The notes under the pieces were generated by a model. The model saw nothing but the letters and a program-made list of their open reading frames with translations, was not told where the DNA came from and ran no database searches. Below are positions 1 to 45,896 of a stretch of DNA of 45,896 bases, piece after piece. The translations under genes were made by a program, and so were the position numbers. The stretch covers positions 1-45,896 of the forward strand of contig NZ_JABEMA010000003.1 in NCBI RefSeq assembly GCF_013004605.1, given 5' to 3'. Every line of letters begins with the position of its first letter. Positions within the stretch are counted from its first letter, which is position 1. Source of the DNA: Pseudokineococcus marinus (GTDB lineage Bacteria; Actinomycetota; Actinomycetes; Actinomycetales; Quadrisphaeraceae).

Positions 1-504
1 GTGCCGTGCGCCGTCCGCGAGGAGCGCCCCGGGGCACCCGGCCGGCCGCGGCGCTGGTCGGCGCCCTGGCCGCCCCGGGTCGGGGAGCACGACGCCGACC
101 GCCTCGGCCCGGACGACGGCACGGCCGCCGCCGTCCTCGTGCCCGGCTGCGACCGCGCGCTCGTCGTCGACGGAGACGACGCCCTGGAGCTGCGGTGGGG
201 CGCCGACCACGACCAACCGGTCTCGCTCCTGCTGTGGCGCAACCTGCGCGGCTGGCCGGCCGGCGCGCCGTACCGCAGCACCGGCCTGGAGCCGCTCCTC
301 GGCGCCACGTCCGACCTCGCCGCGGCGCAGCAGGTCTCGGCCCGTGGGGGCGCCAGTGGCGACAGGGGCGGCGCCGCCCGGCTCGACGCCTCGGGGCAGG
401 CGTCCTGGTGGCTCGAGGTGCGGACCCGGCGGCGCCCCGGACCGCAGGATCGTCCAGGCCAGGCCGTGGGTGCGTCCTCCCCCGGCGGGCCGTCCGGCCC
501 CTAG
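1..504 (+). CDS. Aldose 1-epimerase / mutarotase-like protein, C-terminal part
   Basis: The reading frame is open from the window edge, so the N-terminus is missing. The visible part has the C-terminal pattern of the galactose mutarotase-like fold: a hydrophobic strand ending in LELRW, then LLLWRNLRGWP, an APYRSTGLEPLLG stretch resembling the conserved 'yr..gvEP..g' region, and a final strand WWLEV. The family interconverts sugar anomers, which fits the GH2 glycosidase directly downstream. The stop codon TAG lies only 9 nt before the GH2 start and forms part of that gene's likely -10 box. The first 20 or so residues look atypical and the true upstream extent cannot be judged. Confidence 0.6.
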   Translation: MPCAVREERPGAPGRPRRWSAPWPPRVGEHDADRLGPDDGTAAAVLVPGCDRALVVDGDDALELRWGADHDQPVSLLLWRNLRGWPAGAPYRSTGLEPLLGATSDLAAAQQVSARGGASGDRGGAARLDASGQASWWLEVRTRRRPGPQDRPGQAVGASSPGGPSGP

Positions 505-507
505 CGT
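502..507 (+). promoter_or_regulatory. Candidate -10 box (TAGCGT) for the GH2 gene
   Basis: TAGCGT fits the actinobacterial TAnnnT -10 pattern and ends 6 nt before the GTG start, the geometry of a leaderless transcript. It overlaps the stop codon of the upstream gene. No good -35 box is seen and no Shine-Dalgarno precedes the start. Confidence 0.4.
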
Positions 508-513
508 CGGGGG

Positions 514-3480
514 GTGCTCACCGCCGAGTCCCCCACCGCCGCAGCCGCGACCGCCGAGGAGGTGGACCTCTCGGGCCCGTGGGCGATGGCCCTCGACCGG
601 GACGACGCCGGCGAGGACCAGCGCTGGTACGCCCGAGACCTGACCTGTGACGGCGGAGCCGACGATGGGGCCGGCGGCGGGACCGTCCACCTGCCGGGGT
701 CGCTGCAGGAGCAGGGCTACGGCGACGAGGTCACCGCGGAGACCGCCTGGAACGGCCAGGTGGTCGACCGCTCGTACTACCTCGACGACCGCTACGCGCC
801 CTACCGCGAGCCCGGGAAGGTCGCCGTCCCCTTCTGGCTGCAGCCGCGCCGCTACTACCGCGGGGCGGCCTGGTACCAGCGCACCGTCCAGGTGCCGGCC
901 GCCTGGGCGGGCCGCCGGGTCGTCCTGGAGCTCGAGCGCGTGCACTGGGAGTCGACGCTGTGGGTCGACGAGCGCCGCGTCGGCTCGGAGCGGAGCCTGT
1001 GCGCCCCGCACCGCTACGACCTCGGCGTCCTCGCGCCCGGCGAGCACCGGGTCACGCTGCGCGTCGACAACCGCACGGTCGTCGACGTCGGGCCCAACGC
1101 CCACAGCACGACCGACCACACGCAGGGCAGCTGGAACGGCGTCGTCGGCCGGGTCGCGCTGCGCGCCCGGCCGGACGTCGTCGTGCGCCGCGTCCGCGTC
1201 GTGCCGCGCGTGGCCGACCGCGCCCTCACCGTGCGGCTCGACCTCGCCGGCGGGCCGTCGGGCGTCGGCGCGGGACGCGTGGTCCTCACCGCCCGGCGCT
1301 GCGACGACCTCCCCGGCCCTCGCGGGCCCGAGCCGGAGCCCCTCGTCGTCGACTACGCCTTCGACGCCGGCATGAGCCCGCGGGGCCTGTCCGCCACGAC
1401 GGCCCACCTCGACGTCGACCTGCCGCTCGGCGACGGCGCCGCCCTCTGGGACGAGCACTCCCCGGCGCTGTACGCCCTCGAGGTGGCCCTCGAGCCCGAG
1501 GGGCGCCCGGAGGACCGCACGGTGCGGCGCACCGTCGTCGGGCTGCGCGAGGTCTCGGTCGTCGGCACGCAGATCGCCGTGAACGGCCGCCCCACCTTCG
1601 TGCGCGGCACCCTCGAGTGCTGCGTCTTCCCCCTCACCGGGTACCCGCCCACCGACGTGGCGTCGTGGGCGCGGATCGTCGCCGTCTGCCGCGCGCACGG
1701 GCTCAACCTCCTGCGCTTCCACTCCTGGTGCCCGCCGGAGGCGGCCTTCCGGGCGGCCGACGAGGCGGGGATGCTCCTGCAGGTCGAGGGCCCGGTGTGG
1801 GCCAACCAGGGCGCCTCGCTCGGAGAGGGCGGCTCGCTGGACGCCTTCGTCCACGAGGAGACGCGAGCGGTCCTCGACGAGTTCGGCGACCACCCCTCCT
1901 TCGTCGTCATGGCGCACGGCAACGAGCCGTCGGGGCGCGACGCGGAGTTCCTCGGCGACTGGGTCACCACGTGGCGCCGGCGCGACCCGCGGCGCCTCTA
2001 CACGAGCGGCGCCGGCTGGCCCGCCATCGTCGAGAACGACCTCGACAACGTCTCCGAGCCGCGGCTGCACCGCTGGGACGAGGGGCTCGGCTCGCGGCTC
2101 AACGCGACCCCGCCGACGACGGACGCCGACTACAGCGCCTGGGTGGAGGGCGCGGCGCGGCCCGTCGTCAGCCACGAGGTGGGGCAGTGGTGCGCGCACC
2201 CGTCCTTCGCCGAGCGCGCCAAGTACACGGGGCTGATGCAGCCGCGGAACCTCGACGTCTTCGCCGACTTCCTCGAGCAGGGCGGGATGGGCGACCAGGC
2301 GGAGGACTTCCTCCACGCCTCGGGGCGCCTGCAGCTGCTCTGCTACAAGGAGGAGGTGGAGGCGGCGCTGCGCACGCCCGGCTTCGGCGGCTTCCACCTC
2401 CTCGGCCTGTCGGACTTCCCCGGGCAGGGCACGGCGCTCGTCGGCGTCCTCGACGCGTTCTGGGAGGGCAAGGGCTACTGCGAGCCCGAGGAGTTCGCGC
2501 GCTTCTGCGGGGTGACGACGCCGCTGGCGCGCCTGCCGCGGCGCGTGCTCGCCGCAGGCGACGACCTGGTCTTCGAGCCGCAGGTCGCCCACTTCGGCGC
2601 CGGCCCGCTGCGCGCGAGGACGACGTGGCGGGTGCTCACCACCGACGGCGGAGGCGGCGGGGAGGCCCTCGGCGGAGACGTCGTCGCCGAGGGCGTGGTC
2701 CCGGGCGAGGAGGTGCCGGTCGGCAACGCCCGTCGCCACGACGTCGTGCGCGTGCCGCTCGAGGCGGTCGGGCGCGCGGTGGCCGCGAGCGGCACGGGGG
2801 TGCGCCTACGGCTCGAGCTGGCGGTGGTCGACCTCGACGGCGGGGCCGAGCACCGCAACGACTGGGACGTGTGGGTCTTCCCCGCCCCGGCCGCCCGCCG
2901 GTCGGACGAGGGGGCCGCAGCCGGCGTCGTCGTCACCCGGGCCCCGGACGAGGCCGTCCGGCGCGCCGACGCCGGCGAGCGCGTCGTCCTCGTGCCCCCG
3001 GCGGCGAGCCTGCGCGACGACGTCGCCCTCGGCTTCACGCCGGTGTTCTGGAACACGGCGTGGACCAAGGGGCAGGCGCCCCACACCCTCGGGCTGGTGC
3101 ACGACGCGCAGCACCCGCTCTTCGCGCGCTTCCCCTCCACGGGCCACACGGACTGGCAGTGGTGGGAGGTGCTGCACGGCGCCCGGGCGATGCAGCTCGA
3201 GGGCCTGCCCCGTGCGCTGCGGCCGGTGGTCCAGCCCATCGACACGTGGTTCTCCGCGCGCCGCCTCGGGCTCGTCGTCGAGATGGGCGTCGGAGACGGG
3301 GCGCTGCTCGTCTGCTCGGCCGACGTCCTCGACGCCCCCGCCGACCGCCCGGCCGCCGCGGCCTTCCGCGACGCGCTGCTCGCGTACGCGGCCGGGCCGG
3401 ACTTCGCGCCCGGCGTCGCGGTGAGCGCGACCGAGGCGGGGAGGTGGCTGGCGGACGTGTCCGTCGACGTGCCCGAGTGA
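514..3480 (+). CDS. Glycoside hydrolase family 2 protein (beta-galactosidase/beta-glucuronidase-like)
   Basis: A 988-residue protein with the GH2 order: sugar-binding jelly roll (about 20-190), Ig-like sandwich (about 195-345), TIM barrel (about 350-660) and a long extra C-terminal part (about 660-988) rich in beta strands. The acid/base is read as E471 in HGNEPSG and the nucleophile as E555 in SHEVGQW, both placed as GH2 expects. There is no signal peptide, so it should act in the cytoplasm on imported oligosaccharides or glycosides. Substrate cannot be told; the SHEVGQWC context is seen in plant-polysaccharide GH2 enzymes as well as galactosidases. The GTG at 514 is chosen because the leaderless -10 box fits it and a longer frame would overlap the upstream gene. 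Confidence 0.88.
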   Translation: MLTAESPTAAAATAEEVDLSGPWAMALDRDDAGEDQRWYARDLTCDGGADDGAGGGTVHLPGSLQEQGYGDEVTAETAWNGQVVDRSYYLDDRYAPYREPGKVAVPFWLQPRRYYRGAAWYQRTVQVPAAWAGRRVVLELERVHWESTLWVDERRVGSERSLCAPHRYDLGVLAPGEHRVTLRVDNRTVVDVGPNAHSTTDHTQGSWNGVVGRVALRARPDVVVRRVRVVPRVADRALTVRLDLAGGPSGVGAGRVVLTARRCDDLPGPRGPEPEPLVVDYAFDAGMSPRGLSATTAHLDVDLPLGDGAALWDEHSPALYALEVALEPEGRPEDRTVRRTVVGLREVSVVGTQIAVNGRPTFVRGTLECCVFPLTGYPPTDVASWARIVAVCRAHGLNLLRFHSWCPPEAAFRAADEAGMLLQVEGPVWANQGASLGEGGSLDAFVHEETRAVLDEFGDHPSFVVMAHGNEPSGRDAEFLGDWVTTWRRRDPRRLYTSGAGWPAIVENDLDNVSEPRLHRWDEGLGSRLNATPPTTDADYSAWVEGAARPVVSHEVGQWCAHPSFAERAKYTGLMQPRNLDVFADFLEQGGMGDQAEDFLHASGRLQLLCYKEEVEAALRTPGFGGFHLLGLSDFPGQGTALVGVLDAFWEGKGYCEPEEFARFCGVTTPLARLPRRVLAAGDDLVFEPQVAHFGAGPLRARTTWRVLTTDGGGGGEALGGDVVAEGVVPGEEVPVGNARRHDVVRVPLEAVGRAVAASGTGVRLRLELAVVDLDGGAEHRNDWDVWVFPAPAARRSDEGAAAGVVVTRAPDEAVRRADAGERVVLVPPAASLRDDVALGFTPVFWNTAWTKGQAPHTLGLVHDAQHPLFARFPSTGHTDWQWWEVLHGARAMQLEGLPRALRPVVQPIDTWFSARRLGLVVEMGVGDGALLVCSADVLDAPADRPAAAAFRDALLAYAAGPDFAPGVAVSATEAGRWLADVSVDVPE

Positions 3481-3530
3481 CCCTGGGGTCGCCGTCCGGC
3501 CGCCCCGCTGGGCGCCCGGTCGCCGCTCGC

Positions 3531-4703
3531 CTATCCAGCCCGGCGGGCGGCGTCGTCCTCCTCGTCGAAGACGATGACCTGCCGGATCGCCGCACCGTCG
3601 GCGAGCGCGTCCATGGCCTCGTTGACGTCCTCGAGCCGCGTGCGCGCGGAGATGAGCGCCTCGACGGGCAGCCGCCCCTCGCGCCACATCTGCGCGTAGG
3701 TCGGGATGTCGCGGGCGGGCACGGCCGAGCCGAGGTAGCTGCCGATGATGGTGCGGGCCTCGGCGGTGAGTCCGAGGGGCTTGATGGCCGCCTCGGCGGT
3801 CGGCGCGGGCAGGCCCACGGTCACGGTCGTGCCGCCGACGCCGGTGAGCGCCACCGCGGTCTCGAAGGCGCGCGCGTTGCCGGCGGCCTCCACGACGACG
3901 GGCGCTGTGAGCCCGGCCTCGAGGGCCTCGGCGGGCGAGAGCGCCTGCGCCGCCCCCAGCTCGAGCGCGCGGGCCAGCTTCTCCGGCACCGCGTCCACGC
4001 CGATCACGGGGCCGCGGCCGAGCGACACGGCGGTGATGAGCGCCGCCATCCCGACCCCGCCGAGCCCCACGACGACGACGGTGTCGCCGTCGCGCGGCCG
4101 CCCGGCGTTGAGCACGGCCCCGCCGCCGGTGAGCACCGCGCAGCCGAGCACGGCGGCGACCTCGGCCGGGACGTCGTCGTCGACGGCCACGACGGAGCGG
4201 CGGTCGACGACGGCGTGCGTCGCGAAGCCGGAGACGCCGAGGTGGTGGTGGACCTCGTCGCCCGCACCGACCGCGTCGTCACCCTCGCCGAGCGGTGCCG
4301 TCGCGTGCAGCCGCCGCCCGCCGGCCAGCAGCTCGCCGGCGTTGTTGGACGCCGAGCCCCGCGTGCACGGCAGCCGGCCGTCGGTCCGGCAGCCGTCGCA
4401 CTCCCCGCAGCGCGGCAGGAAGGCCATGACGACGCGCTGGCCGACGGCGAGGTCGTCGACCTCGCTGCCGACGCGCTCGACCCGTCCGGCGGCCTCGTGC
4501 CCGAGGAGCATCGGCACCGGGCGCACGCGGTTGCCGTCGACGACGGAGAGGTCGGAGTGGCAGACGCCGGCCGCCTCGATCCGCACGAGCACCTCGGTGG
4601 GGCCCGGGTCGTCGAGCTCGAGCTCGACGACGGAGATCGGCCGTGTGTCGCGGTAGGGGCGCTCGTCGCCGATGCGCTCGAGCACCGCGCCGCGGATCCT
4701 CAT
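3531..4703 (-). CDS. Zinc-dependent alcohol dehydrogenase, MDR superfamily
   Basis: A 390-residue medium-chain dehydrogenase that oxidises an alcohol or reduces an aldehyde with NAD(P). The catalytic zinc ligands are C48 in AAGVCHSD and H69 with E70 in GHE, with a later Cys in VLGCAVLTGGG. The structural zinc cysteines are C99, C102, C105 and C113. The Rossmann motif is VVGLGGVGMAA. This is the class III/aryl alcohol-type subgroup by overall pattern. GAGGAGGCGGC immediately precedes the ATG. The stop of a possible 32-codon reading frame overlaps the start as ATGA. It converges with the GH2 gene, 50 bp apart. Substrate unknown. Confidence 0.9.
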   Translation of the reverse strand: MRIRGAVLERIGDERPYRDTRPISVVELELDDPGPTEVLVRIEAAGVCHSDLSVVDGNRVRPVPMLLGHEAAGRVERVGSEVDDLAVGQRVVMAFLPRCGECDGCRTDGRLPCTRGSASNNAGELLAGGRRLHATAPLGEGDDAVGAGDEVHHHLGVSGFATHAVVDRRSVVAVDDDVPAEVAAVLGCAVLTGGGAVLNAGRPRDGDTVVVVGLGGVGMAALITAVSLGRGPVIGVDAVPEKLARALELGAAQALSPAEALEAGLTAPVVVEAAGNARAFETAVALTGVGGTTVTVGLPAPTAEAAIKPLGLTAEARTIIGSYLGSAVPARDIPTYAQMWREGRLPVEALISARTRLEDVNEAMDALADGAAIRQVIVFDEEDDAARRAG

Positions 4704-4798
4704 GCCGCCTCCTCAGCCGTCCGGAGCGACCGGGCAGAACGACGGCTCCTCCGAGGGGCGGGCAGAGGCATGCGCGCCGCCAGGGCGTCGCCGGTCAT
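4700..4798 (-). CDS. Possible 32-residue arginine-rich small protein upstream of the alcohol dehydrogenase
   Basis: ATG at 4798 is preceded by GAGGAGACCGAG, a strong ribosome site, and the TGA overlaps the dehydrogenase ATG as ATGA, the usual sign of translational coupling. The peptide is basic and low in complexity, starting MTGDALAARMPLP. I recognise no family. It could be a coupling leader, the tail of a decayed gene (an 80-codon open frame extends upstream to 4942), or chance. The 260 bp between 4704 and 4963 hold nothing else that I can support. Confidence 0.25.
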   Translation of the reverse strand: MTGDALAARMPLPAPRRSRRSARSLRTAEEAA

Positions 4799-4963
4799 CT
4801 CGGTCTCCTCGTCGTCGCGGAGCGCGCCAGCTCGTCGGGCGCGGCTCCACACTGCGGCAGGCGCCCGAGCCTCGCCCGAGGAGGTCGCAGACGAGCCGTC
4901 AGGCGACGACGAGGACCGCCGCACCCGACGTCGCAAAAGCACCGCCGCGGGTCGTCGTCGCCG

Positions 4964-5479
4964 TCAGCGCTCGTAGAGCGCCCGGATCCGCCGCAGCCGC
5001 TCGACGACGCGCTGGGTGTCGAGCTCAGGGCGCGGATCGGGATGGTCCAGCATCGCCCGGAGCGTGCGCACGAGCTCGACCGCCACCTCCGGCGCGGAGG
5101 TCGACCCGGCGTCCGGCACCCCCGTCGCGCCGCTCAGCTCGGCGACCAGGCGCAGCCTCCCGCGAGCCGGCATCGGCCGACCGTCCTCCGAAGGACCCAC
5201 CTCGAGGCTGGCGTCGTCGTGCCGCAGCCGGAGGTAGACCGCCTCGCCGGTCGGCCTCCACCAGCCGTAGCCCTGCTCCGGGTACATGCCGCCGTACTCG
5301 ACGAACTCGATCTCCTCCGTGGCGCCGTTGACCGCGGCGAGGAGAGCCGCCTCACGCCGCTCCCGCTCCGCGACCTCTTCCGGCGTGGGAGGCGGAAGTC
5401 GCTGCCACAGACGCCGAGAGGCGTCCGAGAGTGGTGCCGCGGCGGCCTCGCCCGGTGCGCCGTCCTCGACGTCGTCCAC
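4964..5479 (-). CDS. Hypothetical protein, 171 residues
   Basis: I do not recognise the family. The start GTG GAC GAC GTC follows GAGGAGGGGTC, a good ribosome site. The protein is acidic at the N-terminus, then has a helical segment PPTPEEVAERERREAALL, a central aromatic strand region (EYGGMYPEQGYGWWRP), and a basic C-terminal helix RVVERLRRIRALYER. No signal peptide or membrane segment. Codon use is that of its neighbours, so it looks like a real resident gene. The tail could be a small coiled-coil; function unknown. Confidence 0.65.
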   Translation of the reverse strand: MDDVEDGAPGEAAAAPLSDASRRLWQRLPPPTPEEVAERERREAALLAAVNGATEEIEFVEYGGMYPEQGYGWWRPTGEAVYLRLRHDDASLEVGPSEDGRPMPARGRLRLVAELSGATGVPDAGSTSAPEVAVELVRTLRAMLDHPDPRPELDTQRVVERLRRIRALYER

Positions 5480-5553
5480 GACCCCTCCTCAGCCCTCGAC
5501 GAGCGCCGGGGCGAGCCTCCCGGCCGTGCGCGCTCAGCGGTCGACGCGAGCAT

Positions 5554-5575
5554 GACCGCCTCGCTCACGGCGGTC
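5554..5575. terminator. Possible stem-loop between the RpiR gene and the small gene
   Basis: GACCGCC and GGCGGTC form a perfect 7-bp stem around an 8-nt loop within the 142-bp gap downstream of the regulator. There is no U-tract, and at this GC content short stems are common. Confidence 0.25.
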
Positions 5576-5621
5576 CAGCACGTATCAGTGGCGCAGCCCC
5601 CTGCCCGAGGAGCCGACGCCC

Positions 5622-6491
5622 TCACCCACCCGACGCCCCGCCCCGCGGCCCGTCGTCGTAGGTGTCCATCGCCCGCCACGCGCGCTGCACGCCCTGGAGG
5701 GCCGCGCGTGTCTGCTCGGGACGGCTCGCCTGCATGCCGGCGAGCAGCCCGTAGACCACGGCGGTGATGGCCGTCACCGACTGGAAGAACGAGACGCCCT
5801 CGCTCGGCACGATGAGCGGCACGTCGGAGACCTGCGCGACCGGACCCCGATCGAGGTCGCTGATCGACACCACGCGCGCACCGGCCGACCGGGCGGCGCG
5901 CGCGGCGGCGAGCAGCTCGCGCATGGGGCGCCACGGGTTGACGAGGAGGACGACGTCGCCCGGCCCCAGCGCCGAGACGGCGGTCGCCAGGTGCGGGCCG
6001 CCCCGTGACTCCAGCTGCGCCCGGTAGCCCATCGTCGCGGCGAGGTGGGCGAAGACGGTCGCCGGCCCGGCGAACGAGCCCTGCCCGAGCACGAGCAGGT
6101 GCTCGGCCTCCCCCAGCGCCGCGACCGCACGCTCGGCGTCGTCGCGGTCGACCGTCTCGAGCGCGAGCCGCAGGTTCTCCATGTCGTGGCGGACGGCGTC
6201 GTGGACGACCCCGTCGGTCTCCCGGTGGTGCTGCTCGAGCGTCTGCTCCGTGGAGATCTCCAGCAGGTAGCGCGCCCGCAGCTCGTGCTGCAGCGTCGGC
6301 CACCCGCGGAAGCCGAGGCGCTGGGCGCAGCGGACGACCGTGCTCTTGTCGACGCCGGCGCGCGCGGCGATCGCCGCGACGTCGGAGTAGGACGCGAGCT
6401 GCTGGTTGCGCTTCACCGTCTCGAAGACGCGCTCCTGCGCCGGCGAGAGCCCCGCCGACGGGCGCAGGCCGTCGAGCCACGTGCTGATCAC
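5622..6491 (-). CDS. MurR/RpiR-family transcriptional regulator
   Basis: A 289-residue regulator with an N-terminal RpiR helix-turn-helix (roughly 10-85: LSPAQERVFETV, then DVAAIAARAGVDKSTVVRCAQRLGF) and a C-terminal SIS sugar-phosphate binding domain (about 115-265, with LLVLGQGSFAGPA and VVLLVNPWRP). Such proteins sense phosphosugars or related metabolites and usually control a neighbouring catabolic operon, here the divergent dehydrogenase operon. I chose GTG 6491 (VISTWLDGLRPS) over the longer open frame to 6584 because it has a GAGGGGGG ribosome site and the HTH follows at the usual distance. An unusual alanine/proline-rich extension would result from the longer start. Confidence 0.9.
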   Translation of the reverse strand: MISTWLDGLRPSAGLSPAQERVFETVKRNQQLASYSDVAAIAARAGVDKSTVVRCAQRLGFRGWPTLQHELRARYLLEISTEQTLEQHHRETDGVVHDAVRHDMENLRLALETVDRDDAERAVAALGEAEHLLVLGQGSFAGPATVFAHLAATMGYRAQLESRGGPHLATAVSALGPGDVVLLVNPWRPMRELLAAARAARSAGARVVSISDLDRGPVAQVSDVPLIVPSEGVSFFQSVTAITAVVYGLLAGMQASRPEQTRAALQGVQRAWRAMDTYDDGPRGGASGG

Positions 6492-6534
6492 GCCGTCACC
6501 GCCCCCCTCGCCCCGGCGGACGACGTCGAGCCGA

Positions 6535-6540
6535 ACTGTA
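6535..6540 (-). promoter_or_regulatory. Candidate -10 box (TACAGT) for the RpiR gene
   Basis: TACAGT on the minus strand would start transcription about 35 nt before the GTG at 6491. No convincing -35 hexamer is seen 16-19 nt upstream. Confidence 0.3.
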
Positions 6541-6615
6541 GGAGCCGCAGCGGGACCGGGCGGTCCGCGCCGTCCGACCCCCACCGACCGTCCGCGAACT
6601 CATGGACGCGATCCT

Positions 6616-6629
6616 GCAACGGCCATTGC
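6616..6629. promoter_or_regulatory. Imperfect palindrome GCAACGGCCATTGC, candidate RpiR operator
   Basis: The 14-bp site is symmetric in 6 of 7 base pairs and overlaps the -35 box of the divergent dehydrogenase operon promoter (6626-6654). The position suits repression by the adjacent RpiR-family protein. That this protein binds here is inference. Confidence 0.5.
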
Positions 6630-6654
6630 CAGCATGTCGACGTGCACCTACGTT
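6626..6654 (+). promoter_or_regulatory. Promoter TTGCCA-17-TACGTT of the dehydrogenase/ALDH operon
   Basis: TTGCCA (6626-6631) and TACGTT (6649-6654) are separated by exactly 17 nt, a good match to a primary sigma-factor promoter. Transcription would start near 6661, leaving a leader of about 60 nt before the GTG at 6724. Confidence 0.6.
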
Positions 6655-6723
6655 TGCCGACCGTCACGGCCGGGCGCACCACGGCTCCGGCCCGCACCGA
6701 CGGACGACGCGAGAGCAGGACAC

Positions 6724-7707
6724 GTGGACACCACCCCTCCCGACGGGGCCGCCCCGGCGGACCTCCCCAGCGACGGCGCGGGCGCCGAGCGGCGCGTCGC
6801 CGTCGTCGGCCTCGGCGCGATGGGCGGCGCCATGGCGACGACGCTGAACCGGGCCGGCTGGGCGGTCACGGGTTTCGACCCGTCGCCCGAGGCCCGGGCA
6901 CGCGCGGCCGACGCCGGCGTGGCGACGGCCGACCGGCTCGAGGACGTCGCGGGCACGCCCTTCGTCGTCCTCTCCCTGCCGTCGGCGCGCGTCGTCGAGC
7001 AGACGGTCCCCGTGCTGCTGGAGCGCGAGGGCACCCGCGTCGTCCTCGACACCACGACGTCGGAGCCCGCCACCAGCGAGGCCATGGCCGCCGCCGCCCG
7101 CGAGCGCGGCGCCGTCTTCGTCGACGCGCCCGTCTCCGGCGGCGCGAGCGGCGCGGCCACCGGGGCGCTGAGCGCCTTCGTCGGCGGCACCCCCGACGAC
7201 GTCCGCGCCGCCGAGCCGCTGCTCGCCGCGCTGACCGGCGGGCAGTACGCCGTCGTCGGCGGCACGGGCGCCGGCAACGTCGTCAAGCTCCTCAACAACG
7301 TGCTGTGCGCGACCAACCTCATCGCCGTCGGCGAGGCGATGGACGTGGCCGCCGCTCACGGGCTCGACCTCGCCACGGTCGCGCAGGCCGTCAGCGGCGC
7401 GTCGGGCGGCAGCGCCGTCACGGCGAACGCCCTCCCGCGGTGGGTGCTCTCGGGCACCTTCGACTCCGGCTTCGCCCTCGGCCTCATGGCCCGCGACGTG
7501 GGCCTCGCCCTCGACGTCGCCGCCGCCCGCGGGGCGAAGCCCGCGCTGCTCGCCGCGACGCACGACGCCTGGCAGCGCGCCCTCGCCGAGCGCGGCCCCG
7601 CTGCGGACTTCACCGAGGCCCCCGCCACCGCCGCGACCGCGACCACTGCCCTCGCGCCGGCGGACGCCACCGCGAGCTCCACGACCAGCAGCGAGGACGA
7701 CCGATGA
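6724..7707 (+). CDS. NAD(P)-dependent beta-hydroxyacid dehydrogenase (6PGDH/HIBADH superfamily)
   Basis: A 327-residue protein of the 3-hydroxyisobutyrate / tartronate-semialdehyde / threonate dehydrogenase family. It begins, after a disordered stretch, with the Rossmann motif VVGLGAMGGAMA; the substrate signature DAPVSGGASGAATG follows; the catalytic lysine is K188 in GAGNVVKLLNN. The C-terminal tail after about residue 295 is an Ala/Thr/Ser-rich extension. First gene of a four-gene operon with an ALDH (4-nt overlap) and two membrane proteins, so it likely oxidises a hydroxyacid whose semialdehyde product is the ALDH substrate. GTG 6724 is chosen because the Rossmann fold starts shortly after; a GCAGGA site precedes it. 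The exact substrate is not readable. Confidence 0.88.
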   Translation: MDTTPPDGAAPADLPSDGAGAERRVAVVGLGAMGGAMATTLNRAGWAVTGFDPSPEARARAADAGVATADRLEDVAGTPFVVLSLPSARVVEQTVPVLLEREGTRVVLDTTTSEPATSEAMAAAARERGAVFVDAPVSGGASGAATGALSAFVGGTPDDVRAAEPLLAALTGGQYAVVGGTGAGNVVKLLNNVLCATNLIAVGEAMDVAAAHGLDLATVAQAVSGASGGSAVTANALPRWVLSGTFDSGFALGLMARDVGLALDVAAARGAKPALLAATHDAWQRALAERGPAADFTEAPATAATATTALAPADATASSTTSSEDDR

Positions 7708-9299
7708 CGACGACCACCCGCCAGTCCGACGCCCCCGCCCCCGGCGCGCCTCCCGCTCCCCCGGCCGGGCCCGACGACCACCACCGCAGCGGCGCCGCGA
7801 CGGCGTCCGCCGTGCTGGCCGAGTCGCTGCCCTCGGGCCTCGGCTCCTTCGTCGATGGGCGCGTCGTCCCCGGCACGGGCGACGTCGTCGAGCTCGTCAC
7901 CCCCGCCACCGGCGAGGTCTTCACCTCCTACCGCGACGCCGGGCCCGACGTCCTCGACCGGCTGCTCGCCTCCTCCACCGAGGGCGCGCGCACGTGGGGG
8001 GCCACCGACCCCTTCGCGCGGGCCGCGACGCTGCGCGAGGTCTCCCGCGTCGTGGCCGCGCACGCCGAGGAGCTCGCCGTCCTGGAGTCGGCCACGACGG
8101 GCAAGCCGCTGCGCGACGCCCGCGCCGAGACCGGCCGCGTCGCCGAGATGTTCGGCTTCTACGCCGGGTGGGCCGACAAGGTCTCCGGCGACACCCTGCC
8201 CGTCCCCGGCGACTGGCTCACCTACACGCGCCGGGTGCCGTGGGGCGTCGTCACCGCGGTCACGCCGTGGAACGCGCCCGTCTTCACGGCGGGCTGGAAC
8301 TCCTCCGCGCCGCTGGCGGCCGGCAACGCCGTCGTCCTCAAGCCCAGCGAGTTCACGCCGGCCACCACGGTGCGCCTGGCCCAGCTGGCCCACGAGGCCG
8401 GGCTGCCGGCCGGGGTGCTCAACGTCGCCGTCGGCCTCGGCGCCACCACCGGCGCCGCCGTGACGACGGACCCGCGCGTCGGCAAGGTGAGCTTCGTCGG
8501 CTCGGTGCCCACGGGCCGCGCCGTCGGGACGGCGTGCGCCGCCGCCGGCATCCCCACCGTCCTCGAGCTGGGCGGCAAGAGCGCGACGATCGTGTTTGCC
8601 GACGCCGACCTCGACCGGGCCGCCGACGGCGCCGTCGCCGCGATCTTCGCGGCCGCCGGCCAGTCGTGCGTCGCGGGCTCGCGCCTGCTCGTCGAGCGGT
8701 CGGTGCACGCCGCGCTGCTGGAGAAGGTCGTCGAGCGCGCCGGGCGCCTGCGCCTCGGCGACCCGCTGGACCCCGCGACCGAGGTCGGGCCCATCGTCAC
8801 GGCCGGTCAGCACGCCCGCGTGCGCGCGCTGCTCGAGCTCGGGCTCACCGACGGCGCGATCCGCGCGACCCCCCTCGCCGAGACGCCGTCGGGCGACCTC
8901 GCCGGCGGCCACTGGGTCGCGCCCACGGTGCTCGACGGCGTCACGCCGGCCAACGCGCTGGAGACCACCGAGGTCTTCGGGCCCGTCCTCGGCGTCGACG
9001 CCTTCGACACCGAGGAGGAGGCCGTCGCCCGCGCCAACGCCACCGGCTTCGGCTTGGCCGGCTCGGTGTGGACGAACGACGTCTCGCGGGCGCACCGCGT
9101 CGCCGCGGGCGTGCGGGCGGGGACCTTCTGGGTCAACGCCTGCAAGACCATCCACGTCGCCGTGCCGTTCGGCGGCTTCGGCGACTCCGGCCACGGGCGC
9201 TCGTCCGGGCCCGGCGTGCTCGACGAGTACACGCAGCTCAAGGCCGTTTGGGTGCCGGTGCAGCCCGTCGGCGCCCCGTTCCCCTCGCTCGGCTACTGA
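7704..9299 (+). CDS. NAD(P)-dependent aldehyde dehydrogenase
   Basis: A 531-residue ALDH. After about 45 residues of Pro/Ala-rich leader the family fold begins (LGSFVDGRVV). The catalytic cysteine is C322 in AGQSCVAGSR and the general base E288 in LELGGKS; the PWNAP and TFWVNACKTI regions are present. The ATG overlaps the TGA of the dehydrogenase as ATGA, pointing to coupled translation. With its partner it probably completes oxidation of a small alcohol or hydroxyacid to a carboxylate. It is of the betaine-aldehyde/aminobutyraldehyde-like general group; substrate unknown. The N-terminal extension is longer than usual for the family. Confidence 0.92.
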   Translation: MTTTTRQSDAPAPGAPPAPPAGPDDHHRSGAATASAVLAESLPSGLGSFVDGRVVPGTGDVVELVTPATGEVFTSYRDAGPDVLDRLLASSTEGARTWGATDPFARAATLREVSRVVAAHAEELAVLESATTGKPLRDARAETGRVAEMFGFYAGWADKVSGDTLPVPGDWLTYTRRVPWGVVTAVTPWNAPVFTAGWNSSAPLAAGNAVVLKPSEFTPATTVRLAQLAHEAGLPAGVLNVAVGLGATTGAAVTTDPRVGKVSFVGSVPTGRAVGTACAAAGIPTVLELGGKSATIVFADADLDRAADGAVAAIFAAAGQSCVAGSRLLVERSVHAALLEKVVERAGRLRLGDPLDPATEVGPIVTAGQHARVRALLELGLTDGAIRATPLAETPSGDLAGGHWVAPTVLDGVTPANALETTEVFGPVLGVDAFDTEEEAVARANATGFGLAGSVWTNDVSRAHRVAAGVRAGTFWVNACKTIHVAVPFGGFGDSGHGRSSGPGVLDEYTQLKAVWVPVQPVGAPFPSLGY

Positions 9300-9343
9300 C
9301 CCGCCCCCATCCCCCGCCCCGCCCACACCCCCGGAGGAACCGC

Positions 9344-10195
9344 ATGGACAGGCCCGCAGACCTCGTGGCGGCGTGGCGGCTCCTGGCCGTCGCGCTGGTC
9401 ATCGTGGTCCTCTCCCAGCTCCTCGGCATCCGCCGCATCGAGGTGGGGATCGGCACCATCCTGCTGCTGCCGCTGCTCTACGCCTTCCTCGCGGGGCTGG
9501 TGCTCAACCCGAGCATCACCGGCCGGGTCGGAAAGGTGTTGGGACGCCGTGAGGTGCGGCTCGCGTCGCCGCTCATCATCGTGGCGATCCTGCCGTTCAT
9601 CGCCCGCTTCGGGACGACGATCGGCCCCGACATCGAGGCGGTCATCGCCGCCGGGCCGGCGCTGCTGCTGCAAGAGCTCGGCAACCTCGGGACGATCGTC
9701 CTGGCCTTCCCCGTCGCCGTGTACCTGCTGAAGCTGCGCCGCGAGGCTGTCGGGGCGACGTTCTCCGTCGCCCGCGAGCCGAGCCTCGCGATCATCGCCG
9801 ACCGCTACGGCCTGCGCGGCCCCGAGGGCGCCGGCGTCCTGGCCGTCTACGTCGTCGGCACGCTCGTGGGAACCATCGTCTTCTCGGTGATGGCGAGCTT
9901 CGTCGCCTCGCTCGACGTCCTCGACCCCCGGGCGCTGGCCATGGCCTGCGGGGTGGGCAGCGGCTCGATGATGGCCGCCTGCAGCGGCGCGCTCGCGGCC
10001 ACGCTGCCGGAGATGGAGGACACCATCCTGGCCTTCGCCGGCACGAGCAACCTCCTCACCTACGCGACGGGCATGTATGTGACGCTCTTCGTCGCCCTGC
10101 CGCTCGTCGAGTGGATGTACCGCAAGGCCCACCCCGAGGACACCCGCGCCGCGGCGACGCCGGCGGCCACGAGCGACGAGGAGGGCGCCCGATGA
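9344..10195 (+). CDS. DUF3100-family membrane protein
   Basis: A 283-residue integral membrane protein with about seven to nine hydrophobic segments. Conserved DUF3100 blocks are readable: IGTILLLPLLYA near the start, LLLQELGNLGTI, REAVGATFSVAREPSLA, VYVVGTLVGTIVF, and ACGVGSGSMMAACSGAL. The glycine/serine-rich GVGSGSMM loop is the sort of motif that lines a substrate path. The family has no established function that I know of; a carboxylate transporter is a reasonable guess from the operon. GGAGGAAC lies 5-8 nt before the ATG at 9344. The stop overlaps the next gene's ATG (ATGA), so the two are probably made in step. Confidence 0.85.
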   Translation: MDRPADLVAAWRLLAVALVIVVLSQLLGIRRIEVGIGTILLLPLLYAFLAGLVLNPSITGRVGKVLGRREVRLASPLIIVAILPFIARFGTTIGPDIEAVIAAGPALLLQELGNLGTIVLAFPVAVYLLKLRREAVGATFSVAREPSLAIIADRYGLRGPEGAGVLAVYVVGTLVGTIVFSVMASFVASLDVLDPRALAMACGVGSGSMMAACSGALAATLPEMEDTILAFAGTSNLLTYATGMYVTLFVALPLVEWMYRKAHPEDTRAAATPAATSDEEGAR

Positions 10196-10686
10196 GCGCC
10201 ACGCCGGTCGATGACGTCGAGGACACCCAGGACGAGCGGCTGTCCCTGCCGAGCGAGATGACGGCGCTGCTCGCCGTCCTGCCCCTCGGCTGGGCCGCCC
10301 AGCTCATCGCCACCGACCTGTCCGCCCTGCGCGCGGCCGCCGGCGTGCTGGCCCTCGGGCTCATCGCTGTGATCGGCATCCTGCTCACCCGCGCCCTGCC
10401 GTTCCTGCGGTTGCCGAGCGTCGCCTGGGTCTCGCTCGTCGGCATCGTCGCGAGCCTGCCGATGCTCCCCTGGGGCGAGGCCGTGGTCGGCGTGGTCGGC
10501 GAGATCGACTTCCTCGCCCTGTCCGTGCCGTGCCTGGCCTTCGCCGGGCTCGCCATCTCCCGGCGGGAAGTGGCCATCGCCAAGACGTCGGGGTGGAAGC
10601 TGCTCGTCGTCGGGGTGCTCGTGCTGATCGGGACGTTCATCGGGTCGGCGCTCATCGCGGACGTGACGCTGCCGTTGCTGGAGTGA
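10192..10686 (+). CDS. Small membrane protein paired with the DUF3100 protein
   Basis: A 164-residue protein with a charged N-terminus (DDVEDTQDERL) and about four to five membrane segments. It overlaps the DUF3100 gene by ATGA. I recognise no family name for it. The pairing of a larger and a smaller hydrophobic protein resembles two-subunit transporters such as malonate MadLM, and the operon context suggests it imports the substrate of the upstream dehydrogenases. This is inference from layout, not from sequence similarity that I can point to. Confidence 0.75.
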   Translation: MSATPVDDVEDTQDERLSLPSEMTALLAVLPLGWAAQLIATDLSALRAAAGVLALGLIAVIGILLTRALPFLRLPSVAWVSLVGIVASLPMLPWGEAVVGVVGEIDFLALSVPCLAFAGLAISRREVAIAKTSGWKLLVVGVLVLIGTFIGSALIADVTLPLLE

Positions 10687-10822
10687 GGGCGCTCGGCGCG
10701 CGGCGGCGGGTGACGGCCTCGCCGACCTGTCGGCCGCCTCGGCGCACGACGATCCATGGATCCGGACAGGACGCTGTCGAGAAGCGCTGACGACCTGACG
10801 GCGCTCGTGATGGGCTCGCCCT

Positions 10823-11443
10823 GTGCTCGCTGACGAGATCGCCGACCGCTGGCCCCGCCTCTTCCACATGGCCGAGGCGGGGTCGTGGCCGTCGATCCAG
10901 CGTCACGGCCTGCTCTCCACGCAGGCGCTGTGCGACCTCTACGACGTCCGGCAGCCGCACCGCGACGACCTCCTCGCGCGCAAGCGCCCGCAGTCGGTGC
11001 AACTGGCCCACACGGAACACGGGACGGCGTGGGTCCGAGACAACAAGCCGATCAACGAGACCGTGCTGCGCCGGACGCTCGTCGGCATGGACGAGGCGAG
11101 CTGGTACCGAACACTCAACAGCCGCGTCTTCTTCTGGCTCAGCGAGGAGCGGCTCGCCAAGTTGCACGCCGCTTACCGCGGGCGCAGGCACGACCTACTC
11201 GTCGTCAGCACCGCGAAGCTGCTCGCCGCGCACGGCGGCGAGGTGGAGCTGTGCCCGCTGAATAGCGGCGCCGTCCACGCCGGCGCTGTCGTGACCCGCG
11301 GGGCGGAGACGTTCCGTCGCATCGCCGACTACCCGTGGGAGGAGCGTCGGCGCATCACCCGTCGTGAGCCGGTGGTCGAGCTGACGGTGCCGTACGCCGT
11401 CCGGGACATCGCCGACCTCGTCGAGGACGTCCGCGCCCTGTGA
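10823..11443 (+). CDS. DUF7002-family protein, possibly ADP-ribosyltransferase-like
   Basis: A 206-residue protein. The N-terminus LFHMAEAGSWPSIQRHGLLS resembles the opening of DarT/DUF4433-type ADP-ribosyltransferases ('H.t...nl.sI...GL'), followed by NSRVFFWLSEERL (a strand-helix core) and later LCPLNSGAVHAG. I believe it belongs to what databases call DUF7002, but this is from memory of the pattern. If it has the ART fold, H15 near the start and the RVFFW strand would be the nicotinamide-binding elements; a classic catalytic Glu is not obvious. Start GTG 10823 has no clear ribosome site. It is followed 60 bp later by an OGG-fold gene on the same strand, at the edge of an accessory region. 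Confidence 0.65.
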   Translation: MLADEIADRWPRLFHMAEAGSWPSIQRHGLLSTQALCDLYDVRQPHRDDLLARKRPQSVQLAHTEHGTAWVRDNKPINETVLRRTLVGMDEASWYRTLNSRVFFWLSEERLAKLHAAYRGRRHDLLVVSTAKLLAAHGGEVELCPLNSGAVHAGAVVTRGAETFRRIADYPWEERRRITRREPVVELTVPYAVRDIADLVEDVRAL

Positions 11444-11503
11444 GAGACGAGCGACCACTATGAAAGCTGCTCATGGCGGACTGCCACGTGCGAATGTCCC
11501 CCG

Positions 11504-12181
11504 GTGCCCAGCCTGGAGAGCCTCGAAGCACTGCCGACCCGCACCCAGATCGACGCGCACTCCGTGCGGTACCGCCCGCAGTGGTGGAGGACGCGGGTGC
11601 CCTCGACGTGCTGGCCGACGTCACTCGACGGCCTTCCCGCTGACGAGCACAAGCCACGCTGGCACCGCATCAGCCGGAGCGACGTCGCGCACCTTGCTGC
11701 CGACCACACCGCCCCCGGACGCGTCCGCCTGCTCGTGGCGGCCTACGTCTGGGGCACCGGCTCCAGCGGCTTCCTGTTCGGCCGGAACACCCGCTGGCTC
11801 AAGAGCGACCTTGGCGACGTCGGCGGCCGCCTCACGTCCGCCGCGCACGTTCTGCTAACGCAGGGCGCAGGCGCCGCTTACTCCTCGATGCTCCGCGGCG
11901 GCGACAACGCCGTCGCCTACGTCGGCCCCGCCTTCTTCACGAAGTACCTCTACTTCACAGCCTCCGGCGTGACCGTCCCTGGCCCTCGCCCGCTCATCCT
12001 CGACCGGCGCGTCGCGAGCGCCCTGCGCAGCCACACCGACCTCGGCACCAGCAAGCAGGGGTGGTCCGTCGCGGAGTACGAGGCCTACCTCGCACGGGCC
12101 TCGGCCTTCGCCGATCGGCACGGCGTCGGACCGGACGCCGTCGAGCTCGCCCTCTTCCGCGCCGGCGGCTCACGCACCTGA
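11504..12181 (+). CDS. 8-oxoguanine DNA glycosylase OGG-fold protein
   Basis: A 225-residue protein with the helix-hairpin-helix core of the OGG/endonuclease III superfamily. The hairpin reads YVGPAFFTKYLYF with K147 at the place of the catalytic lysine, and D167 in PLILDRRVA follows 20 residues later, close to the 19-residue K249-D268 spacing in human OGG1. So the active-site pair of a bifunctional base-excision glycosylase is kept. The N-terminal part (WGTGSSGFLFGRNTRWL) is unlike standard Ogg1, and the substrate is unknown. GTG 11504 lacks a ribosome site, so the start is uncertain. Its stop overlaps the end of the convergent helicase gene by 12 bp. Companion to the DUF7002 gene. Confidence 0.7.
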   Translation: MPSLESLEALPTRTQIDAHSVRYRPQWWRTRVPSTCWPTSLDGLPADEHKPRWHRISRSDVAHLAADHTAPGRVRLLVAAYVWGTGSSGFLFGRNTRWLKSDLGDVGGRLTSAAHVLLTQGAGAAYSSMLRGGDNAVAYVGPAFFTKYLYFTASGVTVPGPRPLILDRRVASALRSHTDLGTSKQGWSVAEYEAYLARASAFADRHGVGPDAVELALFRAGGSRT

Positions 12182-14050
12182 GACGAGCCGCTTGAGCGCC
12201 ACCTGCAGCTCCGGGTCGACGGCGTAGACGACGGTGCCGGCCATCCCCCGCGTCAGCAGCACCTTGTAGACGTGCCGCACGAGGCGGTCGAAGTCCGCGT
12301 CGGTGACGGCCGTCCGCGACCGGAAGTCGGGGTCCTTGTTGGCGGACCGGTCCGTGCGCAGGGCGCCCTCGCGCCAGACGAGGTCGTGGCCGAGGATGAC
12401 GCCGTTCCAGTCGTACTCGAAGCCCTGCGCGGTGTAGACACAGCCCACTTGGCCGAAGCCGCCCTCTTCGGTGGCCCACAGGGCGGAGGCCGGAGCACTG
12501 CCGATCCGGCGGTCGCCCTTGAGGTTCCACGGCCGGGCCCACGAGCCGACCTGCACATCGGGCACCAGCGTCCCGTCACGGCGCGGATCGCTCCAGGGCC
12601 AGCAGTAGCCGGCGGTCATCCGCGCGCTGCGTCCCTTCGCGAGCCGCTCGGCGAGGAAGCCCTCCATCTCGGCCGGGGAGTCGGCGACGCGCAGGTCGAA
12701 GTCGGTCCCCCGCCACGCCCTCGGACCGGTGTCCGTCAGGCCGAGCAGGTCGCGGACCCACCGGACATAGGTGTCGCTGCCGCCGCAGCGGAACTGGTCG
12801 GCGAGGTCGACCTCGACCACCCGGACGGCGTGGGCCCGGGCGTACTCCCGGATCGCCTCGACGGACCCGATCTCTCCCGGCCGCACGACCTGGTTCTCGT
12901 CGAGCAGGAGCACCGGGACCCGCGCCGCGGAGACCAGCTCGTCCAGCTGCGGCCGCCCGGTCCGCCGCTCGGCCGGAGTCCAGCGCGACTCCGAGGTCCG
13001 CCGAATTCGGTGGGCCTCGTCCATGACGAGCACGTCGAGACCGTCGGGCTCGGCCTCCATGTAGCTGTTGAAGTACGTGAAGAGGCTCTTGGTGCGGGAG
13101 CTGCCGCGACCGGCAACCTTGCGCAGCGTCTGCGTGAAGGACCGCGAGCCGGTCGCGTGCAGCGTCCGGTAGCCGCGCCGCGCGAGCTCACCAAGCAGCG
13201 ACAGCGCGACGACGCTCTTGCCCGACCCCGGACCGCCCGTCACCACGACGACGGTCTTGCCGCGGCCACGGCGAGCCCGCTCCACCTCGTGCAGCACCGT
13301 CCGGTAGGCCAACTGCTGGTCGGCGAGGAGGGTGAAGTGCTCCCGCTGCTGGATCTCCTCCGCGGCGACGGCCAGCAGCGTCCGCGACGGGCGAGCCGCA
13401 CTGGCCGAGAGCTGCTCCGCGGCGGCCTTGCCCGGCGAGGGAGCCAGATGCTCGCGGAGGTAGCCCAGCCACTCGTCACGCTGGTCTCCCCCAAAGATGC
13501 GGCTTGCGGGGAGCGTCGGCGAGCTAGCCATGTCGGCCGCCCGCGCGTTGTGGACGTAGGCCGCACCGCGGACGAGGTCGGGAGCCTCGTGGAGCGTTTC
13601 GGTGAAGTCGACGAGGTACTCGCGGTAGCCGTCGACCTGCAGCAGCGGGTGAAGCCGCGGCTCGTGGACGTCGGGGACGGTGACGAGCGCTCGGTCCTCC
13701 TCGTACGACGCGAAGGACGACCACTGCTTCAGCTCCACGGCTACGTACGACGGGTTGCCCGTCCGCGGATGCGTCCCAGCGAGGACGGCGTCGATGCGGC
13801 GGCTCGTCAACGGCAGCCGGTACTCGAGCAGTACCTGGACATCGCCCAGCCCGGCGTCGTGCAAGTCGCGCACGAGAACGGGGATGCTGGCTCGCCACGA
13901 GCGCGCCTCAGCAGACGAGGCTCGGTGGCCGGCGTGCCGCTGCAGCTCGCCGTCGAGCTCGACGACGACGTCACCCGAGGTCACGGCGTCCATGAGATCG
14001 GACGCCGAACGGCGGAGCAGAGCAGACACCAGACCCGCCCGAGGCAGCAC
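12170..14050 (-). CDS. PD-(D/E)XK nuclease - Schlafen-group-3-type (DUF2075) helicase fusion
   Basis: A 626-residue protein. The N-terminal part (about 50-115) has a PD-(D/E)XK nuclease core: E76 in LLEYRLP, D87 in SRRIDAVL and E106-x-K108 in VAVELKQW. The rest is a superfamily 1 helicase of the SLFN-g3/DUF2075 type: Walker A at 272-279 (GGPGSGKS), DEAH at 344-347, DENQ (sensor/motif III region) and QFRCGGSDTYVRWV typical of this family, then GVILGHDLVW and YKVLLTRG near the end. Such fusions are widespread accessory and probable defence proteins. The start could also be GTG 14029, which better matches relatives beginning 'xxLLRxSAxDL'. The EVE-HNH gene lies 108 bp upstream on the same strand. 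Confidence 0.88.
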   Translation of the reverse strand: MLPRAGLVSALLRRSASDLMDAVTSGDVVVELDGELQRHAGHRASSAEARSWRASIPVLVRDLHDAGLGDVQVLLEYRLPLTSRRIDAVLAGTHPRTGNPSYVAVELKQWSSFASYEEDRALVTVPDVHEPRLHPLLQVDGYREYLVDFTETLHEAPDLVRGAAYVHNARAADMASSPTLPASRIFGGDQRDEWLGYLREHLAPSPGKAAAEQLSASAARPSRTLLAVAAEEIQQREHFTLLADQQLAYRTVLHEVERARRGRGKTVVVVTGGPGSGKSVVALSLLGELARRGYRTLHATGSRSFTQTLRKVAGRGSSRTKSLFTYFNSYMEAEPDGLDVLVMDEAHRIRRTSESRWTPAERRTGRPQLDELVSAARVPVLLLDENQVVRPGEIGSVEAIREYARAHAVRVVEVDLADQFRCGGSDTYVRWVRDLLGLTDTGPRAWRGTDFDLRVADSPAEMEGFLAERLAKGRSARMTAGYCWPWSDPRRDGTLVPDVQVGSWARPWNLKGDRRIGSAPASALWATEEGGFGQVGCVYTAQGFEYDWNGVILGHDLVWREGALRTDRSANKDPDFRSRTAVTDADFDRLVRHVYKVLLTRGMAGTVVYAVDPELQVALKRLVSGA

Positions 14051-14158
14051 GAAGGGACTCGTGCGGGTGGTGGGCGCCTCGCTGCACCGCTGCCACGGTG
14101 CGGCGGTGCCAGTCGGGCCGCTGAAGCAGGCTAGCCAGGCGATGAGCCCGACTCGAGG

Positions 14159-15013
14159 TCAGGGCTTCGATTGGGCCGCGTGGTAGTCCGCGTTGTGCCG
14201 CGCTAACAGGGTCGCCTCCGGCCTGTCCGACGGTGACGCCGGCATCGACATGCAGTGACCCTCGAGCGTGCGGTATTCAGGCGCCACGACCTTCGGCGCG
14301 ACCATCACCTCGCCGGTTGGCAAGACGGTGAGAAGGTGCGCATCGAAGAGGGCATGAATGTCCCGCCTGAGCAGCATGCCGTTCCACACCTCGTTGCTGT
14401 GCGGCCCCCTGTAGCGTTCAATGTGGGCTGCTTCGAGCGCCTCTCGGTCTGATGTACCCGTGATCGCGCATGCCCCCTTGTACGCCAAGTCAAGAGTCGA
14501 CCGAAAGCGGTCTTGGCCCTCTCGGACAGTCCTCAACATGACGCGGTAGCGCAGTCGCTGCCCCTCCGGGATCTGGCGGTACAGCGACTGCTCCAGAGAC
14601 GACAACGCCGACTCCGGTTCGGCCGAGAAGTACTGCCGCCACGGCAAGGCCGCCTCGTCGGACATCCGCGGCCATGAGTGCACCGGCTGGGTGATGCCCG
14701 ATGCGTCCCGCAGTTGGCCGTATGAGGGATTGCCTTTCTGAGGGACGCGCTCAGCCACCACCTGCATGGACCACAACCACTTGTACCTACCGGGTTCCGG
14801 CCACGGTACTTCAGACAACGAGCTCGGGTGGCGCGGGCGCTCTTCGGCAACGGTCCAGGCCAGGAGGCCGACGGGCGCCTGCCAGATGAAGACGTCGTCC
14901 CCCGGGCGGACGCCACCAGCGTTTCCCCCCGATCCCATCAGGCTGTGGCGCTTGCAGATTTCCCAATTTGTGGGGCCGTAGGTCTCGTTGAAACTGGCCA
15001 CCCAAGCAGGCAC
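14159..15013 (-). CDS. EVE/PUA-like domain - HNH endonuclease, type IV restriction-like
   Basis: A 284-residue protein. Residues 1-110 look like an EVE/PUA-type domain (GDDVFIWQAPVGLLAWTVAE and a following Trp-rich strand WLWSMQVVAE); such domains bind flipped modified bases. Residues about 170-235 are an HNH nuclease: C182, H197 in AAHIERYRG, N211 in WNGMLLRRD and H220 in DIHALFD. The combination suggests cleavage of DNA with modified bases, as in type IV restriction enzymes. The GTG at 15013 follows GGGAG at good spacing. Base composition is visibly lower in GC than that of neighbours (more A/T in third positions), a sign of transfer. Confidence 0.8.
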   Translation of the reverse strand: MPAWVASFNETYGPTNWEICKRHSLMGSGGNAGGVRPGDDVFIWQAPVGLLAWTVAEERPRHPSSLSEVPWPEPGRYKWLWSMQVVAERVPQKGNPSYGQLRDASGITQPVHSWPRMSDEAALPWRQYFSAEPESALSSLEQSLYRQIPEGQRLRYRVMLRTVREGQDRFRSTLDLAYKGACAITGTSDREALEAAHIERYRGPHSNEVWNGMLLRRDIHALFDAHLLTVLPTGEVMVAPKVVAPEYRTLEGHCMSMPASPSDRPEATLLARHNADYHAAQSKP

Positions 15014-15328
15014 AGGTGCTCCCTGGCGGGATCACCTCGGGTGGTGGCATGCCGGTGCAGGGAGCCAGTCGGGTCGAGGTTCGAAGTGTGCGCGCGCCAC
15101 TCGGCGCTAGGCGAGGCTCGTCCCGGAAGAGGCCTGTCGATGCCTTCGGGCAGCATAGGCAACCAGTACGTGCTGCGTGCTCCGCCTGTCCGGTAGCGAT
15201 GTACATCGGAGCGGGAGGCACCCACCGCACCCGCTCGCCCCAGTGGAGGACATCGTCTGGGCGCCGCTGATCAAGGCGACGCCCCGCACACGGGGCTCAA
15301 TCCACGGCTGCGTCTCTCGCAAGAAGCC
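15014..15328. other. 315-bp stretch without a supportable gene
   Basis: Short open frames exist on both strands but none has a ribosome site, a recognisable domain or consistent codon use. The stretch contains one small perfect hairpin (GCCCCG at 15281-15286 with CGGGGC at 15291-15296) and is less GC-rich than the core. It may be decayed sequence at the border of the accessory region. Confidence 0.5.
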
Positions 15329-15862
15329 CTACGCCAGGACGGCCACTGCAGGAGCGCTCGTGCAGCGAGATGTACGTGACGAACGGTGACCAAGGGGACG
15401 CAGGGTGGCGGCGGACAGAACTCCGTTATGGAGCGGCTCCCTCGAGGCCATGCTGGAGTCACTACCCCGGGGGTCAGGGTCCAAGGCTTGGTCCGGGCGC
15501 AGCAGATCACGGTCCAGGCTCTCGGGGGCGACGCGGTCCTCCTCCTTGAGGAGGGAGCCCGCAACGTTCTGATCGGTGGCGGGACGACCAGCCAGCAGGG
15601 CCGCGAGGACACGATCCGGCGTCTCGGCGCACCGCTCGCGAACAGCGGTGGGGTCGACAGCCAGGTGGAAGGCGTTCGAGCCTTCGCGCGTGCGCACCAT
15701 CGGCGGTCTGGTGGTGACGACCTGCGTGCGGTCGTCGTCCCGCCAGGTCACCTGCGCCATGACCGTCGACTCCGGGTCCTGCGGCGGCTGCCCGATGACG
15801 TCAGCGATCCGCGCGGGTCGACTTCCAGCGCCGGGCTGGATGACGAAGTCCGCTGCAGTCAC
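15329..15862 (-). CDS. Hypothetical protein, 177 residues
   Basis: I do not recognise the family. GTG at 15862 lies 6 nt after TAGCCT, fitting a leaderless start; GTG 15865 is the alternative. The first 110 residues read like a genuine protein (TAADFVIQPGAG, MAQVTWRDDD, AFHLAVDPTAVRE, DRVLAALLAGRP), whereas the last 60 are low in complexity and Arg/Ser-rich, so the gene may be truncated or frameshifted near 15500. A competing frame on the plus strand (15386-15916) is weaker. Not clearly connected to its neighbours. Confidence 0.45.
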   Translation of the reverse strand: MTAADFVIQPGAGSRPARIADVIGQPPQDPESTVMAQVTWRDDDRTQVVTTRPPMVRTREGSNAFHLAVDPTAVRERCAETPDRVLAALLAGRPATDQNVAGSLLKEEDRVAPESLDRDLLRPDQALDPDPRGSDSSMASREPLHNGVLSAATLRPLGHRSSRTSRCTSAPAVAVLA

Positions 15863-15868
15863 CACGGA

Positions 15869-15874
15869 AGGCTA
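15869..15874 (-). promoter_or_regulatory. Candidate -10 box (TAGCCT) for the 177-residue hypothetical gene
   Basis: TAGCCT on the minus strand ends 6 nt before GTG 15862, the same leaderless geometry as several other genes in this window. No -35 match is evident. Confidence 0.35.
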
Positions 15875-15952
15875 GGGCGGGCAGCCGTGACCGCTAGGCC
15901 GTGCAGGCGGCGCTGACCGCGGTGGTCGCGGGCACGTCGCGCCTCCGGCACC

Positions 15953-16786
15953 GTGGCAGCCGTGCCCCTCCGCCGCCTGAGCACCGAATCCCGCGCCGCC
16001 GCCGACGCCTACTTCACCGAGTGGGTCATCGGCGGGGCGCGGACGCTGGAGGCCTTCGCCCGCCGCCTCGCCGACGACGGTGGGCCGGCCGACCACCTCG
16101 ACGGGACTCCCGCAAGCCTCACGCCCGTCTTCACCTGGGTCGTCGAGCACCTCGTGCTCGTGACCGACGAGGTGGTCGACGACGGCGACCTCCCGCCGTG
16201 GTGCGCGCCCGGCCCGGTCACCGGTCCCAGCGGCGAGCTCGACCCGGCGTCGGCACGGCTCGCTGACGGGCTCGCGCGCTACTTCGGGGAGGTCCTCGTC
16301 CGGCACGTGCCCGGCGCTCGCTGGCTCATCGGCGACGAGCCACGGCACCGGAAGACCTACATCGACCAGCAGTGGCCGGTCGTCGCCGGCCACCTTCTGG
16401 CGATCAACCCCCTCGAGGCCCGAGGGCTCGCACTCAAGCTCGCCGGGCAGCCGGTGGAGCGCCGGCGGTACGGGTGGCTGCAGGAGAACGCCGAGCGCTA
16501 CATCGAGATCGGCGCTCAGGGCGGTGCACCGGACGAGCCCGCATGGACCGTCGACGCGGTCGACGCCGAGAGGGTGCCCGGCGAGGGATGGCGCTGGGAG
16601 GTCGGCCTCGACGACGACCTCGCCGCCGACGACGACCGGACCGCCGCACTGACGACGACCCTCGCGCTGCTGCCCGGCGCCACCGCCGTCGAGGTGGAGG
16701 ACCGCGGCGCCTGGCTCGTCGCCGGCGACGTCGACCGCGCCGCGCTCGAGGCGGCCGTGCGCGGCTGGGCGGCTGCCCGCCGCTGA
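15953..16786 (+). CDS. Hypothetical protein, 277 residues
   Basis: I do not recognise the family. The protein is cytoplasmic and acidic with an alpha-helical N-terminal half (about 1-165, with WVVEHLVLVTDEVVDD, ARYFGEVLVRHVPGARW and IDQQWPVVAGHLLAINPLEARGL spread across it) and a beta-rich C-terminal half (WRWEVGLDDDL, then ALLPGATAVEVEDRGAWLV). Codon use is typical of the host. GTG 15953 or GTG 15962 could be the start; no clear ribosome site distinguishes them. The helical half has the feel of a small immunity-type protein, but I have no solid ground for that. The region 16787-16989 after it is non-coding. Confidence 0.6.
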   Translation: MAAVPLRRLSTESRAAADAYFTEWVIGGARTLEAFARRLADDGGPADHLDGTPASLTPVFTWVVEHLVLVTDEVVDDGDLPPWCAPGPVTGPSGELDPASARLADGLARYFGEVLVRHVPGARWLIGDEPRHRKTYIDQQWPVVAGHLLAINPLEARGLALKLAGQPVERRRYGWLQENAERYIEIGAQGGAPDEPAWTVDAVDAERVPGEGWRWEVGLDDDLAADDDRTAALTTTLALLPGATAVEVEDRGAWLVAGDVDRAALEAAVRGWAAARR

Positions 16787-16989
16787 GCCACGGGCGGAGC
16801 ACCGCGCCCCAGGACGCCCGGCGCGCGCCCTCCAGGACCTGCCGGTCACCGCCGTCGCGCTCAACACGACGGATGCGCGCCCGAAGACCCCACACCGGGC
16901 GGATCAGTCCTAACGTCGCCGCGAGCCGGGGGGCTCGGCGGCCGGACGCCGTCGTGCAGCAGACCGACGACACGGCGGAGGTCCTCCTG

Positions 16990-18696
16990 GTGGGAGCCAG
17001 CGCACGATCCGGACGGCACGCCCGAGCAGCGCGCAGGGCCGCGGGAGCGTCCGCGGCCCTGGCCGCCGCCCTGGTCCTGTCGTCCTGCTACGCCGTCCAG
17101 GACACGATCGCGACCGTCGACCGGACCGACGCCGTCGGCGAGCCGCTGGGCGACACGCCCGTCCGAGAGGGCGGGGACCTGGTCATGGGCCTGTCCGCCG
17201 AGCCGGACGCCCTCGACCCGACGACGTCCTCCTCGCTGTACACGCGCTACGTCATGGCGTCGATCTGCGAGAAGCTCTACGACCTCGACGCCGACGGCGA
17301 GCTGGTGCCGCAGCTGGCCACCGACCTGCCGACGGTCTCCGAGGACGGGCTGCAGGTCGACATCCCCGTCCGCGAGGACGTCGTCTTCGGCGACGGCACG
17401 CCCTTCGACGCCGAGGCCGTCGCGACGACGCTGCAGCGGCACCTCGACCTGCCGTCCTCCTCCCGCGCCAGCGAGATGGGCCCGATCACCGACATCGCGG
17501 CGCTCGACGCCACGACCGTCCGCCTCACCTACGAGACGCCGTTCGCGCCCATCACCGCGGCGCTGGCCGACCGCGCCGGGATGATCATGTCGCCGACGGC
17601 GCTGGAGGAGCTGGGCGAGGACTTCGGCTCCTCGCCCACGTGCGTCGGCCCCTTCCGCTTCGTCGAGCGGGTGCCGCAGACGGAGATCGTCGTCGAGCGC
17701 GACCCGGGCTACTACGCCGCCGACGAGGTGCACCTCGACACGATCACCTACCGGATCATGACCGACGCCTCCATCCGGGCCGCCAACCTCCGCTCGGGCG
17801 ACGTGCAGGTGGCCGACACCATCTCCACGCAGGACGCCGACGCGATGTCCCGCGAGAGCGGCCTCACGCTCCTGCAGTCCAGCTCGCTGGGCTACCAGGC
17901 GGTCACCTTCAACGTCGGCAACGTCGACGGCACCGGGCAGCCGCCCGGGGAGGTCGACACCCCCGAGGCGCAGGACGCCCGCGTCCGCCAGGCGTTCTCG
18001 CTGGCCGTCGACCGCGAGGCGCTCGTCGCCACCGTCTTCAACGGGTGGTTCGACGCGGCGTGCTCGCCGATCAGCCCCGACAGCCCCTTCAGCACCCCGG
18101 CGAGCGAGGCGTGCCCCGAGCACGACCCCGAGGCGGCGCTCGCGCTGCTGCGCGAGGCCGGCGTCGAGCCGCCGCTGCAGATCGACATGCAGATCTCCAA
18201 CACGCCCGACTCGCTGCGGCTCGGCCAGGCGCTGCAGGCCTCGGTGCAGGCTGGCGGCTTCGACGTCCGGATCTCCCCCGTCGAGTACTCGACGCTGCTC
18301 GACGTCCAGTCCCGCGGCGACTTCCGGATGCTCCAGCTCGGGTGGTCCGGGCGCGTGGACCCCGCCGCCAACACCCAGAACTTCCTGTCCACCGGGGCCG
18401 GCAACAACTACTCCGGCTACTCCGACGAGGAGATGGACGCCCTCCTCGCCGAGGCCTCGCAGGGCACCGACCAGGCCGCGCGCGCCGAGGTCTACGGCGA
18501 GGTCGTCACCAAGGTCCAGGAGGACGACCCGGTCGTGTACCTGTACCGGCAGCGCAACCTCACCGCCCACACCGACGAGGTCGCCGGCGTGCAGACGTTC
18601 GCCGACGGCGTCGTCCGGCTCTCGCGGGCCGCCTTCGTCGGGGACGACGACGGCGCCGATGACGACACAGCCGCCGACACCGCCGGGGAGGGCTGA
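16990..18696 (+). CDS. ABC transporter substrate-binding lipoprotein, family 5 (peptide type)
   Basis: A 568-residue solute-binding protein. A basic N-region, hydrophobic stretch AALAAALVL and lipobox LSSC put the lipidated cysteine at C33, so it is tethered outside the membrane. The mature part follows the DppA/OppA/GsiB pattern: GGDLVMGLSAEPDALDP, YDLDADGELVPQLA, a central FGDGTPFDAEAV, SPTCVGPFRFVE, VRQAFSLAVDREALV and LQLGWSGRVDPAAN. It captures a peptide or similar compound for the permeases downstream. GTG 16990 has CGGAGG at proper spacing and gives a normal signal peptide; GTG 16954 would add 12 residues. A TAACGT at 16911 could be its -10 box, without clear -35. Confidence 0.92.
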   Translation: MGASARSGRHARAARRAAGASAALAAALVLSSCYAVQDTIATVDRTDAVGEPLGDTPVREGGDLVMGLSAEPDALDPTTSSSLYTRYVMASICEKLYDLDADGELVPQLATDLPTVSEDGLQVDIPVREDVVFGDGTPFDAEAVATTLQRHLDLPSSSRASEMGPITDIAALDATTVRLTYETPFAPITAALADRAGMIMSPTALEELGEDFGSSPTCVGPFRFVERVPQTEIVVERDPGYYAADEVHLDTITYRIMTDASIRAANLRSGDVQVADTISTQDADAMSRESGLTLLQSSSLGYQAVTFNVGNVDGTGQPPGEVDTPEAQDARVRQAFSLAVDREALVATVFNGWFDAACSPISPDSPFSTPASEACPEHDPEAALALLREAGVEPPLQIDMQISNTPDSLRLGQALQASVQAGGFDVRISPVEYSTLLDVQSRGDFRMLQLGWSGRVDPAANTQNFLSTGAGNNYSGYSDEEMDALLAEASQGTDQAARAEVYGEVVTKVQEDDPVVYLYRQRNLTAHTDEVAGVQTFADGVVRLSRAAFVGDDDGADDDTAADTAGEG

Positions 18697-18700
18697 CGCC

Positions 18701-19648
18701 GTGGGCCGCTACCTCTTCCACCGCGCGTGGCAGTCGCTCGTCACGCTCGTGCTCGCCTCCGTCGTCGTCTTCCTCGGCGTCCGGGCGCTGCCCGGCGACC
18801 CCGCGCTCGCGCTGGCCGGTGAGGAGGCGACGCCGGAGCAGCTGGCCGCCGTCCGCGCCGATCTCGGACTCGACCAGTCGCTGCCCGTCCAGTACGGCCG
18901 CTACGTCGGGCAGCTGCTCAGCGGCGACCTCGGCGAGTCCACCCGCACCGGCCAGCCCGTCGCCGACCTCGTCGCGACGACGCTGCCCGTCACCGCGTGG
19001 CTGTCCCTCTACGCGCTGGTCGTCGCCGTGGCCCTCGGCGTCGGCGCGGGCGTCGTCGCGGCGGTCCGGCGCGGCCGCTGGCAGGAGTGGGCGGTCTCGA
19101 CGACGTCCGTCGTCCTGCTCTCGGTGCCGAGCTTCTGGATCGGCATCCTCGCCGTCCTCGTCCTCGCCGTGTGGGCGGGCCTGTTCCCCGCGTCCGGCTA
19201 CGTCTCCCCGCTGGAGGACCCCCTGCGCGCCCTGTGGCACCTCACGATGCCCGCCTTCGTGCTCGGCACGGCGATCGCCGCCGTCGTCATGCGCCAGACG
19301 CGGGCGTCGATGCTCGAGACCCTCTCGGCCGACTTCGTGCGCACCGCCCGCGCCAAGGGGCTGTCCCCGCGCCGGGTCCTCGGCCGGTACGCCCTGCGCA
19401 ACAGCCTCGTCGTCGTCGTGACGGTCGTCGGCCTGCAGCTCGGCGGCCTCATCTCCGGGGCCGTCGTCACCGAGCGGATCTTCGGGCTGCCGGGGCTCGG
19501 CCGGCTGACGCTGGACGCCGTCTTCACCCGCGACTACGCGGTGATCCAGGCGGTGGTCATCCTCGTGACGGCCTTCTACGTCGTCATCAACCTCGCCGTC
19601 GACGCGCTGTACTCGCTGCTCGACCCGCGCGTGCGGGTGGACGCCTGA
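18701..19648 (+). CDS. Peptide-type ABC permease, DppB/OppB-like
   Basis: A 315-residue membrane protein with six predicted transmembrane helices and a short extracytoplasmic loop containing GDLGESTRTGQPV, typical of DppB-like permeases. The EAA loop that contacts the ATPase is read at ADFVRTARAKGLSPRRVLGRYALRN in part. GTG 18701 follows the upstream stop by 4 nt and has GGGGAGGG upstream; an ATG at 18659 would overlap the previous gene by 38 bp and is less likely. Confidence 0.92.
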   Translation: MGRYLFHRAWQSLVTLVLASVVVFLGVRALPGDPALALAGEEATPEQLAAVRADLGLDQSLPVQYGRYVGQLLSGDLGESTRTGQPVADLVATTLPVTAWLSLYALVVAVALGVGAGVVAAVRRGRWQEWAVSTTSVVLLSVPSFWIGILAVLVLAVWAGLFPASGYVSPLEDPLRALWHLTMPAFVLGTAIAAVVMRQTRASMLETLSADFVRTARAKGLSPRRVLGRYALRNSLVVVVTVVGLQLGGLISGAVVTERIFGLPGLGRLTLDAVFTRDYAVIQAVVILVTAFYVVINLAVDALYSLLDPRVRVDA

Positions 19649-20604
19649 TGGCCGTCGAGCAGCCGGCCCCTCCCGCAGCCGGTGTCGGGAGCCCGGGCGC
19701 CCCGACGCCGGCCGCCGACGACGGGCTGGGCGGCGGCCGCGGGCGGGTCCTGCGGAAGGTCCTCGGCGACGCCAAGGGCGTCGTCGGCATCGCGCTCCTG
19801 GCCGTCGTCGTCCTCGGCGCGCTGCTGGCGCCGGTCCTGGCCCCCTACGGGCCGACCGAGGTGAACTTCGAGACGCCGTTCCAGCGCCCGCTCACCGTCG
19901 GGTACCTCCTCGGCACCGACGACCTGGGGCGCGACGTGCTCTCGCGCATCCTCTTCGGCCTTCGCGCCTCGCTGCAGGTGGGCCTGCTCGCCGTCGGCCT
20001 GGCCGTCGTCGTCGGGGTGCCGCTCGGCCTCGTGGCCGGCTGGTGGAAGGGTGTCGACGCCGTCGTCTCCCGGGTCACCGACCTGCTGCTGGCCTTCCCG
20101 TTCCTCATCATCGCCGTGGGCCTGGCCGCCATCGGCGGCGCGAGCCTCGGCAACGCCGCGATCGCGCTGGGCGTCGCCGCGATCCCGACGATGGTCCGCG
20201 TCGTCCGCGCGGAGACCCTGCGGGTGCGCTCGCGCCCCTTCGTCGACGCGGCGCGGACGATGGACGCCTCCGGGCCCCGCATCCTCGCGACGCACGTCCT
20301 GCCCAACGCCGGCTCGGCGATCATCGTCCAGGCGACGATCATCATGCCGACGGCCGTCATCGGGGAGGCCCTGCTGTCCTTCCTCGGCCTGGGCATCCAG
20401 CCGCCCACCCCGAGCCTCGGGATCATGCTGTCCGACGCCCAGCAGTACCTGCTGCGCGCGCCGTCGGCCGCCGTCCTGCCGGGCCTGGCGATCGCCGTCA
20501 TCTGCCTCGGCTTCAACCTCCTGGGCGACGCGCTGCGCGACGCGCTCGACCCCCTCACCGTCCCCGCCCGGCGTCGTCGCCGGGGCAAGGCAGCCGCCCG
20601 ATGA
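19648..20604 (+). CDS. Peptide-type ABC permease, DppC/OppC-like
   Basis: A 318-residue permease. After a Pro/Ala/Gly-rich cytoplasmic leader comes the first helix and the family hallmark loop GTDDLGRDVLSRILFGLRASL; the EAA loop is RPFVDAARTMDASGPRIL; the end has SLGIMLSDAQ and the final helix FNLLGDALRDALDP. The ATG overlaps the previous stop as TGATG. Partner of the DppB-like protein in one transmembrane channel. Confidence 0.93.
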   Translation: MAVEQPAPPAAGVGSPGAPTPAADDGLGGGRGRVLRKVLGDAKGVVGIALLAVVVLGALLAPVLAPYGPTEVNFETPFQRPLTVGYLLGTDDLGRDVLSRILFGLRASLQVGLLAVGLAVVVGVPLGLVAGWWKGVDAVVSRVTDLLLAFPFLIIAVGLAAIGGASLGNAAIALGVAAIPTMVRVVRAETLRVRSRPFVDAARTMDASGPRILATHVLPNAGSAIIVQATIIMPTAVIGEALLSFLGLGIQPPTPSLGIMLSDAQQYLLRAPSAAVLPGLAIAVICLGFNLLGDALRDALDPLTVPARRRRRGKAAAR

Positions 20605-22472
20605 GCCCCGCTGGTCCGCCGTCGTCCTCCTCCTCCGCCTTCGTGGTGCCGCCCACCGCGGCCGAGCAGCCCACCCGCCCGACGCTGCAGGGCACCTTCG
20701 GCATGGCCGCGACGACGCACTGGATCGCCTCGTCCACCGCCATGTCGGTGCTCGAGCGGGGCGGCACCGCCGTCGACGCCGCGTGCGCCGCGGCCTTCGT
20801 CCTCCACGTCGTCGAGCCGCACCTCAACGGCCCCGGCGGCGACGTCACCGGCCTCGTCGCCACCGCCGACGGCGCGCCGCCGCAGGTGCTCATGGGCCAG
20901 GGCCCCGCACCGGCCGCCGCGACGACGGAGCACTTCCGCGCCGAGGGCCTCGACCTCGTGCCGGGCGCCGGCGCGCTGGCCGCCGCCGTCCCGGGCGCCG
21001 TCGACGCCTGGCTCGTGCTGCTGCGCGACCGGGGCACGTGGGAGCTCGCCGACGTCCTCGCCTACGCCGTCGGGTACGCCCGCCACGGGCACCCGGTGCT
21101 CGCCCGGGTCGGCGCGACGATCACCGGCGTCGCGGAGCTCTTCGCCGAGCACTGGCCGACGTCGGCGGCCCTGTGGATGCCCGGCGGGGTGGCCCCCACC
21201 GCGGGCGCGAGCATCGAGAACCCCGCCTACGCCGCGGTGCTCGAGCGGCTCGTCGACGCCGGGCGCGGCCGCCCCAGCCGCGAGGCGCGCATCGAGGCGG
21301 CGCGCGCGGCGTGGGGCGAGGGCTTCGTCGCCGACGCCGTCGACGCCTTCGTCCGCGCCCCGCACCGGCACGCCAGCGGCACCGACCACGCCGGGGTCCT
21401 GCGGGGCGAGGACATGGCCGCGTTCTCCGCCGGCTTCGAGGACGCCGTGACGCTCGACGTCATGGGCGTCACCGTCGCCAAGACGGGCGCCTGGGGGCAG
21501 GGCCCCGTGCTGCTGCAGGCGCTCGCGCTGCTCGAGGGCTTCGACCCGGCGGACGTCGACCCCTCGACGCCGGACGGCGCGCACGTCGTCCTCGAGGCGC
21601 TCAAGCTCGCGCTGGCCGACCGCGACTGCTGGTACGGCGACCCGGGGCCGGGCGAGGAGCCGGTGCCGCTCGCGACGCTGCTCTCCCCCGCGTACACCGC
21701 CGAGCGGCGCGCGCTCATCGGTGACGCCGCCAGCCACGAGCTGCGACCGGGCTCGCCGGACGGTCGTGCGCCCTTCGTCCCACCGCTGCGCGAGACCTAC
21801 GACGCCGGCGCGGCGGGCGGCGCGGCCGGCGAGCCGACGGTCGCCCGGTCCGGCGACCCGGTGCCGCGCGCCTCCGGCGCGACCCGCGGCGACACGTGCC
21901 ACCTCGACGTCGTCGACCGCTGGGGCACGGTCGTGACCGCGACGCCGTCGGGCGGGTGGCTGCAGTCCTCGCCGACGATCCCCGAGCTGGGCTTCTGCCT
22001 CGGCACGCGGCTGCAGATGACGTGGCTCGAGGAGGGCTCGCCGTCCACGCTCCGGCCCGGCCGGCGCCCCCGGACGACGCTGACGCCCACGATGCTGCTG
22101 CGCGACGGCGTCCCCGTCGCCGGCCTCGGCTCCCCCGGCGGCGACCAGCAGGACCAGTGGCAGCTGACGTACCTGATGCGCACGCTGCTCGGCGGGTACA
22201 CGCCCCAGCAGGCGATCGACGCGCCGGCGCTCCACACGACGTCGATGGCCGGCTCGTTCTGGCCGCGGACGTGGACGCCGGGCGGCGCCGTCGTCGAGGA
22301 CCGGCTCGGCGAGGCGGTCATCGGCTCGCTCGAGCGGCGCGGCCACGTCGTCACCCGCGCCGGCGACTGGTCGCTCGGGCGGCTGTCCGTCGTCACGCGA
22401 GACCCGGCGACGGGCCTGCTCCAGGCCGCGGCCAACCCCCGCGGCGACCAGGGCTACGCGGTGGGGCGGTGA
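20601..22472 (+). CDS. ggt: Gamma-glutamyltransferase family hydrolase
   Basis: A 623-residue Ntn-hydrolase of the GGT family. The large-subunit part has MAATTHWIASSTAMSVL, GGTAVDAACAAAF and GPGGD; the autoprocessing nucleophile is read as T432 in RGDTCHLDVVDRWG; the small-subunit part has RTTLTPTM and GSPGGDQQDQWQ. No signal peptide is seen, unlike most GGTs, which are exported, so it should act in the cytoplasm. It is embedded in a peptide ABC operon by 4-nt overlaps on both sides, implying that the imported molecule is a gamma-glutamyl compound or another amide cleaved after uptake. The residue after the nucleophile is Cys rather than the usual Thr/Ser, so it may be a specialised hydrolase. 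Confidence 0.9.
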   Translation: MSPAGPPSSSSSAFVVPPTAAEQPTRPTLQGTFGMAATTHWIASSTAMSVLERGGTAVDAACAAAFVLHVVEPHLNGPGGDVTGLVATADGAPPQVLMGQGPAPAAATTEHFRAEGLDLVPGAGALAAAVPGAVDAWLVLLRDRGTWELADVLAYAVGYARHGHPVLARVGATITGVAELFAEHWPTSAALWMPGGVAPTAGASIENPAYAAVLERLVDAGRGRPSREARIEAARAAWGEGFVADAVDAFVRAPHRHASGTDHAGVLRGEDMAAFSAGFEDAVTLDVMGVTVAKTGAWGQGPVLLQALALLEGFDPADVDPSTPDGAHVVLEALKLALADRDCWYGDPGPGEEPVPLATLLSPAYTAERRALIGDAASHELRPGSPDGRAPFVPPLRETYDAGAAGGAAGEPTVARSGDPVPRASGATRGDTCHLDVVDRWGTVVTATPSGGWLQSSPTIPELGFCLGTRLQMTWLEEGSPSTLRPGRRPRTTLTPTMLLRDGVPVAGLGSPGGDQQDQWQLTYLMRTLLGGYTPQQAIDAPALHTTSMAGSFWPRTWTPGGAVVEDRLGEAVIGSLERRGHVVTRAGDWSLGRLSVVTRDPATGLLQAAANPRGDQGYAVGR

Positions 22473-24301
22473 GCGGGGTGACCCGTGCGGCGGACGACGG
22501 GAGCGGCGCGACCCTGCGGGGACGGGCCGCGGAGGGCGCCGGCAGCGCCTTCCGCGCGCTCAGGGCCCGGGTCGCGGGCTCGCGCGACGACGACGGCGCC
22601 TCCGAGGTCGCGGCGGAGGCGGCGCCCGAGAAGGTGTTCGGCCCGCCGCTGCTCGAGGTCCGCGGGCTGACGGTCACCTACCGCACCGGCGAGGCGGAGG
22701 TGCCGGCCGTCGTCGACGTCGACCTCACCGTCCGCGAGGGCGAGCGCGTCGCCGTCGTCGGCGAGTCGGGCTCCGGCAAGTCGACGACGGCGGCGGCGCT
22801 CATCGGCCTCCTGCCGGGCAGCGGCCGGGTCGCCGCGGGGACCATCACGTTCGCCGGCGAGGACGTCACCCACGCCTCCGACGCGCGGCTCCTGCGCCTG
22901 CGCGGCCGCGAGGTCGGCCTCGTCCCGCAGGACCCGATGAGCAACCTCAACCCCGTCATGCGCGTCGGGGCGCAGGTCGAGGAGGTGCTGCGCGCCCACG
23001 GGCTGGCGACGGGCCGCGCGGCGAAGGAGCGCGCCGTCGAGCTGCTCGGCCTCGCCGGCATCCCGGACGCCGCCCGCCGCGCCCGCCAGTACCCGCACGA
23101 GTTCTCCGGGGGCATGCGCCAGCGCGTGCTCATCGCGATCGCGCTGGCCTGCGAGCCGCGGCTGCTCGTCGCGGACGAGCCGACGTCGGCGCTCGACGTC
23201 ACCGTGCAGCGCCAGATCCTCGACCACCTCGAGCACCTCACCGAGGCGGCCGGGACCTCGATGCTCCTCGTCACCCACGACCTCGGCCTCGCCGCCGACC
23301 GCGCCGACACCGTCGTCGTCATGTCGAAGGGGCGCGTGGTCGAGAGCGGACCGGCGGCGCGGCTGCTCACCGACCCGCAGCACGCGTACACGCAGCGGCT
23401 CGTGGCGGCCGCGCCGAGCGTCAGCGCCGCCCGCGCGCAGGTTCGCCCGGGTACCCGCGCCGTCGACCGCGCCGCCGGCCCGCGCCGCCACGACACCGCG
23501 GACGGCGCCCCGGTGCTGAGGGTCGAGGACGTCACGAAGGTCTACCGCGTCCGTGGCCGGGGCGCGGGCGACGTCACGGCCGTCGACGGCGTCTCCTTCG
23601 TCGTCCCCGCCGGGACGACGACCGCGGTCGTCGGCGAGTCCGGCTCCGGCAAGACGACCCTCGCCCGGATGGCCCTCGGGCTCGAGGCGCCGACCTCGGG
23701 GCGCCTGCTCGTCGGCGACGACGTCGTCGGGGAGGCCACGGGTGCTCGCCGTCGTGCGGTCCGCCGCGCGATGCAGCCGGTCTTCCAGGACCCGTACGCC
23801 TCCCTCGACCCGACGATGAGCGTCGAGCGCCTCGTCGACGAGCCCCTGCGCGTCTTCGGCGAGGGCGACCGCGCCTCCCGACGCCGTCGGGTCGGCGAGC
23901 TGCTCGACCAGGTCTCCCTGCCGCGCGACGCCGCGCAGCGCCGCCCCGCCGAGCTGTCCGGCGGGCAGCGCCAGCGCGTCGCCATCGCCCGCGCCCTGGC
24001 CGTCGAGCCCCGGCTCGTCGTGCTCGACGAGGCGGTCTCGGCGCTCGACGTCCTCGTGCAGGACCAGGTCCTGCAGCTGCTGCACCAGCTGCAGGAGGAC
24101 CTCGGTGTCGCCTACCTCTTCATCACCCACGACCTCGCGGTGGTCCGCCAGGTGGCGCACGCCGTCGCCGTCATGCGGCACGGGCGGCTGGTCGAGCACG
24201 GGTCCGTCGACGCCGTCATGAGCGACCCGCAGGAGGACTACACGCGGGAGCTGCTCGCGGCGATCCCCGGCGCCGAGTTCTACGCCGCCCGGGCGGGCTG
24301 A
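22469..24301 (+). CDS. Fused peptide-type ABC ATPase (DppD-DppF in one chain)
   Basis: A 610-residue protein carrying two ATPase domains, as in GsiA. Domain 1: Walker A GESGSGKS at 98-105, signature FSGGMRQR, Walker B LLVADEP. Domain 2: Walker A at 389-396, signature LSGGQRQR, Walker B LVVLDEA. The first 55 residues are a charged leader without a known role. GTG 22469 overlaps the ggt stop as GTGA, completing the operon SBP - B - C - ggt - DF. The VVLDEAVSALDV variant of domain 2 (Ala instead of Pro after Glu) is common in peptide ATPases. Confidence 0.94.
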   Translation: MSGVTRAADDGSGATLRGRAAEGAGSAFRALRARVAGSRDDDGASEVAAEAAPEKVFGPPLLEVRGLTVTYRTGEAEVPAVVDVDLTVREGERVAVVGESGSGKSTTAAALIGLLPGSGRVAAGTITFAGEDVTHASDARLLRLRGREVGLVPQDPMSNLNPVMRVGAQVEEVLRAHGLATGRAAKERAVELLGLAGIPDAARRARQYPHEFSGGMRQRVLIAIALACEPRLLVADEPTSALDVTVQRQILDHLEHLTEAAGTSMLLVTHDLGLAADRADTVVVMSKGRVVESGPAARLLTDPQHAYTQRLVAAAPSVSAARAQVRPGTRAVDRAAGPRRHDTADGAPVLRVEDVTKVYRVRGRGAGDVTAVDGVSFVVPAGTTTAVVGESGSGKTTLARMALGLEAPTSGRLLVGDDVVGEATGARRRAVRRAMQPVFQDPYASLDPTMSVERLVDEPLRVFGEGDRASRRRRVGELLDQVSLPRDAAQRRPAELSGGQRQRVAIARALAVEPRLVVLDEAVSALDVLVQDQVLQLLHQLQEDLGVAYLFITHDLAVVRQVAHAVAVMRHGRLVEHGSVDAVMSDPQEDYTRELLAAIPGAEFYAARAG

Positions 24302-24314
24302 CCCCCGCCGGGCG

Positions 24315-25247
24315 TCACCGGGTGGCGGGCGCGCCGGCGACCGTCGCGGCGACCGTCTCCGCCCACGGCGTCGCCGTGAGCCCGAAGACCTCGGTCGTCT
24401 CGGAGGCGTCGAGCACGAAGTCCTGGTCCCACTGGTGGCGGATGGCGACGACCTCGCGCATCTGCCCGCTCGCCAGCCCGATGCCGCGCAGCACCGGCCA
24501 CGGGATCCCGCTGACCTTCGGCGCCGGCGCCGCCATCGCCGTGGCCAGGTCGGTGAGCGCCTGGCGCTGCGAGCGCGGCTCCCCGCTCGGCACCATCCAC
24601 GCCCGGCCCCACGCCCGCTCGTCCGCGCCCAGCCGCACGAGGGCCTCGGCGAGGTCGGGCACGTACGTCCAGCTGTGCCGCGCGTCCGGGTCGCCGATCA
24701 CCCACGCGCGGCCGCCCTTCCGCAGCGTCGTGACCTGCCGCGCGAGGTGCGACTGCGCCGGCGGCACCGCGCCGACGAAGTCCGACGCCCGCACCTCGAC
24801 GACGCCGCGCACCCGCCCGGCCCCCTGCGCGGCGAGCGCGTCGTGCCACATGCGCGCCCGCAGCCGGCCCTTGCCGTCGGTCGCGGCGAGCGGCGTCGAC
24901 GCCGTCATCGGGCCGCTCGGGCGGCCGTAGCCGTAGAGGTTGCCGGTGATCGCCAGCACGGCGCCGCTCTCCTGCGCCGCCCGCAGCAGCGCCGCCGCGA
25001 TCGGCGGCCACTCGGCCGCCCACCGCGTGTAGTCCTTCGGGTTCACGGCGTTGTAGACGACGTCCGCCCCCTGCGCCGCGGCCGCCAGCGCCGCGCCGTC
25101 CGCGGCGTCGACCGCGACGTGCCGCACCGGCCCGCTCGACGCGCCGCCGCTGCGCGAGACCACGACGACGTCGCGCCCCTCCCGCACCAGCACCTGCGCG
25201 ACCGCGGACCCGACCGGCCCCTTGCCCACCACCACGTGACGTCCCAC
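24315..25247 (-). CDS. NAD(P)-binding epimerase/reductase-like protein
   Basis: A 310-residue Rossmann protein of the extended/atypical SDR type: GKGPVG at 8-13 at the very start, then VVYNAVNPKDYTRWAAEW, LAITGNLYGYG (a Tyr where the family places its catalytic one) and RASDFVGAVPP. The C-terminal half handles the substrate (VPDLAEALVRLG, IGDPDARHSWTYVPDLAE in part). The Lys usually following the Tyr by four is not evident, so some members act as sensors or NmrA-like reductases. GTG 25247 has GAGGAGGTC at ideal distance and fits the Rossmann start. Its promoter region is covered by a TetR operator array, so the divergent TetR protein surely controls it in some way. Confidence 0.85.
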   Translation of the reverse strand: MGRHVVVGKGPVGSAVAQVLVREGRDVVVVSRSGGASSGPVRHVAVDAADGAALAAAAQGADVVYNAVNPKDYTRWAAEWPPIAAALLRAAQESGAVLAITGNLYGYGRPSGPMTASTPLAATDGKGRLRARMWHDALAAQGAGRVRGVVEVRASDFVGAVPPAQSHLARQVTTLRKGGRAWVIGDPDARHSWTYVPDLAEALVRLGADERAWGRAWMVPSGEPRSQRQALTDLATAMAAPAPKVSGIPWPVLRGIGLASGQMREVVAIRHQWDQDFVLDASETTEVFGLTATPWAETVAATVAGAPATR

Positions 25248-25261
25248 GACGACCTCCTCGA

Positions 25262-25349
25262 CGAGTGCACTGCTCACTGACGAGAGCAGTGCACTCGCTC
25301 CGCGCGCCCGTGTCAAGAGCAGCGCTCTCGTCTGCGAGCAGCGCTACGG
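25262..25349. promoter_or_regulatory. Four-site TetR operator array between reductase and regulator
   Basis: Four copies of a 14-bp site, consensus GAGCAGYGCWCTCG, lie at 25262-25275 (minus), 25284-25297, 25317-25330 and 25336-25349 (last copy diverges in its end). The first two are perfect inverted repeats of each other across 8 nt, and their core AGTGCACT is itself palindromic. The fourth copy overlaps the likely -10 of the TetR gene; the second overlaps where the reductase promoter would be (TTGACA at 25316-25311, minus strand). The layout fits autoregulation plus control of the neighbour. Confidence 0.8.
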
Positions 25350-25350
25350 T
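25345..25350 (+). promoter_or_regulatory. Candidate -10 box (TACGGT) of the TetR gene, leaderless
   Basis: TACGGT is followed by 6 nt and the GTG at 25357. There is no ribosome site, so a leaderless mRNA is likely. The box lies in the fourth operator site. Confidence 0.5.
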
Positions 25351-25356
25351 GACGGG

Positions 25357-26046
25357 GTGGTGCAGACGGCGAGGGAGCGCGCCCGCGAGGCGCTGACGGC
25401 GGACATCGTCGAGACGGCGCGCGGCCAGCTCGCCGAGGTGGGCGCGGCGGCGCTGTCGCTGCGGGCGGTCGCGCGCGAGCTGGGCCTGGCGTCGTCCGCG
25501 GTCTACCGCTACGTGCCGAGCCGCGACGACCTCCTCACGCGGCTGCTCGTCGCCGGCTACGCGTCGCTCGGCGCCGCCGCCGAGGACGCCGACGACCCGG
25601 GCCTCGCGCCGCGCGGCCGGTGGGTCGCCGTCAGCCGCGGCGTCCGCGCGTGGGCGCTGGCGCACCCGCACGAGTGGGCGCTGCTCTACGGCTCCCCCGT
25701 GCCGGGGTACGCGGCGCCGCAGGACACCGTCGTCGCGGCGATGCGCTCGGCGGGCGTCTTCGGCCGGGTGCTCGGCGACGCGGCGCGCTCCGGCGGTCTG
25801 GTCGGGCGGACCCCGGATGCCGACCGCACCCCGCTCGTCGGCCCCGACGTCGGCCCCGTGCTCGGCGGCGAGCACCCCGCGCTCGACGACGACGTCCGCG
25901 CCCGCGCCGTCCTCGCGTGGAGCTCGACCCTCGGGCTCGTGAGCGCCGAGCTCTTCGGCCACCTCGTCGGCGTGACGACCGACCAGGACGCGTTCTTCAC
26001 CGAGCAGGTGGGGCGGCTGGCCGACCTCGTCGGCCTGATGGGCTGA
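25357..26046 (+). CDS. TetR-family transcriptional regulator
   Basis: A 229-residue regulator. The N-terminal HTH (about 10-60) reads ALTADIVETARGQL, then LSLRAVARELGLASSAVYRYVPSRDDLL, the standard TetR pattern with Y-R-Y at the recognition helix. The C-terminal ligand domain (about 80-225) has WALAHPHEWALLYG, common in the TetR_C_33-like group of actinobacteria. It is divergent from the epimerase/reductase gene and sits on the operator array at 25262-25349. GTG 25357 is chosen from the leaderless -10 box; GTG 25360 is possible. The inducer is unknown. Confidence 0.93.
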   Translation: MVQTARERAREALTADIVETARGQLAEVGAAALSLRAVARELGLASSAVYRYVPSRDDLLTRLLVAGYASLGAAAEDADDPGLAPRGRWVAVSRGVRAWALAHPHEWALLYGSPVPGYAAPQDTVVAAMRSAGVFGRVLGDAARSGGLVGRTPDADRTPLVGPDVGPVLGGEHPALDDDVRARAVLAWSSTLGLVSAELFGHLVGVTTDQDAFFTEQVGRLADLVGLMG

Positions 26047-26069
26047 CGGCCTCCCGCCGAGCCGCCGCC

Positions 26070-26261
26070 GTGGAGGCCGGTGCCCTCCCGAAGGAGCTGG
26101 GCGAGCGCCTGGCGCCGGCCACGGGACTGCGCGGAGTGATCGTGCACGAGTACGCGGCTCTGGACCTCGAGCGGGTCGCGGCAGCGCGCCCGTTGGCTCT
26201 CGACGGTTTCCGCGTCTACGTCAGCGCCGTCGCCGCACACCTCGTCCGGCGCCGGACCTGA
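26070..26261 (+). pseudogene. Remnant of a HepT-type RNase toxin (C-terminal part)
   Basis: A 63-codon frame matches the last third of HepT/DUF86 toxins: GLRGVIVHEYAALDLERV contains the R-x4-H-x-Y motif (R21, H26, Y28), followed by the usual C-terminal helix. The N-terminal helices that form the rest of the HepT bundle are missing, and no MntA-type nucleotidyltransferase antitoxin is nearby. It is best seen as a decayed toxin-antitoxin locus, although a short product could still be made from GTG 26070. Confidence 0.6.
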
Positions 26262-26266
26262 CCCGT

Positions 26267-26361
26267 CCAGTCCGACGGCGAGCGCCGAGTCCGACGTCGC
26301 ACCGGTCGCCGGCGCCGTCCGACCACCCGGGCGTCGGACTCGAGACGCGACGTCGGACTCG
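26267..26361. repeat. 95-bp four-box intergenic element, copy 1
   Basis: Boxes of the 13-mer CGAGTCCGACGTC lie at 26267-26279 (2 mismatches), 26286-26298 (perfect), and inverted at 26330-26342 (1 mismatch) and 26349-26361 (perfect). Spacing is 6, 31 and 6 nt, identical to copies at 39740 and 40819. The arms could pair into a long hairpin with a 31-nt apical loop. This copy lies between two convergent gene ends. Confidence 0.85.
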
Positions 26362-26374
26362 GCGGAGCGGCCCG

Positions 26375-27082
26375 TCAGGCCGTCGGCCCGCCGGGCACCG
26401 GCACCGCCGAAGCCGGCACGACGACGTCCGCCCCGGCAGCGCCCGGGGCGACGAGCACGGCGTTCGGCTCGTCCGTCGCGCCGACCCACGCCACTGCGTC
26501 GTCGGGCGTCTTGCCGAAGCGCACGTGCCGGGCGACGAGGCGCTCGCGGCGGACGTCGTCGTCGACGGCGACGAACCACACCTCGTCGAGGAGGCCGCGC
26601 ACCGGCGTCCACGCCACGTCGTCGATCAGCAGGTAGTTGCCCTCGGTCACGACGAGCCGGCAGTCCGGCTCGACGGGCAGCGCACCCGCGAGCGGCTGCT
26701 CGAGATCGCGCTCGAAGGCGGGCGCGTAGACCGTCGCGGACGACGGCGCCCGCAGCCGCTCCAGGAGGGCGGCGTAGCCGTGCGCGTCGAAGGTGTCCGG
26801 CGCCCCCTTGCGTCCCAGCCGTCCGAGGCGCCGCAGCGCGACGTCGGCGAGGTGGAAGCCGTCCATGGGCACGTGCGCCACCCACGTCGCCGAGCAGCCC
26901 TCGGGCGGGTCCGCCGCCAGCGCGGCGACGACCGCCTCGGCGAGCGTGGTCTTGCCGGCTCCCGGCGCACCGCACACCCCGAGGACCGACCGGCCCGGGC
27001 GCTCCGCGAGCGCCCGGGCACGGTCGAGCAGGTCGCCGAAGGTCACCTCCGCCGTCGGCGGGGCCGACGTCGAGCTCGTCAC
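26375..27082 (-). CDS. P-loop sugar/nucleoside kinase family protein
   Basis: A 235-residue kinase of the uridine kinase/pantothenate kinase-like fold that also includes the FrcK-type kinases of fructose ABC loci. Walker A is GAPGAGKT at 38-45; VPMDGFHLAD holds the acidic residue expected after it; RLVVTEGNYLLID is the Walker B-like strand; LVARHVRFGKTPDDA is the lid region. The GTG overlaps the stop of the isomerase gene as GTGA, so it closes the ABC-isomerase-kinase operon. It most likely phosphorylates the sugar produced by the isomerase. An ATP/nucleoside role elsewhere is not excluded. Confidence 0.82.
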   Translation of the reverse strand: MTSSTSAPPTAEVTFGDLLDRARALAERPGRSVLGVCGAPGAGKTTLAEAVVAALAADPPEGCSATWVAHVPMDGFHLADVALRRLGRLGRKGAPDTFDAHGYAALLERLRAPSSATVYAPAFERDLEQPLAGALPVEPDCRLVVTEGNYLLIDDVAWTPVRGLLDEVWFVAVDDDVRRERLVARHVRFGKTPDDAVAWVGATDEPNAVLVAPGAAGADVVVPASAVPVPGGPTA

Positions 27083-27996
27083 GACCGCCGCCGGGCGGCC
27101 GCCATCCCGAGCTCCATGACGCCGCGGGCGTGCCGGGCGAGGTCGTCGCCGTCCTCCCAGAGGTCCCGCCAGACGGCGAGGTCGTTGGACAGGCCGCGCG
27201 CCACGACGCTGGAGGAGAACGACTCGAAGGTGATGGGACCCGTGTACCCGACATCGACGAGGGCGTGGAAGAACCCCGTGAGGTCGATGGACCCCGAGCC
27301 GAGGTAGCCGCGGTGGTTCTCCCCCACGTGGACGTACCCGAGGCGCTCGCCGACCTCCCGCACCGGGCGGACGAGGTCGTCCTCCTCGATGTTCATGTGG
27401 TACGTGTCCAGGTGCACGAGCACGTTGTCCGCGCCGATGTCGTCGGCGAGGGCGAGCGCCTGCCGCGCCGTGTTGACGACGTTCGTCTCGTACCGGTTGC
27501 ACACCTCCAGCCCGAGCGTCATGCCGCGGGAGGCCGCCTCGCCCGCGAGGCCCCGCAGCACCGTCACGACGTTGCGCCGGCCGGCGTCGGTCAGCGGACC
27601 GGGGTACTTCCCGAGCGCCGAGTACAGGGCGCCGGTGAGGTGCGTGCCGCCGAGGTCCTGGGTCACCTGCAGCGAGTCGTGCAGGAGCGCCTCGCCACGG
27701 GCCACGACGGCCGGGTCGTCGCTGGAGACGTCGGCGTCGAAGGCGAGTCCGCGCGAGCAGGCGACGCCGAGCCCGGCGTCGTCGAGCAGCCGGCGCGCGT
27801 GGGCGACGTCGAGGCGGTCGCGGTCGTGCAGCGAGAGCTCGAGCAGGTCGTAGCCCGCGGCGGCGGTGCGGGCGACGGCGTCCTCCATCTCGGCGGGCGT
27901 CGTCCCGCCCGTCCAGACGAGGGCGTGGACGCCGAGCGGGTTGCCGGTGCGGGGGGCGGCGCGCCCCGGGGCGGGCGCGTCGGTCGTGGTGGTCAC
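27079..27996 (-). CDS. Sugar isomerase/epimerase, D-tagatose/D-psicose 3-epimerase-like TIM barrel
   Basis: A 305-residue xylose isomerase-like TIM barrel. The two catalytic/metal glutamates are read as E164 in LGLEVCNRYETN and E258 in ITFESFSS; between them are the metal ligands in HLDTYHMNIEE and the VHVGENHRGYLG segment. This is the pattern of ketose 3-epimerases (DTE/DPE), which act on free ketoses. It follows the ATPase gene by 19 bp and is coupled to the kinase gene. The likely role is to convert an imported rare ketose (allulose, tagatose or similar) into one the kinase can phosphorylate. Confidence 0.85.
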   Translation of the reverse strand: MTTTTDAPAPGRAAPRTGNPLGVHALVWTGGTTPAEMEDAVARTAAAGYDLLELSLHDRDRLDVAHARRLLDDAGLGVACSRGLAFDADVSSDDPAVVARGEALLHDSLQVTQDLGGTHLTGALYSALGKYPGPLTDAGRRNVVTVLRGLAGEAASRGMTLGLEVCNRYETNVVNTARQALALADDIGADNVLVHLDTYHMNIEEDDLVRPVREVGERLGYVHVGENHRGYLGSGSIDLTGFFHALVDVGYTGPITFESFSSSVVARGLSNDLAVWRDLWEDGDDLARHARGVMELGMAAARRRS

Positions 27997-28015
27997 TGGT
28001 GGTCTCCTCGACGGC

Positions 28016-28813
28016 TCAGGCGCTCTTGGCGCCGGTGATGAGGGCGACGATCTCCTCGCCCGTGGTGTCCTCGGTGCGTCGCCCGGCGGCGCAGCGACCG
28101 GAGCGCATGACCCACACCTGGTCGGACAGGCGCATGACCTGCTCGAAGTTGTGGCTCACGAGCAGCACGGCCCGGCCGTCGTCCCGCAGGCGCCGGATCA
28201 GCGCCTCGACGCGCTCGGTCTCCTGGACGCCCAGCGCGGCCGTCGGCTCGTCCATGATCACCAGGCGCGAGCTGAAGCCGGCGGCGCGGCAGATGGCGAC
28301 CGCCTGGCGCTGGCCTCCCGAGAGCCGCCGCACGCGCGAGGTCGTCGAGGGCACGTTGACCGACAGCCCCGAGACCATGTCCCGAGCCCCGGCCCTCATG
28401 CCGCGCCGGTCGAGCACCCGGAAGGGGCCGACGCCCTTGGTCAGCTCGCGGTTGAGGTAGAGGTTCTGCCAGACGGCGAGGTCCTCCACGAGCGCGAGGC
28501 TCTGGTGGACGGTCTCGATGCCCGCCTCCCGCGCCTCCTGCGGGTCGCGGAAGGACACGGCGTCCCCGCCGAGCTCGATCGTGCCGTCGTCGGGCCGGTG
28601 CACCCCGGCGACGCACTTGACGAAGGTCGACTTGCCGGCGCCGTTGTCGCCGACGATCGCGGTGATCTCACCCGCCCGCAGGTCGAGGTCGACGTCCTTG
28701 AGCGCCCGGACGCTGCCGAAGGACAGCGAGACCCCGCGGGCTCGCAGGAGGACGTCGCCCGTCGGCTCGGACGGCCCGGTGGGGCGGGGGGCGGTGGTGG
28801 TGGGGGAGCTCAT
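28016..28813 (-). CDS. Sugar ABC transporter ATP-binding protein (single-domain, FrcA-like)
   Basis: A 265-residue ATPase with Walker A GDNGAGKS at 55-62, signature LSGGQRQAV and Walker B LVIMDEPTAALG. It has only one ATPase domain, like FrcA/XylG-short, unlike the double-domain RbsA. The ETVHQSLALVEDLAVWQNLYLNRE region is typical of the ribose/fructose class. Its ATG overlaps the stop of the permease gene (ATGA). It powers import of the sugar bound by the lipoprotein encoded upstream. Confidence 0.94.
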   Translation of the reverse strand: MSSPTTTAPRPTGPSEPTGDVLLRARGVSLSFGSVRALKDVDLDLRAGEITAIVGDNGAGKSTFVKCVAGVHRPDDGTIELGGDAVSFRDPQEAREAGIETVHQSLALVEDLAVWQNLYLNRELTKGVGPFRVLDRRGMRAGARDMVSGLSVNVPSTTSRVRRLSGGQRQAVAICRAAGFSSRLVIMDEPTAALGVQETERVEALIRRLRDDGRAVLLVSHNFEQVMRLSDQVWVMRSGRCAAGRRTEDTTGEEIVALITGAKSA

Positions 28814-29844
28814 CGCTGGTACCTCGAGAGGAAGGCGGCGAGGACGACGACCGAGCCGACGGCGACCGGCTGGTAGAACTGCGAGACGCCGAGCAGGGTC
28901 AGCCCGTTGGTGAGGGCGGTGAGCAGCAGGGCGCCGAACAGGGGCCCGGCGATGTTGGCCCGCCCTCCCATGAGAGCGACACCGCCGAGGACGACCGACG
29001 CGACCGCGTTGAGCAGGAACTGCGTGTTCGCGGCGGGCTCCGCGGCGCCGATGCGAGCGACGAGCAGGACCCCGGCGAGGCCCGCGCAGGTGCCGCTCAG
29101 CGTGTAGACCGCGGTCTTGACGCGACGGGTGCTGATGCCGGTGGCCGTCGCGGCCTCCGGGGACCCGCCCGCCGCGAGCACGTGAGTGCCGAAGCGCGTG
29201 TGGAAGAGCAGGACGTGCGCCGCCGCGGCGACGACCAGGGCCACGAGCACCGGGTACCCGACGACGCCGACGCCACCGGTCGAGAGCCGGAGCATGAAGG
29301 TGCTGATGATCGACTGCGGCTGCCCGCCGGAGACGACGAGCGCGAGCCCCGAGGCGATCGACAGCCCACCGATCGTCACGATGAAGTCGGTGATGCGCCC
29401 GTAGCCGATGACGAGGCCCTGGGCGAGGCCGAAGAGCAGGCCGGTCACGACGGACACGACCACGCACACGCCCACGGGGGCGCCGGCGCCGAAGGCGACG
29501 CCGAACATGACGGCGCTGAAGGTCATCGTCGAGGCCACGGCGAGGTCGATGCCGCCGGTGGCCACGGTGAAGGTCTGCCCCGTGGCCAGGACGACGAGGA
29601 TCGCCGCCGCCGCCAGCATCGCCTCGATGTTGCCGAGGGTCAGGAAGGTCGGGTCGAGGACCTGGAAGAGGACCACGAGGACCACCAGCCCCACCGGGGC
29701 GGCCAGCTCGGCCCAGGTGCCCGGGTCGGCCAACCGCTCCCGCCACCGCGGACGCGCCGGGGTGGCGGCGCCGTCGCGGTCCGCGCCGTCAGGGCCGCTG
29801 CGGCGTGCGCCGTCCCTGCTGGTGCTCGTCGTCGCGCTCACCAC
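28810..29844 (-). CDS. Sugar ABC transporter permease (ribose/fructose type)
   Basis: A 344-residue permease of the RbsC/FrcC type with about eight to ten helices. Landmarks are ATGGIDLAVASTM (the conserved 'tGGiDLSVgs' loop, here with Ala-Val-Ala), FIVTIGGLSIASGLALVVSGGQP, GGSPEAATATGI (the ATPase-contact loop, usual form G.N..AA..sGI, here Ser for Asn) and VLGGVALMGGRANIAGP. GGAGGGGGCGC precedes the tandem GTGs at 29844 and 29841; the first is used. It is translationally coupled to the ATPase gene. Confidence 0.93.
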   Translation of the reverse strand: MVSATTSTSRDGARRSGPDGADRDGAATPARPRWRERLADPGTWAELAAPVGLVVLVVLFQVLDPTFLTLGNIEAMLAAAAILVVLATGQTFTVATGGIDLAVASTMTFSAVMFGVAFGAGAPVGVCVVVSVVTGLLFGLAQGLVIGYGRITDFIVTIGGLSIASGLALVVSGGQPQSIISTFMLRLSTGGVGVVGYPVLVALVVAAAAHVLLFHTRFGTHVLAAGGSPEAATATGISTRRVKTAVYTLSGTCAGLAGVLLVARIGAAEPAANTQFLLNAVASVVLGGVALMGGRANIAGPLFGALLLTALTNGLTLLGVSQFYQPVAVGSVVVLAAFLSRYQR

Positions 29845-29884
29845 GCGCCCCCTCCGGTCGTCCGCGGTGCGCTCACGCCGGCCA

Positions 29885-30916
29885 TCAGCCGGCCGTCGGC
29901 GACGCCGCCGCGGCGCCGTCCTCGAACGGCTGGGGGAAGGCCGCGAGCGCCTGCTCGGCGACGTCCGGCGTGACGAGCGCCACCGGCGCGTCGACCTCGG
30001 CCTCGACGTCCTCGCCCCGCGCCAGGCTCGCGCAGGCCTCGACGCCGAGCTGGCCCACGGCGTAGGGGTACTGGGCCACCGTCGCGGCGAGGTCGCCGTC
30101 GGCGACCGCCTGCAGCGCCTCCTCGTTGCCGTCGACGCTGATGACGCTGATCTGGTCCTCCAGACCGGCGTTGGCCACCGCTCGAGCGATGCCGAGGCCC
30201 ATGTCGTCGTTCGCGGCGAAGAAGCCCTTGATGTCCGGGTTGGCGGTGATGAGGTCGGTGGCCGCGGTGAGCGCCTGCTGGCGGTTCCAGTCGGCGGAGA
30301 CGACCGGGAGCAGGTCGAGGTCGCTCGCGGCCGACGAGAAGCCGTCGATCCGCGCGGCGCTGGTGACGTCACCCGCCACCCCGGCGACAAGGCCCACGGT
30401 GCCCGAGCCGCCGAGCAGCTCGACCATGTGCTCACCCGCCAGGGCGCCGGCGGCCTCGTTGTCCGTGCCGATGTAGCTGTCGATCTCCAGGCCGGCGGCC
30501 TGGGCCGCCTCCTCGTCCACCGGCTGGTCGATGTTGACCACGGGCGTGCCCTCGGGCAGCTGGGCCAGGCCCTGGACGAGGTTGTTGCCGGTGATCGGGT
30601 TGACGACGTAGCAGTCGTAGGACTGCTGGGCGAGCGCGGTGAGGCGCTCGGCCTGCCCCGTCGTGTCGGTGATCGACTGCGCGGCCTGCACCTCGACGCC
30701 GACGCCGGCGTCGGACGCGCCGGCCTCGATGCCGTCGCGCATCGCCTGGAAGAAGGGGTTGTCGAGCCCCTTGATGACGGCGGCGACGCGGACGTCGCCG
30801 CCGTCTCCGCTCGGGGTGTCGGAGCTCGTGGCGTCCTGCTCGCCCCCGCACGCCGAGGCGAGCAGGAGGACGGGCAGGACGGCGAAGGACAGGGGTCGCA
30901 GGCTCGGGCGCGTCAT
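29885..30916 (-). CDS. Sugar ABC transporter substrate-binding lipoprotein
   Basis: A 343-residue periplasmic-binding protein of the RbsB/FrcB group. The lipobox LASAC puts the lipidated Cys at C23. Mature landmarks are VIKGLDNPFFQAMRDGIE (the usual 'k.l.NpFf..m..G'), IDQPVDEEA, GEHMVELLGGSGTVGLV, AANDDMGLGIARAV and VISVDGNEEALQAVADG. GAGGAGACGCG precedes the ATG. It is the first gene of the importer operon and carries the ROK-controlled promoter upstream. A Ser/Thr/Asp-rich linker follows the lipid anchor. Confidence 0.95.
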   Translation of the reverse strand: MTRPSLRPLSFAVLPVLLLASACGGEQDATSSDTPSGDGGDVRVAAVIKGLDNPFFQAMRDGIEAGASDAGVGVEVQAAQSITDTTGQAERLTALAQQSYDCYVVNPITGNNLVQGLAQLPEGTPVVNIDQPVDEEAAQAAGLEIDSYIGTDNEAAGALAGEHMVELLGGSGTVGLVAGVAGDVTSAARIDGFSSAASDLDLLPVVSADWNRQQALTAATDLITANPDIKGFFAANDDMGLGIARAVANAGLEDQISVISVDGNEEALQAVADGDLAATVAQYPYAVGQLGVEACASLARGEDVEAEVDAPVALVTPDVAEQALAAFPQPFEDGAAAASPTAG

Positions 30917-30942
30917 CGCGTCTCCTCGGGTGGGCCGCTGGC

Positions 30943-30966
30943 TTAATGTCTGCGGCTAGACGTTAA
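30943..30966. promoter_or_regulatory. Inverted repeat TTAATGTCT-6-AGACGTTAA, candidate ROK operator
   Basis: Two 9-bp arms (30943-30951 and 30958-30966) match with one mismatch and stand out as AT-rich in this GC-rich region. The right arm overlaps the -10 box of the importer promoter. ROK repressors commonly bind such AT-rich inverted repeats. That the adjacent ROK protein binds here is inference. Confidence 0.75.
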
Positions 30967-30989
30967 GGCGGCCGTTGATGGCTCGTCAA
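30960..30989 (-). promoter_or_regulatory. Promoter TTGACG-18-TAACGT of the sugar importer operon
   Basis: On the minus strand TTGACG (30989-30984) and TAACGT (30965-30960) are 18 nt apart, a near-consensus primary sigma promoter. The -10 lies in the inverted repeat, so a bound repressor would block it. The leader would be about 37 nt. Confidence 0.7.
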
Positions 30990-31003
30990 GCACGAAAAGG
31001 GTG

Positions 31004-31032
31004 TTGCCCCGGACACATTGGTGACGTACCGT
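31004..31032 (+). promoter_or_regulatory. Promoter TTGCCC-17-TACCGT of the ROK gene
   Basis: TTGCCC (31004-31009) and TACCGT (31027-31032) are 17 nt apart. The -10 ends 9 nt before the ATG at 31042, consistent with a leaderless transcript, and this decides the start of the gene. Confidence 0.55.
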
Positions 31033-31041
31033 CCCGCGCTC

Positions 31042-32247
31042 ATGGACACGGCTCTCGGCGACGGCGCGGCCCTCAGCGACGGGGCGGCCGAGCTGCTGCG
31101 CCGGCTGCGAGGTGGTCGTCCGGTCACCCGCGCCGGGGTGGGCGCCGAGACGGGCTGGGCGCGGGCGACCGTCAACGCCCGGCTGGACGAGCTCCTCGCG
31201 ACCGGCCTCGTCGTGGACGCCGGCGTCCGGGGCGGCTCGCGGGGACGACCGGCAGGCCGCTTCGTCTTCAACGCCGCACGCGGGGGGCTGCTCATCGCCG
31301 ACGTCGGCGCCTCGGCGGCACGGCTGGCGCACTGCGACCTCGGGGGCGGCATCTGCTCGCAGACGACCGTCGACCTCGACATCCGCGACGGTCCGGACCG
31401 CGTCCTCGAGCTCGTGACGTCGGGACTCGCGTCGCTGCCCACGCGGGACGAGCTCCCCGCCTGGGCGATGGGCATGAGCCTGCCGGGCCCCGTGGAGCAC
31501 CCGACAGGGCGCATCGTCTCCCCGCCGATGATGACGGGCTGGGACGGCGTGACGGTGCCCGCCCTGCTCGAGCCTCGGCTCGGGGTGCCCGTGCTCGTCG
31601 AGAACGACGTCAACGCGATGGTGTGGGGCGAGCACGTCCTCGCCGAGGAGCCGCTGGACGACCTGCTGCTCGTCAAGGTCGGCACCGGCATCGGCGCGGG
31701 CCTCGTCACCCACGGGCAGATCCTGCGCGGAGCCCGCGGCTCCGCCGGCGACCTCGGCCACACCCACACCGCCGGGGACGTCACCGACCGCGAGCCGCCG
31801 CTGTGCCGCTGCGGGAAGCTCGGCTGCCTCGAGGCGTACGCGGGAGGCTGGGCGCTCGCCCGGGACCTCGTCGACGACGGGCTCGAGGTGGCCGACGTGC
31901 GGGACGTCGTCGCAGCCCTCCAGGCCGGGGACCCCCGCGCCGTGCGCCGCGTCCGCGAGGCGGGCCGCGTCCTGGGCATCGGCATCGCCGACGCCGTGAG
32001 CCTGCTCAACCCCTCGGAGGTCGTCGTCTCGGGCGGCCTCGCCGTCGCGGGTGAGCACCTCCTGTCCGGCATCCGCGAGCGCGTCGCCGCGTTCTCCCTG
32101 CCCCTGGCGACGACCGGGCTGCGCATCCGCGTGAGCAGCCGCCCCCACGACGTCGGCGTCGTCGGCATGGCCGACCTCGTGGCCCGGTGGGCGCTCGACC
32201 CCGCACGGGTGAACGACGTCCTGGCGCGGGTGGGCGCCCCGACCTGA
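31042..32247 (+). CDS. ROK-family transcriptional repressor
   Basis: A 401-residue ROK protein. The N-terminal winged HTH (about 10-70) reads LLRRLRGGRPVTRAGV, GWARATVNARLDELLATGLV. The sugar-binding ROK part has LIADVGASAARL, VENDVNAMVWGEH (the Asp that contacts sugar is kept), VGTGIGAGLV, and the zinc site with GHTHT followed by CRCGKLGC. It is divergent from a sugar ABC importer and likely represses it until its sugar appears. ATG 31042 was chosen from the promoter; TTG 31018 and GTG 31021 are alternatives without ribosome site. Confidence 0.93.
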   Translation: MDTALGDGAALSDGAAELLRRLRGGRPVTRAGVGAETGWARATVNARLDELLATGLVVDAGVRGGSRGRPAGRFVFNAARGGLLIADVGASAARLAHCDLGGGICSQTTVDLDIRDGPDRVLELVTSGLASLPTRDELPAWAMGMSLPGPVEHPTGRIVSPPMMTGWDGVTVPALLEPRLGVPVLVENDVNAMVWGEHVLAEEPLDDLLLVKVGTGIGAGLVTHGQILRGARGSAGDLGHTHTAGDVTDREPPLCRCGKLGCLEAYAGGWALARDLVDDGLEVADVRDVVAALQAGDPRAVRRVREAGRVLGIGIADAVSLLNPSEVVVSGGLAVAGEHLLSGIRERVAAFSLPLATTGLRIRVSSRPHDVGVVGMADLVARWALDPARVNDVLARVGAPT

Positions 32248-32268
32248 CGCCGCAGCGGCGGACGCAGG

Positions 32269-32308
32269 ACCGCCCGCGTCCCGGCGGGGAGCCGGGGACG
32301 CGGGCGGT
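32269..32308. terminator. Bidirectional terminator between ROK and amylase genes
   Basis: ACCGCCCGCGTCCCGG and its complement (one extra G bulge) form a 16-bp stem around a 7-nt loop, placed between two convergent genes. There is no U-tract, as is usual in actinobacteria. Confidence 0.8.
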
Positions 32309-32322
32309 CGGGACGGTGCAGG

Positions 32323-35154
32323 TCAGCCCTGCTCGACCTCCACCGCCACGCGGTGCGTCGCGTGGTCGTACACGAACGTCACCGGGCCACCGGGGTGGTC
32401 GAGGGTGATGTTCGACCCGTTCGGCACGCCGTCGGCGCCGTAGTTCTCCGTCCACGCCCGGTCGACGGCGACCTTGTAGGAGTACTGCCCCGGCGGGAGG
32501 TCGACCGTCAGCCGCCAGCGGCCGGTCTCCGCGTCGTAGGTCATCTGCGCGGCGTCGCAGTCGGGCTCCCAGTCGCCGGGGCAGCCCATCTCGCTGTTGA
32601 GGTCGCCCGGCACCGAGACGGCGCCCGGCTGCTCGACCGACTCCTCCACCGCGGTGACGAGGTGCGTCGCGGTGCTGTAGGTGAAGGTCACCGCGCCGCC
32701 GCTCGTCGTCAGCGGGATGTTGGCGCCGTTCGGCTCACCGCCCGCGCCGTAGTTCTCGTCCCACGACCGGTCGACGGCGATCTTGTACTCGTAGGAGCCC
32801 GCGGGCGGCGCCACCGTCAGCGACCAGGTGGCCGTGTCGGCGTCGTAGGTCATCTGCGCCGCGTCGCACGCCGGCTCCCAGTCACCGGGGCAGCCGATCT
32901 CGCTGCCGAGGCTGCCCGCGACCGCCACGGTCGTCGGCTCGCCGCCGACCCCGGGGCCGGGCTCGGGGACGACGACGGCGGTCGCGCTCGCGCCCGCGAC
33001 GTTGCCCGAGTGGTCGCGCACGACGGCGCGGTACTCCAGCGCCGTGCCCTCGGCCGTGTCGGTGACGTCGTGGAAGACGCGGTACGGCGCGTTGTCGTCC
33101 GTCCCGAGCACCTGCCACTCGTCCGTCGAGCCGGCCGGGCGGACGGCGAAGGTCACCTGGTCGAAGCCGCCACCGGGGACGTCGACCGACACCTCGGCGC
33201 GGCCGCTGACCTCCTCGCCCGTCGTGAAGACCGGCGTCGGGGCGGTGCGCGCCGGGCGCATCGGCTTGCTGGCCTTCCACACCACCGCCGACAGCGGCGG
33301 CACCGTGACGCGCGCCGTGCCGTCGTGGTCGGACCACACGGCCCCGGTGCCCGCCGGCCACACGGCCTTGTAGCGGGTGCGGGTCGTGAAGGTGTCGAGG
33401 TCGACGGTGCGCGCCGTGTCGCTGTTGTTGGTGGCGACGAGGTACTCGACGTCGTCGTCGTCCGAGATGCGGCTGAAGGCGTAGACGCCCGCGCCGTCCT
33501 CGGCGTAGCGCTGCACGAGCGCGCCGTCGGCGAGGGTCGGGTTCTCCTCGCGCAGGGCCGACAGCTCGGCGATCGTCGTGTACAGCGGGTGGCTCGGGTC
33601 GAAGTTCTCGCCTCCCGTCGTGGCGTCGGTGCCGACGAGGACGTCGTCGTTGTAGGTCGCCACCTGCGAGGCGAACATGTCCTGGCGCGCGTCCTGGTCG
33701 CCGCCGTCGCCCGTGAAGCCCTGCTCGTCGCCGTAGTAGACGACCGGCTGGCCGCGCGTCAGGTACATGAGCGCGTGGGCGAGGCGGTCGCGCTCCAGCA
33801 GCTCGTCGCCCTCGGCGCCCGCGTCCTGCAGGAACATGCCGATACGGCCCATGTCGTGGTTGCCGAGGAAGGTCGGCAGCGAGTACGCGTTGCTGTCGGC
33901 GTCGGTGTACCAGTCGTCGGCGGCGAAGAGGTCCGCCATCTGCTGCGTGGCCCCGCCGCTGGCGAAGGACTGCGCCCGCGCCTGGAAGCCGAAGTCGATG
34001 ACCGACTGCAGCTCCGCCTCCGTCGTGTAGTGCGAGAGGAACTCCGGGTCGGAGTTGTAGACCTCGCCGAAGGAGAAGAAGTCGGGGTTGCCGATCTCGG
34101 CGGCGTGCTCCTCGATCGTCGGCGCGAAGTCCTTCCAGAACTCGTCGCCGACGTGCTTGACGGTGTCGATCCGGAAGCCGTCGATGCCGAGGTCGACCCA
34201 GGTCTTGTAGATCTCCTCCATGCCCGCCACGACCTCGGGCCGCTCGGTGAAGAGGTCGTCGAGGCCGGAGAAGTCGCCGTACTGGTCCGACTCCCCGCCG
34301 TCGAACCGGGCGTTCCCGCGGTTGTGGTACATCGTCGGGTCGTTGAGCCAGGCCGGCGTCTTCGCCGTCGCGTCGCCCGGCATCGGGAAGACAGGGGTGT
34401 ACGGGAAGGACGTCGCCGCGTCGAGCGCCGGGAACTCGCTGGTGCCCGCGTGGTCGCGGTCGTCGAAGACCTCGCCGCTCGCGTCGCGGTAGGGCTCGGC
34501 GTCCTTGGTGATGTAGGTCTGCGAGCCCTCGGCGTACTGGATGACGTCGGCGGTGTGGTTGGTGATGATGTCGAAGAAGACCTTCATCCCCCGCTCGTGC
34601 GCCTCGTCGATGAGGCCCTCGAGCTCCTCGTTCGTCCCGAGATGCGGGTCGATCTGCGTGAAGTCGGTGATCCAGTAGCCGTGGTACCCGGCCGAGACGG
34701 CGTCACCGGCGCCCTGCACCGGGCGGTTGACGAAGGACGGCGTCAGCCAGATCGCCGTGGTGCCGAGGCCCTCGATGTAGTCGAGCCGCTGGCGGATCCC
34801 CTCGATGTCACCCCCGTGGTAGAAGCCCTTGGCCGTGGGGTCGAGGCCGCTGACGAGGCGGTCGCCCCCGTAGCCGCCGTCGTCGTTGGTCGGGTCGCCG
34901 TTCTCGAAGCGGTCGGCCATGACGAAGTAGAAGCGCTCGCGGGTGAGGTCCTCGCGGAGCGAGCCGCGCGCGAGCGCGCGGTCCTGGGACTGCTGAGCCT
35001 TGGCTGCCTGCGCCGCAGCCTTGCGGGCCTGGGCCTCCTGGGCGGGCGCGGGCCGGTCGGACGGTGGAGCGGCGGCGGCGGACGGTCCGAGCAGCAGCGC
35101 GGCGGCGACGGCCGCGGCTCCCGCTCCGGACACGAGGGCAGAGGGATGACGCAC
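32323..35154 (-). CDS. Secreted alpha-amylase (GH13) with two C-terminal X25-like starch-binding modules
   Basis: A 943-residue exported enzyme. The signal peptide is about 30 residues (VSGAGAAAVAAALLLGPSAAAA), followed by an Ala/Gln-rich coiled linker. The GH13 barrel (about 65-520) has DIITNHT (region I), the nucleophile D330 in GFRIDTVKH, acid/base E364 in FSFGEVYNSD and D434 in FLGNHDMGR. After a beta domain and a fibronectin-like module come two tandem copies of a pullulanase X25/SusE-like module (about 743-840 and 847-943), each with CPGDWEPxCDAAQMTYD and YKxAVDRxWxENYG. It cleaves starch or glycogen outside the cell. GTG 35154 follows GAGGAGG with 5-nt spacing. No sugar-specific regulator adjoins it. 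Confidence 0.94.
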   Translation of the reverse strand: MRHPSALVSGAGAAAVAAALLLGPSAAAAPPSDRPAPAQEAQARKAAAQAAKAQQSQDRALARGSLREDLTRERFYFVMADRFENGDPTNDDGGYGGDRLVSGLDPTAKGFYHGGDIEGIRQRLDYIEGLGTTAIWLTPSFVNRPVQGAGDAVSAGYHGYWITDFTQIDPHLGTNEELEGLIDEAHERGMKVFFDIITNHTADVIQYAEGSQTYITKDAEPYRDASGEVFDDRDHAGTSEFPALDAATSFPYTPVFPMPGDATAKTPAWLNDPTMYHNRGNARFDGGESDQYGDFSGLDDLFTERPEVVAGMEEIYKTWVDLGIDGFRIDTVKHVGDEFWKDFAPTIEEHAAEIGNPDFFSFGEVYNSDPEFLSHYTTEAELQSVIDFGFQARAQSFASGGATQQMADLFAADDWYTDADSNAYSLPTFLGNHDMGRIGMFLQDAGAEGDELLERDRLAHALMYLTRGQPVVYYGDEQGFTGDGGDQDARQDMFASQVATYNDDVLVGTDATTGGENFDPSHPLYTTIAELSALREENPTLADGALVQRYAEDGAGVYAFSRISDDDDVEYLVATNNSDTARTVDLDTFTTRTRYKAVWPAGTGAVWSDHDGTARVTVPPLSAVVWKASKPMRPARTAPTPVFTTGEEVSGRAEVSVDVPGGGFDQVTFAVRPAGSTDEWQVLGTDDNAPYRVFHDVTDTAEGTALEYRAVVRDHSGNVAGASATAVVVPEPGPGVGGEPTTVAVAGSLGSEIGCPGDWEPACDAAQMTYDADTATWSLTVAPPAGSYEYKIAVDRSWDENYGAGGEPNGANIPLTTSGGAVTFTYSTATHLVTAVEESVEQPGAVSVPGDLNSEMGCPGDWEPDCDAAQMTYDAETGRWRLTVDLPPGQYSYKVAVDRAWTENYGADGVPNGSNITLDHPGGPVTFVYDHATHRVAVEVEQG

Positions 35155-35186
35155 GTGAGCCTCCTCGACGGTGAGTGACTGGGCGG

Positions 35187-35192
35187 ATCGTA
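35187..35192 (-). promoter_or_regulatory. Candidate -10 box (TACGAT) of the amylase gene
   Basis: TACGAT on the minus strand would give a leader of about 25 nt before GTG 35154. The -35 region is poor. Confidence 0.35.
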
Positions 35193-35289
35193 GGCGGGCG
35201 CGGGCCCGACGCACAGCGGCCTCCCGCGGTCGACCGAGGGGCCGCCGAGACCGCACCCGGGGAGACTCGGCGGACGGGTCGCCGCACCC

Positions 35290-35340
35290 CCGCCACCCGT
35301 GCGCCGCAGCAGCCGGGTGGCGGCCTCCCGCGCACGGGTG
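35290..35340. repeat. Overlapping, mutually exclusive inverted repeats upstream of the protease
   Basis: CCGCCACCC (35290-35298) pairs with GGGTGGCGG (35315-35323), and CACCCGTGCGC (35294-35304) pairs with GCGCACGGGTG (35330-35340). Both stems are perfect and share bases 35294-35298, so they cannot form together. The site lies in the 259-bp divergent region, about 75 nt before the protease start. It could be a leader switch, an operator pair, or GC-driven chance. Confidence 0.4.
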
Positions 35341-35413
35341 ACGCCGCTGCTCCGCCGGCGGCGCGGCACCGACCTCCCTCGGGACGACATCCGATCCGAG
35401 GACAGGAGTGCAG

Positions 35414-38400
35414 GTGAGCCAGAGCAGGACGAGGCGCGCGGCGAGGGTGGGCGCGAGCGCACTGCTCGCCGTCGCGCTGCTGCCGCCGATGACGGCGGGC
35501 GCGACGACGGGCGCGACGACGGGCGGCGACGCCGCCACGAGCGCGGACGGGCCCGCGCAGGCGGTGCTCGAGGGCGAGGTGGTGCGGCTCGAGGCCGCGC
35601 CGCACGCGCACCCGGACGGCGCCGGCCATGCCGACGCGACGCACGACCACGAGGCGCACGAGCACGAGGCGGCACCGGCGGGCGGGCACGAGCACGTCCA
35701 CGCTGACGGCTCGGTGCACCACCACGCCGCGGAGCCCGCGCTGGCGCAGGCCGTGCGGGCGGACGCTCCGCCGTCGGAGGGCGCGTTCGACGTCGCCGCG
35801 CCCGCGGGGCTGCGGCTCGAGGACGGCACGCTCGTCGGCGTCGAGGGCCTCGAGAGCTCGCGCGCGCGGACCGGCGACGAGGTGCGCCTCGTCGTCGAGG
35901 TGCCCGCCGAGCTGGAGGACGCCGTCGCCGACGCCGCGGGCGAGCGTCGCCTCGACGCGGCCCGCGAGCGCCCGGCCGCCGACGGCTCCGCCGTGGCCGA
36001 GGCCGTCGTCACGGCCGCGGCCGAGGAGGGCGAGACCCTCGCGGCGACGGTCGGGACGGTCGAGGTCACCACCGCGGCCCCGCCGCCCACCGCCGCCACC
36101 ACAGCTCCGGCGCGACCGGTGACGGTCGTCGTCGCCGACATGGGCGCCGGCACGGAGCCCGTGCCGACCGACGCCGACCTCACGTCGATGGTCCAGCGCG
36201 CCTCCGACTACTGGTCCGAGCAGAGCGCGGGCCGCGTCACCTTCGCCCTGGCGAAGGCGCCCACGTACTACGCGACCACCCGGACCTGCAGCGACCTGTG
36301 GAGCCTCTGGAGCGAGGCGGGCCAGCGGGCCGGGTACGTGGACGGAGCGCGCACGCACCTCGTCCTCGTGCTCGTCGACGAGGACGGCAAGGGCTGCGGC
36401 TACGGCGTCGGCACCGTGGGGCGCGGGGTCGACGACGGCGGCCTGTCGGCCCTGGCCAACGCCTCCGACCTCTCGCTCGTCACCCACGAGCTGGGCCACA
36501 ACCTCTCGCTCGAGCACGCCAACGCCGTCGAGTGCACCTCCGACCCGCGCCAGGACTTCGCCGGCGACGCCGCGACGGCGCCCTGCGGCGACCGCGAGTA
36601 CGGCGACGCGATCGACGTCATGGCGAGCTCGGACGGGACGCCCGGCTCCCTCGCGGCGATGTCCCGCGCGATGCTCGGCTTCCTCGACGCGGGCGAGCGC
36701 AGCACCGTGACCGCCGTCGGGACGTCGCTGGTCGAGCTGGCGCCCGTCTCCGGTGGCGCGCGCACGGGCGTGAAGGACCTCACCGTCACCGACCCCCGCA
36801 CCGGGGTCGCCTACCGCCTCGAGAACCGCCAGGCGACGGGCCGCGACCAGGCGCGCCTGACCCGGTGGCGGGCCACGACGGGTCTGCGGGTGCTGCGCGC
36901 GCAGAAGGACAGCCGCGCGAGCCTCGCGCTCGACGCGACGCCCACCGTGCGCTCCACGAGCAGCGTCGACGTCGACCGCGCCCTGCCGTCGGGCCAGGTG
37001 TGGCGCAGCGCCTCCGGCGGCGTCGAGGTCCGCACGAGCGCGGCGTCGGACGGGCGCGTGGTCGCCCGCGTGAGCCTCGCCCGCACCGGCGAGGCCCACG
37101 GCGCGCTGGCGACGACGACGACCGTCGAGGTCCCCGAGCTCGTCGCCGGGCGGCCCGCCGTCCTGCGCGGCGCGGTCTCGGCGGGCGCCGGCACGGTCGT
37201 GCCGCAGGGCGTCGTGACCGTCGACGTCGCCGGCGCGCGCGCCACGGCGACGCTCGCCACCGACGGCTCCTACGCCGTCGAGGTCGTGCCCGCCCGCAGC
37301 GGCGCGCAGACGGCGGTCGTCGGCTACACGCCGCAGGACGCGAGCCGGTGGTCGGCGTCCTCGACGAATCGCGACGTCGTCGTGGGTGCGGACCCCGCGA
37401 CCCAGGACCCCAGCAGCCCGGACCCCGGCACGGGTGAGCCCGGCACCGGGGACCCGGGCACCGACGACCCCTCGACCGAGGGCCCCGGCACGGACGACCC
37501 GGGCACCGAGGACCCCGGCACGGACGACCCGGGCACCGACGAGCCCGTCACGCCGACGCTCGTCGTGGGCGTCGGGACGGCCTCCGGCGCACCGGTCGAC
37601 GCCGCGACGCCCGCGGTGCTCGACGTCCGCCTCGACCCGGCGGGCGCCGGCGCCGACGGCGAGGTCGTCGTCACGGCGGGCTCCACGACGCTGGCGTCCG
37701 CCGCGGTCGTCGACGGCGCGGCCCAGGTGTCCCTGCCCGTGCTGCCCGGCGGCCGGCACGAGCTCGTCGTCGCCTACGACGGCGGCAGCGCCGGCAGCGC
37801 GGCGAGCACCCCGGTGACCCTGGACGTCGCCCGCGTGACGAGCACGACGTCCGTCACGACGACGACGGCGCCGACGGCCACGCGCAGCGCGGTGCTCGAG
37901 GCCCGGGTGACGAGCGCCGTCGCCCCGAGCGGCGCGGTGGAGGCCCGCCTCGGCAGCCGCCTCCTCGCCCGCGGCACGGTGTCCGACGGCGTCGCCCGCG
38001 TCGCGCTGCCGGTGCTCCCGGCCGGCACGCACACCGTGGCCGTCACCTACCGCGGCGACGTGTCGAGCGCGCCGTCCACGACGAGCACGCGCCTCGTCGT
38101 CGTCAAGGACGCGGCGACGCTCGAGGTGCTGCCGCCGAAGGCGCCCACGACGGGCGGCGGCCAGCCGGTCGTCGTCCGGGTCCGCGCCGGCGGCGTCGCG
38201 GCGACGGGGCAGGTGCGCCTCGTCGTCGACGGCCGCACCGCCTCGCGGGCGCCGCTCGTCCGCGGGGAGGCGCGCCTGCCCCTGGCCAAGCTGCCCGCGG
38301 GCCGGCGCACGGTGACCGTCGCCTACGACGGCAGCGCCACCGCCCTCGCGGCGTCCACGCCGCTCGTCCTCGACGTCGTCCGGGCCGGCGGCTCGACGAA

Positions 38401-38668
38401 GGCCTCGCCGAGGACGACGACGCCGGGGCGCGGGAAGACGACGACGGTCGCCGTCACCGTCACCTCCCCGGCCGGGACGGCGACGGGTGACGTCGTGCTG
38501 CGCGACGCCGGCGGGCGCGCCCTCGCGAAGGGCGTGCTGCGCGACGGCCGGGTCACGCTGACCCAGCCGGCGCTGGCCCGCGGGACGCACCGGCTCACGG
38601 TGCACGCCGCGGGTGACGCGCTGACGGCGCCCAGCCGCTCGGCGACGTGGACGGTGACGGTGCGCTGA
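35414..38668 (+). CDS. Secreted zinc metalloprotease with His-rich propeptide and Ig-like repeats
   Basis: A 1084-residue exported protein. A signal peptide (LLAVALLPPMTAGA) is followed by a very His-rich stretch (about 62-107) and a propeptide-like region. The peptidase (about 230-480) has the zinc motif H358-E-L-G-H362 with third His H368 and Met-turn M403 in IDVMASS, as in gametolysin/reprolysin-type metzincins. The Gly normally three residues before the third His is Ser365. Next comes a Pro/Thr/Asp linker (PGTDD repeats), then about four Ig-like (Big_3_5-type) modules to the end. GTG 35414 follows AGGAG by 5 nt; GTG 35408 is possible. No sortase signal or membrane anchor is seen, so it should be released or bind the wall or a substrate through the Ig modules. 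Confidence 0.88.
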   Translation: MSQSRTRRAARVGASALLAVALLPPMTAGATTGATTGGDAATSADGPAQAVLEGEVVRLEAAPHAHPDGAGHADATHDHEAHEHEAAPAGGHEHVHADGSVHHHAAEPALAQAVRADAPPSEGAFDVAAPAGLRLEDGTLVGVEGLESSRARTGDEVRLVVEVPAELEDAVADAAGERRLDAARERPAADGSAVAEAVVTAAAEEGETLAATVGTVEVTTAAPPPTAATTAPARPVTVVVADMGAGTEPVPTDADLTSMVQRASDYWSEQSAGRVTFALAKAPTYYATTRTCSDLWSLWSEAGQRAGYVDGARTHLVLVLVDEDGKGCGYGVGTVGRGVDDGGLSALANASDLSLVTHELGHNLSLEHANAVECTSDPRQDFAGDAATAPCGDREYGDAIDVMASSDGTPGSLAAMSRAMLGFLDAGERSTVTAVGTSLVELAPVSGGARTGVKDLTVTDPRTGVAYRLENRQATGRDQARLTRWRATTGLRVLRAQKDSRASLALDATPTVRSTSSVDVDRALPSGQVWRSASGGVEVRTSAASDGRVVARVSLARTGEAHGALATTTTVEVPELVAGRPAVLRGAVSAGAGTVVPQGVVTVDVAGARATATLATDGSYAVEVVPARSGAQTAVVGYTPQDASRWSASSTNRDVVVGADPATQDPSSPDPGTGEPGTGDPGTDDPSTEGPGTDDPGTEDPGTDDPGTDEPVTPTLVVGVGTASGAPVDAATPAVLDVRLDPAGAGADGEVVVTAGSTTLASAAVVDGAAQVSLPVLPGGRHELVVAYDGGSAGSAASTPVTLDVARVTSTTSVTTTTAPTATRSAVLEARVTSAVAPSGAVEARLGSRLLARGTVSDGVARVALPVLPAGTHTVAVTYRGDVSSAPSTTSTRLVVVKDAATLEVLPPKAPTTGGGQPVVVRVRAGGVAATGQVRLVVDGRTASRAPLVRGEARLPLAKLPAGRRTVTVAYDGSATALAASTPLVLDVVRAGGSTKASPRTTTPGRGKTTTVAVTVTSPAGTATGDVVLRDAGGRALAKGVLRDGRVTLTQPALARGTHRLTVHAAGDALTAPSRSATWTVTVR
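37483..37542 (+). repeat. Tandem 30-bp repeat in the protease linker
   Basis: Two adjacent 30-bp units (37483-37512 and 37513-37542) differ by one base and encode PGTDDPGTED-type decapeptides. Looser 15-bp versions extend upstream to about 37420. Such coding minisatellites can change length by slippage. Confidence 0.8.
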
Positions 38669-38679
38669 CGCCCCTCGGG

Positions 38680-38723
38680 ACGACGACGGCCCCGCTCTCC
38701 TCGGAGGGCGGGGCCGTCGTCGT
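38680..38723. terminator. Terminator downstream of the protease, bidirectional
   Basis: ACGACGACGGCCCCGC pairs perfectly over 16 bp with its complement around a 12-nt loop, between two convergent genes. No U-tract follows. Confidence 0.85.
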
Positions 38724-38751
38724 GCTGCGCTCGTGGCGCCGGGGGGGGCCG

Positions 38752-39669
38752 TCAGCCGCGCAGGCCCTGCCGCAGCTCGGAGAGCGCCTCGGACAGGCTG
38801 ACGCGCGGCGCCCAGCCCCACGCCCGGGCGCGGTCGGTGACGAGCTGGCCGGTCCACTCGGGCTCGTCCGTCCACTCCGGCTCGACGCCGACCGCCTCGC
38901 CGACGGTGCCGAGGTAGTCGCGCCAGGTGGCGGGCTCGCCGGCGACGAGGACGGGCGTCGTCGCGCCCTCGAGGGGGCCGCGCCCAGGGTCGTCGGACGT
39001 CGCGACCGCGCCGGTGGCGACGTCGGCCACGAGGTCGGCGAGGTCGTGCACGTGGACCCACGACCACGTCTTCGCCGGGTTGGCCGAGCGGTCGCCGCCG
39101 TCGCGGACGTCGGCCGGCCGCAGCGTGTTCCACACCGACGACTCACCGGCGCCCATGATCGCCGGCGGGCGCACGAGCACCGTCGTCATCCCGCCGACCT
39201 CCGCGAGGGCGCGGTCGGTGGCGTTCTTCGTGTCCGGGTAGTCACCGCTGCCCTCGGGCAGCAGAGGGCCGTCCTCCGCGACGTCGCCGACGCCGGCCGA
39301 CCGGTCGTAGACCCCGGCCGTCGAGAGGTGGACGAAGCGCGCCACGCCGGCGTCCTTCGCCGCCCGGGCGAGGACGGGCGTGCCCTCGACGGCGACCTCG
39401 TGCTGCACCTCCCGCGGCGAGCCCATGGGGTGGACGGTCGTGACGACGGCGTCGGCTCCCCGGACGACGTCGCGGGCGAAGCCCTCGTCGGCGAAGTCGC
39501 CCACGTGCTCCTCGACGCCTTCGAGCACCGGCGCGGCGCCCTCTCGACGGACGACGGCGCGCACGAGCGCCGACCGCTCGCGCAGCGCGCGACAGACCGC
39601 CTCCCCCACGAGACCGTTGGCGCCGGTCACCACGACGACGGGGGCCTGCGCCCCGGTGCTGTCAGCCAT
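38752..39669 (-). CDS. NAD-dependent epimerase/dehydratase-like protein (extended SDR)
   Basis: A 305-residue SDR-fold protein. The NAD motif is TGANGLVGEAV (G16-x-x-G-x-x-G22), followed by VGDFADEGF (the Asp after a strand) and VTTVHPMGS. FVHLSTAGVYD gives the Ser/Thr of the active site, and DYPDTKNATD holds Tyr-x3-Lys, so the catalytic residues are complete. Substrate unknown; likely a sugar nucleotide or small carbonyl compound. ATG 39669 is preferred; the open frame continues to 39849 but runs into the repeat element and encodes Arg-rich nonsense. Confidence 0.87.
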   Translation of the reverse strand: MADSTGAQAPVVVVTGANGLVGEAVCRALRERSALVRAVVRREGAAPVLEGVEEHVGDFADEGFARDVVRGADAVVTTVHPMGSPREVQHEVAVEGTPVLARAAKDAGVARFVHLSTAGVYDRSAGVGDVAEDGPLLPEGSGDYPDTKNATDRALAEVGGMTTVLVRPPAIMGAGESSVWNTLRPADVRDGGDRSANPAKTWSWVHVHDLADLVADVATGAVATSDDPGRGPLEGATTPVLVAGEPATWRDYLGTVGEAVGVEPEWTDEPEWTGQLVTDRARAWGWAPRVSLSEALSELRQGLRG

Positions 39670-39739
39670 GCGCACCACCCTGCCAGCGCGCCGCGGAGGC
39701 GGCGCGGCGTGCTCCGGCACGCCCACCGCCCTTGGTCGT

Positions 39740-39834
39740 CGAGTCCGACGTCCCGCGCCGAGTCCGACGTCCCACAGGTCGGGGACGGCGGACCACCGGC
39801 GCGACGTCGGACTCGAGGCACGACGTCGGACTCG
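39740..39834. repeat. 95-bp four-box intergenic element, copy 2
   Basis: All four boxes are perfect copies of CGAGTCCGACGTC or its complement: 39740-39752, 39759-39771, then inverted 39803-39815 and 39822-39834, spaced 6, 31 and 6 nt. It lies downstream of the DUF559 gene and upstream of the SDR gene start. Confidence 0.92.
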
Positions 39835-39873
39835 AGGCGAGCGCGCCACCCGCCCGGGCCACGACGGCGACGG

Positions 39874-40749
39874 TCAGCGGGCGCCGAGCAGCCCGGCCAG
39901 CTGCCGCAGCAGCTCCTCCGGCCGGGCCAGGACCCTCGCGTCGACCTGGAGCACCGTCCACCCGAGGGCCCGCAGGCGGTTGTGGCGGGCGAGGTCTCGG
40001 CTGTGCTGGCGCGCCTCGCGGTGGTGCCCGCCGTCGTACTCGACGGCCACGCGGGCGGAGGGCCAGGCGAGGTCCAGGCGGGCGACGAAGCGTCCGGCGT
40101 CGTCGTGCACCTCGTGCTGCGGCACAGGAGCCGGCAGGCCGGCGTCCTCGAGCACGAGCCGCAGGGCCGTCTCCTGCGGCGACTCGGCCGCGGGCACCAG
40201 CCGCTGCGCGCGCCGGCGGGCCAGCGCCACACCGCGGTCGCCGCGCTGGCGGTCCAGCTGGGCGAGCACCTCGTCGACGCCGACGCCGCACCGGTGCGCC
40301 AGGGCCTCCGCCGCGCAGAGCGCCCGCGGCATCGGCAGCGTCCGCAGCAGGTCGACGGCGGTGCGCACGGGCGAGGTCGCCGGGCCCCACCGGGTCTCGA
40401 CGACGTCGCCCGCCGGAAGAGCGCACTGCTGGACGACGACGAGGGGCGGCCGCGAGCGCGGCGCCGGCCGTGCCGCCAGCACGAGGACCGGCTCGTCGTC
40501 ACGGACCTCCGGGACGCCGTGCGCCCACGCCGCCGACAGCCCGCCGAGCACGCCCCGTCCCCGCAGGGCCCGCAGCGCGCCGAGGACGCGGGTGCCGTGG
40601 TCGTCCGGCGTTCCCGCCGTCACGTGGACGCCGCGCACGACCTGCCGGAAGCCGGACCCGGCCAGCTGCGCCGTCGTCACGTGCTCCAGCAGCTCCTGCC
40701 TCCGCAGCGGGACGCCGACGAGGCGCTGCGGGACGGCGGGGCGGCTCAC
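39874..40749 (-). CDS. DUF559 endonuclease-like protein with AbiEi-like N-terminus
   Basis: A 291-residue protein of a family common and often multicopy in actinobacteria. The N-terminal half (about 15-120) resembles AbiEi-type antitoxin/wHTH regions (RRQELLEHVTTAQLAGSGF, VVRGVHVTAG, LSAAWAHG). The C-terminal half is a Vsr-like DUF559 nuclease fold: ETALRLVLEDAGLP, the metal-binding pair in LDLAWPSARVAVEYDG, then HHREARQHSRDLARHNRLRALGW. DNA binding or cleavage is plausible, but the function is not established. GTG 40749 has no ribosome site. Both ends of the gene face copies of the four-box element. Confidence 0.82.
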   Translation of the reverse strand: MSRPAVPQRLVGVPLRRQELLEHVTTAQLAGSGFRQVVRGVHVTAGTPDDHGTRVLGALRALRGRGVLGGLSAAWAHGVPEVRDDEPVLVLAARPAPRSRPPLVVVQQCALPAGDVVETRWGPATSPVRTAVDLLRTLPMPRALCAAEALAHRCGVGVDEVLAQLDRQRGDRGVALARRRAQRLVPAAESPQETALRLVLEDAGLPAPVPQHEVHDDAGRFVARLDLAWPSARVAVEYDGGHHREARQHSRDLARHNRLRALGWTVLQVDARVLARPEELLRQLAGLLGAR

Positions 40750-40818
40750 GGGAGCACTGTGCGGCAGTCCGGCGGCGTCTCGCCGGGCCCCTGTGGACGA
40801 CGACCGCCGCCGAGCGCG

Positions 40819-40913
40819 CGAGTCCGACGTCCTGCCTCGAGTCCGACGCTGCGGGGGTAGAGGGAGGCTCCGGAAGCGTCCGTCGTCGGACTCGGTGTGC
40901 GACGTCGGACTCG
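40819..40913. repeat. 95-bp four-box intergenic element, copy 3
   Basis: Boxes at 40819-40831 (perfect), 40838-40850 (2 changes at the end), inverted 40882-40894 (1 change) and 40901-40913 (perfect), spaced 6, 31 and 6 nt as in the other copies. The 31-nt centre is unrelated to that of copies 1 and 2 as far as I can see. Confidence 0.88.
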
Positions 40914-40951
40914 GCGCGGGAACGGGCCCGGTGCTCCTCGGGCCGTGGCGC

Positions 40952-41254
40952 TCACACCAGCAGCCGCACCAGCGCCGCCGTCCCGGCCGCGACGGCGACG
41001 ACGAGCAGGAACGGCGCGCGCAGCAGCGCGGCGACGAGCCCCGCACCCACGCCCGCCACCCGCGGGTCGAGCACGAGGGCGCGGCCGTCACCGACGGTCT
41101 GCGTCGCGACGAGCGCCGCCAGCAGCACGACCGGCAGGGCTCCCGTCACGCGCTGCACCCGCGGGGAGGCCAGCACGCTCTCGGGCAGCAGGCCTCCGGC
41201 GAGCTTGCACAGGTAGCAGCCGAGGGCGCCGAGGAGGACGGCGAGCCAGGTCAT
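40952..41254 (-). CDS. azlD: AzlD-family branched-chain amino acid export subunit
   Basis: A 100-residue membrane protein with three to four helices. LLGALGCYLCKLAGGLLP at its start and the Leu-Pro-Val-Val-Leu-Leu helix match AzlD. It partners with AzlC to export branched-chain amino acids. ATG 41254 overlaps the azlC stop (ATGA), so the two are coupled. Confidence 0.88.
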   Translation of the reverse strand: MTWLAVLLGALGCYLCKLAGGLLPESVLASPRVQRVTGALPVVLLAALVATQTVGDGRALVLDPRVAGVGAGLVAALLRAPFLLVVAVAAGTAALVRLLV

Positions 41255-42036
41255 CGCGCGCTCCCCTCGGAGCGTGGCGGACGACGTCGGCCCGGCAGGC
41301 ACAGCCCGACGACGAGCGCGACGGCCCCGACGCCGAGCACGGGCAGCCCGCCGGGCAGCAGCGGGGTGAGGACGAGCGCCAGCGCGCCGGCGCCGAGGGC
41401 GAGCCCCACGTCACCGCGGCCGCGCAGCAGCGGCAGGAGGAGGGCGACGAAGGCCGCCGGGGCCGCGACGTCCAGCCCGAGCGCGGTGGGGTCGCCGAGT
41501 GCGTCCGCGCCGAGCGCTCCGGCGAGCGTGGCGGCGTTCCAGAACGTGAAGACGGCGACGCCCGTGGCCCAGAACGCCCAGCGGGCCGTGCCCGGGTCAC
41601 GGCGGCCGAGCGCCATCGCGGCTGACTCGTCGATCGTCAGGTGCGCGGCGAGGAGCCGCAGCGGGCCGCGCACCCGCAGCAGTGACGCGAGCCGCAGCCC
41701 GTAGAGGCCGTTGCGGGTGCCGAGCAGGGTCGCCGTCGCCGCGGCCCCCAGCGCCGAGCCTCCGGCCCCGAGCACGCCGACGAGCGCGAACTGGCTGGCG
41801 CCCGTGAACATCAGCGCCGAGAGCGCCACGGCCTGCCCGGCGGACAGGCCCGCCGCTACCGCGAGGGCGCCGAAGGAGACGCCGTAGGCGCCCGTCGCGA
41901 GGCCGACACCCAGGGCGTCGCGGACGACGCCGCGGGGTGGGCCGGCCGCCTCGCCGGTGGCCGTGCCCGCACCCCGGGGGACGCCGTCCGCCGGCTCAGG
42001 GGCGCCGACCGCTCCGCGCGTCTGCTCGTCGGTCAC
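41251..42036 (-). CDS. azlC: AzlC-family branched-chain amino acid exporter
   Basis: A 261-residue membrane protein. After a Gly/Ala-rich cytoplasmic leader of about 40 residues the AzlC core begins: GLATGAYGVSFGALAVAAGLS, LMFTGASQFALVGVLGAGGS, LLGTRNGLYGLRLA and LTIDESAAMALG. This is the larger half of the AzlCD exporter. The GTG lies 6 nt after a TACGGT -10 box, so it is probably leaderless. No regulator (AzlB/Lrp type) adjoins it. Confidence 0.93.
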   Translation of the reverse strand: MTDEQTRGAVGAPEPADGVPRGAGTATGEAAGPPRGVVRDALGVGLATGAYGVSFGALAVAAGLSAGQAVALSALMFTGASQFALVGVLGAGGSALGAAATATLLGTRNGLYGLRLASLLRVRGPLRLLAAHLTIDESAAMALGRRDPGTARWAFWATGVAVFTFWNAATLAGALGADALGDPTALGLDVAAPAAFVALLLPLLRGRGDVGLALGAGALALVLTPLLPGGLPVLGVGAVALVVGLCLPGRRRPPRSEGSAR

Positions 42037-42042
42037 CCGCGC

Positions 42043-42048
42043 ACCGTA
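42043..42048 (-). promoter_or_regulatory. Candidate -10 box (TACGGT) of azlCD, leaderless
   Basis: TACGGT on the minus strand is followed by 6 nt and GTG 42036, the same box and spacing as for the TetR gene at 25345. Confidence 0.5.
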
Positions 42049-42094
42049 GGGCGGCGCGGCGGTGCCCCGAGGAGGGCTCCGCGCCGGCCCGCGC

Positions 42095-42133
42095 CGTCCG
42101 TGGTCCCCGCCGGTGGGCGCAGGACCACGGACG
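42095..42133. terminator. Terminator downstream of the exported PPC-like protein
   Basis: CGTCCGTGGTCC (42095-42106) pairs perfectly with GGACCACGGACG (42122-42133) over a 15-nt loop, directly after the stop of the gene ending at 42149. Confidence 0.7.
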
Positions 42134-42148
42134 ACGGCGCGGTCGGCG

Positions 42149-42901
42149 TCAGCGCGCCGGGATGGACAGCGTCAGCGCGTAGCCGGTCGGGCCGGCGTCG
42201 CTCTGCACGTCGAGGGAGTACGTGCCCGAGGAGGGCAGCCGGACCGTGGCGCTCGACTGGTCCTGCGTCATCCCCGTGTGCAGCGGGGAGCCGTCGGGCG
42301 CGACGAGCGACCACGTGGCCCCACCCGTGTCGCTGGAGAAGCGCACGGTCGCCTCCTGGCCGGCGCGGGCCCCGAAGGAGTAGGCGTCGAGCTCCCCCTG
42401 CGAGGGGGAGACAGCGCCCCGGACGGTGCGCGAGGTGCCACCGGGAGCGAAGCGGATCGGCTGGGGGATCGTCAGGTCGAGCTCGTAGCTGCCGGCCGTG
42501 GCGCTGTGGACGTCGAGGACGTAGTCGCCCGTGCGCGGCAGGGCGACGGTCGCGTCCTCCTGCTGCTCGGTGGCGCCCGTGTGCAGGGGGCTGCCGTCGG
42601 GGCCGACGAGCGTCCAGTAGCTGTCCGCCGGGCCCTCGAAGTGGACGACGGCCGCCTGGCCGGCGCGGGCGCCGAAGACGTGCGCGTCCTCGCCGCCGGC
42701 GGCGACCTGGCCCGTCACGGGGGCGCTCGTCGCGCCGGCGGAGAAGGCGACCCGCGACGGCCCGCTCGCGGCCTGGGCCGCGGCGGTGGTGCCGCCGAGG
42801 GCGGCGAGGGCGACGGCGACCGCGGCGACGGTGCGACGACCGGCGCGGTGACGGACGGGGGTGGCGGGCTTCTGGGTGGTGGGCTCCTGGGTGGTGCGCA
42901 T
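42149..42901 (-). CDS. Exported protein with two PPC-like beta-sandwich modules
   Basis: A 250-residue secreted protein with a signal peptide (TVAAVAVALAALGGTTAAAQAA). It has two related modules (about 50-150 and 152-250), each with FGARAGQxAxVxF, WxLVxPDGSPLHTG, then a TVxLPxxGxYxLDV strand pair. This resembles bacterial pre-peptidase C-terminal (PPC) modules, usually accessory to secreted enzymes, but no catalytic domain is present. GGAGGT sits 7 nt before ATG 42901. The lipoprotein encoded divergently carries a third copy of the same module. Confidence 0.75.
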   Translation of the reverse strand: MRTTQEPTTQKPATPVRHRAGRRTVAAVAVALAALGGTTAAAQAASGPSRVAFSAGATSAPVTGQVAAGGEDAHVFGARAGQAAVVHFEGPADSYWTLVGPDGSPLHTGATEQQEDATVALPRTGDYVLDVHSATAGSYELDLTIPQPIRFAPGGTSRTVRGAVSPSQGELDAYSFGARAGQEATVRFSSDTGGATWSLVAPDGSPLHTGMTQDQSSATVRLPSSGTYSLDVQSDAGPTGYALTLSIPAR

Positions 42902-43020
42902 GGGGGTGACCTCCGGTCGAGCACCTCCCCGGCGGGGAGGGAGCCGCTGTCTGCGACCCGCTCTCGACGCTAGGCAGCGCGTGCGGCGGGGCCGTGGCGC
43001 CCGCGTCCCCGTCCGGGCAC

Positions 43021-43033
43021 GTGGTGTCACCAC
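43021..43033. promoter_or_regulatory. 13-bp perfect palindrome GTGGTGTCACCAC in the divergent region
   Basis: The site is symmetric about a central T and lies midway between the two exported-protein genes. It is a candidate operator, perhaps for the response regulator nearby, although OmpR-type proteins usually prefer direct repeats. Confidence 0.4.
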
Positions 43034-43112
43034 TTCGACACACGCGCAGGACGTCTCGGGACGGACGGCGCGGAGCGGGCGCAGCACGGAGGCAGGGCGT
43101 CGGGGGCGGTCC

Positions 43113-43118
43113 TATCGT
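43113..43118 (+). promoter_or_regulatory. Candidate -10 box (TATCGT) of the lipoprotein-two-component operon
   Basis: TATCGT ends 7 nt before ATG 43126, fitting a leaderless transcript. No -35 match stands out. Confidence 0.45.
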
Positions 43119-43125
43119 CCGGAAC

Positions 43126-43917
43126 ATGCGCCGCTCCCGCTCCCGCGCCCTGCCGGTCCTCGCCGTGACGGCGGCCCTCGCGCTCGCCGGCTGCTCCTTC
43201 CAGGGCGGCGTCGACGAGGACGACTCCGGGCCGACGCCGGCGACGAGCGCGACGACGGCGCCCGCCGACCCCTCGCCCAGCGGGACGCCCAGCACGGCCC
43301 CCACGGACGACGCCACCCCGCAGTCCGCGACGACCAGCCCCGACGCGTCCGCCTCGGCGCCGTCCGAGACGACACCCTCCGGCACCGACGAGCCGGCGGC
43401 GGGGGGCTCCGGCTCCTCGGACGGCTCCGCCTCGAGCGGGTCCGGCTCGGACGCCGGGTCCGACGGGGCGTCCGGAGGAGCCGCGCCCGCCCCGACGGCC
43501 ACGAGCGGTGGTGCAGACGCCGGCGCGGGCGCGGGCGGCGGCTCGGCCAGCGGTGACGGCTCGGCGAGCGGAGGTTCCGCTGGGGCGGCCGGTGGCGGCT
43601 CGAGCAGCGACGGACTGCAGGAGATCCGCTTCCCGGCCGGGCAGACGTCGACGACCGTCCGCGGCCAGGCGCCGGCCCGCCAGGGACCGCAGTACGTCTT
43701 CGCCGCGTCGGCGGGCCAGGAGGCGTCCGTCAGCATCACCTCGGACGGCGACGCGGTGGGCTTCGACCTCGTCGCGCCCGACGGCACCCCGCTGAAGACG
43801 ACGATGAGCAGCGCCACGAGCGGCTCGTGGACCCTGCCGGCGGACGGCGACTACGTCGTCGGCCTCGCCACTGCCGATGCCGGTATCCCCTACGCGCTGA
43901 CGCTGACGATCCGGTGA
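43126..43917 (+). CDS. Lipoprotein with Ser/Gly-rich linker and one PPC-like module
   Basis: A 263-residue lipoprotein: basic N-terminus, hydrophobic stretch and lipobox LAGC with C23 lipidated. Residues about 25-165 are a disordered Ser/Thr/Ala/Gly linker suited to crossing the cell wall. The C-terminal 95 residues are one PPC-like module (IRFPAGQTSTTVRGQ, FAASAGQEASVSI, FDLVAPDGTPLKT, TLPADGDYVVGLA), clearly related to the two in the divergent protein. It is 25 bp upstream of the response regulator gene and probably in one operon, so it may feed an envelope signal to the histidine kinase; this last is inference. Confidence 0.78.
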   Translation: MRRSRSRALPVLAVTAALALAGCSFQGGVDEDDSGPTPATSATTAPADPSPSGTPSTAPTDDATPQSATTSPDASASAPSETTPSGTDEPAAGGSGSSDGSASSGSGSDAGSDGASGGAAPAPTATSGGADAGAGAGGGSASGDGSASGGSAGAAGGGSSSDGLQEIRFPAGQTSTTVRGQAPARQGPQYVFAASAGQEASVSITSDGDAVGFDLVAPDGTPLKTTMSSATSGSWTLPADGDYVVGLATADAGIPYALTLTIR

Positions 43918-43934
43918 GGGACGATCCGGTGAGG
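43905..43934 (+). repeat. Tandem 15-bp duplication at the lipoprotein-regulator junction
   Basis: GACGATCCGGTGAGG occurs twice in direct succession. The first copy holds the lipoprotein stop codon and the second supplies the GAGG ribosome site of the response regulator. It looks like a recent slippage duplication. Confidence 0.9.
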
Positions 43935-43942
43935 CGGGGGCG

Positions 43943-44683
43943 ATGACGACGGTGCTGCTCGCGGACGACGAGGACGCGATCACCGACAACCTGGCGCCGT
44001 TCCTGCGGCGCAGCGGGCTGGAGGTCGTCGTCGCCCGGGACGGCGAGGAAGCGCTGCGGCGGGTGGGGACGTCGTCGCCCGACCTCCTCGTCCTCGACGT
44101 GCTCATGCCCGGGCTGGACGGGCGCGAGGTCCTCCGGCGGGTGCGGCGCGAGCACGCGGACCTGCCGATCATCCTGCTGACGCAGGTGGGCGAGTCCGCG
44201 GAGCGGGCGATGGCGCTCGAGGAGGGCGCCGACGACTACCTCAACAAGCCCTTCGACCCCCACGAGCTCGTGGCACGCATCCGCGCCGTGCTGCGCCGAG
44301 GCGGCTCCGGCGGCGGAGCCCCGCTCGCCGCGGCGCACCGCCTGCGCAGCGGCGACGTCGTCCTCGACCGCGTGTCGGGGCGGGTGACCCGCGCCGGCGC
44401 CGAGGTCGTCCTCACCCCCCGCGCGACGTCGCTGCTCTCCTACCTCATGACCCACCCCGACGAGCTGATGACGCGGGAGCGGCTCCTCGAGGCCGTCTGG
44501 GGCTGGACGTACCAGACGAGCACGCGCACGGTCGACACCCGCGTGGCCGAGCTCCGTCGCGTGCTCGAAGGGCCGCCCCCGGGCGTCGCGCCCGCGGGGG
44601 CGCGCGACGGGGAGGCGGCGTCCCTCATCACGACGGTGCCCGGCATCGGCTACCGCTTCAGCGCCCGCGTGACGACGGCGTGA
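43943..44683 (+). CDS. OmpR/PhoB-family response regulator
   Basis: A 246-residue regulator. Receiver (1-120): acidic D8, D9 in LLADDED, phospho-acceptor D52 in LLVLDVLMPG, T80 in LLT, K102 in YLNKPF. Effector (about 140-240): winged HTH with VLTPRATSLLSYLMTHPDELMTRERLLEAVWG in part, RTVDTRVAELRRVLE and the closing PGIGYRF hairpin. A 20-residue insertion (PPPGVAPAGARDGEAAS) lengthens the loop before the last strand. The kinase gene overlaps its stop (GTGA). Likely target is its own operon or the divergent exported protein. Confidence 0.95.
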   Translation: MTTVLLADDEDAITDNLAPFLRRSGLEVVVARDGEEALRRVGTSSPDLLVLDVLMPGLDGREVLRRVRREHADLPIILLTQVGESAERAMALEEGADDYLNKPFDPHELVARIRAVLRRGGSGGGAPLAAAHRLRSGDVVLDRVSGRVTRAGAEVVLTPRATSLLSYLMTHPDELMTRERLLEAVWGWTYQTSTRTVDTRVAELRRVLEGPPPGVAPAGARDGEAASLITTVPGIGYRFSARVTTA

Positions 44684-45645
44684 CGCGACGCCGCACCCGG
44701 GCGCTCCTCGCCCTCGCGCTGGCGCCCCTCGCGCTGGGTGCCGTCGTCCGACTTCTGACCGCCGTGGGCACGGTGCCCGACGAGCGCCTGGACGTCAGCG
44801 CTCTCGCGGGGGACTGGGTCCTGGCTCTGGGCGCTCTGGTGTCGGTGCTGGCCGTCCTCGCCGTCCTGCTCGGGCGCGGCGCCGCGGCCCGTGTGCACCG
44901 GGAGGCCGACGCCCGCGTCGCGGCGGCGGAGGAGGCGGCCGCGGAGGGCCGACGCCTGCTGCTGTCCCGGCTGGACCACGAGCTGAAGAACCCGCTGATG
45001 GCGATGCGCGCCGCGGTGGCCAACGTGGCCGCCGACGACGCCGTCACCGCCGACCCGGGGACGGGCGCGGGGCTGCGGAGCATCGACCAGCAGGTCGTGC
45101 GCCTGAGCCGCCTCACCGCGGACCTGCGGAAGATCGCCGACGTCGAGCTCCGGGGCGTCGACCGACGACCCGTCGACCTCGCGGCCGTCCTGCTCGACGC
45201 CGTCGAGGCGGTGCGCGACCAGGGCGGCGCCGAAGGGCGTGACGTGCGCGTGAGCCTCCCCCGGGCGCCGTGGCCGCTGCCGGCGGTGGACGGCGACGAG
45301 GACCTCCTCGGGCTCGCCGTGGCGAACCTCGTCGACAACGCGGTGAAGTACACGCCGGCGGGCGGGACGATCGAGGTCCGCGCGCGCGACCAGGCGGGGC
45401 GCGTGCTCGTCGAGGTGGCCGACACGGGTCCCGGGATCGCCGCAGAGGACCTGCCCCACGTGTGGGAGGAGCTGTTCCGCAGCCCCGCCGTGCGCGGGGT
45501 GCCGGGGAGCGGGCTCGGACTGCCCCTGGTCCGCGCCGTCGCGGAGGCCCACGGAGGGACGGCGACCGCCGAGAGCCGCGTCGGTCGCGGCACCGTGGTG
45601 CGGCTCGACCTCCCGAGCAGCCGGGCCGAGACGACGGCGTCCTGA
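44680..45645 (+). CDS. Sensor histidine kinase
   Basis: A 321-residue kinase with two membrane helices (about 8-27 and 46-64) and only an 18-residue outer loop, so it probably senses the membrane or a partner protein rather than a ligand. H-box LDHELKNPLM has the phospho-acceptor H100; N-box ANLVDNAVKY, G1 DTGPGIA and G2 GSGLGLPL follow. GTG 44680 overlaps the response regulator stop. The tiny sensor region and the neighbouring lipoprotein suggest signal input through that lipoprotein. Confidence 0.95.
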   Translation: MTRRRTRALLALALAPLALGAVVRLLTAVGTVPDERLDVSALAGDWVLALGALVSVLAVLAVLLGRGAAARVHREADARVAAAEEAAAEGRRLLLSRLDHELKNPLMAMRAAVANVAADDAVTADPGTGAGLRSIDQQVVRLSRLTADLRKIADVELRGVDRRPVDLAAVLLDAVEAVRDQGGAEGRDVRVSLPRAPWPLPAVDGDEDLLGLAVANLVDNAVKYTPAGGTIEVRARDQAGRVLVEVADTGPGIAAEDLPHVWEELFRSPAVRGVPGSGLGLPLVRAVAEAHGGTATAESRVGRGTVVRLDLPSSRAETTAS

Positions 45646-45661
45646 CCCAGCGGGGTCCTCA

Positions 45662-45683
45662 GTCGGCAGGCGCCTGAGCCGAC
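45662..45683. terminator. Possible terminator hairpin after the histidine kinase
   Basis: GTCGGC and GCCGAC enclose AGGCGCCT, itself palindromic, 16 nt after the kinase stop. Short but well placed. Confidence 0.35.
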
Positions 45684-45752
45684 GGCACCCTCGCCTCCAC
45701 TGACACCAGGCCCCGCCGAGCACTGCCGGTCGATCTGGATCTGGACATGCGA

Positions 45753-45784
45753 AAGGGCCACCCCCCACAAGGGGGGTGGCCCTT
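45753..45784 (-). terminator. rRNA operon terminator
   Basis: AAGGGCCACCCCCC and its perfect complement form a 14-bp stem with a 4-nt loop (ACAA on the plus strand), 9 nt beyond the 5S rRNA end. On the minus strand the stem is followed by a short run (TTTCGCAT). It can also stop transcription coming from the kinase gene. Confidence 0.92.
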
Positions 45785-45793
45785 CCTAAGTGA

Positions 45794-45896
45794 AGTCCGG
45801 CGGCGACCTACTCTCCCACGCAGTCCCCCACGCAGTACCATCGGCGCGAACGGGCTTAGCTTCCGGGTTCGGAATGGGACCGGGCGTTTCCCCGAC
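45794..45896 (-). rRNA. rrf: 5S ribosomal RNA, 3' part (5' end beyond the window)
   Basis: The minus strand reads GGGGAAACGCCCGGTCCCAT, then TTCCGAACCCGGAAGCTAAG, GCGCCGATGGTACTGC and GGGAGAGTAGG, the universal 5S landmarks in order, ending with GCCGCCGGACTT. About 15 nt of the 5' end lie outside. The rRNA operon therefore runs toward the histidine kinase, convergent with it. The exact 3' end is set by comparison with typical actinobacterial 5S and may be off by a few bases. Confidence 0.96.

Follow-up and report, generated by a model that had tools for sequence, protein, structure and literature searches.

The DUF3100 protein and the adjacent 164-residue membrane protein encoded in the window, which is the whole analysed stretch of 45,896 nucleotides from Pseudokineococcus marinus, very probably assemble into a single membrane transporter, each supplying half of it. 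With moderate confidence, this transporter is read as a two-chain elevator importer of CitS/NapA/ASBT-like fold for N-acyl amino acids, feeding deacylation and oxidation or breakdown. More tentatively, the pair may represent a new family of such importers in bacteria and haloarchaea, carried also on plasmids, which in many Pseudomonadota and actinobacteria would feed a compact and undescribed route of deacylation, beta-hydroxyl oxidation of a serine-like amino acid, and aldehyde oxidation. The analysis shows family membership, together with constant pairing of the two genes, their natural fusion, the fold predicted for them and the neighbour statistics. The genes of the locus are the following.

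5622-6584, minus strand: RpiR/MurR-type regulator gene (HTH_6 PF01418, 42.2 bits; SIS PF01380, 31.1 bits; both over cut-off).
6724-7707, plus strand: HIBADH-like dehydrogenase gene, GTG start (PF03446 and PF14833 over cut-off).
7704-9299, plus strand: ALDH gene (PF00171, E 7.6e-148, 493 bits), ATGA overlap with the HIBADH-like gene.
9344-10195, plus strand: DUF3100 gene, 283 residues, larger half of the putative transporter (PF11299, E 2.6e-95, 318.7 bits).
10192-10686, plus strand: small membrane protein gene, 164 residues, putative smaller half of the transporter, ATGA overlap with the DUF3100 gene.

The order of the last four genes, as given by the first-pass annotation, was confirmed by sequence and family searches. 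The RpiR-type gene is divergent from this row, and homologues of it (57% and 53% identity) precede the same enzymes in loci L107 and L148. Start codons are uncertain for the HIBADH-like and RpiR genes, whose family matches start only at residue 24 and residue 44, respectively; GGAGG at 9333-9337 lies ahead of the ATG of the DUF3100 gene. The DUF3100 match covered residues 22-260 over model positions 1-234/235 (gathering score 27 bits). No CitS-family match was obtained, DUF3100 being the sole Pfam family reported for this protein at E <= 1. The 164-residue protein had no significant match in Pfam (best E 0.28) or NCBIfam (best E 0.32). It shares homology with the C-terminal portion of naturally fused DUF3100 proteins, and profile A2, built with it, detected a single copy in the genome of the window (E 3.3e-52).

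Pairing was assayed in 80 loci, the nearest among at least 512 relatives, with a lean to Pseudomonadota. In 79 of these 80 loci the small partner either neighboured DUF3100 or was fused to it (28 fused, 51 split), and in the remaining one the contig ends at that point. When 398 Pseudomonadota genomes were drawn, the same 17 carried both families, in each case side by side or fused. In Bacillota the partner was adjacent or fused in all 27 loci fetched from 25 genomes. The fetched loci exclude G943 and G1171, where DUF3100 was matched in fragments, and the broken second DUF3100 copy of G1158; locus L097 lies in genome G822, and L105 was taken from the annotation table only. The genome of laboratory Haloferax volcanii also has a DUF3100 match. 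The pairing is far above chance. The first-pass annotation had proposed this survey, and the small protein accompanied DUF3100 nearly always; the opposite picture, DUF3100 genes mostly without the partner and among unrelated enzymes, was contradicted. Homology of the two proteins as a duplicated repeat was considered and dropped at an hhalign probability of 1.2.

Two natural fusions were modelled, with pLDDT 90.1 and pTM 0.87 for the first and 88.3 and 0.86 for the second. Both models resemble elevator transporters across nearly their full length, with CitS at the top of the VIA-align matches listed (first model: Z 14.6, rmsd 4.3, 297 residues aligned, model residues 4-432; second model: Z 15.2, rmsd 4.8, 300 residues aligned, model residues 8-438). 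CitS, a sodium/citrate symporter of the 2-hydroxycarboxylate transporters (5xas, 5xat, 5a1s), shares the predicted fold over about 300 residues, but has only 8-15% identity to the models and is one chain, whereas two genes are present here. NapA, MjNhaP1, ASBT homologues and SbtA followed with Z of about 10-13 and about 9-13% identity; they are single chains with ions, bile acid or bicarbonate as substrates, and belong to the CPA and BASS superfamilies. Plain Foldseek against the PDB gave no match at E <= 0.001, with GltPh in the first rows at low TM-scores, and the viral structure library gave none at the same threshold. The best hit of the DUF3100 profile against PDB sequences had an E-value of 0.92. 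Since the fusion models resemble elevator transporters, the two genes would most simply make one transporter protomer. A more specific arrangement, with one of two crossing helices from each chain, was considered and dropped, the models having been read at the level of secondary structure. The two-subunit transporter of the first-pass annotation is therefore strongly supported by pairing and fusion models; its hydroxyacid or sugar acid substrate is no longer the best reading, given the neighbouring enzymes.

Neighbours within 8 kb were labelled by BLAST (E <= 1e-10) against references from DUF3100 loci, and background densities were calculated with Pfam models from 30 genomes of the 80 loci. 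Among these 80 closest loci, the commonest companion was an M20 hydrolase (70 loci), followed by ALDH (68) and HIBADH (66); all three occurred together at 59. About 0.045 M20 and 0.019 HIBADH genes were expected per locus. In Bacillota, M20 was present in 21 of 27 loci and the HIBADH-ALDH pair in none of the 27 examined, so this pair is not a general part of the system. M20 was missing at 5 of 17 evenly drawn Pseudomonadota loci. For the M20 of the L007 cassette, YxeP, an IAA-amino-acid hydrolase and an N-acyl-glutamine aminoacylase were the nearest of five PDB matches, and an aminobenzoyl-glutamate utilisation protein (3io1) was also matched. Hydrolases of other types were found in L009 (AspA/AstE), L147 (ArgE/DapE-like) and L107 (HmrA/Xaa-Arg-dipeptidase-like), the last with a 74% identical counterpart in L148. 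Because the M20 N-acyl-amino-acid hydrolase is the commonest companion, the proposed substrate was changed to N-acyl amino acids.

A link to serine and threonine was seen, though it is thin among the nearest relatives. Some loci have breakdown enzymes for these amino acids in place of the HIBADH-ALDH pair or alongside it. Of 44 genomes, 5 had SDH_alpha within 8 kb, against 0.41 expected (Poisson P 6.5e-5), the five cases being read by eye, with that of G411 (L049) seen before the test and that of G985 7 kb away. Only 2 of the 80 closest loci had a serine ammonia-lyase inside the same 8 kb limit, and confidence in the main reading was kept moderate for this reason. In L147, Tdh and Kbl each exceeded one NCBIfam equivalog cut-off, and in L196 a threonine aldolase scored over cut-off; L009 has an annotated threonine/serine dehydratase with Rid, the dehydratase scoring below all listed NCBIfam cut-offs. 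Five of the 27 Bacillota loci (L193, L196, L200, L201, L202) had neither M20, HIBADH nor a confident Ser/Thr enzyme of the reference set; a 25% Tdh match in L201 was not counted as confident. Against the main reading, too, locus L016 lies near a true ACC deaminase.

The HIBADH-like protein of the window belongs to the beta-hydroxyacid dehydrogenase/HIBADH family (PF03446, 112.3 bits; PF14833, 109.4 bits) and contains DAPVSGG and GNVVKLLNN, which we read as the substrate motif and the catalytic lysine motif. It scored below all listed NCBIfam equivalog cut-offs (HIBADH, tartronate semialdehyde reductase, threonate DH and SLA reductase; best 145.6 of 291.6 bits), and its substrate was therefore not assigned. 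Structures of PA0743-type L-serine 3-dehydrogenase (3obb, 3q3c) were matched at E 5.6e-32 and 1.1e-31, with other family members higher. The ALDH carries ELGGK at residue 288 and GQSC at 319, the catalytic Glu and Cys motifs. Its best models were betaine-aldehyde and aminoaldehyde dehydrogenases, yet it fell below the betaine-aldehyde and aminobutyraldehyde dehydrogenase cut-offs of NCBIfam (TIGR01804, 447 of 668.6 bits; the other, 394.2 of 615 bits). PMC3642240, from which the reading of the two HIBADH motifs was partly taken, reports weak action of a HIBADH-family enzyme on L-serine; the 3HIBDH-IV tested there used L-serine poorly, with a Km of 117 mM.

Most likely, a conjugated (N-acylated) amino acid is brought into the cell for the adjoining enzymes; direction, coupling ion, substrate and reactions are what we infer for the system. 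The DUF3100 and 164-residue chains would form one elevator-type secondary transporter, neither alone providing the full fold, and would import amide-linked N-acyl amino acids, in which the amino acid is often a hydroxy-amino acid (serine or threonine, for example). It would be freed by a cytosolic deacylase, which is usually M20D and in single loci ArgE/DapE-like, HmrA/Xaa-Arg-dipeptidase-like or AspA/AstE-like. The HIBADH-like dehydrogenase would then oxidise it at the beta-hydroxyl and ALDH would oxidise the resulting (amino)aldehyde; breakdown could instead proceed by serine ammonia-lyase, by threonine dehydrogenase with 2-amino-3-ketobutyrate ligase, or by threonine aldolase. No M20 gene was found in the window; its genome has four M20 matches, all on other contigs. 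An unlinked M20 may supply the activity, or, as the window has no M20 of its own, the substrate there may be an unconjugated hydroxy-amino acid or a hydroxy acid.

The first-pass reading, in which the same two-chain transporter takes up a hydroxy acid or sugar acid in free form for direct oxidation by HIBADH and ALDH, is unlikely for the system as a whole. By family, the window enzymes are indeed a hydroxyacid and an aldehyde dehydrogenase, and HIBADH-ALDH without a detected M20 occurs in the window and at 7 of the 80 closest of at least 512 relatives; however, three of these seven (L040, L084, L096) are limited by a contig end on at least one side, Ser/Thr enzymes recur, and M20 prevails in the main survey as well as in the Bacillota loci without HIBADH-ALDH. 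Transport in the outward direction, with export of excess amino acid, of the acyl group or of a toxic intermediate set free by the hydrolase, is quite improbable. The pair adjoins the hydrolase or dehydrogenases in most locus maps, and the catabolic enzymes of the cassette need their substrate inside, although direction is not told by the fold, one of 60 relatives (A3) marginally matches the lysine exporter LysO (PF03956, E 3.9e-4), and import could be left to other transporter genes nearby: DcuC (L186), MFS (L202), a xanthine/uracil permease (L203), a member of the Na/H antiporter family (L188) and amino acid ABC genes (L007).

Import of a conjugate other than simple N-acyl amino acids, for example t6A-derived threonylcarbamoyl compounds released by RNA turnover or amides resembling pantothenate, is very improbable. 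In its favour are a Sua5-type gene and a serine ammonia-lyase near the L014 fusion, pseudouridine catabolism genes in L017, and TRZ/ATZ-type deaminases in L193, L196 and L202, with threonine aldolase also in L196; each of these clues, however, is confined to one to three loci, and no locus specifically supporting the pantothenate idea was found. Pantothenate catabolism was considered and dropped, with nothing usable among the literature matches listed. A sensor or channel assembly with an elevator-like fold is least credible of all. Fold likeness by itself shows no function, and the cholesterol sensor LYCHOS was among the structural matches of the second fusion model; against this stand the frequent link to catabolic enzymes and the Pfam results for the fusions and relatives, which were DUF3100 only, apart from two marginal single-member matches (60 members of A3, E <= 0.01).

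The importer of N-acyl amino acids proposed here has partial counterparts among known systems. AbgT with AbgAB combines uptake of p-aminobenzoyl-glutamate with M20 hydrolysis, and so likewise has a transporter and an M20 enzyme acting on one N-acyl amino acid, but AbgT is of a different transporter family and the system is not known to include HIBADH-ALDH. DUF969/DUF979 is, according to PMC11467057, a proposed two-chain carrier of the ion transporter superfamily for 5-oxoproline, a cyclic amide; there, too, two adjacent DUF genes form one predicted transporter and lie in operons with 5-oxoproline metabolism. The two chains of that carrier resemble each other structurally, whereas DUF3100 and its partner gave no profile homology. 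Neither window protein gave a match to the corresponding models (PF06149, PF06166) at E <= 1. Searches of a paper collection found no paper naming DUF3100 or PF11299 and no relevant system for N-acyl amino acid transport, nor one for N-acetylserine uptake or t6A catabolism among the matches listed. By the present reading, two families without a function become one testable transporter with a short list of substrates, the role of the small protein is explained in that it completes the fold, and the natural one-gene fusions simplify expression and structural work.

Further flanking genes, hand-picked from 194 and 378 uncatalogued frames outside the reference set, were scanned. One set of 10 comprised two regulators (LysR, GntR), one gene without a match, and otherwise unrelated families. 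A set of 20 comprised one M20, three TRZ/ATZ-type Amidohydro_1 proteins, one threonine-aldolase-type lyase and four transporters, the rest being seemingly unrelated or without a match.

The earlier gene map of the window was confirmed by translation and family searches. The cluster comprises the following genes:

5622-6584, minus strand, RpiR gene
6724-7707, plus strand, 3-hydroxyisobutyrate dehydrogenase (HIBADH)-family dehydrogenase gene
7704-9299, plus strand, aldehyde dehydrogenase (ALDH) gene
9344-10195, plus strand, DUF3100 (PF11299) gene
10192-10686, plus strand, gene of the 164-aa membrane protein (the partner)

The HIBADH and ALDH genes overlap by four bases (ATGA), as do the DUF3100 and partner genes. 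Pfam and NCBIfam searches with the 164-aa protein gave no significant match, and no paper mentioning DUF3100 or PF11299 came up in a literature search. Upstream of the cluster lie genes of a GH2 protein resembling exo-beta-1,4-galactosidase (514-3480; 954 bits against a cut-off of 1500) and of a zinc alcohol dehydrogenase (3531-4703), neither of which was labelled a cassette member in the locus comparison. The DUF7002 gene directly downstream (10823-11443; 220 bits) is apparently unrelated.

The first-pass annotation had asked whether the small protein always accompanies DUF3100, and with which enzymes. In the 80 closest genome loci, the partner was a neighbouring gene in 51 and part of a fusion in 28; in the one remaining (L057), the sequence stops 186 bases past the DUF3100 frame. 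It lay beside DUF3100 or within the same gene in all 24 stretches opened, identified by profile in 23 and by annotation only in L105. Plasmid matches numbered 70 records for DUF3100 and 62 for the partner. Among the matches listed, 35 of 40 partner records were also in the 60 DUF3100 records; the other five were Bartonella, and the DUF3100 plasmid matches beyond those listed also counted five Bartonella. Evenly drawn genomes per phylum served as a less biased test. DUF3100 was found in 17 of 398 Pseudomonadota genomes, and the partner profile found the same 17, with adjoining coordinates in each, plus a marginal fragment (E 9.6e-4) in one further genome. Of 398 genomes from the phylum to which L097 belongs (titled Bacillota), 28 matched DUF3100, and the partner was present in 27/27 loci fetched from 25 of these. 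The phylum of the window itself gave DUF3100 matches at E <= 0.001 in 6 of 396 genomes, four of them over the cut-off; of these four, the window, L147 and L148 have the partner, and the fourth (L004/L149, genome G228) carries a broken DUF3100 gene without partner. Near its end this gene departs from the family sequence and continues into a stretch behind which lies a 2Fe-2S-type frame. A small DUF3100-partner-M20 hydrolase island was seen on enterobacterial plasmids (L013, L020, L105, L113), with a TdcA-like regulator in 3/4; its E. coli version occurs in 8 of 5,426 complete genomes, always on a plasmid.

Two natural fusions were modelled with AlphaFold2: L050 (432 aa, 60 aligned rows; mean pLDDT 90.1, pTM 0.87) and L087 (438 aa, 47 rows; 88.3 and 0.86). 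The weakest inner part of both was the linker joining the DUF3100 and partner parts (block values of 57-73); the first ten residues of L087 were weak as well. VIA-align, in which helical models often get Z near 13-14 by chance, placed CitS first for L050 (Z 14.6, rmsd 4.3 A, 297 aligned, model residues 4-432) and for L087 (Z 15.2, 4.8 A, 300 aligned, residues 8-438). Next after CitS, taking both lists together, came NapA, NhaP, NHA2, SbtA, SOS1, SLC9 exchangers and bile-acid transporter homologues; the L087 list also included PIN8 and the sensor LYCHOS at lower rank. These proteins belong to a wider group of elevator-type folds. Plain Foldseek gave no match at E <= 0.001, its top rows being GltPh with low TM-score. 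An elevator-type fold of the fused protein is likely, not proven. Since the structural match spans both parts, the two genes would most simply encode one protomer. The proposed two-subunit transporter is strongly supported by the constant pairing, the natural fusion and the predicted fold.

Within 8 kb of DUF3100, the 80 loci contained M20 in 70, ALDH in 68, LysR in 68 and HIBADH in 66; M20, HIBADH and ALDH occurred together in 59. In 30 of these loci's genomes (141 Mb), M20 was counted 362 times and PF14833 (HIBADH) 154 times, which gives 0.045 and 0.019 expected per locus. Among the 17 evenly drawn Pseudomonadota loci, 15 were newly fetched, with M20 in 11 and HIBADH plus ALDH in 13; of the other two, L049 had M20 only and L056 none of the three. 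Bacillota loci had M20 in 21/27 and HIBADH plus ALDH in 0/27; M20 is therefore the more widespread companion, and the two oxidising enzymes are an addition specific to some lineages. Pairwise identities correlated at 0.83 between HIBADH and ALDH, and at 0.43 and 0.28 between either and DUF3100, values that are descriptive only, as related sequences are not independent. In the Bacillota loci L193, L196 and L202, a TRZ/ATZ-type deaminase adjoins the DUF3100-partner pair in place of M20.

The nearest solved structures to the M20 of cassette L007 were YxeP, plant IAA-amino-acid hydrolase and N-acyl-glutamine aminoacylase. In single loci the hydrolase was of a different family: AspA/AstE (L009), ArgE/DapE-like (L147) or HmrA/Xaa-Arg-dipeptidase-like (L107, L148). 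Together, these similarities suggest a substrate in which an amino acid carries an amide bond. Genes for serine or threonine breakdown recurred: serine ammonia-lyase, by annotation or BLAST, in L010, L014, L049, L071, L114, L143, L145, L188 and L203; threonine dehydrogenase with 2-amino-3-ketobutyrate ligase in L019, L147 and L190; threonine aldolase, over its cut-off, in L196; and an annotated threonine/serine dehydratase with Rid in L009, the dehydratase scoring under the NCBIfam cut-offs listed. Of 44 genomes, 5 had SDH_alpha within 8 kb of DUF3100, against an expectation of 0.41 (Poisson P 6.5e-5). Against this link, serine ammonia-lyase was present in just 2 of the 80 nearest loci, and L016 has ACC deaminase instead. 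In this Variovorax locus the DUF3100 fusion lies near a DUF2817 gene and the ACC deaminase, a true member of its family (645.9 bits against a cut-off of 392); this setting hints that the substrate could be a conjugate of ACC. In L014, a Sua5-type threonylcarbamoyl-AMP synthase gene (3431-4405) stands beside serine ammonia-lyase and M20, near the DUF3100 fusion.

Serine oxidised at the beta-hydroxyl would give an unstable aminoaldehyde, which an ALDH of the betaine- or aminoaldehyde-like kind might then take. Oxidation of beta-hydroxyl groups is the reaction of HIBADH-family enzymes, one of which has been tested and takes L-serine, poorly (PMC3642240). The substrate had been proposed to be a hydroxy or sugar acid; given the hydrolase types and the recurrent serine/threonine genes, the class should instead be amide-linked amino acids, in many cases hydroxy-amino acids. 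A free acid is kept as a rival for the window, at whose locus no M20 was found. The actinobacterial cassettes L107 and L148 contain, in order, RpiR, two dehydrogenases, an HmrA-like M20 and the fused transporter. Among the loci compared, they are nearest to the window in HIBADH (L148 65.5%, L107 59.8%) and ALDH (70.5% and 72.8%), and the window DUF3100 is nearest to Georgenia L021 (76.8%). Four M20 matches lie elsewhere in the window's genome, one of them ~40% identical to the HmrA-like type.

Follow-up and report, generated by a model that had tools for sequence, protein, structure and literature searches.

A family of four-box palindromic repeats associated with a predicted AbiEi-Vsr (DUF559) nuclease gene in Pseudokineococcus

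Introduction

How does an arrangement of four short boxes come to recur with identical spacing in the genome of Pseudokineococcus marinus (coded G000)? The three 95-bp elements that raise this question start at positions 26267, 39740 and 40819 of the window, by which we mean the whole stretch of 45,896 nucleotides analysed here, and are named below by these first coordinates. A preliminary description made from the letters alone had reported the elements and had ascribed their pattern to selection or copying that acts on boxes and spacing and not on the whole sequence. It had offered three possible explanations, namely a protein array, a non-autonomous repeat of REP type and a long RNA hairpin whose loop would be 31 nt long.

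Results

Geometry and copies of the four-box element

The three elements (26267-26361, 39740-39834 and 40819-40913) are present as described, and the layout 13-6-13-31-13-6-13 is exact in all of them. The 13-bp box had been called constant, with variable linkers and centres. The variation holds, as neither linker nor centre sequences are the same among the three elements, but the constancy does not: eight of the 12 boxes are exact and the other four carry one or two changes. In element 26267, two of four boxes are exact (26286-26298 on the plus and 26349-26361 on the minus strand), whereas the box at 26267-26279 (plus), CCAGTCCGACGGC, has two mismatches and the one at 26330-26342 (minus) has one. 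All four boxes are exact in element 39740 (39740-39752, 39759-39771, 39803-39815 and 39822-39834), and two of four in element 40819 (40819-40831, 40838-40850, 40882-40894 and 40901-40913). The exact 13-mer occurs eight times in the window, each time within one of the three elements; with up to two mismatches it occurs 46 times, compared with 12.2 (sd 3.2) expected from shuffles.

Copy numbers beyond the window are based on pattern and model searches of the genome. Searching G000 for two boxes separated by six nucleotides (up to three mismatches) gave 15 matches, eight forward and seven reverse, which combine into eight quartets, while the reversed control pattern gave none in the same genome. 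The family is therefore larger than the three copies first noticed, with eight in G000 and more in the related genomes G001 and G003, and linkers and centres are not identical among copies, which rules out a plain duplication. Two of the G000 copies bracket a nuclease gene, whereas element 26267, situated between convergent genes, and five more are dispersed solo copies. Solo copies lie mostly just past stop codons, and no four-box copy in Pseudokineococcus was found in a divergent gene pair. The genes beside the copies are unrelated housekeeping genes, which excludes a regulon of related genes. In G000, three of the copies are found inside 15 kb, and in G003 three are found inside 6 kb.

Conservation and presence or absence among congeners

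We compared G000 with three congeners, G001, G002 and G003 (uncultured Pseudokineococcus sp. 2-287). The pattern search found about 9-10 four-box copies in G003, one of which has a third box in line with the 19-bp period kept, and four in G001; it found none in G002, which has relict or shorter relatives. Across eight orthologous G000/G003 pairs, identity is 92% in the boxes, 77% in the linkers and 79% in the centres, compared with 70% in the flanks (boxes versus flanks, p = 5e-18), which bears out the proposal that selection or copying acts on boxes and spacing.

Most G000 copies occupy sites that are orthologous in G003 and copy number in Pseudokineococcus is low, indicating that any movement in this genus is old or slow. 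Occupancy differs between species at some sites. Element 26267 is shared by G000 and G003 (locus L057, 13323-13417) and absent from G001, which has a plain GC hairpin after the same stop codon; the copy at C46 of G000 is absent in G001; and one two-box copy of G001, a form described below, has no equivalent at the corresponding junction of G000 or G003. In three filled/empty comparisons, whose flanks have diverged, neither a target-site duplication nor a clean insertion boundary is visible. In a nuo-type operon, G000 and G003 share an orthologous copy that is placed in frame within one of the coding genes, and G002 has a decayed version of it. In the named genome collection, the exact half-element occurs in 12 stretches, five from Pseudokineococcus and seven with single matches elsewhere (Streptomyces, other actinobacterial MAGs and an Armatimonadetes MAG). 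These seven were taken as chance, and matches of the sequence model outside the genus, all with E of at least 0.002, were treated as noise.

Two architectures with different structural constraint

Pairing across the four-box element is not above expectation. Linkers pair at 61 of 126 positions, compared with 65.4 when right arms are shuffled among copies, centres at 125 of 210 compared with 123.5, and the boxes show no excess of compensatory changes. Given that linkers, centres and boxes all lack covariation, the four-box form is a sequence-defined array. Its RNA is predicted to fold strongly, but this foldability is due to the boxes themselves. A hairpin RNA as the selected feature of this form is thereby not supported, while the other two suggestions of the preliminary description, a protein array and a non-autonomous REP-type repeat, both fit. 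No Rfam covariance model matches the element, and the three window elements have neither sigma-70 promoter nor T-tract terminator signatures.

The sequence model of the element also found shorter relatives of 56-57 bp in G001 and G002, which consist of the inner boxes and a palindromic centre. In a pattern search of 119 genomes of the order, all four Pseudokineococcus genomes turned out to have CGAGACCGACGRA, a second type of box, and the others gave only a single non-palindromic match. The arms of the two-box form in Pseudokineococcus do covary: at the inner 13 positions 273 of 338 are paired, compared with 213.4 (sd 7.6) after shuffling, and at box position 5 A and T are swapped jointly in both arms. 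One family thus has two architectures: with two boxes, the inner stem is constrained by structure, and with four boxes, the centre is free of such constraint.

Two window copies flank a predicted AbiEi-Vsr nuclease gene

Elements 39740 and 40819 flank the gene at 39874-40749 (minus strand), the former downstream and the latter 69 bp upstream of it. This placement of two of the three elements around a nuclease gene had been overlooked in the preliminary description and is the key find of the present analysis. The product, our candidate for the cognate enzyme, combines an AbiEi-like half (about residues 1-185) with a DUF559 nuclease domain of Vsr/I-Bth0305I type (190-291), the C-terminal part being assigned to DUF559 by Pfam. 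In the AlphaFold2 model (mean pLDDT 92.6), the C-terminal third matches the catalytic domain of the homing endonuclease I-Bth0305I with Z 12.5 and Vsr with Z 9.7. Residues 1-185 match the AbiEi antitoxin 6y8q with Z 11.2, a loose match given the rmsd of 5.9, and the N-terminal remainder matches Rv2827c with Z 8.7. AbiEi models also match homologs of the protein, and a PDB profile adds to the evidence for the Vsr/I-Bth0305I-type domain. In an alignment of 40 homologs E193, R197 and D226 are invariant, and E237, D239, G240, D252 and R255 are present in nearly all. The protein is accordingly predicted to be an AbiEi-type fold fused to a Vsr/I-Bth0305I-type nuclease fold. No DUF1814 toxin gene is adjacent; the neighbours encode an NmrA-like epimerase and AzlD.

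In G001 and G003, too, the bracketed gene lies between two four-box elements. In G002 it is interrupted by a stop and has 62-bp two-box palindromes on both sides. Further DUF559 genes of the genus have palindromes as well: the one at C11 of G003 adjoins a two-box palindrome, and the one at C4 of G001 lies between palindromes of a third family, CGAGTGCCGCG.

Bracketing of DUF559 genes across the order

A search of about 99 genomes of the order provided 115 loci of homologous DUF559 genes, which we scored as bracketed if arm-sharing palindromes were present on both sides within 500 bp. This was the case for 26 of the 115 loci but for only three of 197 other genes of the same stretches (p=9e-10), one of the three being in fact a piece of the DUF559 gene that is interrupted in G002. 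Palindromes are present both left and right of the gene at 32 loci, and their arms match in 26 of these, compared with two of 992 cross-locus combinations, showing that the match is locus-specific. Two orthologues of the window gene had escaped the detector owing to the low palindrome score of one element each; with these included, 28 genes are bracketed, and they represent 17 genera in 11 families. Between the stop codon and the downstream palindrome the median distance is 4 bp.

At four loci of a separate DUF559 clade (L234, L264, L268 and L240), the bracketing palindromes in turn consist of four boxes each, which start with CGAG and follow a period of 19 or 20 bp; this is the layout of the window elements in a different sequence. 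About three-quarters of the DUF559 homologs lack such brackets, and the bracketed genes are scattered over the tree, with 19 changes compared with 25 after shuffling. Nothing relevant linking DUF559 to palindromes, AbiEi or REP was found in the open-access literature.

Dispersed copies and paired change in a second genus

Another family of the order contains a genus, here g11, represented by 18 genomes. The palindrome that brackets the gene in one of them, G053, has 47 copies in that genome and 23, 18, 7, 4 and 2 copies in five others, while a control pattern gave no match in g11. Copies are 57-58 bp long, with a variant of 68-69 bp. Their outer arms are nearly constant and their inner 9 bp are highly variable yet complementary (256 of 333 positions paired in G053, compared with 165.5, sd 8.1, expected). 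Of 16 solo copies examined, 13 lie between convergent and three between tandem genes and none between divergent genes, against a background of 83, 221 and 93, respectively; the convergent copies are often at most 30 bp away from both stop codons. The palindrome is present in six of 11 genomes with this DUF559 clade and in none of seven without it, an association in a small sample. Around one solo copy, gene order differs between species of the genus.

The gene occupies one locus in many species of g11. In the six species compared, the two palindromes at the locus match each other with scores of 36-48, whereas same-side palindromes of different species score 5-12 in distant and 22-41 in close pairs. 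The two brackets hence change together, matching within and diverging between species. Stops break the gene in several species, where the palindromes of this locus have been lost or, in G053, retained; the solo copies of G053 persist although its bracketed gene is broken.

Discussion

A nuclease-linked repeat family as the best explanation

We put the probability at roughly 0.6 that the four-box elements belong to a family of palindromic repeats that is linked to the AbiEi-Vsr (DUF559) nuclease and spread by it in a REPtron-like manner. The balance also tips slightly towards a broader claim, a new class of repeat-spreading system in which AbiEi-Vsr fusion nucleases recognise multi-box palindromes bracketing their own genes, spread solo copies of them and drive their matching change. 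Such a system, spanning no fewer than 11 families of a single actinobacterial order, would be an independent counterpart of RAYT-REP with PD-(D/E)XK chemistry.

AbiEi binds two inverted repeats and Rv2827c four at once (PMC7319586), which provides a precedent for this fold occupying a four-site array. We infer that the AbiEi-like half binds the boxes, each being a putative site, so that up to four protein copies would line up on one element every 19 bp, two in each orientation. A nick or cut by the nuclease half at the element or at a target would follow, and repair would then copy the palindrome to a new location or between existing copies. The gene at 39874-40749 with its two bracketing elements would represent the source unit, from which solo copies would have dispersed, to be retained mostly after stop codons, where they presumably do little harm. 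Binding, cutting and copying by repair would account for the solo copies, the co-changing bracket pairs and the complementary arms of the two-box form. Several observations count against the scheme: neither a target-site duplication nor a clean insertion boundary is visible in the three filled/empty comparisons, most DUF559 homologs have no brackets and those that do are scattered on the tree, copy number in Pseudokineococcus is low with mostly orthologous sites, solo copies of G053 outlast its broken gene, and two copies in genome G132 flank genes other than DUF559. Spreading by the nuclease and retention where copies are useful or harmless could both hold. If the scheme is correct, repeat spreading arose independently at least twice, and the DUF559 proteins, common uncharacterised actinobacterial nucleases, would gain a testable function together with a ready list of DNA substrates.

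The main rival, which we consider unlikely, is that the elements are bidirectional terminators or other 3'-end elements useful to the host between converging genes, with the nuclease association as a by-product. The convergent bias of the g11 solo copies, the lack of divergent four-box copies in Pseudokineococcus, the strong folding, the arm covariation of the two-box forms and the GC hairpin that G001 has in place of element 26267 are all in line with this explanation. Termination would, however, require no 13-bp boxes, no constant period of 19 bp and no matched pairs flanking the genes of a single family, and it sits poorly with window copies that have no T-tract, four-box copies without covariation and an orthologous pair in frame within a nuo-type operon gene.

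Improbable, in our view, are operators of an AbiEi-like regulator, with the upstream copy repressing its own gene and the other copies controlling a regulon. AbiEi-family proteins repress their own promoters through inverted repeats, four in the case of Rv2827c (PMC7319586), and element 40819 lies 69 bp upstream of the gene; for this copy an operator role may still hold. But the copies avoid the promoter-rich divergent regions and sit past stop codons beside unrelated genes, and operators would leave the downstream bracket without a role and the nuclease domain and the dispersed solo copies unexplained.

We regard as very improbable an array for a chromosome-organising or other host DNA-binding protein (a parS-like or nucleoid site) that is unrelated to the bracketed gene: boxes defined by sequence at a fixed period and the clustering of three copies in G000 and G003 would suit it, but such sites are usually widely conserved, whereas the element sequence is genus-specific, and the DUF559 association elsewhere with other sequences would be left unexplained. 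That the elements are of REP/BIME type and are moved by a RAYT tyrosine transposase from another part of the genome is scarcely credible. Their dispersal, the bracketing of an enzyme gene and the location after genes do resemble REPs (PMC3733652), but the Y1/HUH domain PF01797 has no match in any of the 10 genomes tested, while five of 14 control genomes match, and the element ends lack the GTAG tag. A Y1 gene in the 5% of G000 that is unsequenced would not save this explanation for the complete genomes.

Relation to known systems

Rickettsia palindromic elements and MITEs are likewise palindromic and dispersed. The present family resembles these, including one in-frame copy in a coding gene, but differs in its box array, its associated nuclease gene and the lack of a visible target duplication in the three comparisons with diverged flanks.

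The closest parallel to a nuclease-linked family is the REPtron/TIRtron (TnpA_REP, RAYT), in which REP or TIR palindromes bracket the gene of a repeat-specific enzyme and solo copies lie mostly after or between convergent genes, occasionally within genes (PMC3733652, PMC8266576). A palindrome-bracketed enzyme gene and dispersed solo copies, mostly after or between genes, are shared features. The enzyme, however, is an AbiEi-Vsr (DUF559) protein and not an HUH tyrosine enzyme, and, unlike REPs, the palindromes are mostly 56-95 bp long, share no GTAG tag at their ends and in one form are four-box arrays. RAYTs are essentially the one known class of partner enzymes of repeated palindromes, and CGTC REPs, among others, have no assigned enzyme (PMC3733652). 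We rate the association as categorically new because the enzyme is unlike every known palindrome partner tested; should mobilisation be disproved, it would fall back to an unusual family of terminators or operators.

Each half of the protein has relatives of its own. The N-terminal half shares its predicted fold with AbiEi of the AbiE type IV toxin-antitoxin systems, but the window gene has a fused nuclease instead of a DUF1814-type toxin gene beside it, and boxes also occur far from the gene. With I-Bth0305I and the Vsr repair nuclease the protein shares the predicted fold of the catalytic domain and conserved acidic residues; unlike them, it is encoded outside an intron or intein, is bracketed by palindromes and has an AbiEi-like half.

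Variants of the four-box element in Pseudokineococcus

A four-box copy with a centre of 30 bp lies in frame within a gene of a nuo-type operon in both P. marinus (L049:6002-6095, on G000:C550) and its congener G003 (L058:6758-6851, on G003:C23), and a decayed remnant of it is found at about 12739-12813 of L116, the equivalent position in the congener G002. The G003 ortholog of the window element at 26267 (L057:13323-13440) has three in-line boxes on its right side with the 19-bp period kept, as if one unit had been added. G002 has no four-box copies, and its counterpart of the window DUF559 gene (G002:C6:104436-105296; L156 / L122) is interrupted by a stop; the losses of boxes and gene may be linked.

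Other palindrome pairs and nearby elements

A different DUF559 gene of Pseudokineococcus, on C4 of the congener G001, is bracketed by a third palindrome family, CGAGTGCCGCGAMGYGGTGGTC (L184:3803-3859 and 4779-4843). Palindromes of a further family, CATGTGGTTGNTCCGGGATT, flank both sides of a non-DUF559 gene in genome G081 (L319:1408-1476 and 2318-2378), and a remnant of this family is present in L323 of genome G129. At two loci, matching palindromes enclose neighbours of the DUF559 gene and not the gene itself (L214:3771-3829 and 5756-5818; L236:1220-1280 and 2896-2952), perhaps representing displaced brackets.

Close to the bracketed locus, L275:6033-6194 is an ordinary match to the c-di-AMP riboswitch (RF00379). 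At window positions 38680-38723 a 44-bp GC hairpin separates two convergent genes; G003 has its counterpart, and it resembles a common terminator.
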